Source: a virus. From it: a DNA stretch of 47,132 nt. Position numbers and translations under genes: made by a program. The notes below the pieces were generated by a model. That model worked only from the letters and a program-made list of their open reading frames with translations, ran no database searches and was not told where the DNA came from. The stretch is taken from IMG/VR virus record IMGVR_UViG_3300025141_000006, positions 1 to 47,132 of that record; one strand, 5' to 3'. Below, piece by piece: positions 1 through 47,132 of this stretch (position 1 is the first letter of the stretch; each line of letters opens with the position of its first letter).

Positions 1-127
1 AGGGTGTTCCGATTCGGACGATGATTCCGAAGAAGCGAAGAGCGGGAACCAGTTCTGTAGTACAGATCAAGAATTATTTTTTATGTAAGTTTTTTCCACA
101 CAAGAAGGGGACGACTTATGCGCACAC
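1..127. repeat. Terminal direct repeat, left copy (circular-assembly overlap)
   Basis: Bases 1-127 are identical to 47006-47132. The repeat lies inside the large terminase gene and the reading frame continues perfectly across the join. A repeat of exactly 127 bases is the overlap expected when an assembler with k-mer 127 closes a circle, so I read it as an assembly signature of a circular or circularly permuted molecule rather than a biological terminal repeat. Confidence 0.9.
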
Positions 128-1523
128 GGACGCTGATACGCGAAACATTTTCAAGATTGCGAAGCGTGTGCATGAGCATACTGGAAATGACGATGCTCAC
201 GTTGGGGCTACTAGCATACAGTTTCATCACGATTCTGTTTATGAGTGTCGCACTGCTGGTGGTCGTAGTGGCACTTCCCATGGTGACGATATTGATTATA
301 TGCACATTTCAGAAGTCGCTTATATCGAAAATGCGATGGAGACGGAGGGGGATGCGATTGGGGAGATGATTCAGGCGGTGATTTTTCAGCCTCACACGAT
401 GATTGATTTTGAGAGTACGGGTAGTGGTCCCATCGGCGATTTTTTTGATCGTTGCAACGCCGCTAAGGCGGGAGAGAGTAATGCCAAGTTGATATTTTTG
501 CCTTGGTATATTGATGATAATTATCGTTTGGAGCCGCCGAAGAAGTTCAAGATGACTGAGGATGAGATGGCCTTGGCGCGGAAGTATAGGTTGGATAGGG
601 GTCAGGTGTATTGGTTTCATTGCAAGCGTAAGGACTTTACGAACATGGGTAGTTTTCGTCGGAGTTACCCGACGAAGTACGAGGATTGTTTTGCGGTGGG
701 TGAGGGGTTGGTTTTCCCTCAGTATGACAGCGAGAAGAATCGTGGTGAGGCGAGTTTCGCAGGTGGTGTGACGTATCGTAGTATAGACTGGGGTGATACG
801 CGGGAGCATCCGTTTGTGTGTGTATGGTTGAAGCACTGGCCGGATCGGAGGCAGGGGTTTTTATTGAGTAAGAAGAACGGGTGTGACTTCATGGATGTGG
901 AGTTTCGGAGTTACAATCGGAAGGATAAGACGGGTTTACCGACGAAGAATACACGGGCTGACAATGATCATTCGTTGGATGCGTTACGGGCGATGGTGAT
1001 GAGCAGGCGGTTGACGGGTTTGGTGTGGGTATATCGGGTATGGACTGATGACGGGAAGTTGAGTCCGGAGGAGCGGGCATTGGAGATTCATCGGTTGAGT
1101 GGTTGGGAGTGTCCGGAGGGAGTTGCGGAGACTGATTTGTGGAGGTGGTATCGTGGTTTGAATGGAGAGGGGGTGGAGATCACGGTGGCGGACAGGGGCA
1201 GGCCGGACGCGATCCGGCAGTTCAATAAGTGGGGGATACCGACGATAGCGAATCGGAAACCTCCGAAGACTCGTCAGGGTGAGAAGGAGGACGGGATTTT
1301 TATGATCCAGGCGCTTCTCAGTGGCGGGAGTCCATTTGAGGCTCCGACTCGGAATGAGGGTAGGGAGGCGGCAGATCGGGTGGTTGCGGCATGGGAGCGT
1401 AAGCGGCCTGGGTTTGTGGATTTGATGGACGAGGAGATGGGCGAGATGGAGGAATTTCGGCGGGAGGAGCAGGCGGCGGTGATGGCGGAGCCGGACGAGT
1501 ATGCTCCGGATGGTTTTCAATGA
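1..1523 (+). CDS. terL: Large terminase subunit, C-terminal 507 residues (continues from 46831)
   Basis: This is the larger part of a 565-residue protein that starts at 46831 and crosses the circular join. It is the ATP-driven motor and headful nuclease that packages DNA into the prohead. Full-length numbering: a deviant Walker A (IPKKRRAGTSS, about 67-77), a Walker B-like segment (IDYMHISEVA, D157 and E163), then an RNase H-like nuclease domain. The nuclease acidic motifs are SIDWG (D321), DNDHSLDAL (D379, D381, D385) and ADRGRPD (D456). In ordinary terminases the DxxxDAL motif lies last, after the ADRGxPD-like strand. Here it comes before it, so the domain looks permuted. The stop at 1521-1523 lies in the loop of a 9-bp hairpin. 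Confidence 0.92.
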   Translation, partial: GVPIRTMIPKKRRAGTSSVVQIKNYFLCKFFPHKKGTTYAHTDADTRNIFKIAKRVHEHTGNDDAHVGATSIQFHHDSVYECRTAGGRSGTSHGDDIDYMHISEVAYIENAMETEGDAIGEMIQAVIFQPHTMIDFESTGSGPIGDFFDRCNAAKAGESNAKLIFLPWYIDDNYRLEPPKKFKMTEDEMALARKYRLDRGQVYWFHCKRKDFTNMGSFRRSYPTKYEDCFAVGEGLVFPQYDSEKNRGEASFAGGVTYRSIDWGDTREHPFVCVWLKHWPDRRQGFLLSKKNGCDFMDVEFRSYNRKDKTGLPTKNTRADNDHSLDALRAMVMSRRLTGLVWVYRVWTDDGKLSPEERALEIHRLSGWECPEGVAETDLWRWYRGLNGEGVEITVADRGRPDAIRQFNKWGIPTIANRKPPKTRQGEKEDGIFMIQALLSGGSPFEAPTRNEGREAADRVVAAWERKRPGFVDLMDEEMGEMEEFRREEQAAVMAEPDEYAPDGFQ

Positions 1524-1554
1524 AAACCATCTACTTTTTGCTGTAAACAGCAAA
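1510..1554 (+). terminator. Two hairpins at the terL stop, possible weak terminator
   Basis: ATGGTTTTC (1510-1518) pairs perfectly with GAAAACCAT (1522-1530) around a 3-base loop. The terL stop codon begins in that loop. The hairpin is followed by CTACTTTTT. A second perfect 8-bp hairpin, TTTGCTGT/ACAGCAAA, spans 1537-1554. The first could act as a weak intrinsic terminator. The function is inferred from structure only. Confidence 0.45.
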
Positions 1555-1583
1555 GAAGCGGATGGATATCAGTAGAGCGGAAA

Positions 1584-1721
1584 CGGAATAATTGTTTTGT
1601 TATTTATTCCTTTGGAAAAGTAAGTTTTCAAAAGATACAACTTGTTTAATAACAGATACTTACGGAACCAGTTGTTATCCAAAAGTAAGTCGGCGGAATA
1701 ATTAAAAGGGAATTATTCCGC
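1584..1721. repeat. Short direct and inverted repeats in the leader of the 1742 gene
   Basis: The 10-mer CGGAATAATT occurs at 1584-1593 and 1694-1703, and inverted at 1711-1720. The last two form an 11-bp perfect hairpin (1693-1703 with 1711-1721, 7-base loop) 20 bases before the start codon at 1742. The 10-mer AAAAGTAAGT occurs at 1616-1625 and again at 1681-1690. This AT-rich leader of about 200 bp at the start of the late module looks regulatory, for example operator sites or a structured leader. No clear -35/-10 pair was seen. Confidence 0.5.
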
Positions 1722-1741
1722 TCATTAATAGGAGATATAAA

Positions 1742-2017
1742 ATGGACAACACCACAACAAGTATCCTGCCGAAATCATGTGAATTGTGTTACCAATTGGC
1801 GACCAAAGAGTTATATGGCGTTGATTTGTGTGCGCGGTGTTATCTGGATCGGCGGTGTCAGATGGACAGTCCGTTTCAGCGATCGTATCCAATGTCCCCT
1901 CGAAGGTTCCCTTATTGGGATGATTTTGCCCCATACAACCCATATCCGAGTTGGACATATGGTCCGACTTGCGGGAAGACGACGACATTGCCCTTGTTTG
2001 GTCAGGCGATATGTTAA
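1742..2017 (+). CDS. Small zinc-binding protein, unknown function
   Basis: A 91-residue protein not recognised as a named family. The N-terminal part has a CELC pair (about residues 13-16) and a CARC pair (about 30-33), the spacing of a treble-clef or zinc-ribbon knuckle, so zinc binding is likely. The C-terminal half is rich in proline and aromatic residues (PYWDDFAPYNPYPSW). The start is well supported by AGGAG at 1730-1734, seven bases upstream. It is the first gene after the terminase and its leader carries inverted repeats. A small DNA- or protein-binding regulator or accessory protein is possible; nothing in the sequence decides. Confidence 0.65.
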   Translation: MDNTTTSILPKSCELCYQLATKELYGVDLCARCYLDRRCQMDSPFQRSYPMSPRRFPYWDDFAPYNPYPSWTYGPTCGKTTTLPLFGQAIC

Positions 2018-2070
2018 CAAGACGTTTACCGGGGGCCGTTTTACAGGTGTTGGCGGCACGCTTTCGGGCG

Positions 2071-2109
2071 GGGGCGGGTTTGACAAGCCCGCCCTGCCCC
2101 GGCTTTTTT
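2071..2109 (+). terminator. GC-rich hairpin with T-run
   Basis: GGGCGGG (2072-2078) pairs with CCCGCCC (2088-2094) and is followed after a short C-rich stretch by TTTTTT (2104-2109). It lies between the zinc-protein gene and the next small gene. The T-run is about nine bases from the inner stem, so strength is uncertain. Confidence 0.55.
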
Positions 2110-2121
2110 GAAAGGGATGGT

Positions 2122-2343
2122 ATGTTTCAAACAAAAAACAACCTTGCATTCGTTCCCGTCAACACTGACCAGAAGGTCATTGGACTCCAAGCCCCTGACG
2201 AAGACGGGAATATGCACACATTGTATCTGGATGAGCAGATGGTCACTTATCTGTTGACGCAGTTTTTTGATGTCGACGGGTTGGCTCATCATCTTAAAAT
2301 TCATTCAAGCGGTAAGTACCAAGTAAGCAATAAGCGATGGTAA
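2122..2343 (+). CDS. Hypothetical protein, 73 aa
   Basis: A small soluble protein of unknown function, starting MFQTKNNLAFVPVN. The start at 2122 was chosen because an AAAGGGA element lies just upstream and because the frame before it runs through the hairpin terminator. No motif was recognised. The stop is 14 bases upstream of the oxidoreductase start, so the two genes are likely co-transcribed. Confidence 0.55.
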   Translation: MFQTKNNLAFVPVNTDQKVIGLQAPDEDGNMHTLYLDEQMVTYLLTQFFDVDGLAHHLKIHSSGKYQVSNKRW

Positions 2344-2357
2344 AAAGGAGAACCAAA

Positions 2358-3449
2358 ATGGATGAGCAAAAAGACCCAATCAGGGTGGTATTGGTGGGAT
2401 GTGGGAATTGGGGATCGAAGTTGCTGTTGAAGATGCTGGATATGTCCGATATTCAGGTCGCAGGGGTGATTGATCCGGTGGAGGGGCGTTTGGCCGAGGT
2501 GGCGAAGTTGGTCGACAGCCAGCGTGGAAAGCCTAAAGTGCGGAAAATCACGCAGTATTTGGATTCAATAGATGCATTATCATTATGGGATAGCGTAGAC
2601 GCCTTAGTTATTGCTAGCCCAAGCGAAAACCACCTCATATGGGCGGAATTTGGTATTAATGAAGGCAAGCATGTTTTTGTTGAAAAACCAATAACAAAGT
2701 CTTTGGCTGAGTCCATTCAGCTTCAGAAAACCCAACTCCGAAGGGTTATGGCTGGGAAACCTGACAAGGTCTTCATGGTGGGTCATGTCACTCATTATGA
2801 TCCTGGGGTGGCGAAGTTTTTCGAGCAGATACATAGTGTTGTAGTGCCGAAGGGTCCGGTCAGGATTACTCGTTCGGGGCGATGGATGGGCGATCAGCAG
2901 CGGTTTGATTTCAGTAAGGAGGGTGCTGAGTCATTTTCTGATATCTGGTGGGCGTTGGCTCCGCATGATGTGAGCAGCATGTTATTTCACATGGGCGTGC
3001 CGGATAAGAGTGGTGTTTTGTTGTATTCTGACGGTCGGGTGCAAGGGACATTCAAGATCGGCAGTCGGGATGTGTCGTTGACAGTATATAGGAGTGATGA
3101 AGAGCGGGTTCGGATGTACGAGGTGGATACGGACAAGGGGCCGGTGGTTTACGACCAGTTGACCGGCGAGTTTCGGGGTTTTCAGAAGGGTGATTTGGGT
3201 GAGAAGGTATCGTTTGGTCAATACGATTCATTGCGATTGGAGTTGCGTGAGTTTGTGAAATGCATTCGATTGGGCAAGCAGCCCGAGACAGGTCTTCAGC
3301 AGGGTTTAGACACAGTTCGCTGGTTGGAGCGGGTATCGGACGATATTTCGCTTGCTTTGTATGGGAATGGTGACCATAATTCAGAAGACACCTTGACTGA
3401 GCCTGTTTTTGTCGACGGGACCAAAGAAGCGGACGATAACAATGTCTGA
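2358..3449 (+). CDS. Gfo/Idh/MocA-family NAD(P)-dependent oxidoreductase
   Basis: A 363-residue protein of the usual length for the Gfo/Idh/MocA family, which oxidises or reduces a sugar hydroxyl with NAD(P). The N-terminal Rossmann fold has VLVGCGNWG (G14, G16, G19). The family EKP motif is present (VEKPITKS, E109-K110-P111) with its catalytic lysine. The C-terminal domain has the downstream D195 and H203-D204 in an IWWALAPHD segment. The overall pattern resembles nucleotide-sugar dehydrogenases of O-antigen synthesis such as the WlbA type, but the substrate cannot be read. The start at 2358 follows AAAAGGAGAACC. The stop overlaps the next start by 8 bases. Such an enzyme inside a virion module is unusual, and it may supply a sugar for surface or virion glycosylation. 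Confidence 0.88.
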   Translation: MDEQKDPIRVVLVGCGNWGSKLLLKMLDMSDIQVAGVIDPVEGRLAEVAKLVDSQRGKPKVRKITQYLDSIDALSLWDSVDALVIASPSENHLIWAEFGINEGKHVFVEKPITKSLAESIQLQKTQLRRVMAGKPDKVFMVGHVTHYDPGVAKFFEQIHSVVVPKGPVRITRSGRWMGDQQRFDFSKEGAESFSDIWWALAPHDVSSMLFHMGVPDKSGVLLYSDGRVQGTFKIGSRDVSLTVYRSDEERVRMYEVDTDKGPVVYDQLTGEFRGFQKGDLGEKVSFGQYDSLRLELREFVKCIRLGKQPETGLQQGLDTVRWLERVSDDISLALYGNGDHNSEDTLTEPVFVDGTKEADDNNV

Positions 3450-3861
3450 TCCTAATTATCCAACCGGTTTTGTGGGACATGCGAGGGATTTGAGTGGTAA
3501 TATAAAATCAGCAGATTTAAGCAGTCAAACAGTAATGATTGATGCTCAGACCCCACTGAACGAGCGATCCCAGATTTTCATCACTGACATATTAATTACT
3601 GTGGCAGCAGGAACCGCCGCTGGTTCCATTCGTATTTTCGCTTCAAACAATGCAGCGAAAGTGGATACCAAAAACTTTGATATATTAGCTGCTCATTACG
3701 GTGGTGCTGCCAGCGTGGAGCCGACTATCATTTCAGTCAGTTACCCGATGCACAAACGGGTCTATCCAACAGATAATGGAACTAATGATCGTGTTATCGT
3801 TCTTTCTTCAGGGGCGCATGAGATGACTGTTTCATGGAGTGCTTACGCAGTACCACTATGA
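3442..3861 (+). CDS. Probable small structural protein
   Basis: A 139-residue protein of unknown family, overlapping the oxidoreductase stop by 8 bases. It is predicted rich in beta strands with alternating hydrophobic residues (QIFITDILITVAAG, RVIVLSSGAHEMTVSWSA) and has no signal peptide or membrane segment. Its composition resembles the small beta-sandwich proteins elsewhere in this virion module (13706 and 9148). A head decoration or neck protein is a guess from context. Confidence 0.6.
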   Translation: MSDPNYPTGFVGHARDLSGNIKSADLSSQTVMIDAQTPLNERSQIFITDILITVAAGTAAGSIRIFASNNAAKVDTKNFDILAAHYGGAASVEPTIISVSYPMHKRVYPTDNGTNDRVIVLSSGAHEMTVSWSAYAVPL

Positions 3862-4352
3862 TTGAATTAAGTTGGTCATTTATAGCGTATTTAACGGTCA
3901 CTCATTTGACGGTGGCGGCGATCGTGTGGTGGTTGATGGAGCAACGGACCCCACCTGACGCCAAGGTCAACAAGAAACTGTTGGGCATCATGGAACGGTC
4001 GATGACCATCAGTTTAGCCAACAGTAAATTACAGAACGAACAGAGCCAGAAAGCGTTGGAGCGGGCGGCGAGTATTTCGGTGGGCAATGCCCGCGTCAGC
4101 GCCAAGCATTCCGACTCTCTGGCGAAACAGTTGAATCGCTCCAAGACTCCTGTTGTAGTAGGTGGTAACGGTCGGGTTCCGCATCGAAACTCATCCTTGG
4201 ATGCTCTTTCCATGCAGGAACCCGCCGTTACTACCATAGAAACGGAGTTGGAGGAGGATCGAATTCGCCAGGAGAACGAGGCGCGTCTGCGTTTAGCGGA
4301 AGCGGAAGGTCGTTCACTGGTCGATCCAACCGAGGCAACGGAACCGGGGTAA
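3858..4352 (+). CDS. Membrane-anchored protein with N-terminal transmembrane helix
   Basis: A 164-residue protein translationally coupled to the previous gene through an ATGA overlap at 3858. Residues about 8-26 (FIAYLTVTHLTVAAIVWWLM) form one hydrophobic helix. The rest is charged and probably helical, with a Glu/Arg-rich coiled-coil-like end (ELEEDRIRQENEARLRLAEAE). It sits directly before the portal gene. No family was recognised. It could be a membrane-associated assembly or ejection factor, or an accessory inner-membrane protein. Confidence 0.6.
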   Translation: MIELSWSFIAYLTVTHLTVAAIVWWLMEQRTPPDAKVNKKLLGIMERSMTISLANSKLQNEQSQKALERAASISVGNARVSAKHSDSLAKQLNRSKTPVVVGGNGRVPHRNSSLDALSMQEPAVTTIETELEEDRIRQENEARLRLAEAEGRSLVDPTEATEPG

Positions 4353-4355
4353 CAC

Positions 4356-6761
4356 ATGGCGTTTGAAGATCAGCCCACCGGGGTAACAAGTTCGATTGAG
4401 GATACCGATTGGAGTGATCCGAAACAGGTTGCACGGGCGGCTCGGATGATCACTGCCGAGGATCAGTATAAACGTGACGCCGAAACGGCGGCGCAGATCA
4501 ACATCGAGTTTGTCGCTGGCAACCAGCATTTGAAGTGGAACAAAGCCAAGCGTCAGATGGAGCGGGACTATTCAAGACCTGCTGGCACAATTATCAGAAC
4601 CGACAATAGAATTCGACCGGCATTGATTCAACGGGCGTCAAGGTTGACGCGGCGTGATTCGGTGTGGTCGTTACCGCCTGATTCGGACGACGCCAGCGAT
4701 GTGGTGGCGGCGCGGGTCGGTACGGATGTATTGAAGTATTATTATCTGCACGGGTTAAAGATGCCCGCAGTTATAAGGAAGGCGATCAACTGGGCAGAGA
4801 TGTCGAAGGTGGCATTTTTCTGTCCGATGTGGGACGCCAATGCGGGTGAGGATATTGAGGTCACGCCGAACGACTTGACGCCGTTTGGTTTTGATCAGCC
4901 GTTGGAGCAGCAGGACGATTTCACCCAACAGGGGCGGGACAGATTCGCCGAACTGTTTGGAGAGGATCAGTTGTTACAGGGTCAGGTAGACCGCAAGGCT
5001 GGCGATGTGGCGATGGATGTCGCCAACATATTTGAGATTGATTGGTGGCCGTTCGACATTATTGATTTCAAAGACGCTGCGGTGATGACTCGCAAGCGTC
5101 ACCGGACGAACACTGAGATTGCGATGCAGTTGGGTGTTGATCTGGAAGAGGCCAAGCGGATTGCCGGTGCGTCGTCAAAAAGAGAAGACTACCGTCGCCG
5201 GTTAAACAACAATTCTCAGGCGAATGATTCATTGGATTATGTGACCGGTTCGGTTCCTCATCATGAAGACGAGGAAGGCGCTCAGGTCATTGAGGTGTAT
5301 CACTGTGACGACCCGTTTGTCCCTGGTGGATTGAGCGCGATCGTGATCGGCGACATGGCGTACAAGATGGGTCCGTTGCCGTTGAGTCAAACCAAGAGAA
5401 TCCCGATCGTACCTTTATTGGACAGTCCGATCGAGGGCAAGTTGTTAGGCACTTGTGAAGTGGATCAGTTGCGGAGTATGCAACAGGAAGCGAATCAGGT
5501 ATTGAGCGACGAAGCGAACCACCGCAAGAACATGACTCACCATACGGTTGTCAGGTTCGTGGGTGACGGCATGAACCGCAAGGATTTCCAGCGGGTGGCG
5601 GGTAAGATCCCTGTCTGTGCCGATCCTGGGTTAATGCCCCAAGTGTTGCGTCGTCCGGAGATGGGTTCTGATGGCAAGTTCGCGTATGAGCGTGCCGGTC
5701 AGGCGATGGCGGATCAGAGTGGGGTCAGTAATGTTGATCTGGGTAATCCGAGTGGCAGTGGCATTAAGTCCGGAGTTGCGATCGCGGAAGTGAAAGAGAT
5801 CAGTGATTTGCGGATGTTGACCCTGGCATCGCAGTTAGATGAATCGGTATCGGAAGTGGGATCGATGATCCTTGAATTCCTGGCGTTGAATCTGGTTGAC
5901 GAGAAGGTGGTATGGTTGATCGGGGAGAATAATCGCAAGGAGACAGTGAAGTTCAACGGCGAGACATTATTTCCTATTGCGTTTACCGGTCAGAACAATC
6001 CAGCGCTGGTTCATGTGAATTCATTCAGAAATTTACCCAGTAGTAAAGGTCAGTTGTTTGCAACGGTCGAGGCGTTGACCGGCGGGCAACCGATTCTTGA
6101 TCCTGTCGGGGATCGGGCTTTTATTTCTAGGGCGTTGGGTCTGGGAGAGGATTTGAGTAACCGGTTGGATCGCGGGCGTCAGGACGAGGCGATCGCTGAG
6201 AGCGAGCAGACTATCTGGACGAACGGGGGGCAAGTGGGGATGCCCAACCAGACCGATGACAATCAGGTTCATCTGAGGTTAATGAAGAAGTGGATGAGTT
6301 CCGAGCAGTATCGTCAGGTCGCTTCAACCAATCCGGAGATCGCTCAGGAGATCAATGAGCATTATCACATGCATGAAGTGGGTGTGTTAAAAGAGCAGTT
6401 AAAGGTTGAGTATTTGAAGCGAGAGGCCGATTTGGCGTTGTATCAGGAGACGGTGGCGCGGAAATTACAGGCGGCGCAGCAGTCAGCGATGCAGGCGGCA
6501 GCTCAGGGCGGTGATCCGCAACAGGTATTAGAGGATCGGGTAGCAGAGATCAAGATGATGTTCCCTGGTCCATTGTTTGCGGTCAGCGGCGGCGATTCGG
6601 ACGGCGGGATGCAGGAGACTGAAGGTGGAGATAGAGGGAAGCCGATCCCCGACGCCAAAGCGCCCAAACAGGGTGACGAGAAGAGAAAAGGTAAGGGTGG
6701 TGCGAGGCTGATTTCACAAGGACCGAGACAACCGGTCACCGGCCAGACTCAACCAGCGTAA
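4356..6761 (+). CDS. Portal protein
   Basis: An 801-residue protein with the features of a large podovirus-type portal, the dodecameric ring at the head vertex through which DNA is packaged and ejected. It lies between terminase and scaffold, as expected. The N-terminal third has the wing and clip type pattern (EDQYKRDAETAAQINIEF, RPALIQRASRLTRRDS). The middle has a long helical stem-like region and a glutamine-rich crown segment follows (QAAQQSAMQAAAQGG, about residue 710). The C-terminal tail is low complexity, glycine/lysine rich. The start at 4356 lies three bases after the previous stop with only a weak purine stretch before it. Confidence 0.82.
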   Translation: MAFEDQPTGVTSSIEDTDWSDPKQVARAARMITAEDQYKRDAETAAQINIEFVAGNQHLKWNKAKRQMERDYSRPAGTIIRTDNRIRPALIQRASRLTRRDSVWSLPPDSDDASDVVAARVGTDVLKYYYLHGLKMPAVIRKAINWAEMSKVAFFCPMWDANAGEDIEVTPNDLTPFGFDQPLEQQDDFTQQGRDRFAELFGEDQLLQGQVDRKAGDVAMDVANIFEIDWWPFDIIDFKDAAVMTRKRHRTNTEIAMQLGVDLEEAKRIAGASSKREDYRRRLNNNSQANDSLDYVTGSVPHHEDEEGAQVIEVYHCDDPFVPGGLSAIVIGDMAYKMGPLPLSQTKRIPIVPLLDSPIEGKLLGTCEVDQLRSMQQEANQVLSDEANHRKNMTHHTVVRFVGDGMNRKDFQRVAGKIPVCADPGLMPQVLRRPEMGSDGKFAYERAGQAMADQSGVSNVDLGNPSGSGIKSGVAIAEVKEISDLRMLTLASQLDESVSEVGSMILEFLALNLVDEKVVWLIGENNRKETVKFNGETLFPIAFTGQNNPALVHVNSFRNLPSSKGQLFATVEALTGGQPILDPVGDRAFISRALGLGEDLSNRLDRGRQDEAIAESEQTIWTNGGQVGMPNQTDDNQVHLRLMKKWMSSEQYRQVASTNPEIAQEINEHYHMHEVGVLKEQLKVEYLKREADLALYQETVARKLQAAQQSAMQAAAQGGDPQQVLEDRVAEIKMMFPGPLFAVSGGDSDGGMQETEGGDRGKPIPDAKAPKQGDEKRKGKGGARLISQGPRQPVTGQTQPA

Positions 6762-6780
6762 TTTTTTTAATATTTTATCC

Positions 6781-6809
6781 TTGACAGGATTTCAGGGATT
6801 CGCTAAAAA
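6781..6809 (+). promoter_or_regulatory. Sigma70-type promoter upstream of the scaffold gene
   Basis: TTGACA at 6781-6786, a 17-base spacer, and TAAAAA at 6804-6809 (four of six matches to TATAAT). It lies in the 138-bp gap between portal and scaffold and could boost expression of scaffold and capsid. The -35 box is perfect and the -10 box is weak. Confidence 0.5.
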
Positions 6810-6899
6810 CCAATAGTAACACCTCTGGGTAAGTCAACCCAACGCTCCAACACCTTTAAAATTAAGGCGTTTGTCCCGCCGTCTCTTCGAGGTTTCAAT

Positions 6900-7784
6900 A
6901 TGTCGCTTGTCGATGACTCGCAGGATCAGGCCCAGGGTGAAATTGATTTTTCAGCCGGTAAGTCAGGACAGATTCAGCCGATCGACGACGGTTCCACTCT
7001 GGAGCCGGAAGAACTTAACACGGGTCCAGTTCAAGCAGAGGAGCCGGTTGTTGAGGAAGCGCAGACCGAGGTAGAAACCGAACAGGTTGAAGCCGAACCT
7101 GTCGCCGAAACCACCCCCGATTACGAACAGTATTTCCAGAACCAGAACGCCCAGATGCAGCAGATGGGCGAATACATGCAGACGCTGGGCAACGAGATTC
7201 AATCTCTCCGACAGCCAGCCCCGGCGGCAGAAGTTGAACCAGAGCCGGAAGAAGTTGACGACGCATGGTTGCGTAAGCGGATCGGCAAACTGGAACAACA
7301 AGTTAACAGTACTGCCAATGGTGTTGACGGGTTAAACGGCACGATCGCCGGAATCCAGAGTAACGCCGCGTACAACAACGTCGTCACTAATACCGCCTCC
7401 ACCATTCAAAAAGTTATCGCCAACCACCCGCAGACCAAAGGTGAGAACAATGCTCTCGCCAATGCGTTACAGCAGGAGTTGGCTGAGAAAATCCTTCCGT
7501 TGATCGACGCGCGGAAGGCTGATGGATCAATCGTCAATGTGACAGCCCAGAATGTGACCCAGGAAGTGAACAGCCAGTTCGCCAAAGCGTTGAAGCGTTT
7601 TGGCCCATTGGTGGCAAATGCCAGGATCGCTCAGACCGAGCAGCGTGAAGTCAACGCTGCTAAGGCGATCGGTTCTCCCGGTGGGCGAAAACCGAAGGCT
7701 TCAAAGAAGCCTGACAAAACGCTCGACATCGACCACATGGCTGATGAGTTCGCCAGTGCCTATGAGGAACTTGGCGGGAATTAA
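6900..7784 (+). CDS. Scaffolding protein
   Basis: A 294-residue acidic, glutamine-rich helical protein directly before the major capsid gene, the classic position and composition of an internal scaffold that templates prohead assembly. The N-terminal half is very rich in Glu, Pro, Val and Gln (EEPVVEEAQTEVETEQVEAE). A coiled-coil region follows (YFQNQNAQMQQMGEYMQTL and KRIGKLEQQVNS). The C-terminus has a basic stretch (GGRKPKASKKPDK) typical of capsid-binding tails, then a short acidic helix. The start at 6900 follows GAGG a few bases upstream. Confidence 0.8.
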   Translation: MSLVDDSQDQAQGEIDFSAGKSGQIQPIDDGSTLEPEELNTGPVQAEEPVVEEAQTEVETEQVEAEPVAETTPDYEQYFQNQNAQMQQMGEYMQTLGNEIQSLRQPAPAAEVEPEPEEVDDAWLRKRIGKLEQQVNSTANGVDGLNGTIAGIQSNAAYNNVVTNTASTIQKVIANHPQTKGENNALANALQQELAEKILPLIDARKADGSIVNVTAQNVTQEVNSQFAKALKRFGPLVANARIAQTEQREVNAAKAIGSPGGRKPKASKKPDKTLDIDHMADEFASAYEELGGN

Positions 7785-7799
7785 TAAGGAATTATACCA

Positions 7800-9134
7800 A
7801 TGGCAGACCTCAATAGATCAGCAATCGATGTCCTGTTAATGGACAAGTATCCGTTTGGATCGGAAATTTTCAGTCAGGTTCAGCGGGGTACTCCGTTAAA
7901 GGATTTGATTCAGCGCAAATTGCCACCGATGGCAAAAGTCGACCATGAAGGTCGCCGCGTGCTGGTTCCTTTGCATACCAAAAGAAACCCCAATGTCACG
8001 ATGGCAATCGGTCCTGACGGCGGTTTCGCGACTCCCGGCCACCAGAAGTATGCCCAGGCGATCTACAACGTCTCGACCGTCGTTGGCGGTTTCGGGGTGG
8101 ACGGGATCGTCTTCGACGTTGCGTCTGGTGGTGGCAAGAGTGTGGTACGGCAGGTTCCACATGAACTGTCGATGCTGATGGAGAACATGAATTACAAGTT
8201 GAACTGGCTGATGCATCAAGACGGTTCAGGGTTGTATGCCGTTTGCGGCACAACCACCAACAGCAACACAATAAGTCTGGCAAGTGGCAGCGACATGACG
8301 TTCCTGCAAGTGGATGCCGAGGTCGACATTCTTGACTTGACCACTGGCGCATTAGCGGGTGGCAACACTCCACAAGCCAGCAAGAAGCAGACACTGGTAA
8401 TTACTGCCCGCGTCACTACTTTGGGTAGTGAATCAATTACCGTTGAGCAGGCAGACGGCAGTCAACCGGCGATCACCACTTCTTCAGCCCACGGCGTTTA
8501 TGAGCATCAGGGCCAGGGTTTGCAGATTGACGGTCTGGGAATCATCACCAGTACCCAAAACCCCACTAATTGGGGTGATCAGAATGCCCAGTACGGTGCG
8601 ATTGATCGTGCCAGTGCTGACAATGATTTCTGGAAGGGCAACCAACAGGACGCTCAAGATTCCGCTGGGAATAATGGTGTTCTTTCGATTCAGGAACACA
8701 TCCAGCCGTTGCACAATACCATTCGCACTCGCCGGGGTCAGTTTGCCGGAAACCAGAAACGGTTACTGGCACTGCTTGGCAACTCGCAGGACACCATCCT
8801 GAAGAACCAGATGTTGCATGACATGCGGACGACGGGTATCCGTCGCCGGTTGAAGGGTGGCAACTGGGAAGGTGTTGAGTTTGATCAGACGGTATTCGTA
8901 CTCGATGTGACCGCTCCTACCGACAAGATTCGTTTCCTCGACGCCGAGGCGACATATCGCTACATCATGCGGGAGTTCTATTTTGACACCAAACCGGGAT
9001 CGCAATGGGAGCGCGCCACTGATTCAGTGAGCAGCCGCCCGATCGAGCGATACCGAACATATGTATTGGGCCGACAGCAGTTGTTGACCACCAGTTGTCT
9101 GGCTCAGGGTGAAATTGTCAACCTTGCTACCTAG
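7800..9134 (+). CDS. Major capsid protein
   Basis: A 444-residue protein placed immediately after the scaffold, with the length and mixed alpha/beta pattern of an HK97-fold capsid protein. The N-terminal part (LMDKYPFGSEIFSQVQRGTP) and the long central helix (HELSMLMENMNYKLNWLMHQ) fit an N-arm plus spine helix. The C-terminal part carries strands and an aromatic/arginine-rich end (REFYFDTKPGSQWERATD, RYRTYVLGRQQLL). Start ATG at 7800 with AAGGA upstream. Family assignment rests on position and pattern, not on an alignment. Confidence 0.8.
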   Translation: MADLNRSAIDVLLMDKYPFGSEIFSQVQRGTPLKDLIQRKLPPMAKVDHEGRRVLVPLHTKRNPNVTMAIGPDGGFATPGHQKYAQAIYNVSTVVGGFGVDGIVFDVASGGGKSVVRQVPHELSMLMENMNYKLNWLMHQDGSGLYAVCGTTTNSNTISLASGSDMTFLQVDAEVDILDLTTGALAGGNTPQASKKQTLVITARVTTLGSESITVEQADGSQPAITTSSAHGVYEHQGQGLQIDGLGIITSTQNPTNWGDQNAQYGAIDRASADNDFWKGNQQDAQDSAGNNGVLSIQEHIQPLHNTIRTRRGQFAGNQKRLLALLGNSQDTILKNQMLHDMRTTGIRRRLKGGNWEGVEFDQTVFVLDVTAPTDKIRFLDAEATYRYIMREFYFDTKPGSQWERATDSVSSRPIERYRTYVLGRQQLLTTSCLAQGEIVNLAT

Positions 9135-9147
9135 AAGGTGATTTGTT

Positions 9148-9654
9148 ATGGGTTATGGAGATAAAGGTAGGGGCGGTCAGGTCACTGTAGATCAATGCAG
9201 TGGCGCTGTTCGCGTCCAAACAGCATCAACCGTTGAGGTTGATCTCTCGTCAGCGGAAGCATCTCAGGGAATTCCGATTCCCGATTTGTTCAACGCTGAA
9301 GCGGATGTTCTGGTGTTTGATTGTAATTTCATTTACACCGAAACACCCGCCGCCAGCAGCACAATCAATGTCGGGACACTGGCAGACCCCAATGCGTTAA
9401 TTGCCGGATTCAGTACTGATGACGGTAGTGCCGGTGGGACGAATGCCGTGGCCAAAGTTATTGGCGAGTCTGAGAGTTTGAACGCCAGTTTTGCCACGAC
9501 ATTAATGAACACCCTCGAAGAGGACAGTATGAAAGCCCGGCGATTGCCGCGAATACCGAAGGGTACGCCGTTGTTCGTTCAGAACTCGGCATCCGGCGGC
9601 GCAGGACAGGGCTTCTTTGTATTCAGTTATTTTGTTAAGGAACCGCGAAATTAG
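9148..9654 (+). CDS. Probable head decoration or structural protein
   Basis: A 168-residue protein 13 bases after the major capsid gene, with AAGGTGA before its ATG. It is rich in Thr, Ser, Ala and Gly with alternating hydrophobic residues, consistent with a beta-sandwich. It contains no transmembrane helix and ends with an aromatic strand (GFFVFSYFVKEPRN). Small proteins in this position in other phages are often capsid decoration or stabilising proteins. The specific family was not recognised. Confidence 0.62.
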   Translation: MGYGDKGRGGQVTVDQCSGAVRVQTASTVEVDLSSAEASQGIPIPDLFNAEADVLVFDCNFIYTETPAASSTINVGTLADPNALIAGFSTDDGSAGGTNAVAKVIGESESLNASFATTLMNTLEEDSMKARRLPRIPKGTPLFVQNSASGGAGQGFFVFSYFVKEPRN

Positions 9655-9678
9655 AAATCGCTTTAGGAGTCAATAGCT

Positions 9679-10596
9679 ATGGGAAATCCAATTGGGTACA
9701 CTCAGGAACAAACCAAAGACTTGCAAGAGCAGTTGAATATTGCCGCTCTGGTTGGGTTTCTTCCCGAAAAGATCGTGTTCGTCGACAGCGGCAACAGCGC
9801 ATCGACCAACGGTGGAACCGCTCGCAACGATGCGTTGCCGACGATTGACGCTGCGGTTGGCAAGTGCAGCGCCAACGACGGTAATGTCATCTACGTCATG
9901 CCTGGACATGCCGAAACAGCAAGTACCCAGGTCACGATGGATGTGGCTGGCGTCACTGTTCTCGGTGCTGGTGTTGGTCGTTCGCGACCGGCGATTACCG
10001 CGAATGCCAGTGCAGTTGACTTGTTCAACGTCACTGCCGCCAACTGTAAGTTGATGAATCTGCGATTGGTTGGTGCTGCGTCCAGTACGGCGTTGCTCAA
10101 CCTTGCCGCCACCGACTTCTCGGCAGAGAACTGTGTGTTTGAGCATGGAGCTGCACCGCTCCAAGCGGTGACTGTTGCTTCCGGTTCAAGCCGCTTCAGT
10201 TTCACCAATTGCCGATGGGTTGGAACTGCTGATGGTCCGGACACCGCCCTTATTGTCGAGGCGTCAAGTGTCGATGAGTGGGTGATTCGTGACTGCGACT
10301 TCAATTACGGAACTTTTGGTTGCGACCTTGGTTGCATTCTTTCCAGCAAAAGAAATTCAGGTTACATCATCGATAGATGTGTTTTTGTTGGCATGGATAC
10401 TGTGGCGATCGATTTCAATTCCTCCAGTTCAGCAAACTGTGATGGAATTATTTCCAACTGTGACATCGCGATGGGGGCTGATACCGCCAATATCGACACA
10501 GCGATCGACGCGGGCGGTTCCGGCATTGTGAATACTTTCGGGACTGACAACCCCGACTCGGCTGGCTCACGGATTCCGGTCCAGACGCCTGCTTAA
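9679..10596 (+). CDS. Right-handed beta-helix (pectin-lyase-like) virion protein
   Basis: A 305-residue protein with repeated short strands of the parallel beta-helix type: VIYVMPGHAETA, VTVLGAGVGRSRPAI, CKLMNLRLVGAA, FSAENCVFEHGA, FSFTNCRWVG, WVIRDCDFNYG, YIIDRCVFVGMD and GIISNCDIAMG. The recurrent N-C-x-F and D-C-x-F rungs place cysteines at regular spacing. This fold is common in tailspikes and polysaccharide-binding capsid proteins. Its place beside the capsid genes and before a glycosyltransferase suggests a head-attached or surface glycan-binding protein. No catalytic residues could be assigned. The start at 9679 follows AGGAGTC. Confidence 0.68.
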   Translation: MGNPIGYTQEQTKDLQEQLNIAALVGFLPEKIVFVDSGNSASTNGGTARNDALPTIDAAVGKCSANDGNVIYVMPGHAETASTQVTMDVAGVTVLGAGVGRSRPAITANASAVDLFNVTAANCKLMNLRLVGAASSTALLNLAATDFSAENCVFEHGAAPLQAVTVASGSSRFSFTNCRWVGTADGPDTALIVEASSVDEWVIRDCDFNYGTFGCDLGCILSSKRNSGYIIDRCVFVGMDTVAIDFNSSSSANCDGIISNCDIAMGADTANIDTAIDAGGSGIVNTFGTDNPDSAGSRIPVQTPA

Positions 10597-10611
10597 TGAG
10601 GGAGGTTTTTT

Positions 10612-10758
10612 GTGGCTAAAGAAACTGACCCCAGAGTATGTCCAAGTTGTAATAATCACACACTTGACAGTAAAGGTGTGTGTGGCCACTGTGGACATTC
10701 AAAGAAACAACAACAGAAACCGGAACCGACTAGAACGGAGACAAAGCCCAAACGATGA
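10612..10758 (+). CDS. Small zinc-ribbon protein, 48 aa
   Basis: A very short gene with GTG start, preceded by GGGAGG at optimal spacing. The product has a CPSC pair (residues 10-13) and a CGHC pair (24-27), forming a compact zinc ribbon, followed by a basic, Gln/Lys-rich tail (SKKQQQKPEPTRTETKPKR). Its stop overlaps the glycosyltransferase start (ATGA at 10755), so the two are translationally coupled. The intact cysteine pairs and the coupling argue that it is real. Function unknown; it may partner the glycosyltransferase or bind nucleic acid. Confidence 0.7.
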   Translation: MAKETDPRVCPSCNNHTLDSKGVCGHCGHSKKQQQKPEPTRTETKPKR

Positions 10759-11522
10759 AAATTGCTGTTGGATATCCTTGGTCTTCGCCGTTTGTATTTA
10801 CGAATTTTGTCGATTCAATTCTGAACCTCAAAGCCCCAGAAGGTTGCGAGGTTCGGTATTTTAGGGGTAGTGGATGGAGTCCATCCCGGCGACACGTTCA
10901 TGTATGTGAACAGGCGATTAAATGGGGTGCAGATTATATCTGTATTCTGGGAACTGATCAGGTTTATGAGAATGACATGTTGTGTCGTCTCTACGACCAT
11001 GTGAAGTCAGGCCGAGCAGAAGTAATATCGGCGTTGGTTCCGGTTAGAGGTTATGTCGCATGGCAACCGATGAAACCGTTCCAGCCAATGGCTTGGAGAT
11101 TTAAGGCCAATAAGCCTGAAGAGTATCGGTCTTATCGCTGTATGGACTTAGATGGAGACATGCTCGAAGTTGTAAGTCCAGGCCAGGGCTTACAGAGGAT
11201 CAACTTCATCGGCAGTGGGGTTTTAATGTTCCATGTGGATCATCTTCTGGCACTGAAGAAGCCTTGGTTTTATGAAACAGTTACAGTTGAAGATCAGACA
11301 AGAACTGCCAACATGGATTGTACATTTGTCTGGCGGTTACAACATGAAGCATATGCGTTTGTAACTTGCGACACAGATATCAAAGTGAAACATTCACACA
11401 TATTTGATATTGACGAAACATACAGTGAACGATTTGCTGATTGGACTGAACCGGGAAACGGAAATGCGGAAGTTTGTGAATTCGAGTCCATTTATGAAAA
11501 ACAGGCTATGACCTTGAAATAG
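10755..11522 (+). CDS. GT-A type glycosyltransferase
   Basis: A 255-residue protein with a GT-A fold pattern. The N-terminal strand is KIAVGYPW. A nucleotide-sugar and metal-binding segment follows (GADYICILGTDQVYENDML), where T67-D68-Q69 takes the place of the DxD motif. An acceptor-site segment FIGSGVLMFHVDHL and a downstream DCTFVWRL (catalytic-loop-like acidic residue) follow, then a histidine-containing VKHSHIFD near the end, a common metal ligand position in GT2-type enzymes. The enzyme probably transfers a sugar to a protein, DNA or surface glycan; the acceptor is unknown. It is coupled to the zinc-ribbon gene upstream and ends before a strong terminator. Confidence 0.75.
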   Translation: MKIAVGYPWSSPFVFTNFVDSILNLKAPEGCEVRYFRGSGWSPSRRHVHVCEQAIKWGADYICILGTDQVYENDMLCRLYDHVKSGRAEVISALVPVRGYVAWQPMKPFQPMAWRFKANKPEEYRSYRCMDLDGDMLEVVSPGQGLQRINFIGSGVLMFHVDHLLALKKPWFYETVTVEDQTRTANMDCTFVWRLQHEAYAFVTCDTDIKVKHSHIFDIDETYSERFADWTEPGNGNAEVCEFESIYEKQAMTLK

Positions 11523-11544
11523 AGTATATTTTTGATCTGTCATT

Positions 11545-11579
11545 AAAGGCCGGTTGGCTAGGCCAACGGGCCTTTTTTA
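11545..11579 (+). terminator. Rho-independent terminator after the GT-A gene
   Basis: An AAGGCC-G-GTTGGC arm pairs with GCCAAC-G-GGCCTT around a three-base loop, followed by a run of T. It closes the capsid to glycosyltransferase unit. The next gene begins 14 bases later. Confidence 0.85.
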
Positions 11580-11592
11580 TTAGGAAAAAAGA

Positions 11593-12438
11593 GTGAGAAT
11601 AAAACAGGCAAGAGTGTCGCCGTGGACAGGGTTTTTCATAGGGAAATTCCATAAACACCACGGGTTTGATGATTACTCCGACAAATCAGCCCCCGCTGTG
11701 TTTATGGGCTGTTATGGAGCGAGAGACAGGTTTGCTATCGCCAGACACTCTAGTGATATTATTCTCGTATGGGGCGGAACTGATGTGGTCATAACGGAGA
11801 AATTTGGAAGGAATCATCCGTACAATGATGTTCTTTTCCGAAAAAATGTTTTCCATATAGCAAAGTCAAATTTTATTTCCAACACCCTTTCTAGAATGGG
11901 AATCAAACATTTCAAGGTTCCTGTTTGTTCTACTGTAGCAGGATTATTCAATCCAGTTCCGAGAGGGGACAAAGTTTATAGTTACATACCAGAAAGATCG
12001 AAAAAAAAATATGGGCATGATATTTTTATTAAGGTTAAAGAACAATTACCAGACATAGATTTTGTTATAGCTGATGGAATTAAAAGTGTCCCATTTGAAG
12101 AAATGGTAAACATGTATTCAAAATGTTTCATTGGACTTCGCCTAGTTGAACATGACGGGATAAGCAATACTGTTGTTGAACTTGGCCTTATGGGAAGAAG
12201 GGTTGTTTGGAATGGTGACACTCCAAATGCTATACCGTATGAAAATATTGAGGATATAGTCAGGGCTATTAAAAAAGAGAAAAACAGAGTGGATGACAAC
12301 CAATTAGTCTCTTCAGCGGTTAGAAATCACATAGACATAGGCGACGATTGGAAGGACACATCTTTCTATAGAAAGGAACGGGATGACACTGATTCAGGGA
12401 CGATCAATGAGTTACTGGCGAGAGAAGCAGTGGCTTGA
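11593..12438 (+). CDS. GT-B type glycosyltransferase-like protein
   Basis: A 281-residue protein with the C-terminal signature of GT-B (GT1/GT4-like) transferases. The segment FEEMVNMYSKCFIGLRLVEHDG resembles the sugar-nucleotide binding region, and ISNTVVELGLMGRRVVWNGDTPN has the conserved E and G residues of that fold. It starts with GTG at 11593 after AGGAAAAAAG. The gene is visibly more AT-rich than its neighbours and lies directly after a terminator, which suggests separate acquisition. It probably acts on the same glycan pathway as the GT-A enzyme and the oxidoreductase at 2358; that link is inferred. Confidence 0.68.
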   Translation: MRIKQARVSPWTGFFIGKFHKHHGFDDYSDKSAPAVFMGCYGARDRFAIARHSSDIILVWGGTDVVITEKFGRNHPYNDVLFRKNVFHIAKSNFISNTLSRMGIKHFKVPVCSTVAGLFNPVPRGDKVYSYIPERSKKKYGHDIFIKVKEQLPDIDFVIADGIKSVPFEEMVNMYSKCFIGLRLVEHDGISNTVVELGLMGRRVVWNGDTPNAIPYENIEDIVRAIKKEKNRVDDNQLVSSAVRNHIDIGDDWKDTSFYRKERDDTDSGTINELLAREAVA

Positions 12439-12994
12439 AAACGGGACACAGTTACCTCTCAACCAGGGACATGTCGGCGATTTGCCGTCCAGTACATGGA
12501 TCGGCGGCGATGTGCCGTGGGTATTACAGGAAAAGATTCGGAGAATCGATCCGGACTTTAAGATCATCTACGACCGTCTCGCTGCGCCGGATTCCCTTTC
12601 CCCTTCCCATTTTCTGATCCGGATCACGCGGCGGGGCGGCACGCCTGCGGCATCGAGTTTCGTTCTGGAATTTCCGCTGCAATACGACATTGAGATGGAA
12701 TGGCCCCACGGTACTCCCCGAGCGCCAGGCGAGTGGGTGTTGGATGCGATTAAGCAGCGGTGGAAGGCGAACCTCCCCGGCGAAACCGAGGAAGAGCAGC
12801 ACGATCATCTGTTTGAGGATATCAAGAGATCGAATTGCAAACGGATGGAAGAGAACGCCAAGCCGCTGCGTGAAGCAGACGGGCATATTGAAGAGATGAC
12901 CAACGACGCGGTGAAGATGCCTGCATCCAGCAAGCGTCGGAACATCCGGCAGTACAAGCAGAAAAACGCCAAAAAGACTAAGGTTAGAGTATGA
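12383..12994 (+). CDS. Hypothetical virion-module protein
   Basis: A 203-residue protein of unknown family. It overlaps the end of the GT-B gene by 56 bases if started at 12383, where AAAGGAAC lies upstream, or by 32 bases if started at the in-frame ATG at 12407. The middle is rich in aromatic and proline residues (FVLEFPLQYDIEMEWPHGTP) and the C-terminus is strongly basic (SSKRRNIRQYKQKNAKKTK), suggesting contact with DNA or a negatively charged capsid surface. It is coupled by ATGA to the connector-like gene downstream, so a neck or head-completion role is plausible. Confidence 0.6.
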   Translation: MTLIQGRSMSYWREKQWLENGTQLPLNQGHVGDLPSSTWIGGDVPWVLQEKIRRIDPDFKIIYDRLAAPDSLSPSHFLIRITRRGGTPAASSFVLEFPLQYDIEMEWPHGTPRAPGEWVLDAIKQRWKANLPGETEEEQHDHLFEDIKRSNCKRMEENAKPLREADGHIEEMTNDAVKMPASSKRRNIRQYKQKNAKKTKVRV

Positions 12995-13695
12995 ATATTG
13001 GCCGAATGAAAGAAGATTTACGAGAGGCGGTAGATGATCTGCGGGGACGCAGATTCACTGATGGTCATTTGATGTCTGCTTTGAACCGTGCTGTTAAGTC
13101 AGTGGGTCTATTTGTCGCTAATCACCAGCAAGAGCGGAATTATCTGCCGAATCCCACGGGTCCGGTGACGGTAACGACTGATGGTTCTGCTCGGAGTTTC
13201 ACTGTCAGTGCTGCTAATTTTCTGAAGATTTGGCGGGTGATACGGACAGACACTGATAAGGATGAATCGACTAAATTATATCGACTGACCGACGAACATT
13301 TGTACACATATGGATCAGGGTACGATGGATACGGACGGGTGTTGTATGCGATTTCCATCATTGACGACGACAATATCAAAGTGTATTTCCCGGTCATCCA
13401 CAAGAGCGGGATCGTGTTGTCGATCGACTACGTTTCCAAAATCAAAAACCTTGGAAGTGGCCCTGATAACGATGTGGCGGATTCCGATGGTTACCCAGGT
13501 CTTCCGGATGTGATGCATGACTTGGTCATTCTGTATGCTGCAAGACGGTTATTGAGCAGCGACGACGCCAACTACGCGGGCGTCCGCGAACAGTACATAG
13601 AAATGCGGGCTGAAGTACAGCGGTTGATGTACTCACCCGAGGGTGACGAACCGAACGAAACTTACGATCCTGAAGAGGACTTACAGATATATTGA
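12991..13695 (+). CDS. Head-tail connector / adaptor-like protein
   Basis: A 234-residue protein overlapping the previous stop by ATGA. The N-terminal helices (MKEDLREAVDDLRGRRFTDGHLMSALNRA) and C-terminal helices (HDLVILYAARRLLSSDDANY) flank a beta-rich centre. That is the arrangement seen in podovirus adaptor proteins and in phage connector proteins that begin with a short helical bundle. It precedes the large tail protein, consistent with a ring joining portal and tail. The assignment rests on pattern and position. Confidence 0.6.
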   Translation: MNIGRMKEDLREAVDDLRGRRFTDGHLMSALNRAVKSVGLFVANHQQERNYLPNPTGPVTVTTDGSARSFTVSAANFLKIWRVIRTDTDKDESTKLYRLTDEHLYTYGSGYDGYGRVLYAISIIDDDNIKVYFPVIHKSGIVLSIDYVSKIKNLGSGPDNDVADSDGYPGLPDVMHDLVILYAARRLLSSDDANYAGVREQYIEMRAEVQRLMYSPEGDEPNETYDPEEDLQIY

Positions 13696-13705
13696 AGGTG
13701 TAATT

Positions 13706-14071
13706 ATGGCAGATTTAGTAACAATCGATTTTAACTTCCACTACAACACTACCAATGTTGATGAGAAGTATTCGTTCGGCCCGAAATCTTTTGCAGTATC
13801 AGCAGAAGTGTTTGTTGCGGGTGTACAGGAAATAGGAACAACCCCTGAAGCGATCGTGATGGGGGAAGTGTCTGTTCCTGGGTGGTCATACTGGGAAAAC
13901 CTTGATTCCACTAATTTTGTCGAAATCAATCCTGGCACAGGCGACGATGATCTTGTTCGCATGAATGCCGGTGAACCGGCACTATTTCGCTTTGCCGCTG
14001 ATGCAACAGCCCCTTTTGGAACTGCCGATACTCTCGCCTGCAAGGTCAGGTATTTCATCGCCCAGAACTAA
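13706..14071 (+). CDS. Small beta-rich structural protein
   Basis: A 121-residue protein starting at 13706 after GAAGGTG. It has alternating strand-like segments (VTIDFNFHYN, FAVSAEVFVAGVQEIG, EAIVMGEVSVPGWSYWEN, ALFRFAADATAPFG, LACKVRYFIAQN), consistent with a beta-sandwich. It lies between the connector-like gene and the large tail protein, so a tail or neck accessory role is likely. No specific family recognised. Confidence 0.62.
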   Translation: MADLVTIDFNFHYNTTNVDEKYSFGPKSFAVSAEVFVAGVQEIGTTPEAIVMGEVSVPGWSYWENLDSTNFVEINPGTGDDDLVRMNAGEPALFRFAADATAPFGTADTLACKVRYFIAQN

Positions 14072-14075
14072 TGAT

Positions 14076-17000
14076 ATGGCACGACGCAACAAGCAAAAAT
14101 TCGCCTTCAACGGCCCTTTCGGCGGGCTTAACGAACTCTCGCCCCGTTCCCGCCGGTCGATGGGACAGCCCTCGAACTCATTTAACATGGAGTTATACGG
14201 CGGATATCTGCGCCCCCGGCGAGGGTATAAGCAACTAGTCCCTAATACCACCGAATCCGATCCGATCATCAGTATGCATCCGATCCCCTCTGAAGATGAG
14301 ACGATGCATGACAACGTGATCGCCCAGATTTTTGGCGATAACACCGTAGCGTTTAAGCGGCTTGTACGAGCCGTAGAGGGAACCTCATCCGGTGGCGACG
14401 AACTGGAGACATTGACCAGCGGAACGTCTGACGGCGGTACTGCGTGGGCGTGGGACTTCTTTGGGTTAGGTCGGGCGTCTTACGCTGACTCTGGCGGATG
14501 GTCGATGATCGCGGCGGGTGGAAAGTCGCTGGGTATAATTACTGCTTTAAGAGTGGATGATACTAGTTCGCCCAATAAGCTTTACTGGTTGGACAAAACC
14601 CAAGGAACACTCAATAGATCTGACACTGATGGGTCTGACTCAGAAGTGCTATTATATGGTCTTCAATCTCCGTTCAGTTTAGCGTTAGATATCTCTAACG
14701 AAATGATTTACTTCACAGAGCCTGATGCCCATCGCATCTCCCGGTGCAAATTCAATGGCGGCGAGCATCAGGTAATCTATAACAAACAGCGTGATGGAAT
14801 ACACAGCCCACAATGGTGTGATTACGATGGAACCAATAATGAAATTTACTGGACACAACGAGGCGGAGGATCGTTTCTTAGCGGGGTTCTTAAAGCAACT
14901 AATGTTGGGGCTGGTACAATAACCCAAGTGTTTGATAAAAACACCACTGGATTACAATTAGAGAGATCATGGAGAGGAATTGCTCTTGTAGAAAACGGAG
15001 GCACAGATACGGATGTTTTCTTTGTTAGTGCTGGCAGCCATGCCGTATGGAAATATGACAAAGATGTTGATTCGGCATCGATGATTGTGGCTCTTTCCAC
15101 TCCATCCACTCGCAAAGCCTCGCCGCAGGATATAAGAATAGATGATGGCAGTAAATTATACATACTATCACCTGGACTCTACACCCATTCCAACCCTTTT
15201 TGGCGGGGATTGGATTCATCTATACATAGGTGTGACCTCGACGGCAGTAACCTCGCAACAGTTGTCAGTTTCGGCGATGAAAACGCCATTCAAGCCATAG
15301 AGTTCGATAATGCTAATAGCAAACTTTATTGGGCGCAACCAGTTCCAACGTCGTCTGTTTTTAACGCCACCCCGGCAGAACCTGTTCAAACTGAAGATAT
15401 GAATAAAATAATGGAATCTGCATCCGTTTATGCTTACAAACGCGATGGGGGTAAAAATTACTTCAGGAAAGCGGGGCTTGAAAAACCGGTTGTGCATGGC
15501 GGCGTACCAGCAATTGCCAACCGCATAAACACTTTAGAAGCCAGTGTAACTGCCTCAGTAGGTACGGTGTTCGGGTATAGAATCACTTTTTTAGACACAT
15601 TTTCAGGGTTGGAAAGCGATGGGTCTAATGAAATAGTACAAACTGATTCATTGGGCAGTAATAATACTATTGGGAGTAGATTGGCAGTCAGAGTATTTTG
15701 GAATCCACCACCAACTTTTCATGGTCATCTCGGTGGAACACCAACTGATGTCTTCGCGGATAAAGTGCGTATCTACCGGCGGGTGTTATCTCCCAGTATT
15801 GAAAACGATTGGTTGTTAGCGGAAGAACTTCCAATTGATCACGGGGAAGAAGAAACTGCGACTGCTAATGCGGCAGATGGGACGACGATACAATTACAAG
15901 ATATAGGTTGGGGTACTTCTGGCTATGCTGCGAACCAACTTGCCGGATTGACTATAGAGATTATAGACCCAGGTGCTACTGCGACTATGCCTGCCGGGGA
16001 ACGAGCAGTGATTGCGTCCAACACACAAGCTGACGAGGCTGTATGCACTATGGTTGGATCCGGTTTTTCCGATTCAGTAAGAACTGATACCAAGTATCGT
16101 ATTATTGGGTCTTGGAATGACGGCAAGGGCGCCACTGATCTCAGCACCGGCATCGTAGTGCCGGTACGGCACGGCGTGCCGCCGGTATCTAAGTACATCT
16201 GGTCGCACCGTGGGCGAATGTATTATGTCCCTGAGAATAATCGCACCCTCTGGTACAGCGAACCTGCTGACCCCTTGACTGCTCGTAGTGGAGCGGAGTA
16301 TGTCCATCAGGCGTCGGACGGGTCTGGCAACTTTGAGGTGTTGCCTGAGAAGGGGAATATCACCGGGGGGTTCAGTGATGGCGAGCAGAATATCGTCTTC
16401 ACGGAGAATGCTGCTTACGCGATCGATGACGCCAACATCGACACCGAGGGGTTACGGTTCGTCAAGATTCGCGACATGCCTGGATGTTCGTCTCATCACA
16501 CCATCGCCAATACCGACAACGGGGTGTTCTACGCCAACGATCGTGGTGTTTATTTATTCAATGGATCTGCCACAGTCAATCTAACAATTGACGTTCCACA
16601 GACATGGAAACTCATACAGAAATCTGTATGGGCTGAAAATACCGGCAACCTGAGCGATGCGATGGGGATGTATGATCCAGACATGCGCCGCTACTTCTTC
16701 TGGTTCACTCGCATTGACGATGCGGAAGGGTTGCTCCACCGTAAGAACCGGCGGGCGTTGGTGTTCTTTCTGGATGACGGCGGTGCTATTCACCCGTGGC
16801 AAACGGCTGGTGAAGGAATGCTTTCTCACGCTTGGGCCAGGAATCCTACCGGCGACATGGAAATGGTCATGGGAACCCATAACGGGAAGATAGTGAAGTT
16901 ATCGAACGAGAAGGAAGAAATCTTTACTGATGTCGGCGGTGATATTAAATGGGGTTTTCAATTGCCCCGTGTACCGACGACTGATGACACGGTCGAGCGG

Positions 17001-17261
17001 CACTGGTATGAAGCCAAGGTTATTGCGATTGGGGATTTGGATGTTGAAGCAGAATGGTGGATAACGGCGCAGGTTGAGAATAGTGAAAACATTAATAATG
17101 ACCCCCCTCTTGCATATAATTTATTAGAAGATCGGCCTGCGGTGTTTTATCTCGGTATGCACGCAAACCGCGTAAATCTTTTTGTGCAATATTTTAAAGC
17201 GCCTAAAGATTTGAATTTCACAGGGTACGAGCTTGTGTGGGAAGAGAGGCGTAAGCGATGA
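14076..17261 (+). CDS. Large tail (nozzle-like) protein with an embedded YWTD-type beta-propeller
   Basis: A 1,061-residue protein. The N-terminus (KFAFNGPFGGLNELSPRSRR) resembles tubular tail or nozzle proteins of podoviruses. Residues about 165-425 hold repeated YWTD-like blades: KLYWLDKTQGTLNRSDTDG, EMIYFTEPDAHRISRC, EIYWTQ, KLYILSPG and KLYWAQ, each near a short D-G or N-G turn, as in LDL-receptor class B six-bladed propellers. A beta-rich, fibronectin-like region follows (about 490-640). The C-terminal part (KYIWSHRGRMYYVPENN, TLWYSEPADP, VFTENAAYAIDDAN, GVFYANDRGVYLFNG) again resembles tail nozzle proteins. The likely reading is a nozzle-type tail protein with an inserted binding propeller, acting at the short tail. 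Start at 14076 is the first ATG after the previous stop. Confidence 0.7.
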   Translation: MARRNKQKFAFNGPFGGLNELSPRSRRSMGQPSNSFNMELYGGYLRPRRGYKQLVPNTTESDPIISMHPIPSEDETMHDNVIAQIFGDNTVAFKRLVRAVEGTSSGGDELETLTSGTSDGGTAWAWDFFGLGRASYADSGGWSMIAAGGKSLGIITALRVDDTSSPNKLYWLDKTQGTLNRSDTDGSDSEVLLYGLQSPFSLALDISNEMIYFTEPDAHRISRCKFNGGEHQVIYNKQRDGIHSPQWCDYDGTNNEIYWTQRGGGSFLSGVLKATNVGAGTITQVFDKNTTGLQLERSWRGIALVENGGTDTDVFFVSAGSHAVWKYDKDVDSASMIVALSTPSTRKASPQDIRIDDGSKLYILSPGLYTHSNPFWRGLDSSIHRCDLDGSNLATVVSFGDENAIQAIEFDNANSKLYWAQPVPTSSVFNATPAEPVQTEDMNKIMESASVYAYKRDGGKNYFRKAGLEKPVVHGGVPAIANRINTLEASVTASVGTVFGYRITFLDTFSGLESDGSNEIVQTDSLGSNNTIGSRLAVRVFWNPPPTFHGHLGGTPTDVFADKVRIYRRVLSPSIENDWLLAEELPIDHGEEETATANAADGTTIQLQDIGWGTSGYAANQLAGLTIEIIDPGATATMPAGERAVIASNTQADEAVCTMVGSGFSDSVRTDTKYRIIGSWNDGKGATDLSTGIVVPVRHGVPPVSKYIWSHRGRMYYVPENNRTLWYSEPADPLTARSGAEYVHQASDGSGNFEVLPEKGNITGGFSDGEQNIVFTENAAYAIDDANIDTEGLRFVKIRDMPGCSSHHTIANTDNGVFYANDRGVYLFNGSATVNLTIDVPQTWKLIQKSVWAENTGNLSDAMGMYDPDMRRYFFWFTRIDDAEGLLHRKNRRALVFFLDDGGAIHPWQTAGEGMLSHAWARNPTGDMEMVMGTHNGKIVKLSNEKEEIFTDVGGDIKWGFQLPRVPTTDDTVERHWYEAKVIAIGDLDVEAEWWITAQVENSENINNDPPLAYNLLEDRPAVFYLGMHANRVNLFVQYFKAPKDLNFTGYELVWEERRKR

Positions 17262-17608
17262 GCGTCCGGATCGACAAACAGTTGGTTAAACTGGCTGATC
17301 GCGATCTCATCGATATGGCGAAGAGAGTGGATGAGAATTGCTCTAGAATAGAGAGGGAATTGTTGCCCACTGGCAGCGTGATTCCATGGTGGACAGACTT
17401 GGATATTCCGGAGGGTTGGCTACTTTGTTCTCCCAATGTGGGCGGGCGTGTGTTACAAAGGGGAAAGTATAAAGCGTTGTCGATCGCGTTTAACAAGACG
17501 TTCAACGATGGATCGGAAAGCGATGATGAGTTTCGGCTCCCTGACCCTGACAACCCGCTCATTTTAGGGGTTTTGACCGCAGCACAGGTGTGGATAGTGA
17601 AAACATAG
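17258..17608 (+). CDS. Tail-collar domain protein
   Basis: A 116-residue protein coupled to the tail gene by ATGA. It contains the phage collar-domain pattern GSVIPWWTDLDIPEGWLLC followed by a YKALSIAFNKTF segment and FRLPDPDN, as found at the tips of short tail fibres. The N-terminal 35 residues are a short coiled-coil-like helix. Complete collar proteins are usually longer fibres, so this may be a small plug or a fibre tip that trimerises with other proteins. Confidence 0.72.
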   Translation: MSVRIDKQLVKLADRDLIDMAKRVDENCSRIERELLPTGSVIPWWTDLDIPEGWLLCSPNVGGRVLQRGKYKALSIAFNKTFNDGSESDDEFRLPDPDNPLILGVLTAAQVWIVKT

Positions 17609-17615
17609 GTGAATT

Positions 17616-18728
17616 ATGGCAGAAGGCAAAGAAAAAGTTGGCGACACTCCTTCAGGTTCGGGCGGTGGTCCTCTTGATGGTTTTTTTGATTTCTTAATAC
17701 AGGGACTTCCCGGTCTTGCTATTGGTGGAATGGCGGGAATGAACCCATTAATGTCCCTGTTTCTCGGCCCCACTATTGCCGAAGGCTTGGGTTTGCAGTT
17801 CGGGGGTCCAACCGGTATTGACGCAGTGGAAGATGCATCCAGTGATGAATTACTTCATGGCGCTGATAGTATTATCAGTGGTCAGGGCAACCTCGCCAGG
17901 GAGGGTTTGCCTGGGTTGGGTGAACGGGCAAACGATAAATCATTTGCCGTTTTTGCAGGGAAGATGGAAGGGCTTCTTAACGACCCTGATTTAACTGAAG
18001 AAAATAGAGCAGTTCTTCAAAATATATATGATGGAGCGAGACAGCAATTTAAATCAACTGAAGGTATTCTTGGCAGTGATTTGGCTGGGCTATTTAATAA
18101 TGCGACTACTTTCGCTCAAGACCTTGGTGCGTTGGAAGACGCCCGAGCCGCCCGAGAAGGATTTCTGGGTGGCGAGCAGTCACGGTTGGTAGGGGAGCGT
18201 GATCGATTTCAGGACGCCGTTCGCGATCCCAACAAACTTCGCACCGACATCGATCTGGGTGGACTGCTTACAAATTTAGATAACTCTGTCAACGCGGCCC
18301 AACGGACGGGGTTGCGACAGACAGCCACCCGACAAGCCCAACGGGGTAGCGGGTTCAGCGGCAAGTCTCTGGCAAACTCACTGGCGATCCAGCAGGGTGC
18401 GTCTGACCGGCGACGGCAGAATCTGCAAGGGGTTCAGGGAACAGCAGAAAGCCTGCGGGCGAACCGGCAGGGGCAGTTGAGTGGAATTGAACGGGAACAG
18501 GCTGGATTAGTGGGTGAGTTTGGTGAACAGCGATCCGGTATTCTAGCGGGTAACCCTTTTGATGCTTCTGGATTACAGGGCAATATCTTTGGTGATCAAA
18601 TCGCCAACTTGGGCATCAAGGACGCCTCGTTTGCCAACCTGCTCAATGCGGCACAGGGTAAGGAAAATAAACAGACAGAAGGTAGTTCAACACTCTTGTC
18701 GATATTAACTGGTGGTAAACTCAGTTGA
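17616..18728 (+). CDS. Probable DNA-ejection (internal virion) protein 1
   Basis: A 370-residue protein, first of three consecutive large genes between the tail and the lysis region. The N-terminal half has hydrophobic glycine-rich stretches (FLIQGLPGLAIGGMAGM, LMSLFLGPTIAEGLGL) that could insert in a membrane. The C-terminal half is Gln/Arg-rich and helical (RQTATRQAQRGSGFSGKSL, ASDRRRQNLQGVQG, LSGIEREQAGLVGEFGEQ). This mixture resembles the small ejection proteins of podoviruses that are expelled with the DNA. Start ATG at 17616 after AGGTGA. Confidence 0.62.
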   Translation: MAEGKEKVGDTPSGSGGGPLDGFFDFLIQGLPGLAIGGMAGMNPLMSLFLGPTIAEGLGLQFGGPTGIDAVEDASSDELLHGADSIISGQGNLAREGLPGLGERANDKSFAVFAGKMEGLLNDPDLTEENRAVLQNIYDGARQQFKSTEGILGSDLAGLFNNATTFAQDLGALEDARAAREGFLGGEQSRLVGERDRFQDAVRDPNKLRTDIDLGGLLTNLDNSVNAAQRTGLRQTATRQAQRGSGFSGKSLANSLAIQQGASDRRRQNLQGVQGTAESLRANRQGQLSGIEREQAGLVGEFGEQRSGILAGNPFDASGLQGNIFGDQIANLGIKDASFANLLNAAQGKENKQTEGSSTLLSILTGGKLS

Positions 18729-18737
18729 GGTAATATC

Positions 18738-20771
18738 ATGGCATTACGCGGAAACCCATTTCAATTATTCGGTTTGGGACAGAACAACCTGTTGCAGGCA
18801 ACGGGCGAAGGATCGCAAAATCGCCTCATTCAATCTCAGCAGGCACAGAAAGAGCGGTTGGCGAGATTCCATGAGGAGCGCCGGAAGAAAAATCAGGCAA
18901 CCGCTGCCCGCAAAGCACAACAGCAGGCATTATTAAGCACTGGTATTGCCGCCGGTGGGGCGTTGATTGGTGGGGGAGCATTAGGTGCATTGGGTTCGGC
19001 TGCTGCTCCTGCTGTTGATATGGCGGGAATTGCAGGCAGTGGTCTTGCTGGTCCTGTGGCTGCAACAACTGCGATTCCCGCTGTTGTTCCACCTTTGTTG
19101 CCTGCGGGGCAAACCGCTTTACAGGCAGGAGCTGGGATTGAGCAGTTGGCGGCGAACGCATCAATTCCTTCCACTGTTTCACCCACAACACTTCCGACTG
19201 CCGTTGCGCCAGGAACCCCTGCTGCGACAGGATTAGAAACCGCAGCTAAACCAACACCAACCACGGCTCCAAGCGCTACCTTTGCGGAAAAACTCAAATC
19301 TGGTATCCAAACGTTTGGCCGAGGCGCTTTTGGAAACGGGAATTTGCTCGCAAGCCCTGTCTTCCAGAGTTTCATTCAACGGGGGATCGGGCAGTTAGGG
19401 GCGTCGGTTCCGGAGCCAATCAAACAGGGAGTCAGCAGCGCCGCTGGCGCTCTAGGTAACTCTTTCGCGAAGAGCCGCTTGAAGAATGAGATCAGTGACC
19501 AGACAAAAGGTTTGGTCAAGTCAGATAATATACCCGACAGCGCTCTCAACGTCCCAGAGAACATTGTCGGTCAAGGCTTGAATCCGTCCATTAAAATAGG
19601 AGAAGGAATACAGAATCCGATCACTCCTACCACTGGTGGGATAGAAACGGTTGGCGGAAAAACGCCTTCTCTGTCATTCACAGACGTACCCAATACGGCA
19701 GCGAAAATTGGGTCTGTTACAGAAGACCCTGCCGCCAGTTTCATCCGGCAGAACAACCGGCAACCGGTTCAGGGGTTAGATCAACGATTTAATCCGCCGA
19801 ACCCCAATGAGGATCGGTTTGCATTCGGTAATTCACGGGGCAGTTCGGCACTCAGCGGTGCGTTGATGGGTCTTGGCGGCGCATTGTCGGGGCAGAATTT
19901 CATCGGTCAGGGTTTGAGCCAATCGAACGCCAACCGCGACTTTGAGCGGGGTATCCGGAACGACGCTTTTGATCGGTTCGATATCAACCGGAAGTTCGAC
20001 CGACAGATTGATAACGACTATTACACCCGTGGTACAGAGGCATTTGGGCGAGCAAGACAGCGGGAGCGTGACGAGGCTGAAGCCCTGAACATCGATTTCG
20101 ATAACAAGAATGAAGTACAGAAAGCGATCGACAGAGGGGCCGCGTTAAGAGGTCAGGAGAAGAAACAGTTTGCTGATGATCTAAAAGAAGCATACAAGCG
20201 GAGAAATCAACAAAGGAAAGACGACACTCAATACTTTTCTGATGTGGCGGAAGGTGGATTGAGTTTCTTGCAGCGGTTGGGTTTGGTCGATGAACCTGCT
20301 CCGGAACGGACGAACAAAAGCATGTCCCGTGATCAGGCATTAGCTGATATGGCAGACCCAAATGCTTCCCCAGAGAAAAGGCAAGCAGCGGCGATCGCTT
20401 TGGGATTGTCTCCAAGAGCGGGGCAACCGAAAACCCAGGATGATATAGAACAGTCTCGACTACGAACCCAGACCATGCAGGCAAATTTGGATAGGGTGAG
20501 GAACGCGGAAACACCGAAACAGAAATCGGACGCTGCGTTTGAAAACATCGCCCAGATTATCGCGATGGTTGAACCAGCCAAACCCGCCGTAGGAACCACT
20601 GGATTTTTTGGTGATGGCGGAACACCGGCAACAGAAGCTGTATGGCCCGCCGCCGCAAAACAGTGGGCGAAAGAACTGTTAAAGAGCCTTGATCCAGCCA
20701 GCGAAGAGTACAGAGAGGCAATTACTGAGTTTGATAAATTAGGACTTGTTTTAGAAACCCTAAATGGCTGA
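18738..20771 (+). CDS. Probable DNA-ejection (internal virion) protein 2
   Basis: A 677-residue low-complexity protein. Residues about 25-60 are a charged Gln-rich helix (LIQSQQAQKERLARFHEERR). Residues about 64-135 are Ala/Gly-rich and hydrophobic (ALLSTGIAAGGALIGGG, VVPPLLPAG), a possible membrane-inserting region. The centre is Pro/Thr/Ala-rich. The C-terminal third has charged helical segments (RERDEAEALNIDFDNK, KRRNQQRKDDTQYF). The stop overlaps the next start by 8 bases. Function inferred from context with its two neighbours. Confidence 0.6.
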   Translation: MALRGNPFQLFGLGQNNLLQATGEGSQNRLIQSQQAQKERLARFHEERRKKNQATAARKAQQQALLSTGIAAGGALIGGGALGALGSAAAPAVDMAGIAGSGLAGPVAATTAIPAVVPPLLPAGQTALQAGAGIEQLAANASIPSTVSPTTLPTAVAPGTPAATGLETAAKPTPTTAPSATFAEKLKSGIQTFGRGAFGNGNLLASPVFQSFIQRGIGQLGASVPEPIKQGVSSAAGALGNSFAKSRLKNEISDQTKGLVKSDNIPDSALNVPENIVGQGLNPSIKIGEGIQNPITPTTGGIETVGGKTPSLSFTDVPNTAAKIGSVTEDPAASFIRQNNRQPVQGLDQRFNPPNPNEDRFAFGNSRGSSALSGALMGLGGALSGQNFIGQGLSQSNANRDFERGIRNDAFDRFDINRKFDRQIDNDYYTRGTEAFGRARQRERDEAEALNIDFDNKNEVQKAIDRGAALRGQEKKQFADDLKEAYKRRNQQRKDDTQYFSDVAEGGLSFLQRLGLVDEPAPERTNKSMSRDQALADMADPNASPEKRQAAAIALGLSPRAGQPKTQDDIEQSRLRTQTMQANLDRVRNAETPKQKSDAAFENIAQIIAMVEPAKPAVGTTGFFGDGGTPATEAVWPAAAKQWAKELLKSLDPASEEYREAITEFDKLGLVLETLNG

Positions 20772-23700
20772 TTTTAGTGAACGCCTTAAGAAACGAGTAA
20801 AGCAAATCAGGTCGGAGAGTAGTACTGGGCTGAAAGAAGAGTCCTCGCCCTTTTCCAGCACGCTTTCCGCATTCGGAATCCATGAACCAGGCGCAGAATT
20901 AACGACCGATCAGAAATTAAAAGCAGCCCAGGCAAGAATCGGCACAGGAACCAGTATCCTTGGCGACAATCCGCCCCGTGGACTCAGCGACCCCAACACC
21001 GGACTCGGTCCTCTCTCTGAACGGCAGTTCACCGACACCCCCGCCGGTCGCCAAAACGCATCGCCCCCTGCGGACGTTAATGCCGCTGCGAGGGATTTCC
21101 TCATACAGGGGCTGGCTCCTGGCTCACGGGCTAACCTGATCGCTTCTGGGCAGCATGCGCCGGTGGGTGGTGGAACAAGTGAAACCCCCGAGCAAACCGC
21201 CGATCGCAATCGCACCCGACAGATATATGAGAATATCTTCCAATCGCAGCAGGATATCGCCCAAGGTGGACTACGTAGTGATGTGGCGGGGCTGGGCGAG
21301 TTTACCCAGGTTCCGTTCCAACCAATGGCATTCCAAGCGGGTGGGCGTGAAATTGAAGGACCGCCCGATATCCGCGACGTTGGGGAAGCGGGTCAACAGG
21401 TCAACGAGATGCAGCGACTTATCGCCGCAGGGCAGCAGCAACACTTCCCCAAGGGGCGGGAGATTGTTGAGCAGCCAACTGAATTCCCGACAGGGCAAGA
21501 GTTTTTCGATCCGGCCACCCAGACAGAATCCGCTGTTCATCCGCAGGATATTAATGAACAGGAATTCCAGCAATGGTACGCTGATCTATCGCAACAGTAC
21601 GGGCTTAACCCCAATCCGGATGATCCCACACAATTTTATGATTATCGAAATGCGTTTGCCAACGGTTTAGGGCCGGATGAAACCGGTCATTTCCCCAGCA
21701 GAGTTCCAAGTGGTCCGAACGAGGGTCTGATCCTGAAATTACCTGGGCATCCGACGATGGATAAAACCATCCAATCTGAAAATGAGGCTGGTTTTGAGGT
21801 TAAGGAAATTGGCGGAAGGATATTTTCGCGACCTGGGGTTCCCGCCATTACCGGCGATCCAATCAGCAACCCCGTGGAGCGGGGTATAACCTCATTTGTT
21901 GATCAGGCGATCGGCAATACGATCGGGTTCCCTTCCAAGTTGCTGACAGCGTCTGGTCATCTTGAACGATCTGAAGAGCCGGGGTTTCTGGGTGATTTAT
22001 CCAGATTCATCAACGACTTAGGGTCGTCTCCCCGTGAAATCGAACAAGCAGCCGGTGTTGGGCCGGTTGACGCCGCTGAAGCGGCTGGCGGAAATGTCGG
22101 TGACATTGCCGGTATTTTCGCATCGATCTTTGGTCCCGCAAAAGCCGCCAAGATGCTGGGTTTAACCAAGTCTCTAGGGGTGGGTGGAAAGACGATTACT
22201 TCGGGCAGTGAACTGACCAAAACTGGGATTGCAGCGGAAGGTCTAGGGGCTGCTCCACTATTGGGTTCCCGTGTTGGTGGTGATATAGGCCGAAGGTTTG
22301 GTCAGTTTTTTGATGATGTGTTATTTCGCGGACCTGTTCCAGCAGCAGCACCTAAACCCGGAGGCGTAGTTGATAGAACATTACGGGCGACCGCAGAAGC
22401 ATTCCCTGGTATGGTTCCAAAGAATGCTACAGCAGCCCTTAAAGAGGGGTTGGGAGCAGTTGGGCCACTTGCGCGTATTGGTGAAACCGGCGGAACAGTA
22501 GCGGGGTTCAGTCTGCCATCGTTGTTTAAAGACGCATTGAAGCAAGGTGAAACCGCAACGGGAGAAACTGGTGATGATGTTGGTCCTGGCAGTATATTTT
22601 TACAAGGTCTTGCTTCTGCTCCTCATTTCGTCGGAGATGTACTCTCCGCTGTTCCCAAGATCGCCCGAGATATAAATGCTTTGGCCCGCGCCGACATGAC
22701 GGTCGAAGAGCAAATACAGACTATCAATGATATCAAGGCTGCGGCGGAACCGTTGATGCTGGTGGGTCTACCCAAGGTTGCGCAACGAATGGGGTTGATC
22801 AAAGGCAGTGTTGAACCCAGTGCCATCGCAAAGATGATCAAGGAACGCGACACCGCTCAGGCGCGACGGGGTGAGGTAGTTCTGGCGGATCAGTTTGAGC
22901 GACAATCTCCGGAACACCAACAACTAATCAAGGATCGGGTGGCAGCACGGGAAAGAGGGGATTTGTCCCAAACTGGCGAAACCAAGAATCTTGACCTGCG
23001 ATTAGACGAAACCAACCAACGTACAAGAGAAGAACGCACCGGTCATCGTGATCTGATCGATCAGGTCAGCACCCCGAAAGAACGCCAGAATGTTGTTATA
23101 GAACCAAGACGGGATTTGCTCGAAGCGGCAGCAGAGATTGATCAACGCAAACGCGACGGCAATCCGATGACCCAGGAAGAGTTAACGGAGCGGTTCCAAT
23201 CCCTCAGTGAACAACCCACCCTCAAAGAAGTCAATGAGGCGATGGTTGTAGCGAGAGAGCGGAGAATCCGTCAAGACCAATCAAATAAGCATGAAAGCAA
23301 TGAACAAGCCGCCAAGACCGCCCAAGCCAATCTGGTCGACCAGTTGAAAACCCGCAAGGCGGAAGAAGAGTTCAGCAGGGAGCGGGGACAGGAACCGCTT
23401 GAACAACCCAAACCGGTTGAGACAGAGCCTAAAAAACAGGAAGAGCTGGCTCCTAAGACAGAGGTAGAACAGAAACCTGTTGAACGCACTGATCTTGAAA
23501 AGATGCAGGATAAGCAGGCGAAGGATCAAAATGTACTTCGCGATGAAATAAAACAAGAACTTCAACAAAGTGATCGCCTTGACCCTCAGAATTTTGCCGA
23601 AGCAGTTGAACGGGCGGTCAATAAGACGGGTAACCGATTCTCTGACAAGGATATAGACAAAGCTATTGATGAAGTGGCTCTCACAAAGGAGGACGCTTCA

Positions 23701-26700
23701 GCTATAAAGAAAGATTTTCGCGACCAGCGGGCAGAACAACAACCCTCCGATTCGACCAAATCGGAGGTTAGCGATAGCGGCGCGTTGCCGCGAACTATTA
23801 ACGCTCCCGATTCCCCGGTGGAGGTGACGAAACCGGGTGAAAAGGGGAGGGTGGAAGAAGCACCTGTAACACCAGAGGTTAAAACCGAACCCGCCAAACC
23901 CCTGCGTGAAGGTTCCGAATTAATAGACCAACTCAAAACCCCTGAAGCACCTAAACCGGCGGAAACGAAACCAGTAGAAACGAAACCAGTAGAAACGAAA
24001 CCAGTAGAAACCAAACCCACTGAAGTAGTCAAACCACTGGCCCCTGTCGAAACCAAGACAGAAGTCGTAAAGCCCAAGACCGTTGAGCAACGTGCCAAGG
24101 AAGTCGCCGATCAAACATTCGCCGAGTTAGAAGCAGACCTCATTGAACATAAGAAGAAAAAAGGATCACCGGGACGCCTCGCGCCCCTTACTCCTAAGCA
24201 GATTAAGCTTATGGCAAAATGGGGTGCTGCCCGAGCAGTCCAATCCGGCGCTCACGGCGCTAAGGCGGTCAAGGACTTTGGCGCAAAGATAGCCAAAGCA
24301 CTCCGTGAAAAATTCCCCGGCATCAGTCAGTCTGAAGTTAATAAAGTGATCCGTGAAGCGATGCGATCCGCCGAAGAAGAATTTGGGGTCAGCATCGATG
24401 TTCCCCGTCGCGGTCGAGAAGCACCCACCAACCCAGAGGGTGAAGAACTTCAGGGTCTTAACGTCGCAGAGACGACGCGGATCAGAGAGATCATCGGCCT
24501 GGAAGAGATGCCCGCCAGCCAGAGACGGGGTCACCAGGAAGCAGCGGATATCGCTGTTAAAGACGGGAAGCATTTACCAGCACAGGCCAGACGAACAGCA
24601 GAGCAACTGTTAAGTGGCGAGCGGGGCAAGGGTGACTTCTCTGACTCTGACCACATCGGTATGAACATGGCGATCGCCAGCCTGCGTGATCAACTCCATA
24701 AAGACCTGCGAGAGGTCGATAAGGCTCTGAAGGACGGGCGAACCAATGACGCTGATAACGCCCGACAGCGAGTAGAGGGTACTCTAAAAGAAATCGATAT
24801 CCTCCAGCAGGGAACCACTTTCGCCCGCCGCGAAATCGCCCGAGCATTAGCGGCTGGAAACGCTTACATTAATCGCGACACTTATGAAATAGACACTATT
24901 CTCCGCAGCGCCCAACAGACCGCCGGGGGTAAGATCAGTCAGGCGATGGCTGATAAGTTCACTGACATGGGCCACCAAATTAAGAAGTTGGAAGAAAATA
25001 ACAAGAAACTGCGTGAAGAAGCGATTGCCAAGGATGAAGCATTTGAAAGGGCGGTTGCGGAGGGAGTTACTAAACGTCTAAACAACAGTGCGGTTAGGCG
25101 AGTAAAAACTAAAGGCGAAAAACATTTAGCTAAACTCCACGCAGAACAGGCAGACCTAAAGAAACAACTCGCTGCCGAGGGGTTAAAGGTACGGTCCACT
25201 GGAGGGGGTGTAGAATCGGCTAAAGTCCTGCTTTTGGTGGGGAAACTGGCCCGAAACCTTATTGAACAAAGTGTTACACAACTCTCTATGGGCGAATTAT
25301 TCACTAATGTGAAGAAAATCCTTCCAGACATTACCGATAAAGACATCGATAAAGCCCTCGCCAACCTCGATCCCAAACGGCAGAAGATCGCCGAGAAACG
25401 AGCGAGGAACGACTTCAAAGAAATCCAGAAGATGGCGAAGTTGCGGGTCAAACTGGAAGAGGCCGGTCGCGGCGTGACGCCGCCGGGAGAAACGCTCGCT
25501 CCAAGCACTGGTGAGACGGCGGGTATTAGTGATCCTGATGTTGTTGATGCGATACGGAGAACGGCACAAGGGATTGGATTAGACCTCTTAAAAAGGGAGC
25601 GAATAAGTACTCACGAGGTGTTAGCAGATCGAGTTCGTGAAGAGTTGCGTGTGTTACTCCCTAACCGGGAATTTAGTCTTCCAGAAATCAAGGATGCTAT
25701 ATCTGGATTAGGTAATTTCACGCCAGCGACAACTGACCCTGTAGAAGTACAGTTTGCCCAATTCCGACATGAACTGCAAAAAAGTCGCCACCTTGAAATT
25801 ATAGAACACGGCGAACTACCACCTAAAACCGGTCGCGGTCAGGTGGAGATGACTGAACGAGAACGACAATTCCTTAAAGAAGTAAACGAAGCGAAAAAGG
25901 AGTTGGAAAACAAGAACCCCGAATTATTCAAAGAGGCCAAGGCGAACCGGCAGAAGGGTGCATTAGACGCCGCTAAAACTGCCGCCCGTAACCACATCAA
26001 CGACATGATGCAGGACTTGGAAGCGGGCAAGGAATCAATTCCAAAACGAACCAAATTGGAAGGCGATGCCGAGTTAGCAGACCTCAAACGACAAGAAGCC
26101 GATGTTCGCGAACTGCACCGGGAGACGTTCAAGAAGGATAAAACCGAAGCAGAGCAAAAAGCAGCCGCCGAGAAGACCCTCGACCGTTCGATCGACATCC
26201 TCAAAACAGACTTGTCCAACATGAAGTTGGAAGCAACCAAAAAGGGTGAACCGGTCACCTCCCCGGCAATCGAAGCAAAGAAAGCCCGACTCGCTGAACT
26301 GAAAGCCAATCGGGAATGGTTACGCGAAGCGTTTGCCCAGAAACTGTCGCCAGTACAGATCGCTCAACTGGCTCACAACGCCCGTATCCTGCGAGACTTT
26401 GCTGACCTTCGCGATCGACTGATGCGAGGCGACACTTCAGCCCGCCGCGCACCCAAGACCGAAACCGTCCTCAGTGAAGAGAACCAGGCACTTCAAAACG
26501 CCGTCGACGGGATGAAGAAACAAATTCAGCAACTGCGATCCAAAAAGACGCGGGACGCCAAAGATGCTGAAGAAATTGCTGATCTCAACCGCCGGATCAA
26601 GATCGCCCGAAAGGGGATCGTGGAGCCGCCCAAACAACGCACTGAATCGAAGTGGAGGCCAGGGGTTGATGCGATTAAGACGCTGCAAAAGACACTGCGT

Positions 26701-28392
26701 CAGATACGCGAACAGAACTGGCGGTCAGGAGCAGACGCCAGAGCAGTTGAACGAACGATGGATAAGATCAATCGGGCGCAGGGTCATCTTGACAGTCTAA
26801 GTAAAGAAGTCCGCAAGAATAAAGATCAGCCTTCGGAACACTTGAAAGAGTTGCGGGATATGCTGACTGACATTATGCGGGAGATCGATGTCAAGGCTGA
26901 AACAATCTACCTGAAAGAGCAATTACGAACCGGCGAATTCGAGGTTAAAGAAACACGGGAACGACGATGGAAAAGCCCTGACCTTGAAAAGGCTGAGATC
27001 GAGTTGCAACGCACCAAACGCAAAGTCGATCAGGCGATCCTCGACCAGAAGCCGTTGACCAGGGGTGGCAAAGCCCTTGAATTAATGAACACTGCCCGAA
27101 CCATTAAGGCCACCGCTGATATGTCGGCGACATGGCGACAGGCCGCAATCCTCTCGGCAAGGAAGATTCTTAAGGGCGAGGTTGTAGAACTAGGACAATT
27201 CAATGTCGAGGCATTTGTGGCATTTCTTAAAGAACATAAAGCTCAGGAGATAGACAATAGTATACGCAGTCATCCTGACCAATATCTCCGCGACCGCGCA
27301 AAACTCTTCCTTGCTGAATTAGACGGCAAACTGAACAGTAAGGAAGAGTTCTTTATGAGCCGGATACTGGAGCGGATCAAAGGAGTCAGGGTTGTGGTTC
27401 GGGCGTCTGAGCGGCATATGGTATCGTTGCTGAATATGCTTCGTGTTGATGCGTTTGATTCCTTCAAAAAGAAATTCCCTAACGCTACTGACGCTGAATT
27501 AAGGGCTTGGGCCGACTTCGTCAATAAGGCGTCGGGGCGTGGCGACTTGGATTTTGGAGCAATTGATCCCACTGACCCTGACCGCAAAAAGCGGTTCAAG
27601 GGCTGGGATTTGTCAGGGGCGGCTAATATGCTGGCAGTAGGTTTCTTCGCCCCTCGTTTTGCCGCCAGCCGTTTCCAGGTTGGAACGGCATTGTACAAAC
27701 ACCGTGACCAACCACGGGTGATGCGGGAGGTCGCTAAGACGTTGGCGTCTTTTGCCAGTATAGGATTAACTGCTGCTGGGTTGGCACGACTATCGGGTGC
27801 TGAAGTCTCATTAGACCCCAGAGAATCTGACTTTTTAAAGATACGGTTTGGCAATAAGGTGTTCGACCTGTTTGCTGGAACGCAACAACCTTTCCGGTTG
27901 CTGCTGGCGGGAATTTTAACCGGTACGGATGCGACAGGATTAACCGGAAAACACTTGTTGAAATCCGAGTTGGGTGACCCCTTGGAATACATCCAGCGGT
28001 TTGCCGCATTCAAAGGTGCGCCTGCCCCACTGTTGGTGCATTCTTTGATCAGAGGTAAAAACATAATTGGGCAAGAGCGATCTGTACCGGAAACTTTGGC
28101 TAGGTCATTTTTCCCGATTATTGTTGAATCTGTCTGGGATGCGTTTTGGGAAGGCAAAAATAGAGATGGTACGGCTCAGGGAATCATGGATGGTATCATT
28201 ATTGGATCAGCAGAGTTTGTGGGGATCGGTAGTTCGACATTTGAGATTAGTGAACGGGTCACCCGTAAACGCATCCGCAAACTCTGGCTGGGTGGTAAGA
28301 AGAAACTTGCCCGAGAGTTGAAAGCGGAGTGGAATAAACGCAACCCCAAGAACCAGATCAGAACAGTTAAACTACCCGAAGGGAGTAAGTAA
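20764..28392 (+). CDS. Giant polyvalent / DNA-ejection protein, 2,542 aa
   Basis: The largest gene of the genome. The N-terminal 450 residues are Gln/Pro/Gly-rich. Residues about 450-700 have small hydrophobic Ala/Gly segments (GNVGDIAGIFASIFGPAKAA). A long charged helical region follows with a Pro-Val-Glu-Thr repeat near 1065-1090. Residues about 1485-1690 carry LFTNVKKILPDITDKDIDKAL and LPEIKDAISGLGNF, patterns I associate with large polyvalent phage proteins. The C-terminal domain (about 2120-2500) has the FFAPRFAASRFQ, DPRESDFLKIRFGN and FDLFAGTQQPFRLLLAG segments of the same family, with hydrophobic helices. It is probably injected with the genome and forms or lines a trans-envelope channel. 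No catalytic motif was identified. Confidence 0.72.
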   Translation: MADFSERLKKRVKQIRSESSTGLKEESSPFSSTLSAFGIHEPGAELTTDQKLKAAQARIGTGTSILGDNPPRGLSDPNTGLGPLSERQFTDTPAGRQNASPPADVNAAARDFLIQGLAPGSRANLIASGQHAPVGGGTSETPEQTADRNRTRQIYENIFQSQQDIAQGGLRSDVAGLGEFTQVPFQPMAFQAGGREIEGPPDIRDVGEAGQQVNEMQRLIAAGQQQHFPKGREIVEQPTEFPTGQEFFDPATQTESAVHPQDINEQEFQQWYADLSQQYGLNPNPDDPTQFYDYRNAFANGLGPDETGHFPSRVPSGPNEGLILKLPGHPTMDKTIQSENEAGFEVKEIGGRIFSRPGVPAITGDPISNPVERGITSFVDQAIGNTIGFPSKLLTASGHLERSEEPGFLGDLSRFINDLGSSPREIEQAAGVGPVDAAEAAGGNVGDIAGIFASIFGPAKAAKMLGLTKSLGVGGKTITSGSELTKTGIAAEGLGAAPLLGSRVGGDIGRRFGQFFDDVLFRGPVPAAAPKPGGVVDRTLRATAEAFPGMVPKNATAALKEGLGAVGPLARIGETGGTVAGFSLPSLFKDALKQGETATGETGDDVGPGSIFLQGLASAPHFVGDVLSAVPKIARDINALARADMTVEEQIQTINDIKAAAEPLMLVGLPKVAQRMGLIKGSVEPSAIAKMIKERDTAQARRGEVVLADQFERQSPEHQQLIKDRVAARERGDLSQTGETKNLDLRLDETNQRTREERTGHRDLIDQVSTPKERQNVVIEPRRDLLEAAAEIDQRKRDGNPMTQEELTERFQSLSEQPTLKEVNEAMVVARERRIRQDQSNKHESNEQAAKTAQANLVDQLKTRKAEEEFSRERGQEPLEQPKPVETEPKKQEELAPKTEVEQKPVERTDLEKMQDKQAKDQNVLRDEIKQELQQSDRLDPQNFAEAVERAVNKTGNRFSDKDIDKAIDEVALTKEDASAIKKDFRDQRAEQQPSDSTKSEVSDSGALPRTINAPDSPVEVTKPGEKGRVEEAPVTPEVKTEPAKPLREGSELIDQLKTPEAPKPAETKPVETKPVETKPVETKPTEVVKPLAPVETKTEVVKPKTVEQRAKEVADQTFAELEADLIEHKKKKGSPGRLAPLTPKQIKLMAKWGAARAVQSGAHGAKAVKDFGAKIAKALREKFPGISQSEVNKVIREAMRSAEEEFGVSIDVPRRGREAPTNPEGEELQGLNVAETTRIREIIGLEEMPASQRRGHQEAADIAVKDGKHLPAQARRTAEQLLSGERGKGDFSDSDHIGMNMAIASLRDQLHKDLREVDKALKDGRTNDADNARQRVEGTLKEIDILQQGTTFARREIARALAAGNAYINRDTYEIDTILRSAQQTAGGKISQAMADKFTDMGHQIKKLEENNKKLREEAIAKDEAFERAVAEGVTKRLNNSAVRRVKTKGEKHLAKLHAEQADLKKQLAAEGLKVRSTGGGVESAKVLLLVGKLARNLIEQSVTQLSMGELFTNVKKILPDITDKDIDKALANLDPKRQKIAEKRARNDFKEIQKMAKLRVKLEEAGRGVTPPGETLAPSTGETAGISDPDVVDAIRRTAQGIGLDLLKRERISTHEVLADRVREELRVLLPNREFSLPEIKDAISGLGNFTPATTDPVEVQFAQFRHELQKSRHLEIIEHGELPPKTGRGQVEMTERERQFLKEVNEAKKELENKNPELFKEAKANRQKGALDAAKTAARNHINDMMQDLEAGKESIPKRTKLEGDAELADLKRQEADVRELHRETFKKDKTEAEQKAAAEKTLDRSIDILKTDLSNMKLEATKKGEPVTSPAIEAKKARLAELKANREWLREAFAQKLSPVQIAQLAHNARILRDFADLRDRLMRGDTSARRAPKTETVLSEENQALQNAVDGMKKQIQQLRSKKTRDAKDAEEIADLNRRIKIARKGIVEPPKQRTESKWRPGVDAIKTLQKTLRQIREQNWRSGADARAVERTMDKINRAQGHLDSLSKEVRKNKDQPSEHLKELRDMLTDIMREIDVKAETIYLKEQLRTGEFEVKETRERRWKSPDLEKAEIELQRTKRKVDQAILDQKPLTRGGKALELMNTARTIKATADMSATWRQAAILSARKILKGEVVELGQFNVEAFVAFLKEHKAQEIDNSIRSHPDQYLRDRAKLFLAELDGKLNSKEEFFMSRILERIKGVRVVVRASERHMVSLLNMLRVDAFDSFKKKFPNATDAELRAWADFVNKASGRGDLDFGAIDPTDPDRKKRFKGWDLSGAANMLAVGFFAPRFAASRFQVGTALYKHRDQPRVMREVAKTLASFASIGLTAAGLARLSGAEVSLDPRESDFLKIRFGNKVFDLFAGTQQPFRLLLAGILTGTDATGLTGKHLLKSELGDPLEYIQRFAAFKGAPAPLLVHSLIRGKNIIGQERSVPETLARSFFPIIVESVWDAFWEGKNRDGTAQGIMDGIIIGSAEFVGIGSSTFEISERVTRKRIRKLWLGGKKKLARELKAEWNKRNPKNQIRTVKLPEGSK
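23962..24021 (+). repeat. In-frame 15-bp tandem repeat
   Basis: Three exact copies of a 15-base unit (GAAACGAAACCAGTA) at 23962-24006 and a fourth degenerate copy at 24007-24021 encode ETKPV repeats in the giant ejection protein. The repeat keeps the frame. It is likely a flexible linker and a site of length variation. Confidence 0.85.
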
Positions 28393-29195
28393 TGGCCGCT
28401 CAGAACCCTGGTAGTGGTGGTGGTGAATCGACGATCGGAACCGGGGCAATCCTTGGACCCAACGGAACCCGTTTCATCGGTGCTGATGATTACCTTCGCT
28501 ACTTCATCGCGCAGGGCAAAGCCTCTTCGTCATGGAATTTCGCTGCCGACTTCCCCAAAATGGGCGGGCATCTGTATAAGATGGCAATCTGGCCGGTCAG
28601 TGGAAACGAACCTGACGCTGACTTCACCCTGACCCTCACAACCCAGAACGGGATACAGTGGTCAACCTTGGTCGATAAGGATGGGGAATCGTCCATCCTG
28701 CTACCCTGCGACTTCTACAATGGCGGAGAGGACAACCTCTCGGCGACCGCCACTATAGAGGAATTAAATATCGCAATCAGTGACCTGGAAAACAGCAACG
28801 CCGCCGGTCAGGTGCATGTGGAAATATGGATGTCCACTAAGTTGGGTGCGCGGCAGTCCTGTAACCAGAAGACCTATACATTGTTAGGGGAATCTACCAA
28901 CACTACTGAAGTGGATATGTTTATTGCTCCGTTACAAAATCACCGCAAACATAATCTGCGAGGGACAATTAAAAATAACCATTCATCCGCAGTGACTGCG
29001 ACAATTATATTAAATAGCTCAACAAACCGTGAAATTTGGCAGGATTCCATTGCGGCTGATTATACGCTCGATCTGAAAGACATCCTTCGAGGAATAGAGT
29101 TGGTAGAAACCACCGATAAGGTAGAATTCAAACTGACCAGCAGCCCAGGAACCGAATGTGATTTTGTGGCGGTGTGGGATGAGAGTCCGAATTGA
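28392..29195 (+). CDS. Probable virion surface or fibre-associated protein
   Basis: A 267-residue protein whose ATG overlaps the last base of the giant gene (TAATG). A glycine-rich N-terminus (NPGSGGGESTIGTGAILGPNG) is followed by beta-rich sequence throughout (HLYKMAIWPVSG, FTLTLTTQNGIQW, VHVEIWMSTKL, VEFKLTSSPG), suggesting two beta-sandwich domains. No family was recognised. Position after the ejection genes and before a second beta-rich gene suggests a tail fibre or head fibre component. Confidence 0.6.
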   Translation: MAAQNPGSGGGESTIGTGAILGPNGTRFIGADDYLRYFIAQGKASSSWNFAADFPKMGGHLYKMAIWPVSGNEPDADFTLTLTTQNGIQWSTLVDKDGESSILLPCDFYNGGEDNLSATATIEELNIAISDLENSNAAGQVHVEIWMSTKLGARQSCNQKTYTLLGESTNTTEVDMFIAPLQNHRKHNLRGTIKNNHSSAVTATIILNSSTNREIWQDSIAADYTLDLKDILRGIELVETTDKVEFKLTSSPGTECDFVAVWDESPN

Positions 29196-29890
29196 TGAGT
29201 AACGTGTATGAACATTTTAAGGGCATTGGGCCGGTCGTTGTACAAGACGCCGCACCGAACCCGCGTAAGGGTACGGCGTGGCTGGACACATCCACCGAAA
29301 AACTAAAAATATGGGATGGGACACAGTGGGTGAATGCCACCGGCAGCACGGCCTATGCGACCCGGCATGTGTTGGTCAATAATTGGTATTCGAGGGGCGG
29401 CACTATGTCGGTCACGCAATTTCCAACAAATAGTAATACCACTGCCCAAATATATTCACTCAGGCTAACCCGGAATACAGGAGGAACTAATACAAGAGTA
29501 TACTTCTACCCTAACCAACTGCCAGAATGGGTTGATGTTAGTGAAGATATTGGAGTGTGGTTGCCTGTTGGTGTTAATAACGGAGCGACAGACCCCGGCG
29601 ATACAGTATATATAGATGTGCATATCGACCACTTCGATCCCGCTAACACATCCACAGGAATTACCGAAACCGCATTGACGCCGGTGGTGGTTGATATGTA
29701 CGATCCGGCATTAGCGAACATGGGGACAGATTATAAATTGATCGGGACCATTCCCGGCGGGACATTGGCAGCCGAAGCGGTTTATGGCATCGGATGGGGC
29801 GGTGACATTCGAGATGATAGTGGCAATTGGACGATGGTAGAACAACTAAATACCGCCGTTTGCCTAACCCTCAAATGCGTGCCTCTATAA
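29195..29890 (+). CDS. Probable fibre or virion surface protein
   Basis: A 231-residue beta-rich protein overlapping the previous stop by one base. Near the N-terminus, the segment AAPNPRKGTAWLDTSTEKLKIWDGTQWVN is a motif widespread in phage fibre and structural proteins (a short domain describing P-x-x-G-x-x-W-x-D...W-D-G-x-x-W). The remainder is beta-rich with many Asn, Thr and Gly residues. It is likely a receptor-contact or fibre protein paired with the gene before it. Confidence 0.62.
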   Translation: MSNVYEHFKGIGPVVVQDAAPNPRKGTAWLDTSTEKLKIWDGTQWVNATGSTAYATRHVLVNNWYSRGGTMSVTQFPTNSNTTAQIYSLRLTRNTGGTNTRVYFYPNQLPEWVDVSEDIGVWLPVGVNNGATDPGDTVYIDVHIDHFDPANTSTGITETALTPVVVDMYDPALANMGTDYKLIGTIPGGTLAAEAVYGIGWGGDIRDDSGNWTMVEQLNTAVCLTLKCVPL

Positions 29891-29900
29891 AGGATGAGTA

Positions 29901-30140
29901 ATGCCGACACAGCGACAACGAGATGATTTTCTAAACGCATTTGCTGACGCGGAGATCGCCAAGCAAACGCGACGGTCTGACGCCGTGAATGCGATGCGGG
30001 CGGCAGGGTTACTAGACAGGAAATTAAAGGCCGGAGAAGTCACGCAGGACGAGTATCACCGCCAACTGGAAACTATACGACAGACAGATACTAATATCGA
30101 ATTAACCGACGATGAATATGATTTTATCGTGGGTGAATAA
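29901..30140 (+). CDS. Small helical hypothetical protein
   Basis: A 79-residue charged, helical protein (LNAFADAEIAKQTRRSDAVN, DEYHRQLETIRQTDTNIEL). AAAGGATGAGTA precedes its ATG. No hydrophobic segment and no recognised family. It opens the cluster of small genes that ends the late module. Confidence 0.58.
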   Translation: MPTQRQRDDFLNAFADAEIAKQTRRSDAVNAMRAAGLLDRKLKAGEVTQDEYHRQLETIRQTDTNIELTDDEYDFIVGE

Positions 30141-30155
30141 ATAACCGGAGAATGA

Positions 30156-30461
30156 ATGATGGAATGCTCAGCGACACATCAAACGAACGCAATCGATTGG
30201 CAAACCATGGCGGTGCTGGTCGCGATCCTCATAGCCACGATCAAGGCGGCGTGGACGCTAAGGGGTATCCGCGATCATGCCGAACGCGGAACCGCAGCGG
30301 CTGAACAAACAGCGGCAGACATGCGGGTAATGCGAGGTGATTTTCACCTGTTGAAAGATCAGGTTTTGAGACATGGATATGAATTAGATAAACATGGAGA
30401 TGAGATAGACAGAATCAAAAAAAAACTCCCTCCATCCGACAAATATAGTGTTGAAACTTAA
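30156..30461 (+). CDS. Small membrane protein with coiled coil (holin or spanin-like candidate)
   Basis: A 101-residue protein with one N-terminal transmembrane helix (about residues 16-35, WQTMAVLVAILIATIKAAWT) followed by a charged coiled coil (HAERGTAAAEQTAADMRVM to GDEIDRIKKKL). One membrane helix plus a coiled coil is the usual plan of an inner-membrane spanin and of some holins. CGGAG lies upstream; the start could be 30156 or the adjacent ATG at 30159. It belongs to a run of four small membrane-associated genes, probably the lysis module. Confidence 0.6.
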   Translation: MMECSATHQTNAIDWQTMAVLVAILIATIKAAWTLRGIRDHAERGTAAAEQTAADMRVMRGDFHLLKDQVLRHGYELDKHGDEIDRIKKKLPPSDKYSVET

Positions 30462-30479
30462 CCTTAAAGGAGGTTCGAT

Positions 30480-30599
30480 ATGACTTTTGAAACACTGTTC
30501 CAATCGTTTCTTGTGGCACTGGGTGAATTCTGGACCGGTCTGCTGGAACTGTTCTTCGGTACATTCCAGACAGTCCTCACTGCGGGAGGTATTCTCTAA
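30480..30599 (+). CDS. 39-residue amphipathic/membrane peptide with strong ribosome binding site
   Basis: A 39-residue gene starting at 30480 behind AAAGGAGG, the strongest Shine-Dalgarno in the region. The product is almost entirely hydrophobic and aromatic, with Glu spaced through it (MTFETLFQSFLVALGEFW then TGLLELFFGTFQTVLTAGGI). It can form one membrane helix. The stop overlaps the next start by TAATG, so translation is coupled. It could be a pinholin-like or regulatory lysis peptide; this is inference from size and neighbours. Confidence 0.68.
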   Translation: MTFETLFQSFLVALGEFWTGLLELFFGTFQTVLTAGGIL

Positions 30600-31057
30600 T
30601 GACGCACAAAACGTCAAAACGTATCGACATAGGGTTGTTGGTGCTGGTGGGTATCCTATTGGGAGTGACCCTGTTGTGTTCAGGTTGCGCCGATCCGGTC
30701 GATGATTGGACGGTCAGTTCAAACTCTGATGTAAAATATTATGTCGGCCAGGGGCAGGAACTGGAAGCACTCGGAACCCAGACACTGGGTAAAATGATCA
30801 TCGAGTCCGAAGATGACGCAGCGGTGCGTGAACGGCAGCAACTCTACATGGACGGTTACCTGCTGGACAAAGATCGTATCTCCTCCGACACGCAGGGGCG
30901 TGAAGGTACTTACGGGAAATACATCAGTAACCTGCTTGCTCCGCAGAACGAAGACGGCACATCAAACAAAACCTTGCTCGGTATCCTGCTGGGCGGCGGA
31001 TTGCTCGGCGGCTATGGAGTCGGGCGGAACACTAAACCTACTGGAGGGAAAAAGTGA
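30599..31057 (+). CDS. Predicted lipoprotein / envelope protein
   Basis: A 152-residue protein with a basic N-terminus, a hydrophobic core (GLLVLVGILLGVTLL) and a lipobox-like CSGC ending at C30. The -3 residue is Cys instead of Leu, so the lipobox is degenerate. A second glycine-rich hydrophobic stretch lies near the end (LLGILLGGGLLGGYGVG). The region between is charged. It could be an outer-membrane spanin subunit or another envelope lipoprotein of the lysis cluster. Translation is coupled on both sides (TAATG and TGATG). Confidence 0.62.
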   Translation: MTHKTSKRIDIGLLVLVGILLGVTLLCSGCADPVDDWTVSSNSDVKYYVGQGQELEALGTQTLGKMIIESEDDAAVRERQQLYMDGYLLDKDRISSDTQGREGTYGKYISNLLAPQNEDGTSNKTLLGILLGGGLLGGYGVGRNTKPTGGKK

Positions 31058-31266
31058 TGTTCGATTCCATTAATAAAGCATTGACTTCTATATTAGACAA
31101 GTTTGGCACAAAGTGGAAGACCACCACCGGTGCGATCGTCGTCGCCGGTATGTTGCTCGCCCGTGAATTCGGCCACCTCGATCCAGCGACATTCGATGTC
31201 TGGTTTCATTGGGCCGAAGGGTTGTTCGGTCTGGGGCTGTTGCATGCCCGGCTGAAAACCAAATAG
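31057..31266 (+). CDS. Small membrane protein, holin-like
   Basis: A 69-residue protein starting at the ATG that overlaps the preceding stop; GGAGG lies 10 bases upstream. It has a hydrophobic helix TTGAIVVAGMLLAREFG and a second aromatic hydrophobic stretch (VWFHWAEGLFGLGLLHA), ending in a basic tail RLKTK. Size and two potential helices fit a class II holin. It is the last gene of the late + strand module. Confidence 0.6.
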   Translation: MFDSINKALTSILDKFGTKWKTTTGAIVVAGMLLAREFGHLDPATFDVWFHWAEGLFGLGLLHARLKTK

Positions 31267-31278
31267 ACATCCCTTGAT

Positions 31279-31349
31279 GCGGTGGCCTCATCCCCCACCG
31301 CTACTCTCCGCATCCTCTCGCCCTTACGCTCACTGGGGGCGAGGGGATG
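31279..31349 (+). terminator. Two hairpins closing the late module
   Basis: GCGGTGG/CCACCGC pair at 31279-31285 and 31295-31301. A longer 13-bp stem, with one G-T wobble, pairs 31311-31323 with 31337-31349 and is followed by TAATTTTAT. The pair separates the late module from the promoter at 31395. A weak T-run follows, so termination is likely but not certain. Confidence 0.6.
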
Positions 31350-31394
31350 TAATTTTATGATCTGCATAAGGTTATAAAAACCTCTCCATATCTG

Positions 31395-31422
31395 TTGACA
31401 GAAAACCACAGGCTGATACAAT
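31395..31422 (+). promoter_or_regulatory. Strong sigma70-type promoter for the replication operon
   Basis: TTGACA at 31395-31400, a 16-base spacer, and TACAAT at 31417-31422. It is followed by the leader element GAACAAAAGGAG and the start codon at 31450. The same boxes and leader element occur on the minus strand at 43496-43524. It probably drives the + strand genes from 31450 onward. Confidence 0.8.
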
Positions 31423-31449
31423 ACCCGACAGAACAAAAGGAGAAATCAG

Positions 31450-31683
31450 ATGGTTCCAATTCTCGATGATTTCACGCAATTAGACAATCTTGTTGTAGGG
31501 GGTCAGGGACGCAGCGCCGAAGACCTCTATTATTCCGCCTCACTCATTGCATTGATTACGTTCCCTGTCTGGGGTTGGCTGCTGATACCGGTCGGCCTCT
31601 ATGAATTATACAAAGGTGTTTACGATATCCGCAAACGCCGCAAATCAAGGAGAGCAAATGTTTCTGCAAGGTATCGATGTTAA
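31450..31683 (+). CDS. Small membrane protein, 77 aa
   Basis: First gene behind the strong promoter, with AAAAGGAG upstream. A hydrophobic helix (SASLIALITFPVWGWLLIPVGLYELY) is followed by a very basic tail (RKRRKSRRANVSARYR). One membrane helix with a positive inside tail. No family recognised. First position in an early operon is typical of small host-interaction genes. Confidence 0.62.
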   Translation: MVPILDDFTQLDNLVVGGQGRSAEDLYYSASLIALITFPVWGWLLIPVGLYELYKGVYDIRKRRKSRRANVSARYRC

Positions 31684-31918
31684 CATGGAAGCGGGTGACC
31701 GCCATTACCTGAAGTTCCTGGGTCTGCGGCAACCTCATAACCCTGTGCCGTCAAAAGTCAGCGTTGTGGCGATCTGTCATAACAACGGCGTTGAAAACGG
31801 TCCTCTGGGGGTATCATTCGCATGGAACGATGGAACCGGCGATGTCAATCAGGATTGGGGTTCGATGCCCCCACACCTGAAACTGGGAACCCCAGGTAAC
31901 GACTTCTTCGGGTTCTAA
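31658..31918 (+). CDS. Hypothetical protein, 86 aa
   Basis: Starts at 31658 behind AAGGAGAGCAA and overlaps the previous gene by 26 bases. The product (MFLQGIDVNMEAGDRHYLKF) looks soluble with mixed strands and no cysteine pairs. The stop lies in the first arm of a 7-bp hairpin AACAAAG/CTTTGTT (31917-31933). Function unknown. Confidence 0.6.
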   Translation: MFLQGIDVNMEAGDRHYLKFLGLRQPHNPVPSKVSVVAICHNNGVENGPLGVSFAWNDGTGDVNQDWGSMPPHLKLGTPGNDFFGF

Positions 31919-31935
31919 CAAAGCTCCTTTGTTCA

Positions 31936-31969
31936 CCCCGTCACCGGTCGCGCACAACCGGTGGCGGGG
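31936..31969 (+). other. 13-bp hairpin upstream of the tRNA-like element
   Basis: CCCCGTCACCGGT (31936-31948) pairs with ACCGGTGGCGGGG (31957-31969), with one G-T wobble and an 8-base loop. There is no T-run. It lies six bases before the tRNA-like element and could be a processing or stability structure. Confidence 0.6.
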
Positions 31970-31975
31970 AATTAT

Positions 31976-32054
31976 GTGGTAGCGGGTGGTACGGATCGTC
32001 TATACAAACGGTTCGCTACCGGGGCGATACGCTGGTTCGATTCCGGCCTACCAC
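31976..32054 (+). tRNA. tRNA-like cloverleaf, identity unresolved
   Basis: The ends form a perfect 7-bp acceptor stem (GTGGTAG, 31976-31982, with CTACCAC, 32048-32054). A canonical T arm is present: GCTGG-TTCGATT-CCGGC (32031-32047). The middle is not canonical: an 8-bp arm CGGATCGT/ACGGTTCG encloses an 8-base loop CTATACAA, then a TCGC/GCGA arm follows. No normal D arm or 7-base anticodon loop can be fitted. CCA is not encoded. It may be a divergent tRNA, a decayed tRNA or a tRNA mimic. Confidence 0.5.
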
Positions 32055-32057
32055 AAT

Positions 32058-32264
32058 ATGCTTCAATTAACCTGCAAAAAGGATGGACACCTCTATCGCT
32101 GGCGATATCACATTGATCAGGAGCCAGTGGTACTGGACTCTATTTTAAAATCTGTCGGGGATGAACACTTAGGCTTGGATATATGGGACGCCACATTGAT
32201 GGCGGCTAAGATGGGTGAATTACGAAAAAAGGAGAATCAGGATGGACATAGACACAACACTTGA
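32058..32264 (+). CDS. Hypothetical protein, 68 aa
   Basis: Starts at the ATG three bases after the tRNA-like element; there is no good Shine-Dalgarno. The product (MLQLTCKKDGHLYRWRYHID...) is small and soluble, with no recognised motif. It overlaps the next gene by 23 bases. The close packing supports it, but the weak initiation site lowers confidence. Confidence 0.5.
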   Translation: MLQLTCKKDGHLYRWRYHIDQEPVVLDSILKSVGDEHLGLDIWDATLMAAKMGELRKKENQDGHRHNT

Positions 32265-32619
32265 AGAATGGTGCGAGGTTCGAGGTGCGATCGATGACCT
32301 TAACGCCCGATTGAAAGTACTCTCAAAAGATCGCATCCACCTCGAAAAACGAATCCTCGAATACTCGGAAGAAACTGAACTAACCAAGTTCGGTAACGAC
32401 GCCGTCACCGTCTCAGTCAATAACGACGCCCTGCGAGCCAAGTATAACCCCGAGACATGGCCCGAGATCATCAAATGGGCGGTTGAAACCAGTAATGACC
32501 ACATCATTCAACGCAGGCTCACTGACGCCAAGGTGGTCGAACTGTTCAACGCCGGAACCGAATTCCCCGATGGGTTATCACTGGAGCAATATGCGAAACT
32601 GTCGATTCGCAGAAAATAA
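32242..32619 (+). CDS. Hypothetical coiled-coil protein, Gam-like size
   Basis: A 125-residue protein starting at 32242 behind AAAAGGAGAATCAGG. The N-terminal half is a charged heptad-like helix (VRGAIDDLNARLKVLSKDRIHLEKRILEY); the C-terminal half is mixed. The shape, one long coiled coil with a short globular end, resembles small nucleoid or nuclease-inhibitor proteins placed beside ssDNA-binding genes, but no signature confirms it. It precedes the putative ssDNA-binding protein. Confidence 0.6.
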   Translation: MDIDTTLEEWCEVRGAIDDLNARLKVLSKDRIHLEKRILEYSEETELTKFGNDAVTVSVNNDALRAKYNPETWPEIIKWAVETSNDHIIQRRLTDAKVVELFNAGTEFPDGLSLEQYAKLSIRRK

Positions 32620-32641
32620 TCAAAGAAAAGAAAGGCAAAAA

Positions 32642-33346
32642 ATGACAAACACACAAATGACAAAAAAGGAACAGAACGCACTCGTCAAAGCGGGCAACGA
32701 AATGGAGTTCACCTTTGAAGGGGAGGATCAGAGCGATATGGAAATGCCCTACGCCTGCCTGCACCAGGGCAAACTCTCCAAAACCTCGCTCGGCGACCAT
32801 CCCGAAGGCTCCCTGATCTCCAGCCTCACCAAAGAGCAAATCAGAGGTCGCAAATTCATCCCGCTCCACGGCTGGAAGACCTATAAGGTGATGGGCAACA
32901 ACAACACGGTGGAACAGGTCACCAACAACAAGTCCGAACTGCCGTCCGACGCCCTCTCCTGGGTGGACGACCGCCCACCCCGTGCCACAGTCTTCCGCCG
33001 CTTCCTCGTCCTCTTTGAAGGTGAAGATATGCCCTGTATCCTCAGTTTCAGGGGCTACGGAAAATCCGCTTCGGCAGGCAAGACCCTCGCCACCCTCCAG
33101 AAGATGCGCAGCGGCCAGGGCAAAGGCGCAGGGATGTTCACCTACGCCGTCACCGAGTCCACTAACGACAAGGGCGAATGGTTCGATCCGGTCATCAAAC
33201 CGCCCGTCGATCCGACGCCGGAACTGCTCGCCGCAGCGCTGGAATGGTCGCCGCTGGCAAAAGCCGCCGCCAACCAGAAACATGACGCTGACGCAGTGGA
33301 AGAGGTCGAATCGGATCAGGGTAGTAGCGACGAAACGCCGTTCTAA
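32642..33346 (+). CDS. Putative single-stranded DNA-binding protein
   Basis: A 234-residue protein beginning MTNTQMTKKEQNALVKAGNE. The C-terminus is acidic and ends SSDETPF, matching the acidic tip plus terminal Pro-Phe of SSB proteins (DDIPF) that recruits partner proteins. The centre is strand-rich with aromatic and basic residues (FIPLHGWKTYKVM, RATVFRRFLVLFEGEDMPC, ILSFRGYGKSASAG), suitable for an OB fold. It lies just before the helicase and primase genes. The assignment is from tail, composition and context; no classical SSB signature was seen. Start at 32642 follows AAAGAAAGGCAAAA. Confidence 0.6.
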   Translation: MTNTQMTKKEQNALVKAGNEMEFTFEGEDQSDMEMPYACLHQGKLSKTSLGDHPEGSLISSLTKEQIRGRKFIPLHGWKTYKVMGNNNTVEQVTNNKSELPSDALSWVDDRPPRATVFRRFLVLFEGEDMPCILSFRGYGKSASAGKTLATLQKMRSGQGKGAGMFTYAVTESTNDKGEWFDPVIKPPVDPTPELLAAALEWSPLAKAAANQKHDADAVEEVESDQGSSDETPF

Positions 33347-33374
33347 CGAAAGTGACGGGATCACCGGTAGGTTA

Positions 33375-33463
33375 AATGGGAAACCATTGCCAACGCCGTA
33401 GTGCGATGTCGCGGCCACTGGGCGAGAAATCGCTCAGTGTGCCTTTCTCCATCCTTGGGATGG
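33375..33463 (+). ncRNA. Structured intergenic RNA with GNRA-capped hairpins
   Basis: Four clear helices lie in 89 bases: AATGG-GAAA-CCATT (33375-33388), GCCG/CGGC enclosing GCGA-TG-TCGC (33395-33415), CTGGGCGA-GAAA-TCGCTCAG (33418-33437, one wobble), and CCATCC-TTG-GGATGG (33449-33463). Two hairpins have GAAA tetraloops, a hallmark of folded RNA. It sits between the ssDNA-binding-like gene and the tRNA-Cys. It could be a riboswitch, a catalytic RNA remnant or a leader of the 33562 gene. Confidence 0.55.
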
Positions 33464-33464
33464 G

Positions 33465-33538
33465 TAGGCTGGCTTCCGGCAGCAAAATCTGGGGTTGCAA
33501 GCCCCTAAAACGTGTGGGTTCGATGCCCATCAGCCTAT
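33465..33538 (+). tRNA. tRNA-Cys (anticodon GCA)
   Basis: Acceptor stem TAGGCTG (33465-33471) with CAGCCTA (33531-33537), discriminator T at 33538 as in cysteine tRNAs. T arm GTGGG-TTCGATG-CCCAT (33514-33530). Anticodon stem GGGG (33491-33494) with CCCC (33502-33505) and loop TTGCAAG with anticodon GCA at 33497-33499. The D arm is weak (TT/AA). CCA is not encoded. The loop and discriminator fit tRNA-Cys well; the poor D stem leaves some doubt about function. Confidence 0.65.
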
Positions 33539-33561
33539 TAAATTAACAAAAGGAGAATCAG

Positions 33562-34041
33562 ATGAGTGAGTTTGAGATTACACCGGATGTGTTGCGGAGA
33601 GAAAGACCTGTATTGAGTAACAGCAACACGACGCATTCTGAAGATGCCGCCGCATTCCACCGCCTCGCCGACCGGCTGGAGGAGTTGGAGCGAGTGGGTC
33701 CGAAGTTCAAGGCGGGAGATCGGATTATATACAAAGGCGTGATTCAGTCTGTAATCGGCACACATCCCGTCAGGTGTGAAATAGCACCGATATGGGGAAC
33801 TGATATCGCTGAGCATAAGTTTGTCAATGCTGATGATCTCAAATTCGCACCCGCCGAGCCGACGCTGGTGGAGCGGTTACGGAACTGGACATCCTCAATG
33901 GAGGGATTGTTAGACGATGACACTGATGAATTAACAGACAAGGCCGCTGATCGCATCGAGGAGTTGGAACGGCTAATCGAAAGAGATTGCGCGGAAGAGG
34001 TAGAGGAAGACCTTAAAAAAAAGGGGGTTAAACCGTGCTGA
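33562..34041 (+). CDS. Hypothetical protein, 159 aa
   Basis: An acidic protein starting at 33562 behind the recurrent AAAAGGAGAATCAG leader. It contains an SH3-like beta segment (KFKAGDRIIYKGVIQSVIG) in the centre and two coiled-coil-like helices (FHRLADRLEELERVG and ADRIEELERLIERDCAEEVEED). The repeated A-D-R-(I/L)-E-E-L-E-R pattern near both ends suggests internal duplication of a helix. Function unknown. It overlaps the helicase start. Confidence 0.62.
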   Translation: MSEFEITPDVLRRERPVLSNSNTTHSEDAAAFHRLADRLEELERVGPKFKAGDRIIYKGVIQSVIGTHPVRCEIAPIWGTDIAEHKFVNADDLKFAPAEPTLVERLRNWTSSMEGLLDDDTDELTDKAADRIEELERLIERDCAEEVEEDLKKKGVKPC

Positions 34042-35435
34042 CCCCCATGCAACACCAACTTGATGCAGTCAACATCGCCAAGCAACATCCCCGCTACGCC
34101 TTCTTCTGGGACTGCGGGACCGGCAAAACCATCGCCATGCTGATGGTGTGCGAAAAACTGGGCGGCAGAACCTTGGTACTCGCACCCAAGAGTATTTTGA
34201 GGGCCGCATGGGCCGAAGACGCCAAACTCTTCCCCGATCTGAGGGTCACCATCGCATGGTCGACCAAAAAGACCGAACGCCTCAAACTGATCCATGACCC
34301 CGAAGCCGATATAGTGGTGACGAATTATGAAACATTCAAACGAAATTACCGTGAATTTCTGGCTTCAGGGTTCCAGCGACTTATCGTCGATGAGTCCAGT
34401 AAACTCAAATGCCCTGACACCCAGATCACCAAGTCAGTACACCTCTTCTGTGAATGCGAAACCACTAAATCAGTCTATCTGTTATCCGGAACCCCAGCCC
34501 CAAACAACCCTACCGAATACTGGGGTCAACTGAAATGCCTCTATCCCACCCTCGCGCCCTACTACAAATTCTGCTACTCATATTTCAAACCGCTCAAACG
34601 CAAATACGGCGAAAAGACCTTCACCATCGGATGGGATTACCTCGAAAACAAGAAAGACGCCTTCCTTGACGGGTTGAAGAAATGTAGTTGGTCAATGTCC
34701 AAAGAAGAGGCGGTTGACCTCCCTGCCCAGACCGATGAAATACGCGATGTCACCCTGTCAAAGGATGAACGCACCGCCTACGAAACCATGCGCAAGCAAC
34801 TGATCGTCCAATTCAACAACGGGGAACTGGTGGGGGCCACCACCCAATCACGGCTGATCAAACTCCGACAGTTGACCGGCGGTCTGATGTATCATGGCGA
34901 AGATCGCGTCAGCGAAACCGGCTCATCCAAGATCAATGAACTGCTCGCCGTGCTGGCGGAAATCGGCGACAAACAAGTGGTCATCTGGGCAGAATTCACC
35001 GCCGATATCGACCGCATCCACTCAAATCTGTCGCAACTTGGCGACACGGCGATCATCGACGGGCGTACCAAGGATGCTGGTAATATCGTCAGTAGTTTTC
35101 AGGGCGGCTTCTGGAAATATCTTATCTGCCAGCCCCAAGCCGCAGGGCATGGGATCACCCTCACCGCGGCGTCGTATGCGATCTACTACAACACTGGATT
35201 CAGCTATGAAAACCACAAACAATCCCGTGATCGTATTCATCGCAAAGGACAACACGACCCCTGTACCTACTACTATCTGGTCGCAAGTGACACCTGTGAT
35301 TGGCCCATTCTCCAGACCCTCCGCAACAAGCAGTCCGTTAGTGAAAATACAATGGAAATACTCGGCATCAAGCAAGGAAGCGAAAAACAATGCTCAGGGA
35401 CAAACATCGAGACGAACTGCGGGAATCCGGCCTGA
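34035..35435 (+). CDS. SNF2-family (SF2) helicase-like ATPase
   Basis: A 466-residue compact SNF2-type translocase. Motif I is FFWDCGTGKTIAM (K31). Motif Ia is TLVLAPKSILRAAW. Motif II is LIVDESSKLK near residue 118 (DES rather than DEAH/DEAD). Motif III is YLLSGTPAPNN. Motif V/VI is GHGITLTAASYAIYYNTGFS and QSRDRIHRKGQ with arginine fingers. These enzymes remodel or move on duplex DNA and are common in phage replication modules. GTG start at 34035 (preceded by AAGGGGG) overlaps the previous stop; an in-frame ATG at 34047 is an alternative. The end overlaps the primase-helicase by 46 bases. Confidence 0.9.
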   Translation: MLTPMQHQLDAVNIAKQHPRYAFFWDCGTGKTIAMLMVCEKLGGRTLVLAPKSILRAAWAEDAKLFPDLRVTIAWSTKKTERLKLIHDPEADIVVTNYETFKRNYREFLASGFQRLIVDESSKLKCPDTQITKSVHLFCECETTKSVYLLSGTPAPNNPTEYWGQLKCLYPTLAPYYKFCYSYFKPLKRKYGEKTFTIGWDYLENKKDAFLDGLKKCSWSMSKEEAVDLPAQTDEIRDVTLSKDERTAYETMRKQLIVQFNNGELVGATTQSRLIKLRQLTGGLMYHGEDRVSETGSSKINELLAVLAEIGDKQVVIWAEFTADIDRIHSNLSQLGDTAIIDGRTKDAGNIVSSFQGGFWKYLICQPQAAGHGITLTAASYAIYYNTGFSYENHKQSRDRIHRKGQHDPCTYYYLVASDTCDWPILQTLRNKQSVSENTMEILGIKQGSEKQCSGTNIETNCGNPA

Positions 35436-37513
35436 GCGACGAAACGATCGCCGCTTCAGGAATCTACTCCGCCGACAATGAAGAAATAAAGACCATCCTC
35501 GGTTGGCAACCCAAACACATGCAATGGGGCAGTGGATGGGTCATCCCCTTCGATAAGGGGTATAGCCGAATCAAACTCGATAATCCACGCTTTCGCGACG
35601 ATAAGCCGATCAAGTACGAGTCACCGGTCACCCTGAAGGGCGATCGGCTCTCAAAAGCCAGTTGGGGAACCACCAATCGGGCGTTCTTTCCACCGGAGTT
35701 TGATGTTGAAGGTGATACCATGTTTATCACCGAAGGCGAAAAGAAAGCCCTCTCTGCCACCCAACACGGGTTCCCCTGCATCGGCCTCGTCGGAGTCTGG
35801 GGCTGGCAACTCTCTCGCCCCCATGATGATGAAGGCAAGAAGTACGGCTCCCGACACCTGATCCCCGACTTGCGATCGTTTGAATGGGATGGCAATAAGG
35901 TCTATATCTGCTTTGACTCCGACGCCGCCGAGAACTCGCTGGTCCTGATGGCCGAACACCGGCTCGCCGAAATACTCACCCTGAAGGGTGCGACAGTTAA
36001 GGTCATACGCATCCCACCCAACGAGGACAACGGCGACGGCAAAGTCGGACTCGATGACTATCTAGTGAAGCATGGGGCCGAGGCGTTTCAGCGCCTTGTC
36101 GACCGTGCCGTCGATCCCGAACTGCCCCCCAAGAAAGGCCCGATGGATCTCGCCCGTGACTTTATCAACCAGAATTGCCGATCCCAGGACCGAACCCTCA
36201 CCCTCCGGTGGTGGAGCGGGGAATTCTACCTCTGGAAAACCAACAAATACATCCTCATACCAGAGATTGAACTGATCGCCTTATCGCTGAAGTGGCTTGA
36301 CGCTATATACCCCAACGCCAAACCAAGACAAGCCCTCGATCTGGTTAAGTGCCTGCAATCGATCTGTATGCTACGGGATACCGTCATGCCCCCCTGCTGG
36401 ATCGGTAAGGGCAAGAAACCCGCCTTGGTAACCATCCCTGCAATTAATGGTATCGTGCAGATTGAGAGTCTTAGCGGCGCAATGCCCACCATCCAACCTC
36501 ACACCCCACACTGGTTCAGTACCTCCTGCCTGCCCTATGAGTTCGATCTGGAAGCCGAATGCCCCGTATGGGAGAATGAATTCCTTCCCTCAGTGCTGGA
36601 GGAAGACGACATTGAGCTGCTCCAGCGGTACATGGGGCTGCTGCTCACCAAGGAAACCCACTACCAGAAGTTCCTGCTGATCATCGGTCCTCCCCGTGCC
36701 GGTAAAGGCGTCACAGTCAGAGTCATCGGTAGAGTCATGGGCGATGAAAATTGCACCTCACCCACGTTATCCAGCCTGGGAACCGACTTCGGCCTCTGGC
36801 CGCTGATCGGAGCCACCGTAGCGATGCTCCCTGACGCCCACCTAGGACGCAACGCCGACTCGATGCGTATCCTCGAATGCATCAAATCGATCACCGGAGA
36901 GGATAGCCAGAACATCAACCGCAAATTCCTGCCGCCACTCCGCAACGTCAAACTGCCGGTGCGATTCGTCGTAACGGTGAATGAACTGATGCACTTCAGC
37001 GACACCTCTGGATCGCTCTCGGCTCGGCTGATGCCGCTGGTGTTCACCAAGAGCTTCGCTGCCGCCCCAGACCTGACGCTGGAGGGACGTATCAAACCAG
37101 AAACCGCCGGAATCCTGAATTGGGCTATCCACGGGCTGGTGAAACTGAAACAAGCAGGGAAGTTCAATGTGCCGGAAGCATCGGCGCAGATACTTAACGA
37201 CTTTACGGCGTTGAGTTCGCCCACCCTGACGTTTATCAGCGAGTGCTGCGAATTGGAGCATGGGCAGACCGTAGAGAGCAGCACCCTCTACCAAGCCTAT
37301 TGCGGGTGGTGCGCGGAGAATGGGCGACCGTCCACATCGTCCTCGAAATTCGGCAGCAACCTGAAAGCAGCCAACCCGATGATCGATAAGATTCGCCCAC
37401 GCACCGCCGATGGCGGTCGCACCAACGCCTACACCGGCATTCGCCTTACCGCCGATGGCCTCTACCTCATCGATAATGGGCGGAAGAAACTTGGGCTAAA
37501 AGAGGGAGATTAG
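35390..37513 (+). CDS. DNA primase-helicase (Toprim-like plus SF3 helicase)
   Basis: A 707-residue bifunctional replication protein. The N-terminal part has a Toprim-like fold: FITEGEKKALSATQHGFPC (E115, E117), then GLVGVWGW and YICFDSDA (D176, D178). The C-terminal half has an SF3/D5-type helicase: Walker A IIGPPRAGKGVT near residue 432-443, Walker B-like VAMLPDAHLG, and the sensor-type stretch PVRFVVTVNEL. The C-terminal end is a winged-helix-like tail (YQAYCGWCAENGRPSTSS). This single protein can prime and unwind DNA, and no separate primase or DnaB-type helicase is present. AAGGAAGCG precedes its ATG. Confidence 0.9.
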   Translation: MLRDKHRDELRESGLSDETIAASGIYSADNEEIKTILGWQPKHMQWGSGWVIPFDKGYSRIKLDNPRFRDDKPIKYESPVTLKGDRLSKASWGTTNRAFFPPEFDVEGDTMFITEGEKKALSATQHGFPCIGLVGVWGWQLSRPHDDEGKKYGSRHLIPDLRSFEWDGNKVYICFDSDAAENSLVLMAEHRLAEILTLKGATVKVIRIPPNEDNGDGKVGLDDYLVKHGAEAFQRLVDRAVDPELPPKKGPMDLARDFINQNCRSQDRTLTLRWWSGEFYLWKTNKYILIPEIELIALSLKWLDAIYPNAKPRQALDLVKCLQSICMLRDTVMPPCWIGKGKKPALVTIPAINGIVQIESLSGAMPTIQPHTPHWFSTSCLPYEFDLEAECPVWENEFLPSVLEEDDIELLQRYMGLLLTKETHYQKFLLIIGPPRAGKGVTVRVIGRVMGDENCTSPTLSSLGTDFGLWPLIGATVAMLPDAHLGRNADSMRILECIKSITGEDSQNINRKFLPPLRNVKLPVRFVVTVNELMHFSDTSGSLSARLMPLVFTKSFAAAPDLTLEGRIKPETAGILNWAIHGLVKLKQAGKFNVPEASAQILNDFTALSSPTLTFISECCELEHGQTVESSTLYQAYCGWCAENGRPSTSSSKFGSNLKAANPMIDKIRPRTADGGRTNAYTGIRLTADGLYLIDNGRKKLGLKEGD

Positions 37514-37592
37514 GGAAATGTTAGTGGAGTGTTTGGGGAAAGTAAGGGTCTGGGTCATACTGGTCAGGGTGGTCTAGTGATACTATTAGATG

Positions 37593-37661
37593 TTTTTTTT
37601 TTTTGAAATTTATAATAAAAAGAGGTGAAAAGAGGGAAAAAGAGGGAAAAAAACGAAAGGG
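37593..37661. other. T12 run plus purine-rich tract, candidate origin or promoter region
   Basis: Twelve T at 37593-37604 are followed by an AT-rich stretch and a purine run (AGAGG, AGAGGG, AGAGGG interspersed with A runs) up to 37661. A TATAAT lies at 37662-37667 without a clear -35. The tract sits between the primase-helicase and the next gene. Such strand-asymmetric AT/purine segments may melt easily, so a replication origin is possible. This is inference. Confidence 0.4.
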
Positions 37662-37714
37662 TATAATGGTTTGGGTATGTGACCGGGGTGACCAACCCCG
37701 ATAGGAGGCTAAAA

Positions 37715-38215
37715 ATGAAGATTGGTGGTCACACTTGGGACGAGTGGAGCAAAAAGAGAGAAAAGAAGAGGGGGAATGAGGGAAAAATCGCGGAAAAAAG
37801 GGTAAAAAATGCGGAAAAAAGAGAAAAAGCTGAGAATTTGGTTGTCGAGAATACCAAAAAGCGCTATGACCAAAGCGCGACCATGTGTGACCGGAATTCA
37901 GTTTTTTTAGGAAATGCAAAACTTTTAAATGTCGGAAATAACTCACAAGAAGATTTTAAGGAGTGGTACGAGGAGCGAGCCGCCGTCAGAGAGTACGAGG
38001 GAGGCCAGGATCGAGCAGACGCCGAACGCGATGCACTGATCGAAACCCAACAGGAGTTCGCGGAGAGAGGCTATCGGGAGTTGATAGGGGATCGAGACAT
38101 TGAAGCGGAAATGACAGCAGTGAGGAAGATGTGGGAGTGGAGCGGAGAGTGGACCGCAGCATGGCAAGATGAATGGGACAAAATAGATACCAGAAAGGTA
38201 GGTGTGTACCAATGA
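37715..38215 (+). CDS. Charged helical protein, unknown function
   Basis: A 166-residue protein dominated by Lys and Glu in the first 50 residues (WSKKREKKRGNEGKIAEKR), then a helical region with many Glu, Arg and Trp (WEWSGEWTAAWQDEWDKID). The start at 37715 follows ATAGGAGGCTAAAA. A 5-bp hairpin CGGGG/CCCCG (37684-37700) lies just upstream of the ribosome binding site and could modulate translation. The stop overlaps the resolvase start (ATGA). It may be a DNA-associated accessory of replication; no family recognised. Confidence 0.62.
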   Translation: MKIGGHTWDEWSKKREKKRGNEGKIAEKRVKNAEKREKAENLVVENTKKRYDQSATMCDRNSVFLGNAKLLNVGNNSQEDFKEWYEERAAVREYEGGQDRADAERDALIETQQEFAERGYRELIGDRDIEAEMTAVRKMWEWSGEWTAAWQDEWDKIDTRKVGVYQ

Positions 38216-38658
38216 TCTTTATCGGCATCGATCCAGGGAAACGCGGGGCGCTCGCGATGATACGGTCCAGCGACGAATCGAAAGATATCTACGACATCCC
38301 CATGATCGACAAGAAACTCTACGATATCGCCGAATGTGTCGAACTACTGAGGGAGATCAAGGGCGACGAGGTCTGCATCTGTGCCATCGAAAAGCAACAG
38401 TCGATGCCGAAACAGGGTGTAGCGTCCTCGTTCAGCACAGGGCAAGGATATGGCATGTGGCTCGGAATACTGGCGGCACTAGGCATCCCCTACGAAGAAG
38501 TCAGGCCAGCCAAATGGAAGAAGACCCTGAAAATCCCCGCCGACAAAAGCGAAGCACTCGCCAAAACAAAAGCACGATATCCGGACGCAGCGCTGAAACG
38601 GCATGATCATGGCGATGCCCTGATGCTGGCAGTCTACATTATGGAGACGACAGGATGA
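38212..38658 (+). CDS. RuvC-like Holliday-junction resolvase
   Basis: A 148-residue RNase H-like nuclease. It has the RuvC first motif IGIDPGKRGALA (D7), a second motif CAIEKQQSMP (E60), and the terminal motif RHDHGDALMLA (D132, D135), so all acidic catalytic residues are present. Phage RuvC-like enzymes resolve branched DNA before packaging. Translationally coupled to the upstream gene (ATGA at 38212) and overlapping the DnaA-like gene downstream. Confidence 0.85.
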   Translation: MIFIGIDPGKRGALAMIRSSDESKDIYDIPMIDKKLYDIAECVELLREIKGDEVCICAIEKQQSMPKQGVASSFSTGQGYGMWLGILAALGIPYEEVRPAKWKKTLKIPADKSEALAKTKARYPDAALKRHDHGDALMLAVYIMETTG

Positions 38659-38939
38659 GTGAAACCAACAGGAGAAACCAGATGAAACAATTGGAACCAA
38701 GCGAAATCGATAAAGCATGGGAACTGGGCGACTTGGCACTGGCTGGGACCGGCGTCACATGGGAGCAGATAGTGGGCCAGCGGAAACCCAAAGAAATAGC
38801 GGCGGCACGGGCCAAAGTCGCATGGACGATCAGGGAAACCCTGCAATGGTCGTACCCTATGATCGGGCAACTGATGAACAAACATCACACCACCATTCTA
38901 CTGGCGGTGAGGCGGTATGAGAGCGAGGTGATGCAATGA
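38655..38939 (+). CDS. DnaA domain IV-like DNA-binding protein
   Basis: A 94-residue protein whose second half matches the DNA-binding domain of bacterial DnaA: ARAKVAWTIRETLQWSYPMIGQLM then KHHTTILLAVRRYE, in which H78-T79-T80 corresponds to the DHTT signature that reads the DnaA box. No AAA+ or oligomerisation domain is attached. The ATG at 38655 is coupled to the resolvase stop. The in-frame ATG at 38682 has the better ribosome binding site (CAGGAGAAACCAG) and may be the true start, giving 85 residues. It could compete with host DnaA, mark a phage origin or regulate transcription. Confidence 0.8.
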   Translation: MSETNRRNQMKQLEPSEIDKAWELGDLALAGTGVTWEQIVGQRKPKEIAAARAKVAWTIRETLQWSYPMIGQLMNKHHTTILLAVRRYESEVMQ

Positions 38940-39388
38940 CTAAAACCATAACCCTTCCCGACGAGGCAACCATACGCGGCATCATCGATGGTTCAGTGAC
39001 GGTGATTGTGCTGCCGGTTGAGCCGCAGCCACCGAGTGGCACTGAGGCCATGCGTGACATCCCCGAAACCGATAGATGGTGGTCGGCAATTAAGATCGAC
39101 AACGAAATAGGCGTAGGTTATGTCCCAATCCAAATGGCTATGAGTGAAAAGCAGCACCAGTGGCATTCACCCTTCGGCCAGCCCGGCGATGTGGTGGAGC
39201 TTGAATGGAAGCATGGCGAAACCACGATCCGTTGCCGCCGCCGCACCAAGGCCGTCCGGTGCTGTCAGGCGAGCGAGGTAACGGAATGGGAGTTTCTTAA
39301 CTCAAACGACGAATGGGTTGGGAAACCAGACGAGATGTGGGTCTGGGTCGCAGAAGTTGAACGATTAGAGGGCGACGATGGCGAGTGA
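38936..39388 (+). CDS. ASCH-like domain protein, copy 1
   Basis: A 150-residue protein with the pattern of a family common in phages: an N-terminal ATIRGIIDGSVTVIVLPVEPQP resembling the R-x-I-L-D-G-x-K-T...P-Q-P segment of ASCH-fold proteins, then SPFGQPGDVVELEW (typical C-P-Y/F-G-x-P-G-D), and a C-terminal WVWVAEVERL strand. ASCH folds bind RNA or nucleotides. It is a tandem paralog of the gene at 39481. ATGA overlap with the previous gene. Molecular role unknown. Confidence 0.65.
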   Translation: MTKTITLPDEATIRGIIDGSVTVIVLPVEPQPPSGTEAMRDIPETDRWWSAIKIDNEIGVGYVPIQMAMSEKQHQWHSPFGQPGDVVELEWKHGETTIRCRRRTKAVRCCQASEVTEWEFLNSNDEWVGKPDEMWVWVAEVERLEGDDGE

Positions 39389-39491
39389 CCTAAGATTCTT
39401 AATCATACTCTGTTACACACTGTGGGGAGCGGTGTGTTCTGTATTATTTCTAGGCGTATGCTGGTTAGCGAAGGTGATTTATGCCAACTAA
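39378..39491 (+). CDS. Small single-helix membrane protein, 37 aa
   Basis: A very short gene filling the gap between the two ASCH-like paralogs, overlapping each by 11 bases. The product is one hydrophobic helix with cysteines (FLIILCYTLWGAVCSVLFLG then VCWLAKVIYAN). The start is in the recurring GGCGACGATGGCGA junction. It is supported by the exact fit and coupling, but its function is unknown. Confidence 0.6.
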   Translation: MASDLRFLIILCYTLWGAVCSVLFLGVCWLAKVIYAN

Positions 39492-40020
39492 AACTCTGAC
39501 CCTCTCAAACGAGGCAACCATTCGCGGCATCCTCGACGGTAGTGTGACGGTGCTGGTGCTGCCGGTGGAACCGCAGCCGCCGGAAGGTTTCAATACAGTC
39601 CAACCACAAACATCTGACGCTGTGTTCGCTATTTATGAAGGAGTGCCGGGTGCTTCAAAAGCCGTTTATCCTGTATCCCCTTTCGGCCAGCCGGGCGATG
39701 TGGTGCGAATTGAATCTAACGGCAAGGTATCGCAGCGTAAAAAGCTATTGTTCACCCTCGCCGTGTATGGCCGCACCAAGTCGGTGCGGTGCTGCCGGGT
39801 GGGTGATGTGACGGAGGATGAAGCCTTAAAGACAGGTGTTAGGTGGCATGAATGCTATATTCCGACGGAGGGATTCCGAGGTAGGCCGACTTGCTTTCTT
39901 CAATCTAATTGGAACGCCACCCACGGCGACACGCCGGGCATGGAATACGAGGCGAACCCGTGGGTCTGGGTAGCGGAAATTGAACGATTGGAGGTGGACG
40001 ATGAAACAGTTTCAAATTAA
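39481..40020 (+). CDS. ASCH-like domain protein, copy 2
   Basis: A 179-residue paralog of the gene at 38936. The two share the N-terminal T-x-T-L-x-x-E-A-T-I-R-G-I-(I/L)-D-G-S-V-T-V-x-V-L-P-V-E-P-Q-P pattern, the SPFGQPGDVV core, the cysteine pair in V-R-C-C, and the C-terminal WVWVAEIERLE. The centre is longer here (an insertion with WHECYIPTEGFRGRP). Divergence between the copies suggests an old duplication. AAGGTGATTT precedes its ATG. Confidence 0.65.
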   Translation: MPTKTLTLSNEATIRGILDGSVTVLVLPVEPQPPEGFNTVQPQTSDAVFAIYEGVPGASKAVYPVSPFGQPGDVVRIESNGKVSQRKKLLFTLAVYGRTKSVRCCRVGDVTEDEALKTGVRWHECYIPTEGFRGRPTCFLQSNWNATHGDTPGMEYEANPWVWVAEIERLEVDDETVSN

Positions 40021-40231
40021 CGAAGACGATTTGACTGAACTAGAACGACTGTTGCCGGAAGTTTTCGACCGCATGATAGATAGAATGGATAACGCTATGT
40101 GTGTAAAGCACCGGCAACTGCAACAGATATTGTCCAATGTACGGTGGAACTATGGCCCACCGAAGAATGTAGAGAAAATAGACGGCGACAACAGTGGCGA
40201 GGAATGGAAGGGGGCCGACGATGGCGAATGA
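40001..40231 (+). CDS. Hypothetical helical protein, 76 aa
   Basis: Starts at 40001 behind GGAGGTGGACG and overlaps the previous gene by 20 bases. The product is a charged helix (EDDLTELERLLPEVFDRMID), then a Trp/Pro segment and an acidic Asp/Gly-rich end (GDNSGEEWKGADDGE). Its end lies in the recurring GCCGACGATGGCGA junction. Function unknown. Confidence 0.58.
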   Translation: MKQFQINEDDLTELERLLPEVFDRMIDRMDNAMCVKHRQLQQILSNVRWNYGPPKNVEKIDGDNSGEEWKGADDGE

Positions 40232-40553
40232 TCCGGCAATACAAGCGGCGAAAGAATGGTACGAAAGTTCCGAACGGGCAATCCTTGAAATGGAAGGATT
40301 ACAGGACACTAAGCAGCACCGTGAATGGTTAGATGGGTTAGAAACCAAAATGGCCGACATCATCCGCACTGCCTACGCCGAACGGGATACGGTGGCGGGG
40401 GAGATGGCGAAGATTCTTTATTGTTACAAATTGAACTTCCCATGCAGGGTAATCGGGCCGGGAGGGCGATATTGTGAGTGTAGGGAGTGCAAAGCCTACA
40501 CCGACTATCGGCGAGTGTACGAAAGCGAGGAAAACAATGACGCAGAAAAATGA
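40221..40553 (+). CDS. Hypothetical protein with cysteine cluster, 110 aa
   Basis: Starts at 40221 in the junction motif with GGAAGGGGGCC upstream. The first 70 residues are helical and acidic. A cysteine cluster near the end (YCECRECKAYTD, with an earlier C in YCYKLNFPC) could bind zinc. Overlaps neighbours on both sides. No family recognised. Confidence 0.58.
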   Translation: MANDPAIQAAKEWYESSERAILEMEGLQDTKQHREWLDGLETKMADIIRTAYAERDTVAGEMAKILYCYKLNFPCRVIGPGGRYCECRECKAYTDYRRVYESEENNDAEK

Positions 40554-40764
40554 ACAACCGATGGATGAGTTTCTGGCGGAGTGCAAGGCGAAGTGTGATG
40601 AGATGAGTTTCTATCCAGTAGTGTTTAATCTTCACGCCCGAACCGCAATGCCGAGGCTGGTGCGGGAGGTAGAGCGGTTGCAGCAAGAGAATGGTAACCT
40701 GCAATGTGAGGTGGATCATTACGCTAACTGTTTATTAGAAAGCGAGGCCGACGATGCAGAGTAA
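40537..40764 (+). CDS. Hypothetical coiled-coil protein, 75 aa
   Basis: Starts at 40537 (ATGACGCAG) overlapping the previous stop by 17 bases. The C-terminal half is a coiled-coil-like helix (RLVREVERLQQENGNLQCEV). It ends ADDAE in the recurring junction. Function unknown; the coiled coil suggests self-association or pairing with the next coiled-coil gene. Confidence 0.55.
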   Translation: MTQKNEQPMDEFLAECKAKCDEMSFYPVVFNLHARTAMPRLVREVERLQQENGNLQCEVDHYANCLLESEADDAE

Positions 40765-41023
40765 ACAGGAATTATACGCAGATGCGATGCGAGAAATCGC
40801 CGACCTCAAGCGGAGGTTGGGTCAGTGCCGTGAACAATGCCTAACCCTTGAAGCGGTAAACCAAGAGCAAACTAAGTCTCTGGTCTGGTGGGCAGGGGAA
40901 CGTGACCGGCTGAAAGCGGAGTGTGATCGGTTGAAAGCAGTCAAGGAGTCGCTGGAAATCGATTTGCAGGTGTATCGTGACAAGGAAAGCGAGGATAATA
41001 ATGAGCGAAATGGTAGCGAATAG
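40754..41023 (+). CDS. Hypothetical coiled-coil protein, 89 aa
   Basis: Starts at 40754 within GCCGACGATG. The whole product is a heptad-like charged helix (REIADLKRRLGQCREQCLTL and AGERDRLKAECDRLKAVKES). It resembles the 75-residue neighbour in plan. Both may be small scaffolding or inhibitor proteins. No family recognised. Confidence 0.58.
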   Translation: MQSKQELYADAMREIADLKRRLGQCREQCLTLEAVNQEQTKSLVWWAGERDRLKAECDRLKAVKESLEIDLQVYRDKESEDNNERNGSE

Positions 41024-41339
41024 TAAAGCCGTTACACCAAAAACCGCCAATAAAGATACATACCGTAAAGACTACAAAGGTGGTAGCGATTCAGTCGAGG
41101 AAATCCAGGCCAGAATTGCGATCGAGCAGCGGCATGGCGGGGAACATGATGGGTTAATACCGTTGACGTTATGCCAACTGGAGCAACGGATCGAGTTGAA
41201 CAAGGAATTGGATAGGCAGAAAGGGTTTGGAGCAGGTAAAGGTGATTTGCCCCACTCCCCGCGCAAGACCAATCAGGAGATCTTGGACGAGAAGTGGGAC
41301 AAAATCCAAGCGGAACAGGCTGAATTACATGGCGGCTAG
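41001..41339 (+). CDS. Hypothetical protein at the end of the + strand operon, 112 aa
   Basis: Starts at 41001 behind AGCGAGGATAATA and overlaps the previous gene by 23 bases. Charged and helical, with a Lys/Gly-rich segment (RQKGFGAGKGDLPHSPRKTN) that looks flexible. Its last 15 bases overlap the convergent transglycosylase-like gene on the minus strand. Function unknown. Confidence 0.58.
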   Translation: MSEMVANSKAVTPKTANKDTYRKDYKGGSDSVEEIQARIAIEQRHGGEHDGLIPLTLCQLEQRIELNKELDRQKGFGAGKGDLPHSPRKTNQEILDEKWDKIQAEQAELHGG

Positions 41340-41861
41340 CACACGTTTACTGTAATCCAATGTACTGGAATATCTCCACCCATTGGGGCCACCGAACCAA
41401 ATTCGGGCTTTCACCGAATTGTCGGCGGCGTGTCCGGTGACTTGCTGATAATGATCAGCCCAATAGCCAGTATATATGTCAAACATCGCGATCGACTGTC
41501 GTTTGTCCCACCTGTCAGACAGTTTGAATCGGCGGGGATCATCGATCAGACCGCAGATTCGATTCACATCGTCGAGGCAAATCTCTCTAATTTGGAGAAT
41601 TCCAGTAGCACCAGACTTTTGATTGTACGCGGCAGTATCACCATTGCTCTCGACCGCGATAATCCCCCGTAGGAGGTTTCGCCGGTAATCCTGTTCAGGT
41701 GATGATACAGACAGGTCAGTTCTGGTAGGTGGCCTAATATCCAACCAACCGTCGCATCCCACTCCAGCGGCCAGCATTGCGGTCGCGGTCATGCTCAATT
41801 TGAGCGGGGTTTCATAGGTTCCAGCTTTGATTTGGCTTTTGATTCTCTGTATTCTATTCAT
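41325..41861 (-). CDS. Lytic transglycosylase-like peptidoglycan-degrading protein
   Basis: A 178-residue protein with an SLT/lysozyme-like motif: GIIAVESNGDTAAYNQKSGA with the candidate catalytic E71, then TGILQIREICLDDVNRI, and an aromatic segment YWADHYQQVTG. The N-terminus (LKLSMTATAMLAAGVGC) is a short hydrophobic segment ending at C36, possibly a signal anchor or a degenerate lipobox. The start at 41861 follows AAGGGAGTTG. It lies on the opposite strand from the membrane-gene cluster at 30156-31266, next to the recombinase. It may be the endolysin or an entry-related muralytic enzyme. Confidence 0.72.
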   Translation of the reverse strand: MNRIQRIKSQIKAGTYETPLKLSMTATAMLAAGVGCDGWLDIRPPTRTDLSVSSPEQDYRRNLLRGIIAVESNGDTAAYNQKSGATGILQIREICLDDVNRICGLIDDPRRFKLSDRWDKRQSIAMFDIYTGYWADHYQQVTGHAADNSVKARIWFGGPNGWRYSSTLDYSKRVLAAM

Positions 41862-41924
41862 ATCAACAACTCCCTTATAGTTGGTGGTCATGCCTCGGCA
41901 GCTACGCACTGCGCGGGGCTGTTT

Positions 41925-42677
41925 TTATGACAGACATCGTTCGATATAGCGTGCTACCCAATGACCTCCATTACGCATCCGGTGGCCTTGCTCATTCATC
42001 ACCGCAGCAATTTGAGAGTGCGTTAGACCTTCCTGCTCCCGCATAATAGTGATGAGTGCCTGTTCTTCATCCACCTCGATCAGGCGGTTACCTTCTATGC
42101 GGTAGCCAAAAGGAGCGCGGGCAGACATGACTTCACCATTGCGTTGCCTATGCTTCATGGCGGCAGATGTGCGTTCTCGGCTGTTCTTCCGTTCAAAGGT
42201 GGACATCATCAATCGCATTGTGACAAAAGCATACCCGATCGCGGTCGAGCAGTTAATGCAATTTCCGCCTTCATCACTTAAATGGAGGGTAATCTCATTC
42301 TCCCCCCATTCCTCTATCGTCATTAATCCATCAGGTGTGTCGCGAAATAGCCGATCCAGCTTCTGGACACATACATGGTCTGCTGATCCATTATTGAGCA
42401 TTTCGATCAACTGCTCTCCACCCGGGCGATCAGCCAGCCATGTACCAGCGCTGATATGTGGCTCTCGCACCACATGCATCACCGTCAATCCAGCCATAGT
42501 GCAGTACCGGCGGCAGGATTCCTCCTGCACGTTCAGTGATGCGACAATGTCATCGGATTGGTGTACATCACATTTTTTGCAGAAATACTTGCCCTCTCCG
42601 GTGTGCGTCGTAGGCTTCTTACAGGCATTACAACGCACAACACGGGGGCTGTATCTGAGGTAGAGGATGGTATTCAT
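41925..42677 (-). CDS. Serine recombinase (resolvase/invertase family) with inserted zinc ribbon
   Basis: A 250-residue site-specific recombinase. The first strand and nucleophile are ILYLRYS (S10). A four-cysteine zinc ribbon (C16, C19, C33, C36: CNAC and CKKC) is inserted directly after, and the usual SLNVQEESCRRYC segment follows at about 47. The KLDRLFRD motif (106-113), the long helix FERKNSRERTSAAMKHR, and the G-Y-R-I-E-G linker are present, then a short helix-turn-helix (LTHSQIAAVMNEQGHRM). The C-terminus is compact compared with large serine integrases. It may act as an integrase, resolvase or inversion enzyme. AAGGGG precedes its ATG. Confidence 0.85.
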   Translation of the reverse strand: MNTILYLRYSPRVVRCNACKKPTTHTGEGKYFCKKCDVHQSDDIVASLNVQEESCRRYCTMAGLTVMHVVREPHISAGTWLADRPGGEQLIEMLNNGSADHVCVQKLDRLFRDTPDGLMTIEEWGENEITLHLSDEGGNCINCSTAIGYAFVTMRLMMSTFERKNSRERTSAAMKHRQRNGEVMSARAPFGYRIEGNRLIEVDEEQALITIMREQEGLTHSQIAAVMNEQGHRMRNGGHWVARYIERCLS

Positions 42678-42685
42678 ATTACCCC

Positions 42686-42886
42686 TTAAAGATTAATCGT
42701 CGCGGTTTTAATTACTCGTCCACAGTTAGTTTCAATTGTACTGATCGGCCCATTAACTGCTATAACCTCACCACTTAGGGGTTTGGTGGCTTTGAACCAA
42801 CTTAGCGTGAGTTCGTTGAAATAATCACTAGGACAGGCGAAGTTTTCGACAAGGTCACCTATTTTTATTCCATAAACGAAATACAT
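42686..42886 (-). CDS. Hypothetical protein, 66 aa
   Basis: Starts at 42886 behind the shared GAACAAAAGGAG leader. Product MYFVYGIKIGDLVENFACPS then a strand-rich end (SGEVIAVNGPISTIETNCGR), an SH3-like small barrel pattern. Function unknown. It lies between the ribbon-helix-helix gene and the recombinase in the same operon. Confidence 0.6.
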   Translation of the reverse strand: MYFVYGIKIGDLVENFACPSDYFNELTLSWFKATKPLSGEVIAVNGPISTIETNCGRVIKTATINL

Positions 42887-42914
42887 ATATTTATCTCCTT
42901 TTGTTCGATCAACT

Positions 42915-43082
42915 CTATTTTAACTTCCTCTCGATCAATTCACGCACCCAAGCCGATACACTGCCACGGTGTTTGGTATTCAGCGCGGCAGCCTGTACCA
43001 GCCGGTGCAACTCATCATCTATATAGACGACCACCTTGCCGGTGTTTTTTGGGGTTTCCGGTCGTCCAGCCTTTTTAACCAT
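42915..43082 (-). CDS. Ribbon-helix-helix DNA-binding protein, 55 aa
   Basis: A 55-residue protein beginning MVKKAGRPETPKNTGK, with the ribbon strand KVVVYIDDELHRLVQAAAL and two helices ending in SAWVRELIERKLK, the CopG/Arc-like fold. The start at 43082 follows GGAGGGTATC and overlaps the previous gene by 8 bases. RHH proteins repress transcription or serve as antitoxins. In a small operon with a recombinase it may be the phage repressor; the operator is not identified. Confidence 0.78.
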   Translation of the reverse strand: MVKKAGRPETPKNTGKVVVYIDDELHRLVQAAALNTKHRGSVSAWVRELIERKLK

Positions 43083-43251
43083 GTCTGATACCCTCCGAAT
43101 CCCACCATTCGAGCGGTGGATAAGGCCACTGAGTGGCGATTTGGTATTTGATTTTATCCCCAACAGGGACTTTGATAACGTAGTACGGCCTGTCATGCTT
43201 CATTTCAAGTTCATGGGCGAGCCTGATCGCGGATTGGAGTTCATGGATCAT
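43075..43251 (-). CDS. Hypothetical protein, 58 aa
   Basis: A short gene coupled by ATGA to the one before (start at 43251) and overlapping the ribbon-helix-helix start. Product: a charged helix (MIHELQSAIRLAHELEMKH), a strand pair (PYYVIKVPVGDKIKYQIA) and an aromatic end (WPYPPLEWWDSEG). Unknown family. The seamless chain of overlaps argues that it is translated. Confidence 0.62.
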   Translation of the reverse strand: MIHELQSAIRLAHELEMKHDRPYYVIKVPVGDKIKYQIATQWPYPPLEWWDSEGIRHG

Positions 43252-43451
43252 TTGGTGGCTCCCGCTAATTCATGCTTGATATGAATTATTGCAAGCTCGT
43301 TTTCAGACGGCGACAATTCATCAAGGTATTCACCTTCTTTTAATCGGTCAGATATACATTCCATTGCCCATTTCTCATCAACAGAATAACAGTTAGAAAC
43401 GTCAAACACTTCATGGGCTACCCAAAGGCGTTCATCAAAGTTACCTTTCAT
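43248..43451 (-). CDS. Hypothetical acidic protein, 67 aa
   Basis: First gene of the minus-strand operon, starting MKGNFDERLWVAHEVF at 43451 behind AAAAGGAGAATTGAG. Soluble, acidic and helical. The start is about 45 bases downstream of the promoter -10 box. First-gene position suggests an early regulatory or host-takeover protein; no motif supports a specific role. Confidence 0.62.
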   Translation of the reverse strand: MKGNFDERLWVAHEVFDVSNCYSVDEKWAMECISDRLKEGEYLDELSPSENELAIIHIKHELAGATK

Positions 43452-43495
43452 CTCAATTCTCCTTTTGTTCAAGTCCAATGTTCGATACCAGAGGT

Positions 43496-43524
43496 ATTGT
43501 ACATTATGTATATTATGTTGTCAA
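43496..43524 (-). promoter_or_regulatory. Sigma70-type promoter of the minus-strand operon
   Basis: Read on the minus strand: TTGACA (43524-43519), 17-base spacer, TACAAT (43501-43496), then a leader containing GAACAAAAGGAG. Boxes and leader match the + strand promoter at 31395. Confidence 0.8.
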
Positions 43525-43552
43525 GGGGATTGAGAGTGAGTGAGAGGTGATT

Positions 43553-43810
43553 TTACTTCTTTTTGCGGGGGATGACCTTGCGGCGGCGTTGCGGATCGCG
43601 GATCAGGTATTCGGTGAGGCGATCGATCAGGATAGTCTGGACATTCTTGGCATGCTCCAGATTAGGTGGATGCGGATCAGCGACAATAACCTGACCATCA
43701 ATCACCACCAGTACTGCATAGCTACTATCACCAAACCGATCCACTCTCACGATCTGGGCGATGCGTTCGCGTAATTCGTCTGACGTTATGGTCGAAGTTT
43801 GATTCAGCAT
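43553..43810 (-). CDS. Hypothetical protein, 85 aa
   Basis: A small protein starting MLNQTSTITSDELRERIAQ, with a strand-rich middle (YAVLVVIDGQVIVADPHPPN) and a basic tail (RRRKVIPRKKK), which suggests nucleic-acid binding. Its own promoter lies at 43863-43891. The 5-prime end of the coding sequence carries one copy of a 22-bp direct repeat, the other copy being in the leader. Function unknown. Confidence 0.6.
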   Translation of the reverse strand: MLNQTSTITSDELRERIAQIVRVDRFGDSSYAVLVVIDGQVIVADPHPPNLEHAKNVQTILIDRLTEYLIRDPQRRRKVIPRKKK

Positions 43811-43843
43811 AACAAATACCCTCTGACGTTATGGTCGAAGTTT
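43779..43843. repeat. 22-bp exact direct repeat flanking a start codon
   Basis: The same 22 bases occur at 43779-43800 and 43822-43843, 43 bases apart. One copy encodes the first residues of the 43553 gene and the other lies in its leader. The spacing is not a multiple of three. It may be an operator pair, a site for autoregulation or a slipped duplication. Confidence 0.8.
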
Positions 43844-43862
43844 ATTTAGACGCAACAGGGGT

Positions 43863-43891
43863 ATTATAACATATTTTCCCAATGTTGTCGA
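43863..43891 (-). promoter_or_regulatory. Sigma70-type promoter for the 43553 gene
   Basis: Minus-strand TCGACA (43891-43886), 17-base spacer, perfect TATAAT (43868-43863). It stands about 50 bases upstream of the start codon at 43810. Confidence 0.72.
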
Positions 43892-43909
43892 TGGCGATAA
43901 AAAACATTT

Positions 43910-43970
43910 GCGGACAATTTTCGTCCGGAATGGCCGGCCTTCCGGAGTTTTTCTATCGGGAATTGTCCGC
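43910..43970. repeat. Nested inverted repeats in the divergent intergenic region
   Basis: Outer arms GCGGACAATT (43910-43919) and AATTGTCCGC (43961-43970). Inner perfect hairpin arms TCCGGAA (43924-43930) and TTCCGGA (43940-43946) flank GGCCGGCC, followed by TTTTT. The region lies between divergent genes (minus 43553, plus 44081). It may act as a cruciform operator, bidirectional terminator or binding site. Confidence 0.65.
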
Positions 43971-44004
43971 CCGAAAATAAATTTATTTTTATTTCAGAAT
44001 TAAT

Positions 44005-44033
44005 TTGACGCGCTCGATATTATGGTGTATATG
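44005..44033 (+). promoter_or_regulatory. Possible weak promoter of the 44081 cassette
   Basis: TTGACG (44005-44010), 17-base spacer and TATATG (44028-44033) in a very AT-rich stretch; several alternative -10 boxes (TATAGT, TATATT) follow. A promoter is expected here from the divergent layout. Confidence 0.4.
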
Positions 44034-44080
44034 TATAGTGTGTATATTGTATATTAATCACGAACAATGGGAGAAAAATT

Positions 44081-44281
44081 ATGTTTCGAGCGTACACACG
44101 AACAACGGCATTTATCAATCCAGATAAATTGACAACCCGTAAACGAAACGACAAACCACGCGCTTGGAATGGCTGGTTTTTTGTTTATACAGTTTTCGGT
44201 TTGATGGAAGTTTGGATTGAGAACGGACGCGTTAATTTGAATGAATGCAAACCAACTATCTTTATCAGTAAGGCGGGATAA
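44081..44281 (+). CDS. Hypothetical protein, 66 aa
   Basis: First gene of the divergent cassette, starting MFRAYTRTTAFINPDKLTTR at 44081 behind GGAGAAAAATT. A short strand-rich protein with aromatic residues (AWNGWFFVYTVFGLMEVWIE). Unknown family. The cassette has a composition distinct from the virion genes, suggesting separate acquisition. Confidence 0.6.
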   Translation: MFRAYTRTTAFINPDKLTTRKRNDKPRAWNGWFFVYTVFGLMEVWIENGRVNLNECKPTIFISKAG

Positions 44282-44284
44282 ATT

Positions 44285-44485
44285 ATGTGCGTGAAATTGT
44301 ATCAAGAAAAAAATAAAGAGGAAAGCGCAGATTGTTATTGTTGCGGCCATGCGTTTTATGTCGGTGAACGGATTATTATCGATGATAGTGCCAGGTCATT
44401 TTGCAATTGTCAATGCGCTTACGCCTATCATGGCAATCCAATAACAATTAATGAAAATCGGGGGTCCATTCTATGCGCGAAATAG
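44285..44485 (+). CDS. Small zinc-binding protein, 66 aa
   Basis: Starts at 44285, three bases after the previous stop. It has CYCC (about 17-20) and CNCQC (about 40-44) cysteine clusters with strands between, resembling a zinc knuckle. It overlaps the next gene by 13 bases, so they are co-expressed. Function unknown. Confidence 0.62.
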   Translation: MCVKLYQEKNKEESADCYCCGHAFYVGERIIIDDSARSFCNCQCAYAYHGNPITINENRGSILCAK

Positions 44486-45198
44486 GATATATATTGTGGT
44501 CCGGAAAATCAAAATTTGATCGCAAGCCGATTGTCGTAATTGCGACGATGAAAAGCCGTAACAAAAAAACTGGCGACATGGTCCAGTGTTACATTATCCG
44601 ATCGGATATCGATCCAGTATCGGCCATTCAAACCGGCGACAATTGGAGTATCTGTGGTGATTGCGACATACCCTGTTATGTTGAAGTTGGAAAATCAATT
44701 TACACGGTCTATCAAGCCTTAAAGCGTGGACGATATCCGGTTGCCGATGTTTCGGCTTATAAATTAATGGCCGACCGACATGTGAGAATTGGCGCGTACG
44801 GAGATCCTGCCGCTGCGCCGATAAATGTTTGGCGCAATTTGATTAGATTTGCGGCAGGATGGACAGGGTATACGCACCAGTGGCGCAAACCGTCAGTACA
44901 AGCTTATAAAGCTTTCCTAATGGCATCGGTCGACGGCCAGGATAGTATCGAGCATGCCACTAAACTAGGCTGGCGCGCGTTCAAGGTGCGATACCCAGGC
45001 GAACAGGTTACAGATTTAAATACGATCGCCTGTTTGAACAGTACAAAAAAACTAGAATGCATTGATTGCCGATTGTGTGATGGAACGGCTTTCGGCAAAC
45101 ATCCAAGCGCTGCGCATATCTTCATTGACGCGCATGGTGGAGCGGCTGTAATGAAGCAAGTAAACAAGAGCGTAGAATTGACAATTGCAAACACCTAA
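44473..45198 (+). CDS. Phage protein of a conserved uncharacterised family (DUF7227-like)
   Basis: A 241-residue protein with recognisable segments: IGYILWSGKSKFDRKPIVVIA, WSICGDCDIPCYVEVGKSIY, VRIGAYGDPAAAPINVWRNL, GWTGYTHQW, LMASVDGQDSIEHATKLGW. I recall the same landmarks in an uncharacterised family of phage proteins. Cysteines in CGDCDIPC and in CIDCRLCDG could coordinate metal. The enzymatic role is unknown. The name DUF7227 is from memory and should be checked. Confidence 0.65.
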   Translation: MREIGYILWSGKSKFDRKPIVVIATMKSRNKKTGDMVQCYIIRSDIDPVSAIQTGDNWSICGDCDIPCYVEVGKSIYTVYQALKRGRYPVADVSAYKLMADRHVRIGAYGDPAAAPINVWRNLIRFAAGWTGYTHQWRKPSVQAYKAFLMASVDGQDSIEHATKLGWRAFKVRYPGEQVTDLNTIACLNSTKKLECIDCRLCDGTAFGKHPSAAHIFIDAHGGAAVMKQVNKSVELTIANT

Positions 45199-45213
45199 TC
45201 AGGAGCGAATACA

Positions 45214-45417
45214 ATGCCGAAAATTAAAAGACTCAAACCGAAATACCAGGATCTTTGTATTGAATCTTTGGCAACCGATTCAAGACTTGGATATTGCCGA
45301 TACTGTGGATGTGAACATGAAAATTGCGACCCTGATCAGCGTGATACCAAATGCGAGGAATGCGGGAAACAAGGTGTGTGTGGTCCGGAACATTTAATTG
45401 AAACATACGCTTTATAG
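45214..45417 (+). CDS. Small cysteine-rich zinc protein, 67 aa
   Basis: Starts MPKIKRLKPKYQDLCIES at 45214 behind AGGAGCG. It contains CRYCGCEHENC and CEECGKQGVC clusters, consistent with one or two zinc sites. Last gene of the cassette; a terminator follows. Function unknown. Confidence 0.62.
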   Translation: MPKIKRLKPKYQDLCIESLATDSRLGYCRYCGCEHENCDPDQRDTKCEECGKQGVCGPEHLIETYAL

Positions 45418-45441
45418 GATCAATCCTAATCAATTTAATCA

Positions 45442-45471
45442 AGCCGCATGATATATCATGCGGCTTTTTTA
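45442..45471 (+). terminator. Perfect palindromic rho-independent terminator
   Basis: AGCCGCATGATA (45442-45453) followed by its exact complement (45454-45465) and T-rich TTTTTATT. It closes the 44081-45417 cassette. Confidence 0.9.
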
Positions 45472-45575
45472 TTGCGCGTCCGATGCGCCACTACAGCGCT
45501 TTATAGCCAGGATAATGAAACCCCTGCCCGAATTGTATGATGATCGTGAAATCTTTCACAATGTCCGAAATATAA

Positions 45576-45610
45576 GCCTATCTTCATTCTAAGCCTATAA
45601 ACGCCTATAA
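45576..45610 (+). repeat. GCCTAT iteron-like repeats
   Basis: GCCTAT at 45576-45581 and GCCTATAA at 45593-45600 and 45603-45610. The last two are in tandem, 10 bases apart, the helical pitch expected for a protein binding the same face of DNA. They precede the CCTG tract. Confidence 0.5.
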
Positions 45611-45640
45611 CATGCCGACCTGTCGGATAGCATGTACTGT

Positions 45641-45915
<275 letters not shown>

Positions 45916-46147
45916 CCATAGCGCGATTCTAGGGCCGGAATCCGGTGATCGTTTCGCGATGGGACTCCTAGTCGCTAAAACAATAAATCCCAACAAAAAA
46001 CAATTTTCATCCAACAAACCCGCGTCCCATATATGGTTCCATATAACGCCAAAAAAAAAATTGGGGAGGTAATTTTGAGAAAAACATTACTACGACAGAT
46101 CGGGTCACACCCTTGTCATTTCATCATCACTTATATACACTCAATAC

Positions 46148-46684
46148 ATGCCTAAAAAGAAGGTCAAATCGACGATGAGTGATGAGGACAAGCGGTTGAT
46201 CAATCTTGCTAGTCGCGGGGAGCTTGGGCCGGTCAAGCACATTCAGAATCAGGAGATTAAGAAGAGCGTGAAGGATTTGAAGCAATCTGCGATTGACATC
46301 CGCGCTCACGTTCTGGAGTTTTTGCGTGAGACGGGTGATTTCGGTAATGAGTTGGAGCAGATGCGGATTTTGGCTGAGGAGTTTGCGGATTCGGATGACC
46401 CGAGGACGGCGAGGAAGGCGGCGATTATATACAAGGAGATCGCGAAGATTAAGGCGAGTTGTCTGCGGGACTTTACGGCGTTTGCGGTTGAGGAGGCACA
46501 TCACGGGGTGAATGTGCAGATCAACCAGCAGATGGAGGGTAGTGGTAGTCGGAGGAATGAGATCAGTGCTGAGAAGCGGGCTATGTTGGATAAGTGGGAG
46601 AGTGAGATAGAGGTTCGTGAGGCTAAGTTTTTAGAGGCAGAGGTGGTTGAAAAGGACAAGGAGACTGAGGATGAGCAAACCTGA
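46148..46684 (+). CDS. Probable small terminase subunit
   Basis: A 178-residue helical, charged protein located just before the large terminase, the normal place for the DNA-recognition subunit. It has a basic N-terminus, central helices (IKKSVKDLKQSAIDIRAHVLEFL, ARKAAIIYKEIAKIKASCLR) and an acidic coiled-coil C-terminus. No helix-turn-helix is obvious. The start at 46148 lacks a good Shine-Dalgarno; the in-frame ATG at 46175 (after TCGACG) is an alternative. Assigned by position and shape. Confidence 0.55.
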   Translation: MPKKKVKSTMSDEDKRLINLASRGELGPVKHIQNQEIKKSVKDLKQSAIDIRAHVLEFLRETGDFGNELEQMRILAEEFADSDDPRTARKAAIIYKEIAKIKASCLRDFTAFAVEEAHHGVNVQINQQMEGSGSRRNEISAEKRAMLDKWESEIEVREAKFLEAEVVEKDKETEDEQT

Positions 46685-46877
46685 CGACACGTTGATCCGC
46701 GAGGTTTTAGCGAATCAGCAGGAGATTCACGACTTGAAGATGCGGTTGCGGTCGGCGTTACGGGTAAAGGAAAAGTTCGCGATCCATTGCAACAATTTGC
46801 AATTACAATTAGACGAATTAAGGCTCAAGGATGAACCTGTTAACAACGAAGACCAAGCCGCTTCAAATCCCGCTTAA
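46671..46877 (+). CDS. Small coiled-coil protein between terminase genes
   Basis: A 68-residue protein starting MSKPDDTLIREVLANQQEIH at 46671 behind AAGGAGACTG. It overlaps the preceding gene by 14 bases and the large terminase start by 47 bases. Predicted as one long helix (DLKMRLRSALRVKEKFAIH then NNLQLQLDELRLK) with an acidic end. It may assist terminase assembly. Unknown family. Confidence 0.6.
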   Translation: MSKPDDTLIREVLANQQEIHDLKMRLRSALRVKEKFAIHCNNLQLQLDELRLKDEPVNNEDQAASNPA

Positions 46878-47132
46878 GCAGTTTGTTAAGTGGGTGAGTG
46901 ACGGTCATGCATGGATCAAGGATCGTGAGAGTGGTCAGATCATGCCATTTGTTCCACGTTTGAGTCAGCGTTGGATCATTCAGTCATGGTTGGATCAGGC
47001 GGGCGAGGGTGTTCCGATTCGGACGATGATTCCGAAGAAGCGAAGAGCGGGAACCAGTTCTGTAGTACAGATCAAGAATTATTTTTTATGTAAGTTTTTT
47101 CCACACAAGAAGGGGACGACTTATGCGCACAC
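46831..47132 (+). CDS. terL: Large terminase subunit, N-terminal part (continues at base 1)
   Basis: The gene starts with ATG at 46831 (MNLLTTKTKPLQIPLKQFVK) and runs past the window end; the same frame continues at base 3 after the circular join. This part encodes the first ~58 residues before the repeated 127 bases, which then encode the deviant Walker A segment. The 5-prime end overlaps the preceding small gene by 47 bases; a later in-frame ATG near 46942 is possible but leaves the domain shorter. See the entry at 1-1523 for motifs. Confidence 0.88.
   Translation, partial: MNLLTTKTKPLQIPLKQFVKWVSDGHAWIKDRESGQIMPFVPRLSQRWIIQSWLDQAGEGVPIRTMIPKKRRAGTSSVVQIKNYFLCKFFPHKKGTTYAH
47006..47132. 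repeat. Terminal direct repeat, right copy
   Basis: Identical to bases 1-127. See the left copy. Confidence 0.9.

Follow-up and report, generated by a model that had tools for sequence, protein, structure and literature searches.

Non-circular permutation of the nuclease domain in a phage large terminase

Genome and terminase gene

The stretch of DNA analysed, here called the window, is a virus contig of 47,132 nucleotides (IMG/VR record IMGVR_UViG_3300025141_000006). It begins and ends with the same 127 bases (an exact direct repeat, 1-127 = 47006-47132), the pattern that assembly from overlapping words gives for a circular genome, and it probably represents such a genome in full. Since the repeat is present at both ends, the open reading frame (ORF) of the large terminase (TerL) runs from its ATG across the contig ends to position 1523, and the joined ORF encodes 565 amino acids (Table 1). 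The frame is open across 3-1523, as a preliminary description made from the sequence had stated. A portal gene lies a few ORFs downstream.

Table 1. Features of the terminase region in the window.
Feature	Position	Strand	Evidence
TerL gene, 5' part: ATG start, continuing past the contig ends at window 128	46831..47132	+	Exact terminal repeat, joined frame
Remaining TerL ORF: ATPase half followed by permuted nuclease half	1..1523	+	Open frame; similarity of the ATPase half to TerLs of phages
Segment A: linker, beta1 with motif I (SIDWG, D321 at 786-788), beta2 (HPFVCVWL)	684..854	+	
Segment C, displaced: beta5, helix, short auxiliary loop, final helix with motif III (DNDHSLDAL, D385 at 978-980)	855..1016	+	PHROG 5653 positions 128-183; canonical profile 180-198
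Segment B: beta3 (LVWVYRVW), helix, beta4 with motif II (ADRGRPD, D456 at 1191-1193), next helix	1017..1328	+	Canonical profile 80-113
C-terminal tail, without a second copy of motif III	1329..1520	+	No match to the canonical profile
Portal protein	4356..6761	+	P22_portal PF16510, E 3e-7; 47% identity with the portal next to the permuted TerL in L042
Probable small terminase subunit	46148..46684	+	Position upstream of TerL solely; no Pfam match

Almost every tailed phage has a TerL, which is one of the hallmark proteins of this group. The ATPase half of the window protein is homologous to known TerLs (tblastn against 211 phage records: at best 31% over 233 amino acids, E-values down to 4e-18). 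No Pfam family, Terminase_6C and Terminase_3C included, was matched by the whole protein at E ≤ 1 or by its pieces at E ≤ 10. A profile search of the window genome gave no other nuclease-domain match, so that this is the sole TerL nuclease found.

The two halves of the protein have different nearest relatives. For the ATPase half (window 3-860) these are TerLs of another nuclease subtype (L114-L128), for the nuclease half a group with the motif DWGASxEHPF, and judged from these similarities the window TerL also looks like a domain chimera. The 80 closest relatives of the ATPase half apparently carry other nuclease subtypes, and the dozen inspected by eye have the ordinary motif order.

Some neighbouring features were recorded. 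An oxidoreductase of the Gfo/Idh/MocA family (window 2337-3449, PF01408, E 2e-15) is encoded between terminase and portal, an unusual content for a packaging cluster. An imperfect CCTG/CCTGC repeat tract of about 280 bp (window 45640-45915) lies a short distance upstream of the probable gene for the small terminase subunit. A 16-kb contig of another record, L003 (IMGVR_UViG_3300002518_005755), is 99.95% identical to window 5703-19131 and represents nearly the same phage.

Order of the nuclease motifs

In the nuclease half, the acidic motifs follow each other as I (D321), III (D385) and II (D456) instead of the canonical I-II-III. The residue numbers given for these motifs in the preliminary description proved exact (SIDWG 319-323, GFLLSKK 344-350, DNDHSLDAL 379-387 and ADRGRPD 455-461). 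Relatives sharing motif I with the window were collected from viral contigs and planctomycete metagenome-assembled genomes by a pattern search (DWGxxxEHPF); these have the ordinary order, and a canonical profile was built from 20 of such nuclease domains. The window protein matched this profile in three pieces which, read along the chain, cover profile positions 18-40, 180-198 and 80-113. The suspected permutation of the domain was thus confirmed, the pieces matching in the order A-C-B.

The same order was found in L042 (IMGVR_UViG_3300025131_006136), a contig from another metagenome which was detected by a pattern combining motif I and motif III at short spacing. Its pieces cover profile positions 8-41, 133-198 and 45-136, so that they tile the profile and hardly overlap. 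Only the moved block matched PHROG 5653, a family of terminase nucleases with 199 profile positions (E 3e-8). As the match sits at positions 128-183 of the family profile, the block corresponds to the normal C-terminal end of the domain, which agrees with the earlier identification of the moved segment as the usual last strand and helices with motif III. The flanking pieces, proposed to join naturally without it, correspond to strands beta2 and beta3, which are neighbours in the canonical homologs.

In a reciprocal test, 13 out of 120 ORFs matching the canonical profile appeared inverted, these being all the copies of six permuted proteins, and the remainder was colinear; searched with the permuted profile, 69 canonical ORFs appeared inverted in turn. 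The inverted order far exceeds chance.

The rearrangement had been described as a circular permutation. This explanation was rejected, since A-C-B is no rotation of A-B-C, nor I-III-II of I-II-III. For the same reason the domain is a non-circular permutation in which the adjacent segments B and C, both homologous to the parental segments, have been exchanged.

Independent copies and their distribution

A misplaced block of 160 bp in the window contig, by faulty assembly or as a chimera, would produce the same motif order. The window does come from a metagenome, most homologs have the ordinary order and the independent, nearly identical contig L003 stops short of the terminase. Such an artefact is nevertheless extremely improbable, as the block is found at the same place and in the same order in proteins from other sources, all with open frames. 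The TerL of L042 is 42% identical to that of the window from end to end, and a portal gene, syntenic with that of the window, lies beside it. Four further permuted TerLs (L249-L252) were found in four Planctomycetota genomes among 392 searched; two of these TerLs lie beyond the first megabase (1 Mb) of long contigs. L250 and L251 lack the insertions seen in the window protein. Homologs showing this order, which the preliminary description had proposed to look for, thus exist in L042 and in these four genomes, and their independent occurrence rules out misassembly. The swapped order is thus a real and inherited re-wiring of a viral hallmark enzyme.

The four chromosomal copies were first detected with a two-row profile of the window and L042, and all belong to one class, of which 29 species were sampled. 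Each matched the permuted profile in one piece and over its full length (E 4e-103 or better); the four are among the rows from which this profile was built, so that the length of the match rather than its E-value is informative. Ordinary TerLs of Planctomycetota match the permuted profile with one short piece. The scans of the viral contigs, with single proteins and with A3 returned no relatives beyond L042. Three other phyla, sampled with 398, 368 and 357 genomes around a genome of Microvirga, of Kiritimatiellae and of Terriglobia, yielded no permuted match at E ≤ 1e-15; these samples contained no positive control.

In a tree built on segments aligned piecewise, in which the row of the window occupies only 42% of the columns, the six permuted proteins form one clade (support 98/93). 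A single old event suffices to explain this grouping.

L042 also encodes a gene 38% identical to that of a serine recombinase in the window (PF00239, 41925-42677, minus strand), which has an N-terminal zinc-ribbon-like CxxC...CxxC arrangement.

Active-site residues

D321, H382, D385 and D456 are invariant in all six permuted proteins, and the canonical counterparts of the three acids (D26, D109 and D203) are present in 33-34 of 34 sequences. Among the acidic residues put forward in the preliminary description, D321, D456 and the motif III residue D385 therefore hold by their invariance; D381, named as an alternative to D385, is Asn in four of the six homologs and was dropped. The acids would converge, and DNA cleavage by the domain would follow the usual metal-dependent chemistry.

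A position conserved in the canonical proteins departs from this pattern. The Glu of beta3, present in 33 of 34 canonical sequences, is replaced by Val in the window (YRVW) and by Cys in L042 (YRCY), and it is kept in the four chromosomal copies (YRELY). Because of its loss in the window and L042 the chemistry could differ there. A domain that still folds, catalytically altered or dead and kept as a structural or DNA-gripping relic while another nuclease cuts the DNA, would account for the missing Glu, and is considered improbable: D321, D385 and D456 have remained invariant across very divergent members, and the profile search revealed no additional TerL nuclease in this genome.

At motif III, two canonical relatives (L212:224-2845 and L215:3089-7069) carry inteins, with the junctions DDD/C...N/CDALRY and matches to Pfam Intein_splicing/Hint.

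Predicted structure

An AlphaFold model of the window nuclease domain, computed from the window, L042 and fragments of canonical homologs, had a mean pLDDT of 44.9 and was discarded. For the canonical relative L208, a model based on 34 sequences reached a pLDDT of 89.5 and a pTM of 0.87, with strands at 20-26, 35-42, 48-56, 103-108 and 155-158 and a final helix at 200-215. All three cut points of the rearrangement fall in loops of this model: between E35-42 and E48-56 (the beta2-beta3 turn), between H133-144 and E155-158 (before beta5) and after H200-215 (the C-terminal end). An RNase H fold could therefore survive with re-wired connections. The sheet order of this fold is 3-2-1-4-5. With this order the three cut points would share one edge of the sheet, and the connections there may be exchangeable with the core left unmoved.

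Re-wired linkers leave the geometry open, and TerL is thought to act as a pentameric ring (PMC5727402); the moved block might therefore complete the nuclease domain of a neighbouring subunit within the packaging ring. This partner swap is held to be quite unlikely, since the linkers, of about 6-10 residues, look long enough for folding within a single chain.

Proposed arrangement and origin

The reading preferred here, with a probability of roughly 0.87, is that the sole TerL found in this genome has a RuvC/RNase H-like nuclease which is non-circularly permuted, has kept its core by means of re-wired loops and goes back to a single origin. The segment normally found at the C-terminus (beta5, helix, auxiliary loop and motif III helix) sits in the beta2-beta3 turn, giving the chain order beta1-beta2-[beta5-alphaC]-beta3-alphaA-beta4-alphaB. 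The re-wired loops would probably lead to the same three-dimensional core, in which D321, D456 and D385 may meet and bind metal ions. Like an ordinary TerL, the enzyme would cut concatemeric DNA when packaging starts and when it ends.

The permuted form would have arisen once, in an ancestral phage whose descendants include the prophage-like copies in one planctomycete class. Two routes are conceivable, either the transposition of a block of about 160 bp or a tandem duplication of the part from beta3 to alphaC, after which each half lost one of its two copies. No remnant copy of a segment was seen in the C-terminal tail of TerL with the canonical profile. Short similarities at the two joins, taken earlier as a hint of recombination, did not hold, as random pairs of sites in the gene match equally well in 14-76% of trials; microhomology at the joins was accordingly rejected as being at chance level. 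A trace in the DNA is hardly to be expected there, because the event predates the split of proteins that are 42% identical.

Comparison with known systems

The canonical DWGASxEHPF TerLs (for example L208, L198 and L219, on contigs of Thermogutta/Thermoguttaceae) share with the window motif I and its flanks (DWG..EHPFVC.W), motif II (ADPSRPD) and the strand-helix-helix of motif III. They differ from it in the order I-II-III, in the retention of the beta3 Glu and in a longer auxiliary hairpin. The closest solved relatives of this canonical group, by profile and as best fold matches, are the terminases of D6E (PDB 5oe8/5oe9) and P22 (nuclease domain, 4dkw), which differ from the window TerL by the ordinary strand order with motif III C-terminal. 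The permuted profile matches D6E in separate pieces.

Among protein permutations, the non-circular kind is rarer than the circular (PMC10085705). The major capsid protein of BPP-1 has a non-circularly permuted HK97 fold, which its authors consider rare in nature; as in the window TerL, two structural elements of a phage hallmark protein are exchanged along the chain (PMC3863775). The capsid protein has another fold and lacks a detectable sequence link to its canonical members, whereas the canonical sisters of the permuted TerL are recognisable. Permuted DNA methyltransferases (Bujnicki 2002, as cited in PMC10085705) are, according to that citation, likewise enzyme domains with a changed motif order, non-circular cases included, and differ in fold and function. 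No report of a permuted TerL turned up in the open-access papers searched.

The window TerL would represent a rare non-circular permutation in an essential enzyme, and because its canonical sisters can be recognised, the route and the cost of the rearrangement are testable. As this TerL escapes Pfam, and PHROG recognises its nuclease half by only one piece, such phages may stay unclassified.

More tentatively, and with the odds judged to be rather against it, the permuted proteins could form a distinct functional motor lineage. The motif III segment and the DNA-contacting auxiliary loop would then lie in the beta2-beta3 turn, the C-terminus would be free after alphaB and the C-terminal arm re-routed. 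In the D6E TerL this arm lies near the ATPase site (PMC5727402). If the arm is indeed re-routed, the coupling of cutting and pumping may differ from that of ordinary motors.

Two annotations of other TerLs were noted. The TerL of a Manatee Spring phage (MW202785.1, L014:1057-2689) is annotated as two separate ORFs, ATPase and nuclease, and a TerL homolog of Bacteroides phage BF1-TP2 (PQ571263.1, L010:1432-3459) as a tail spike protein.
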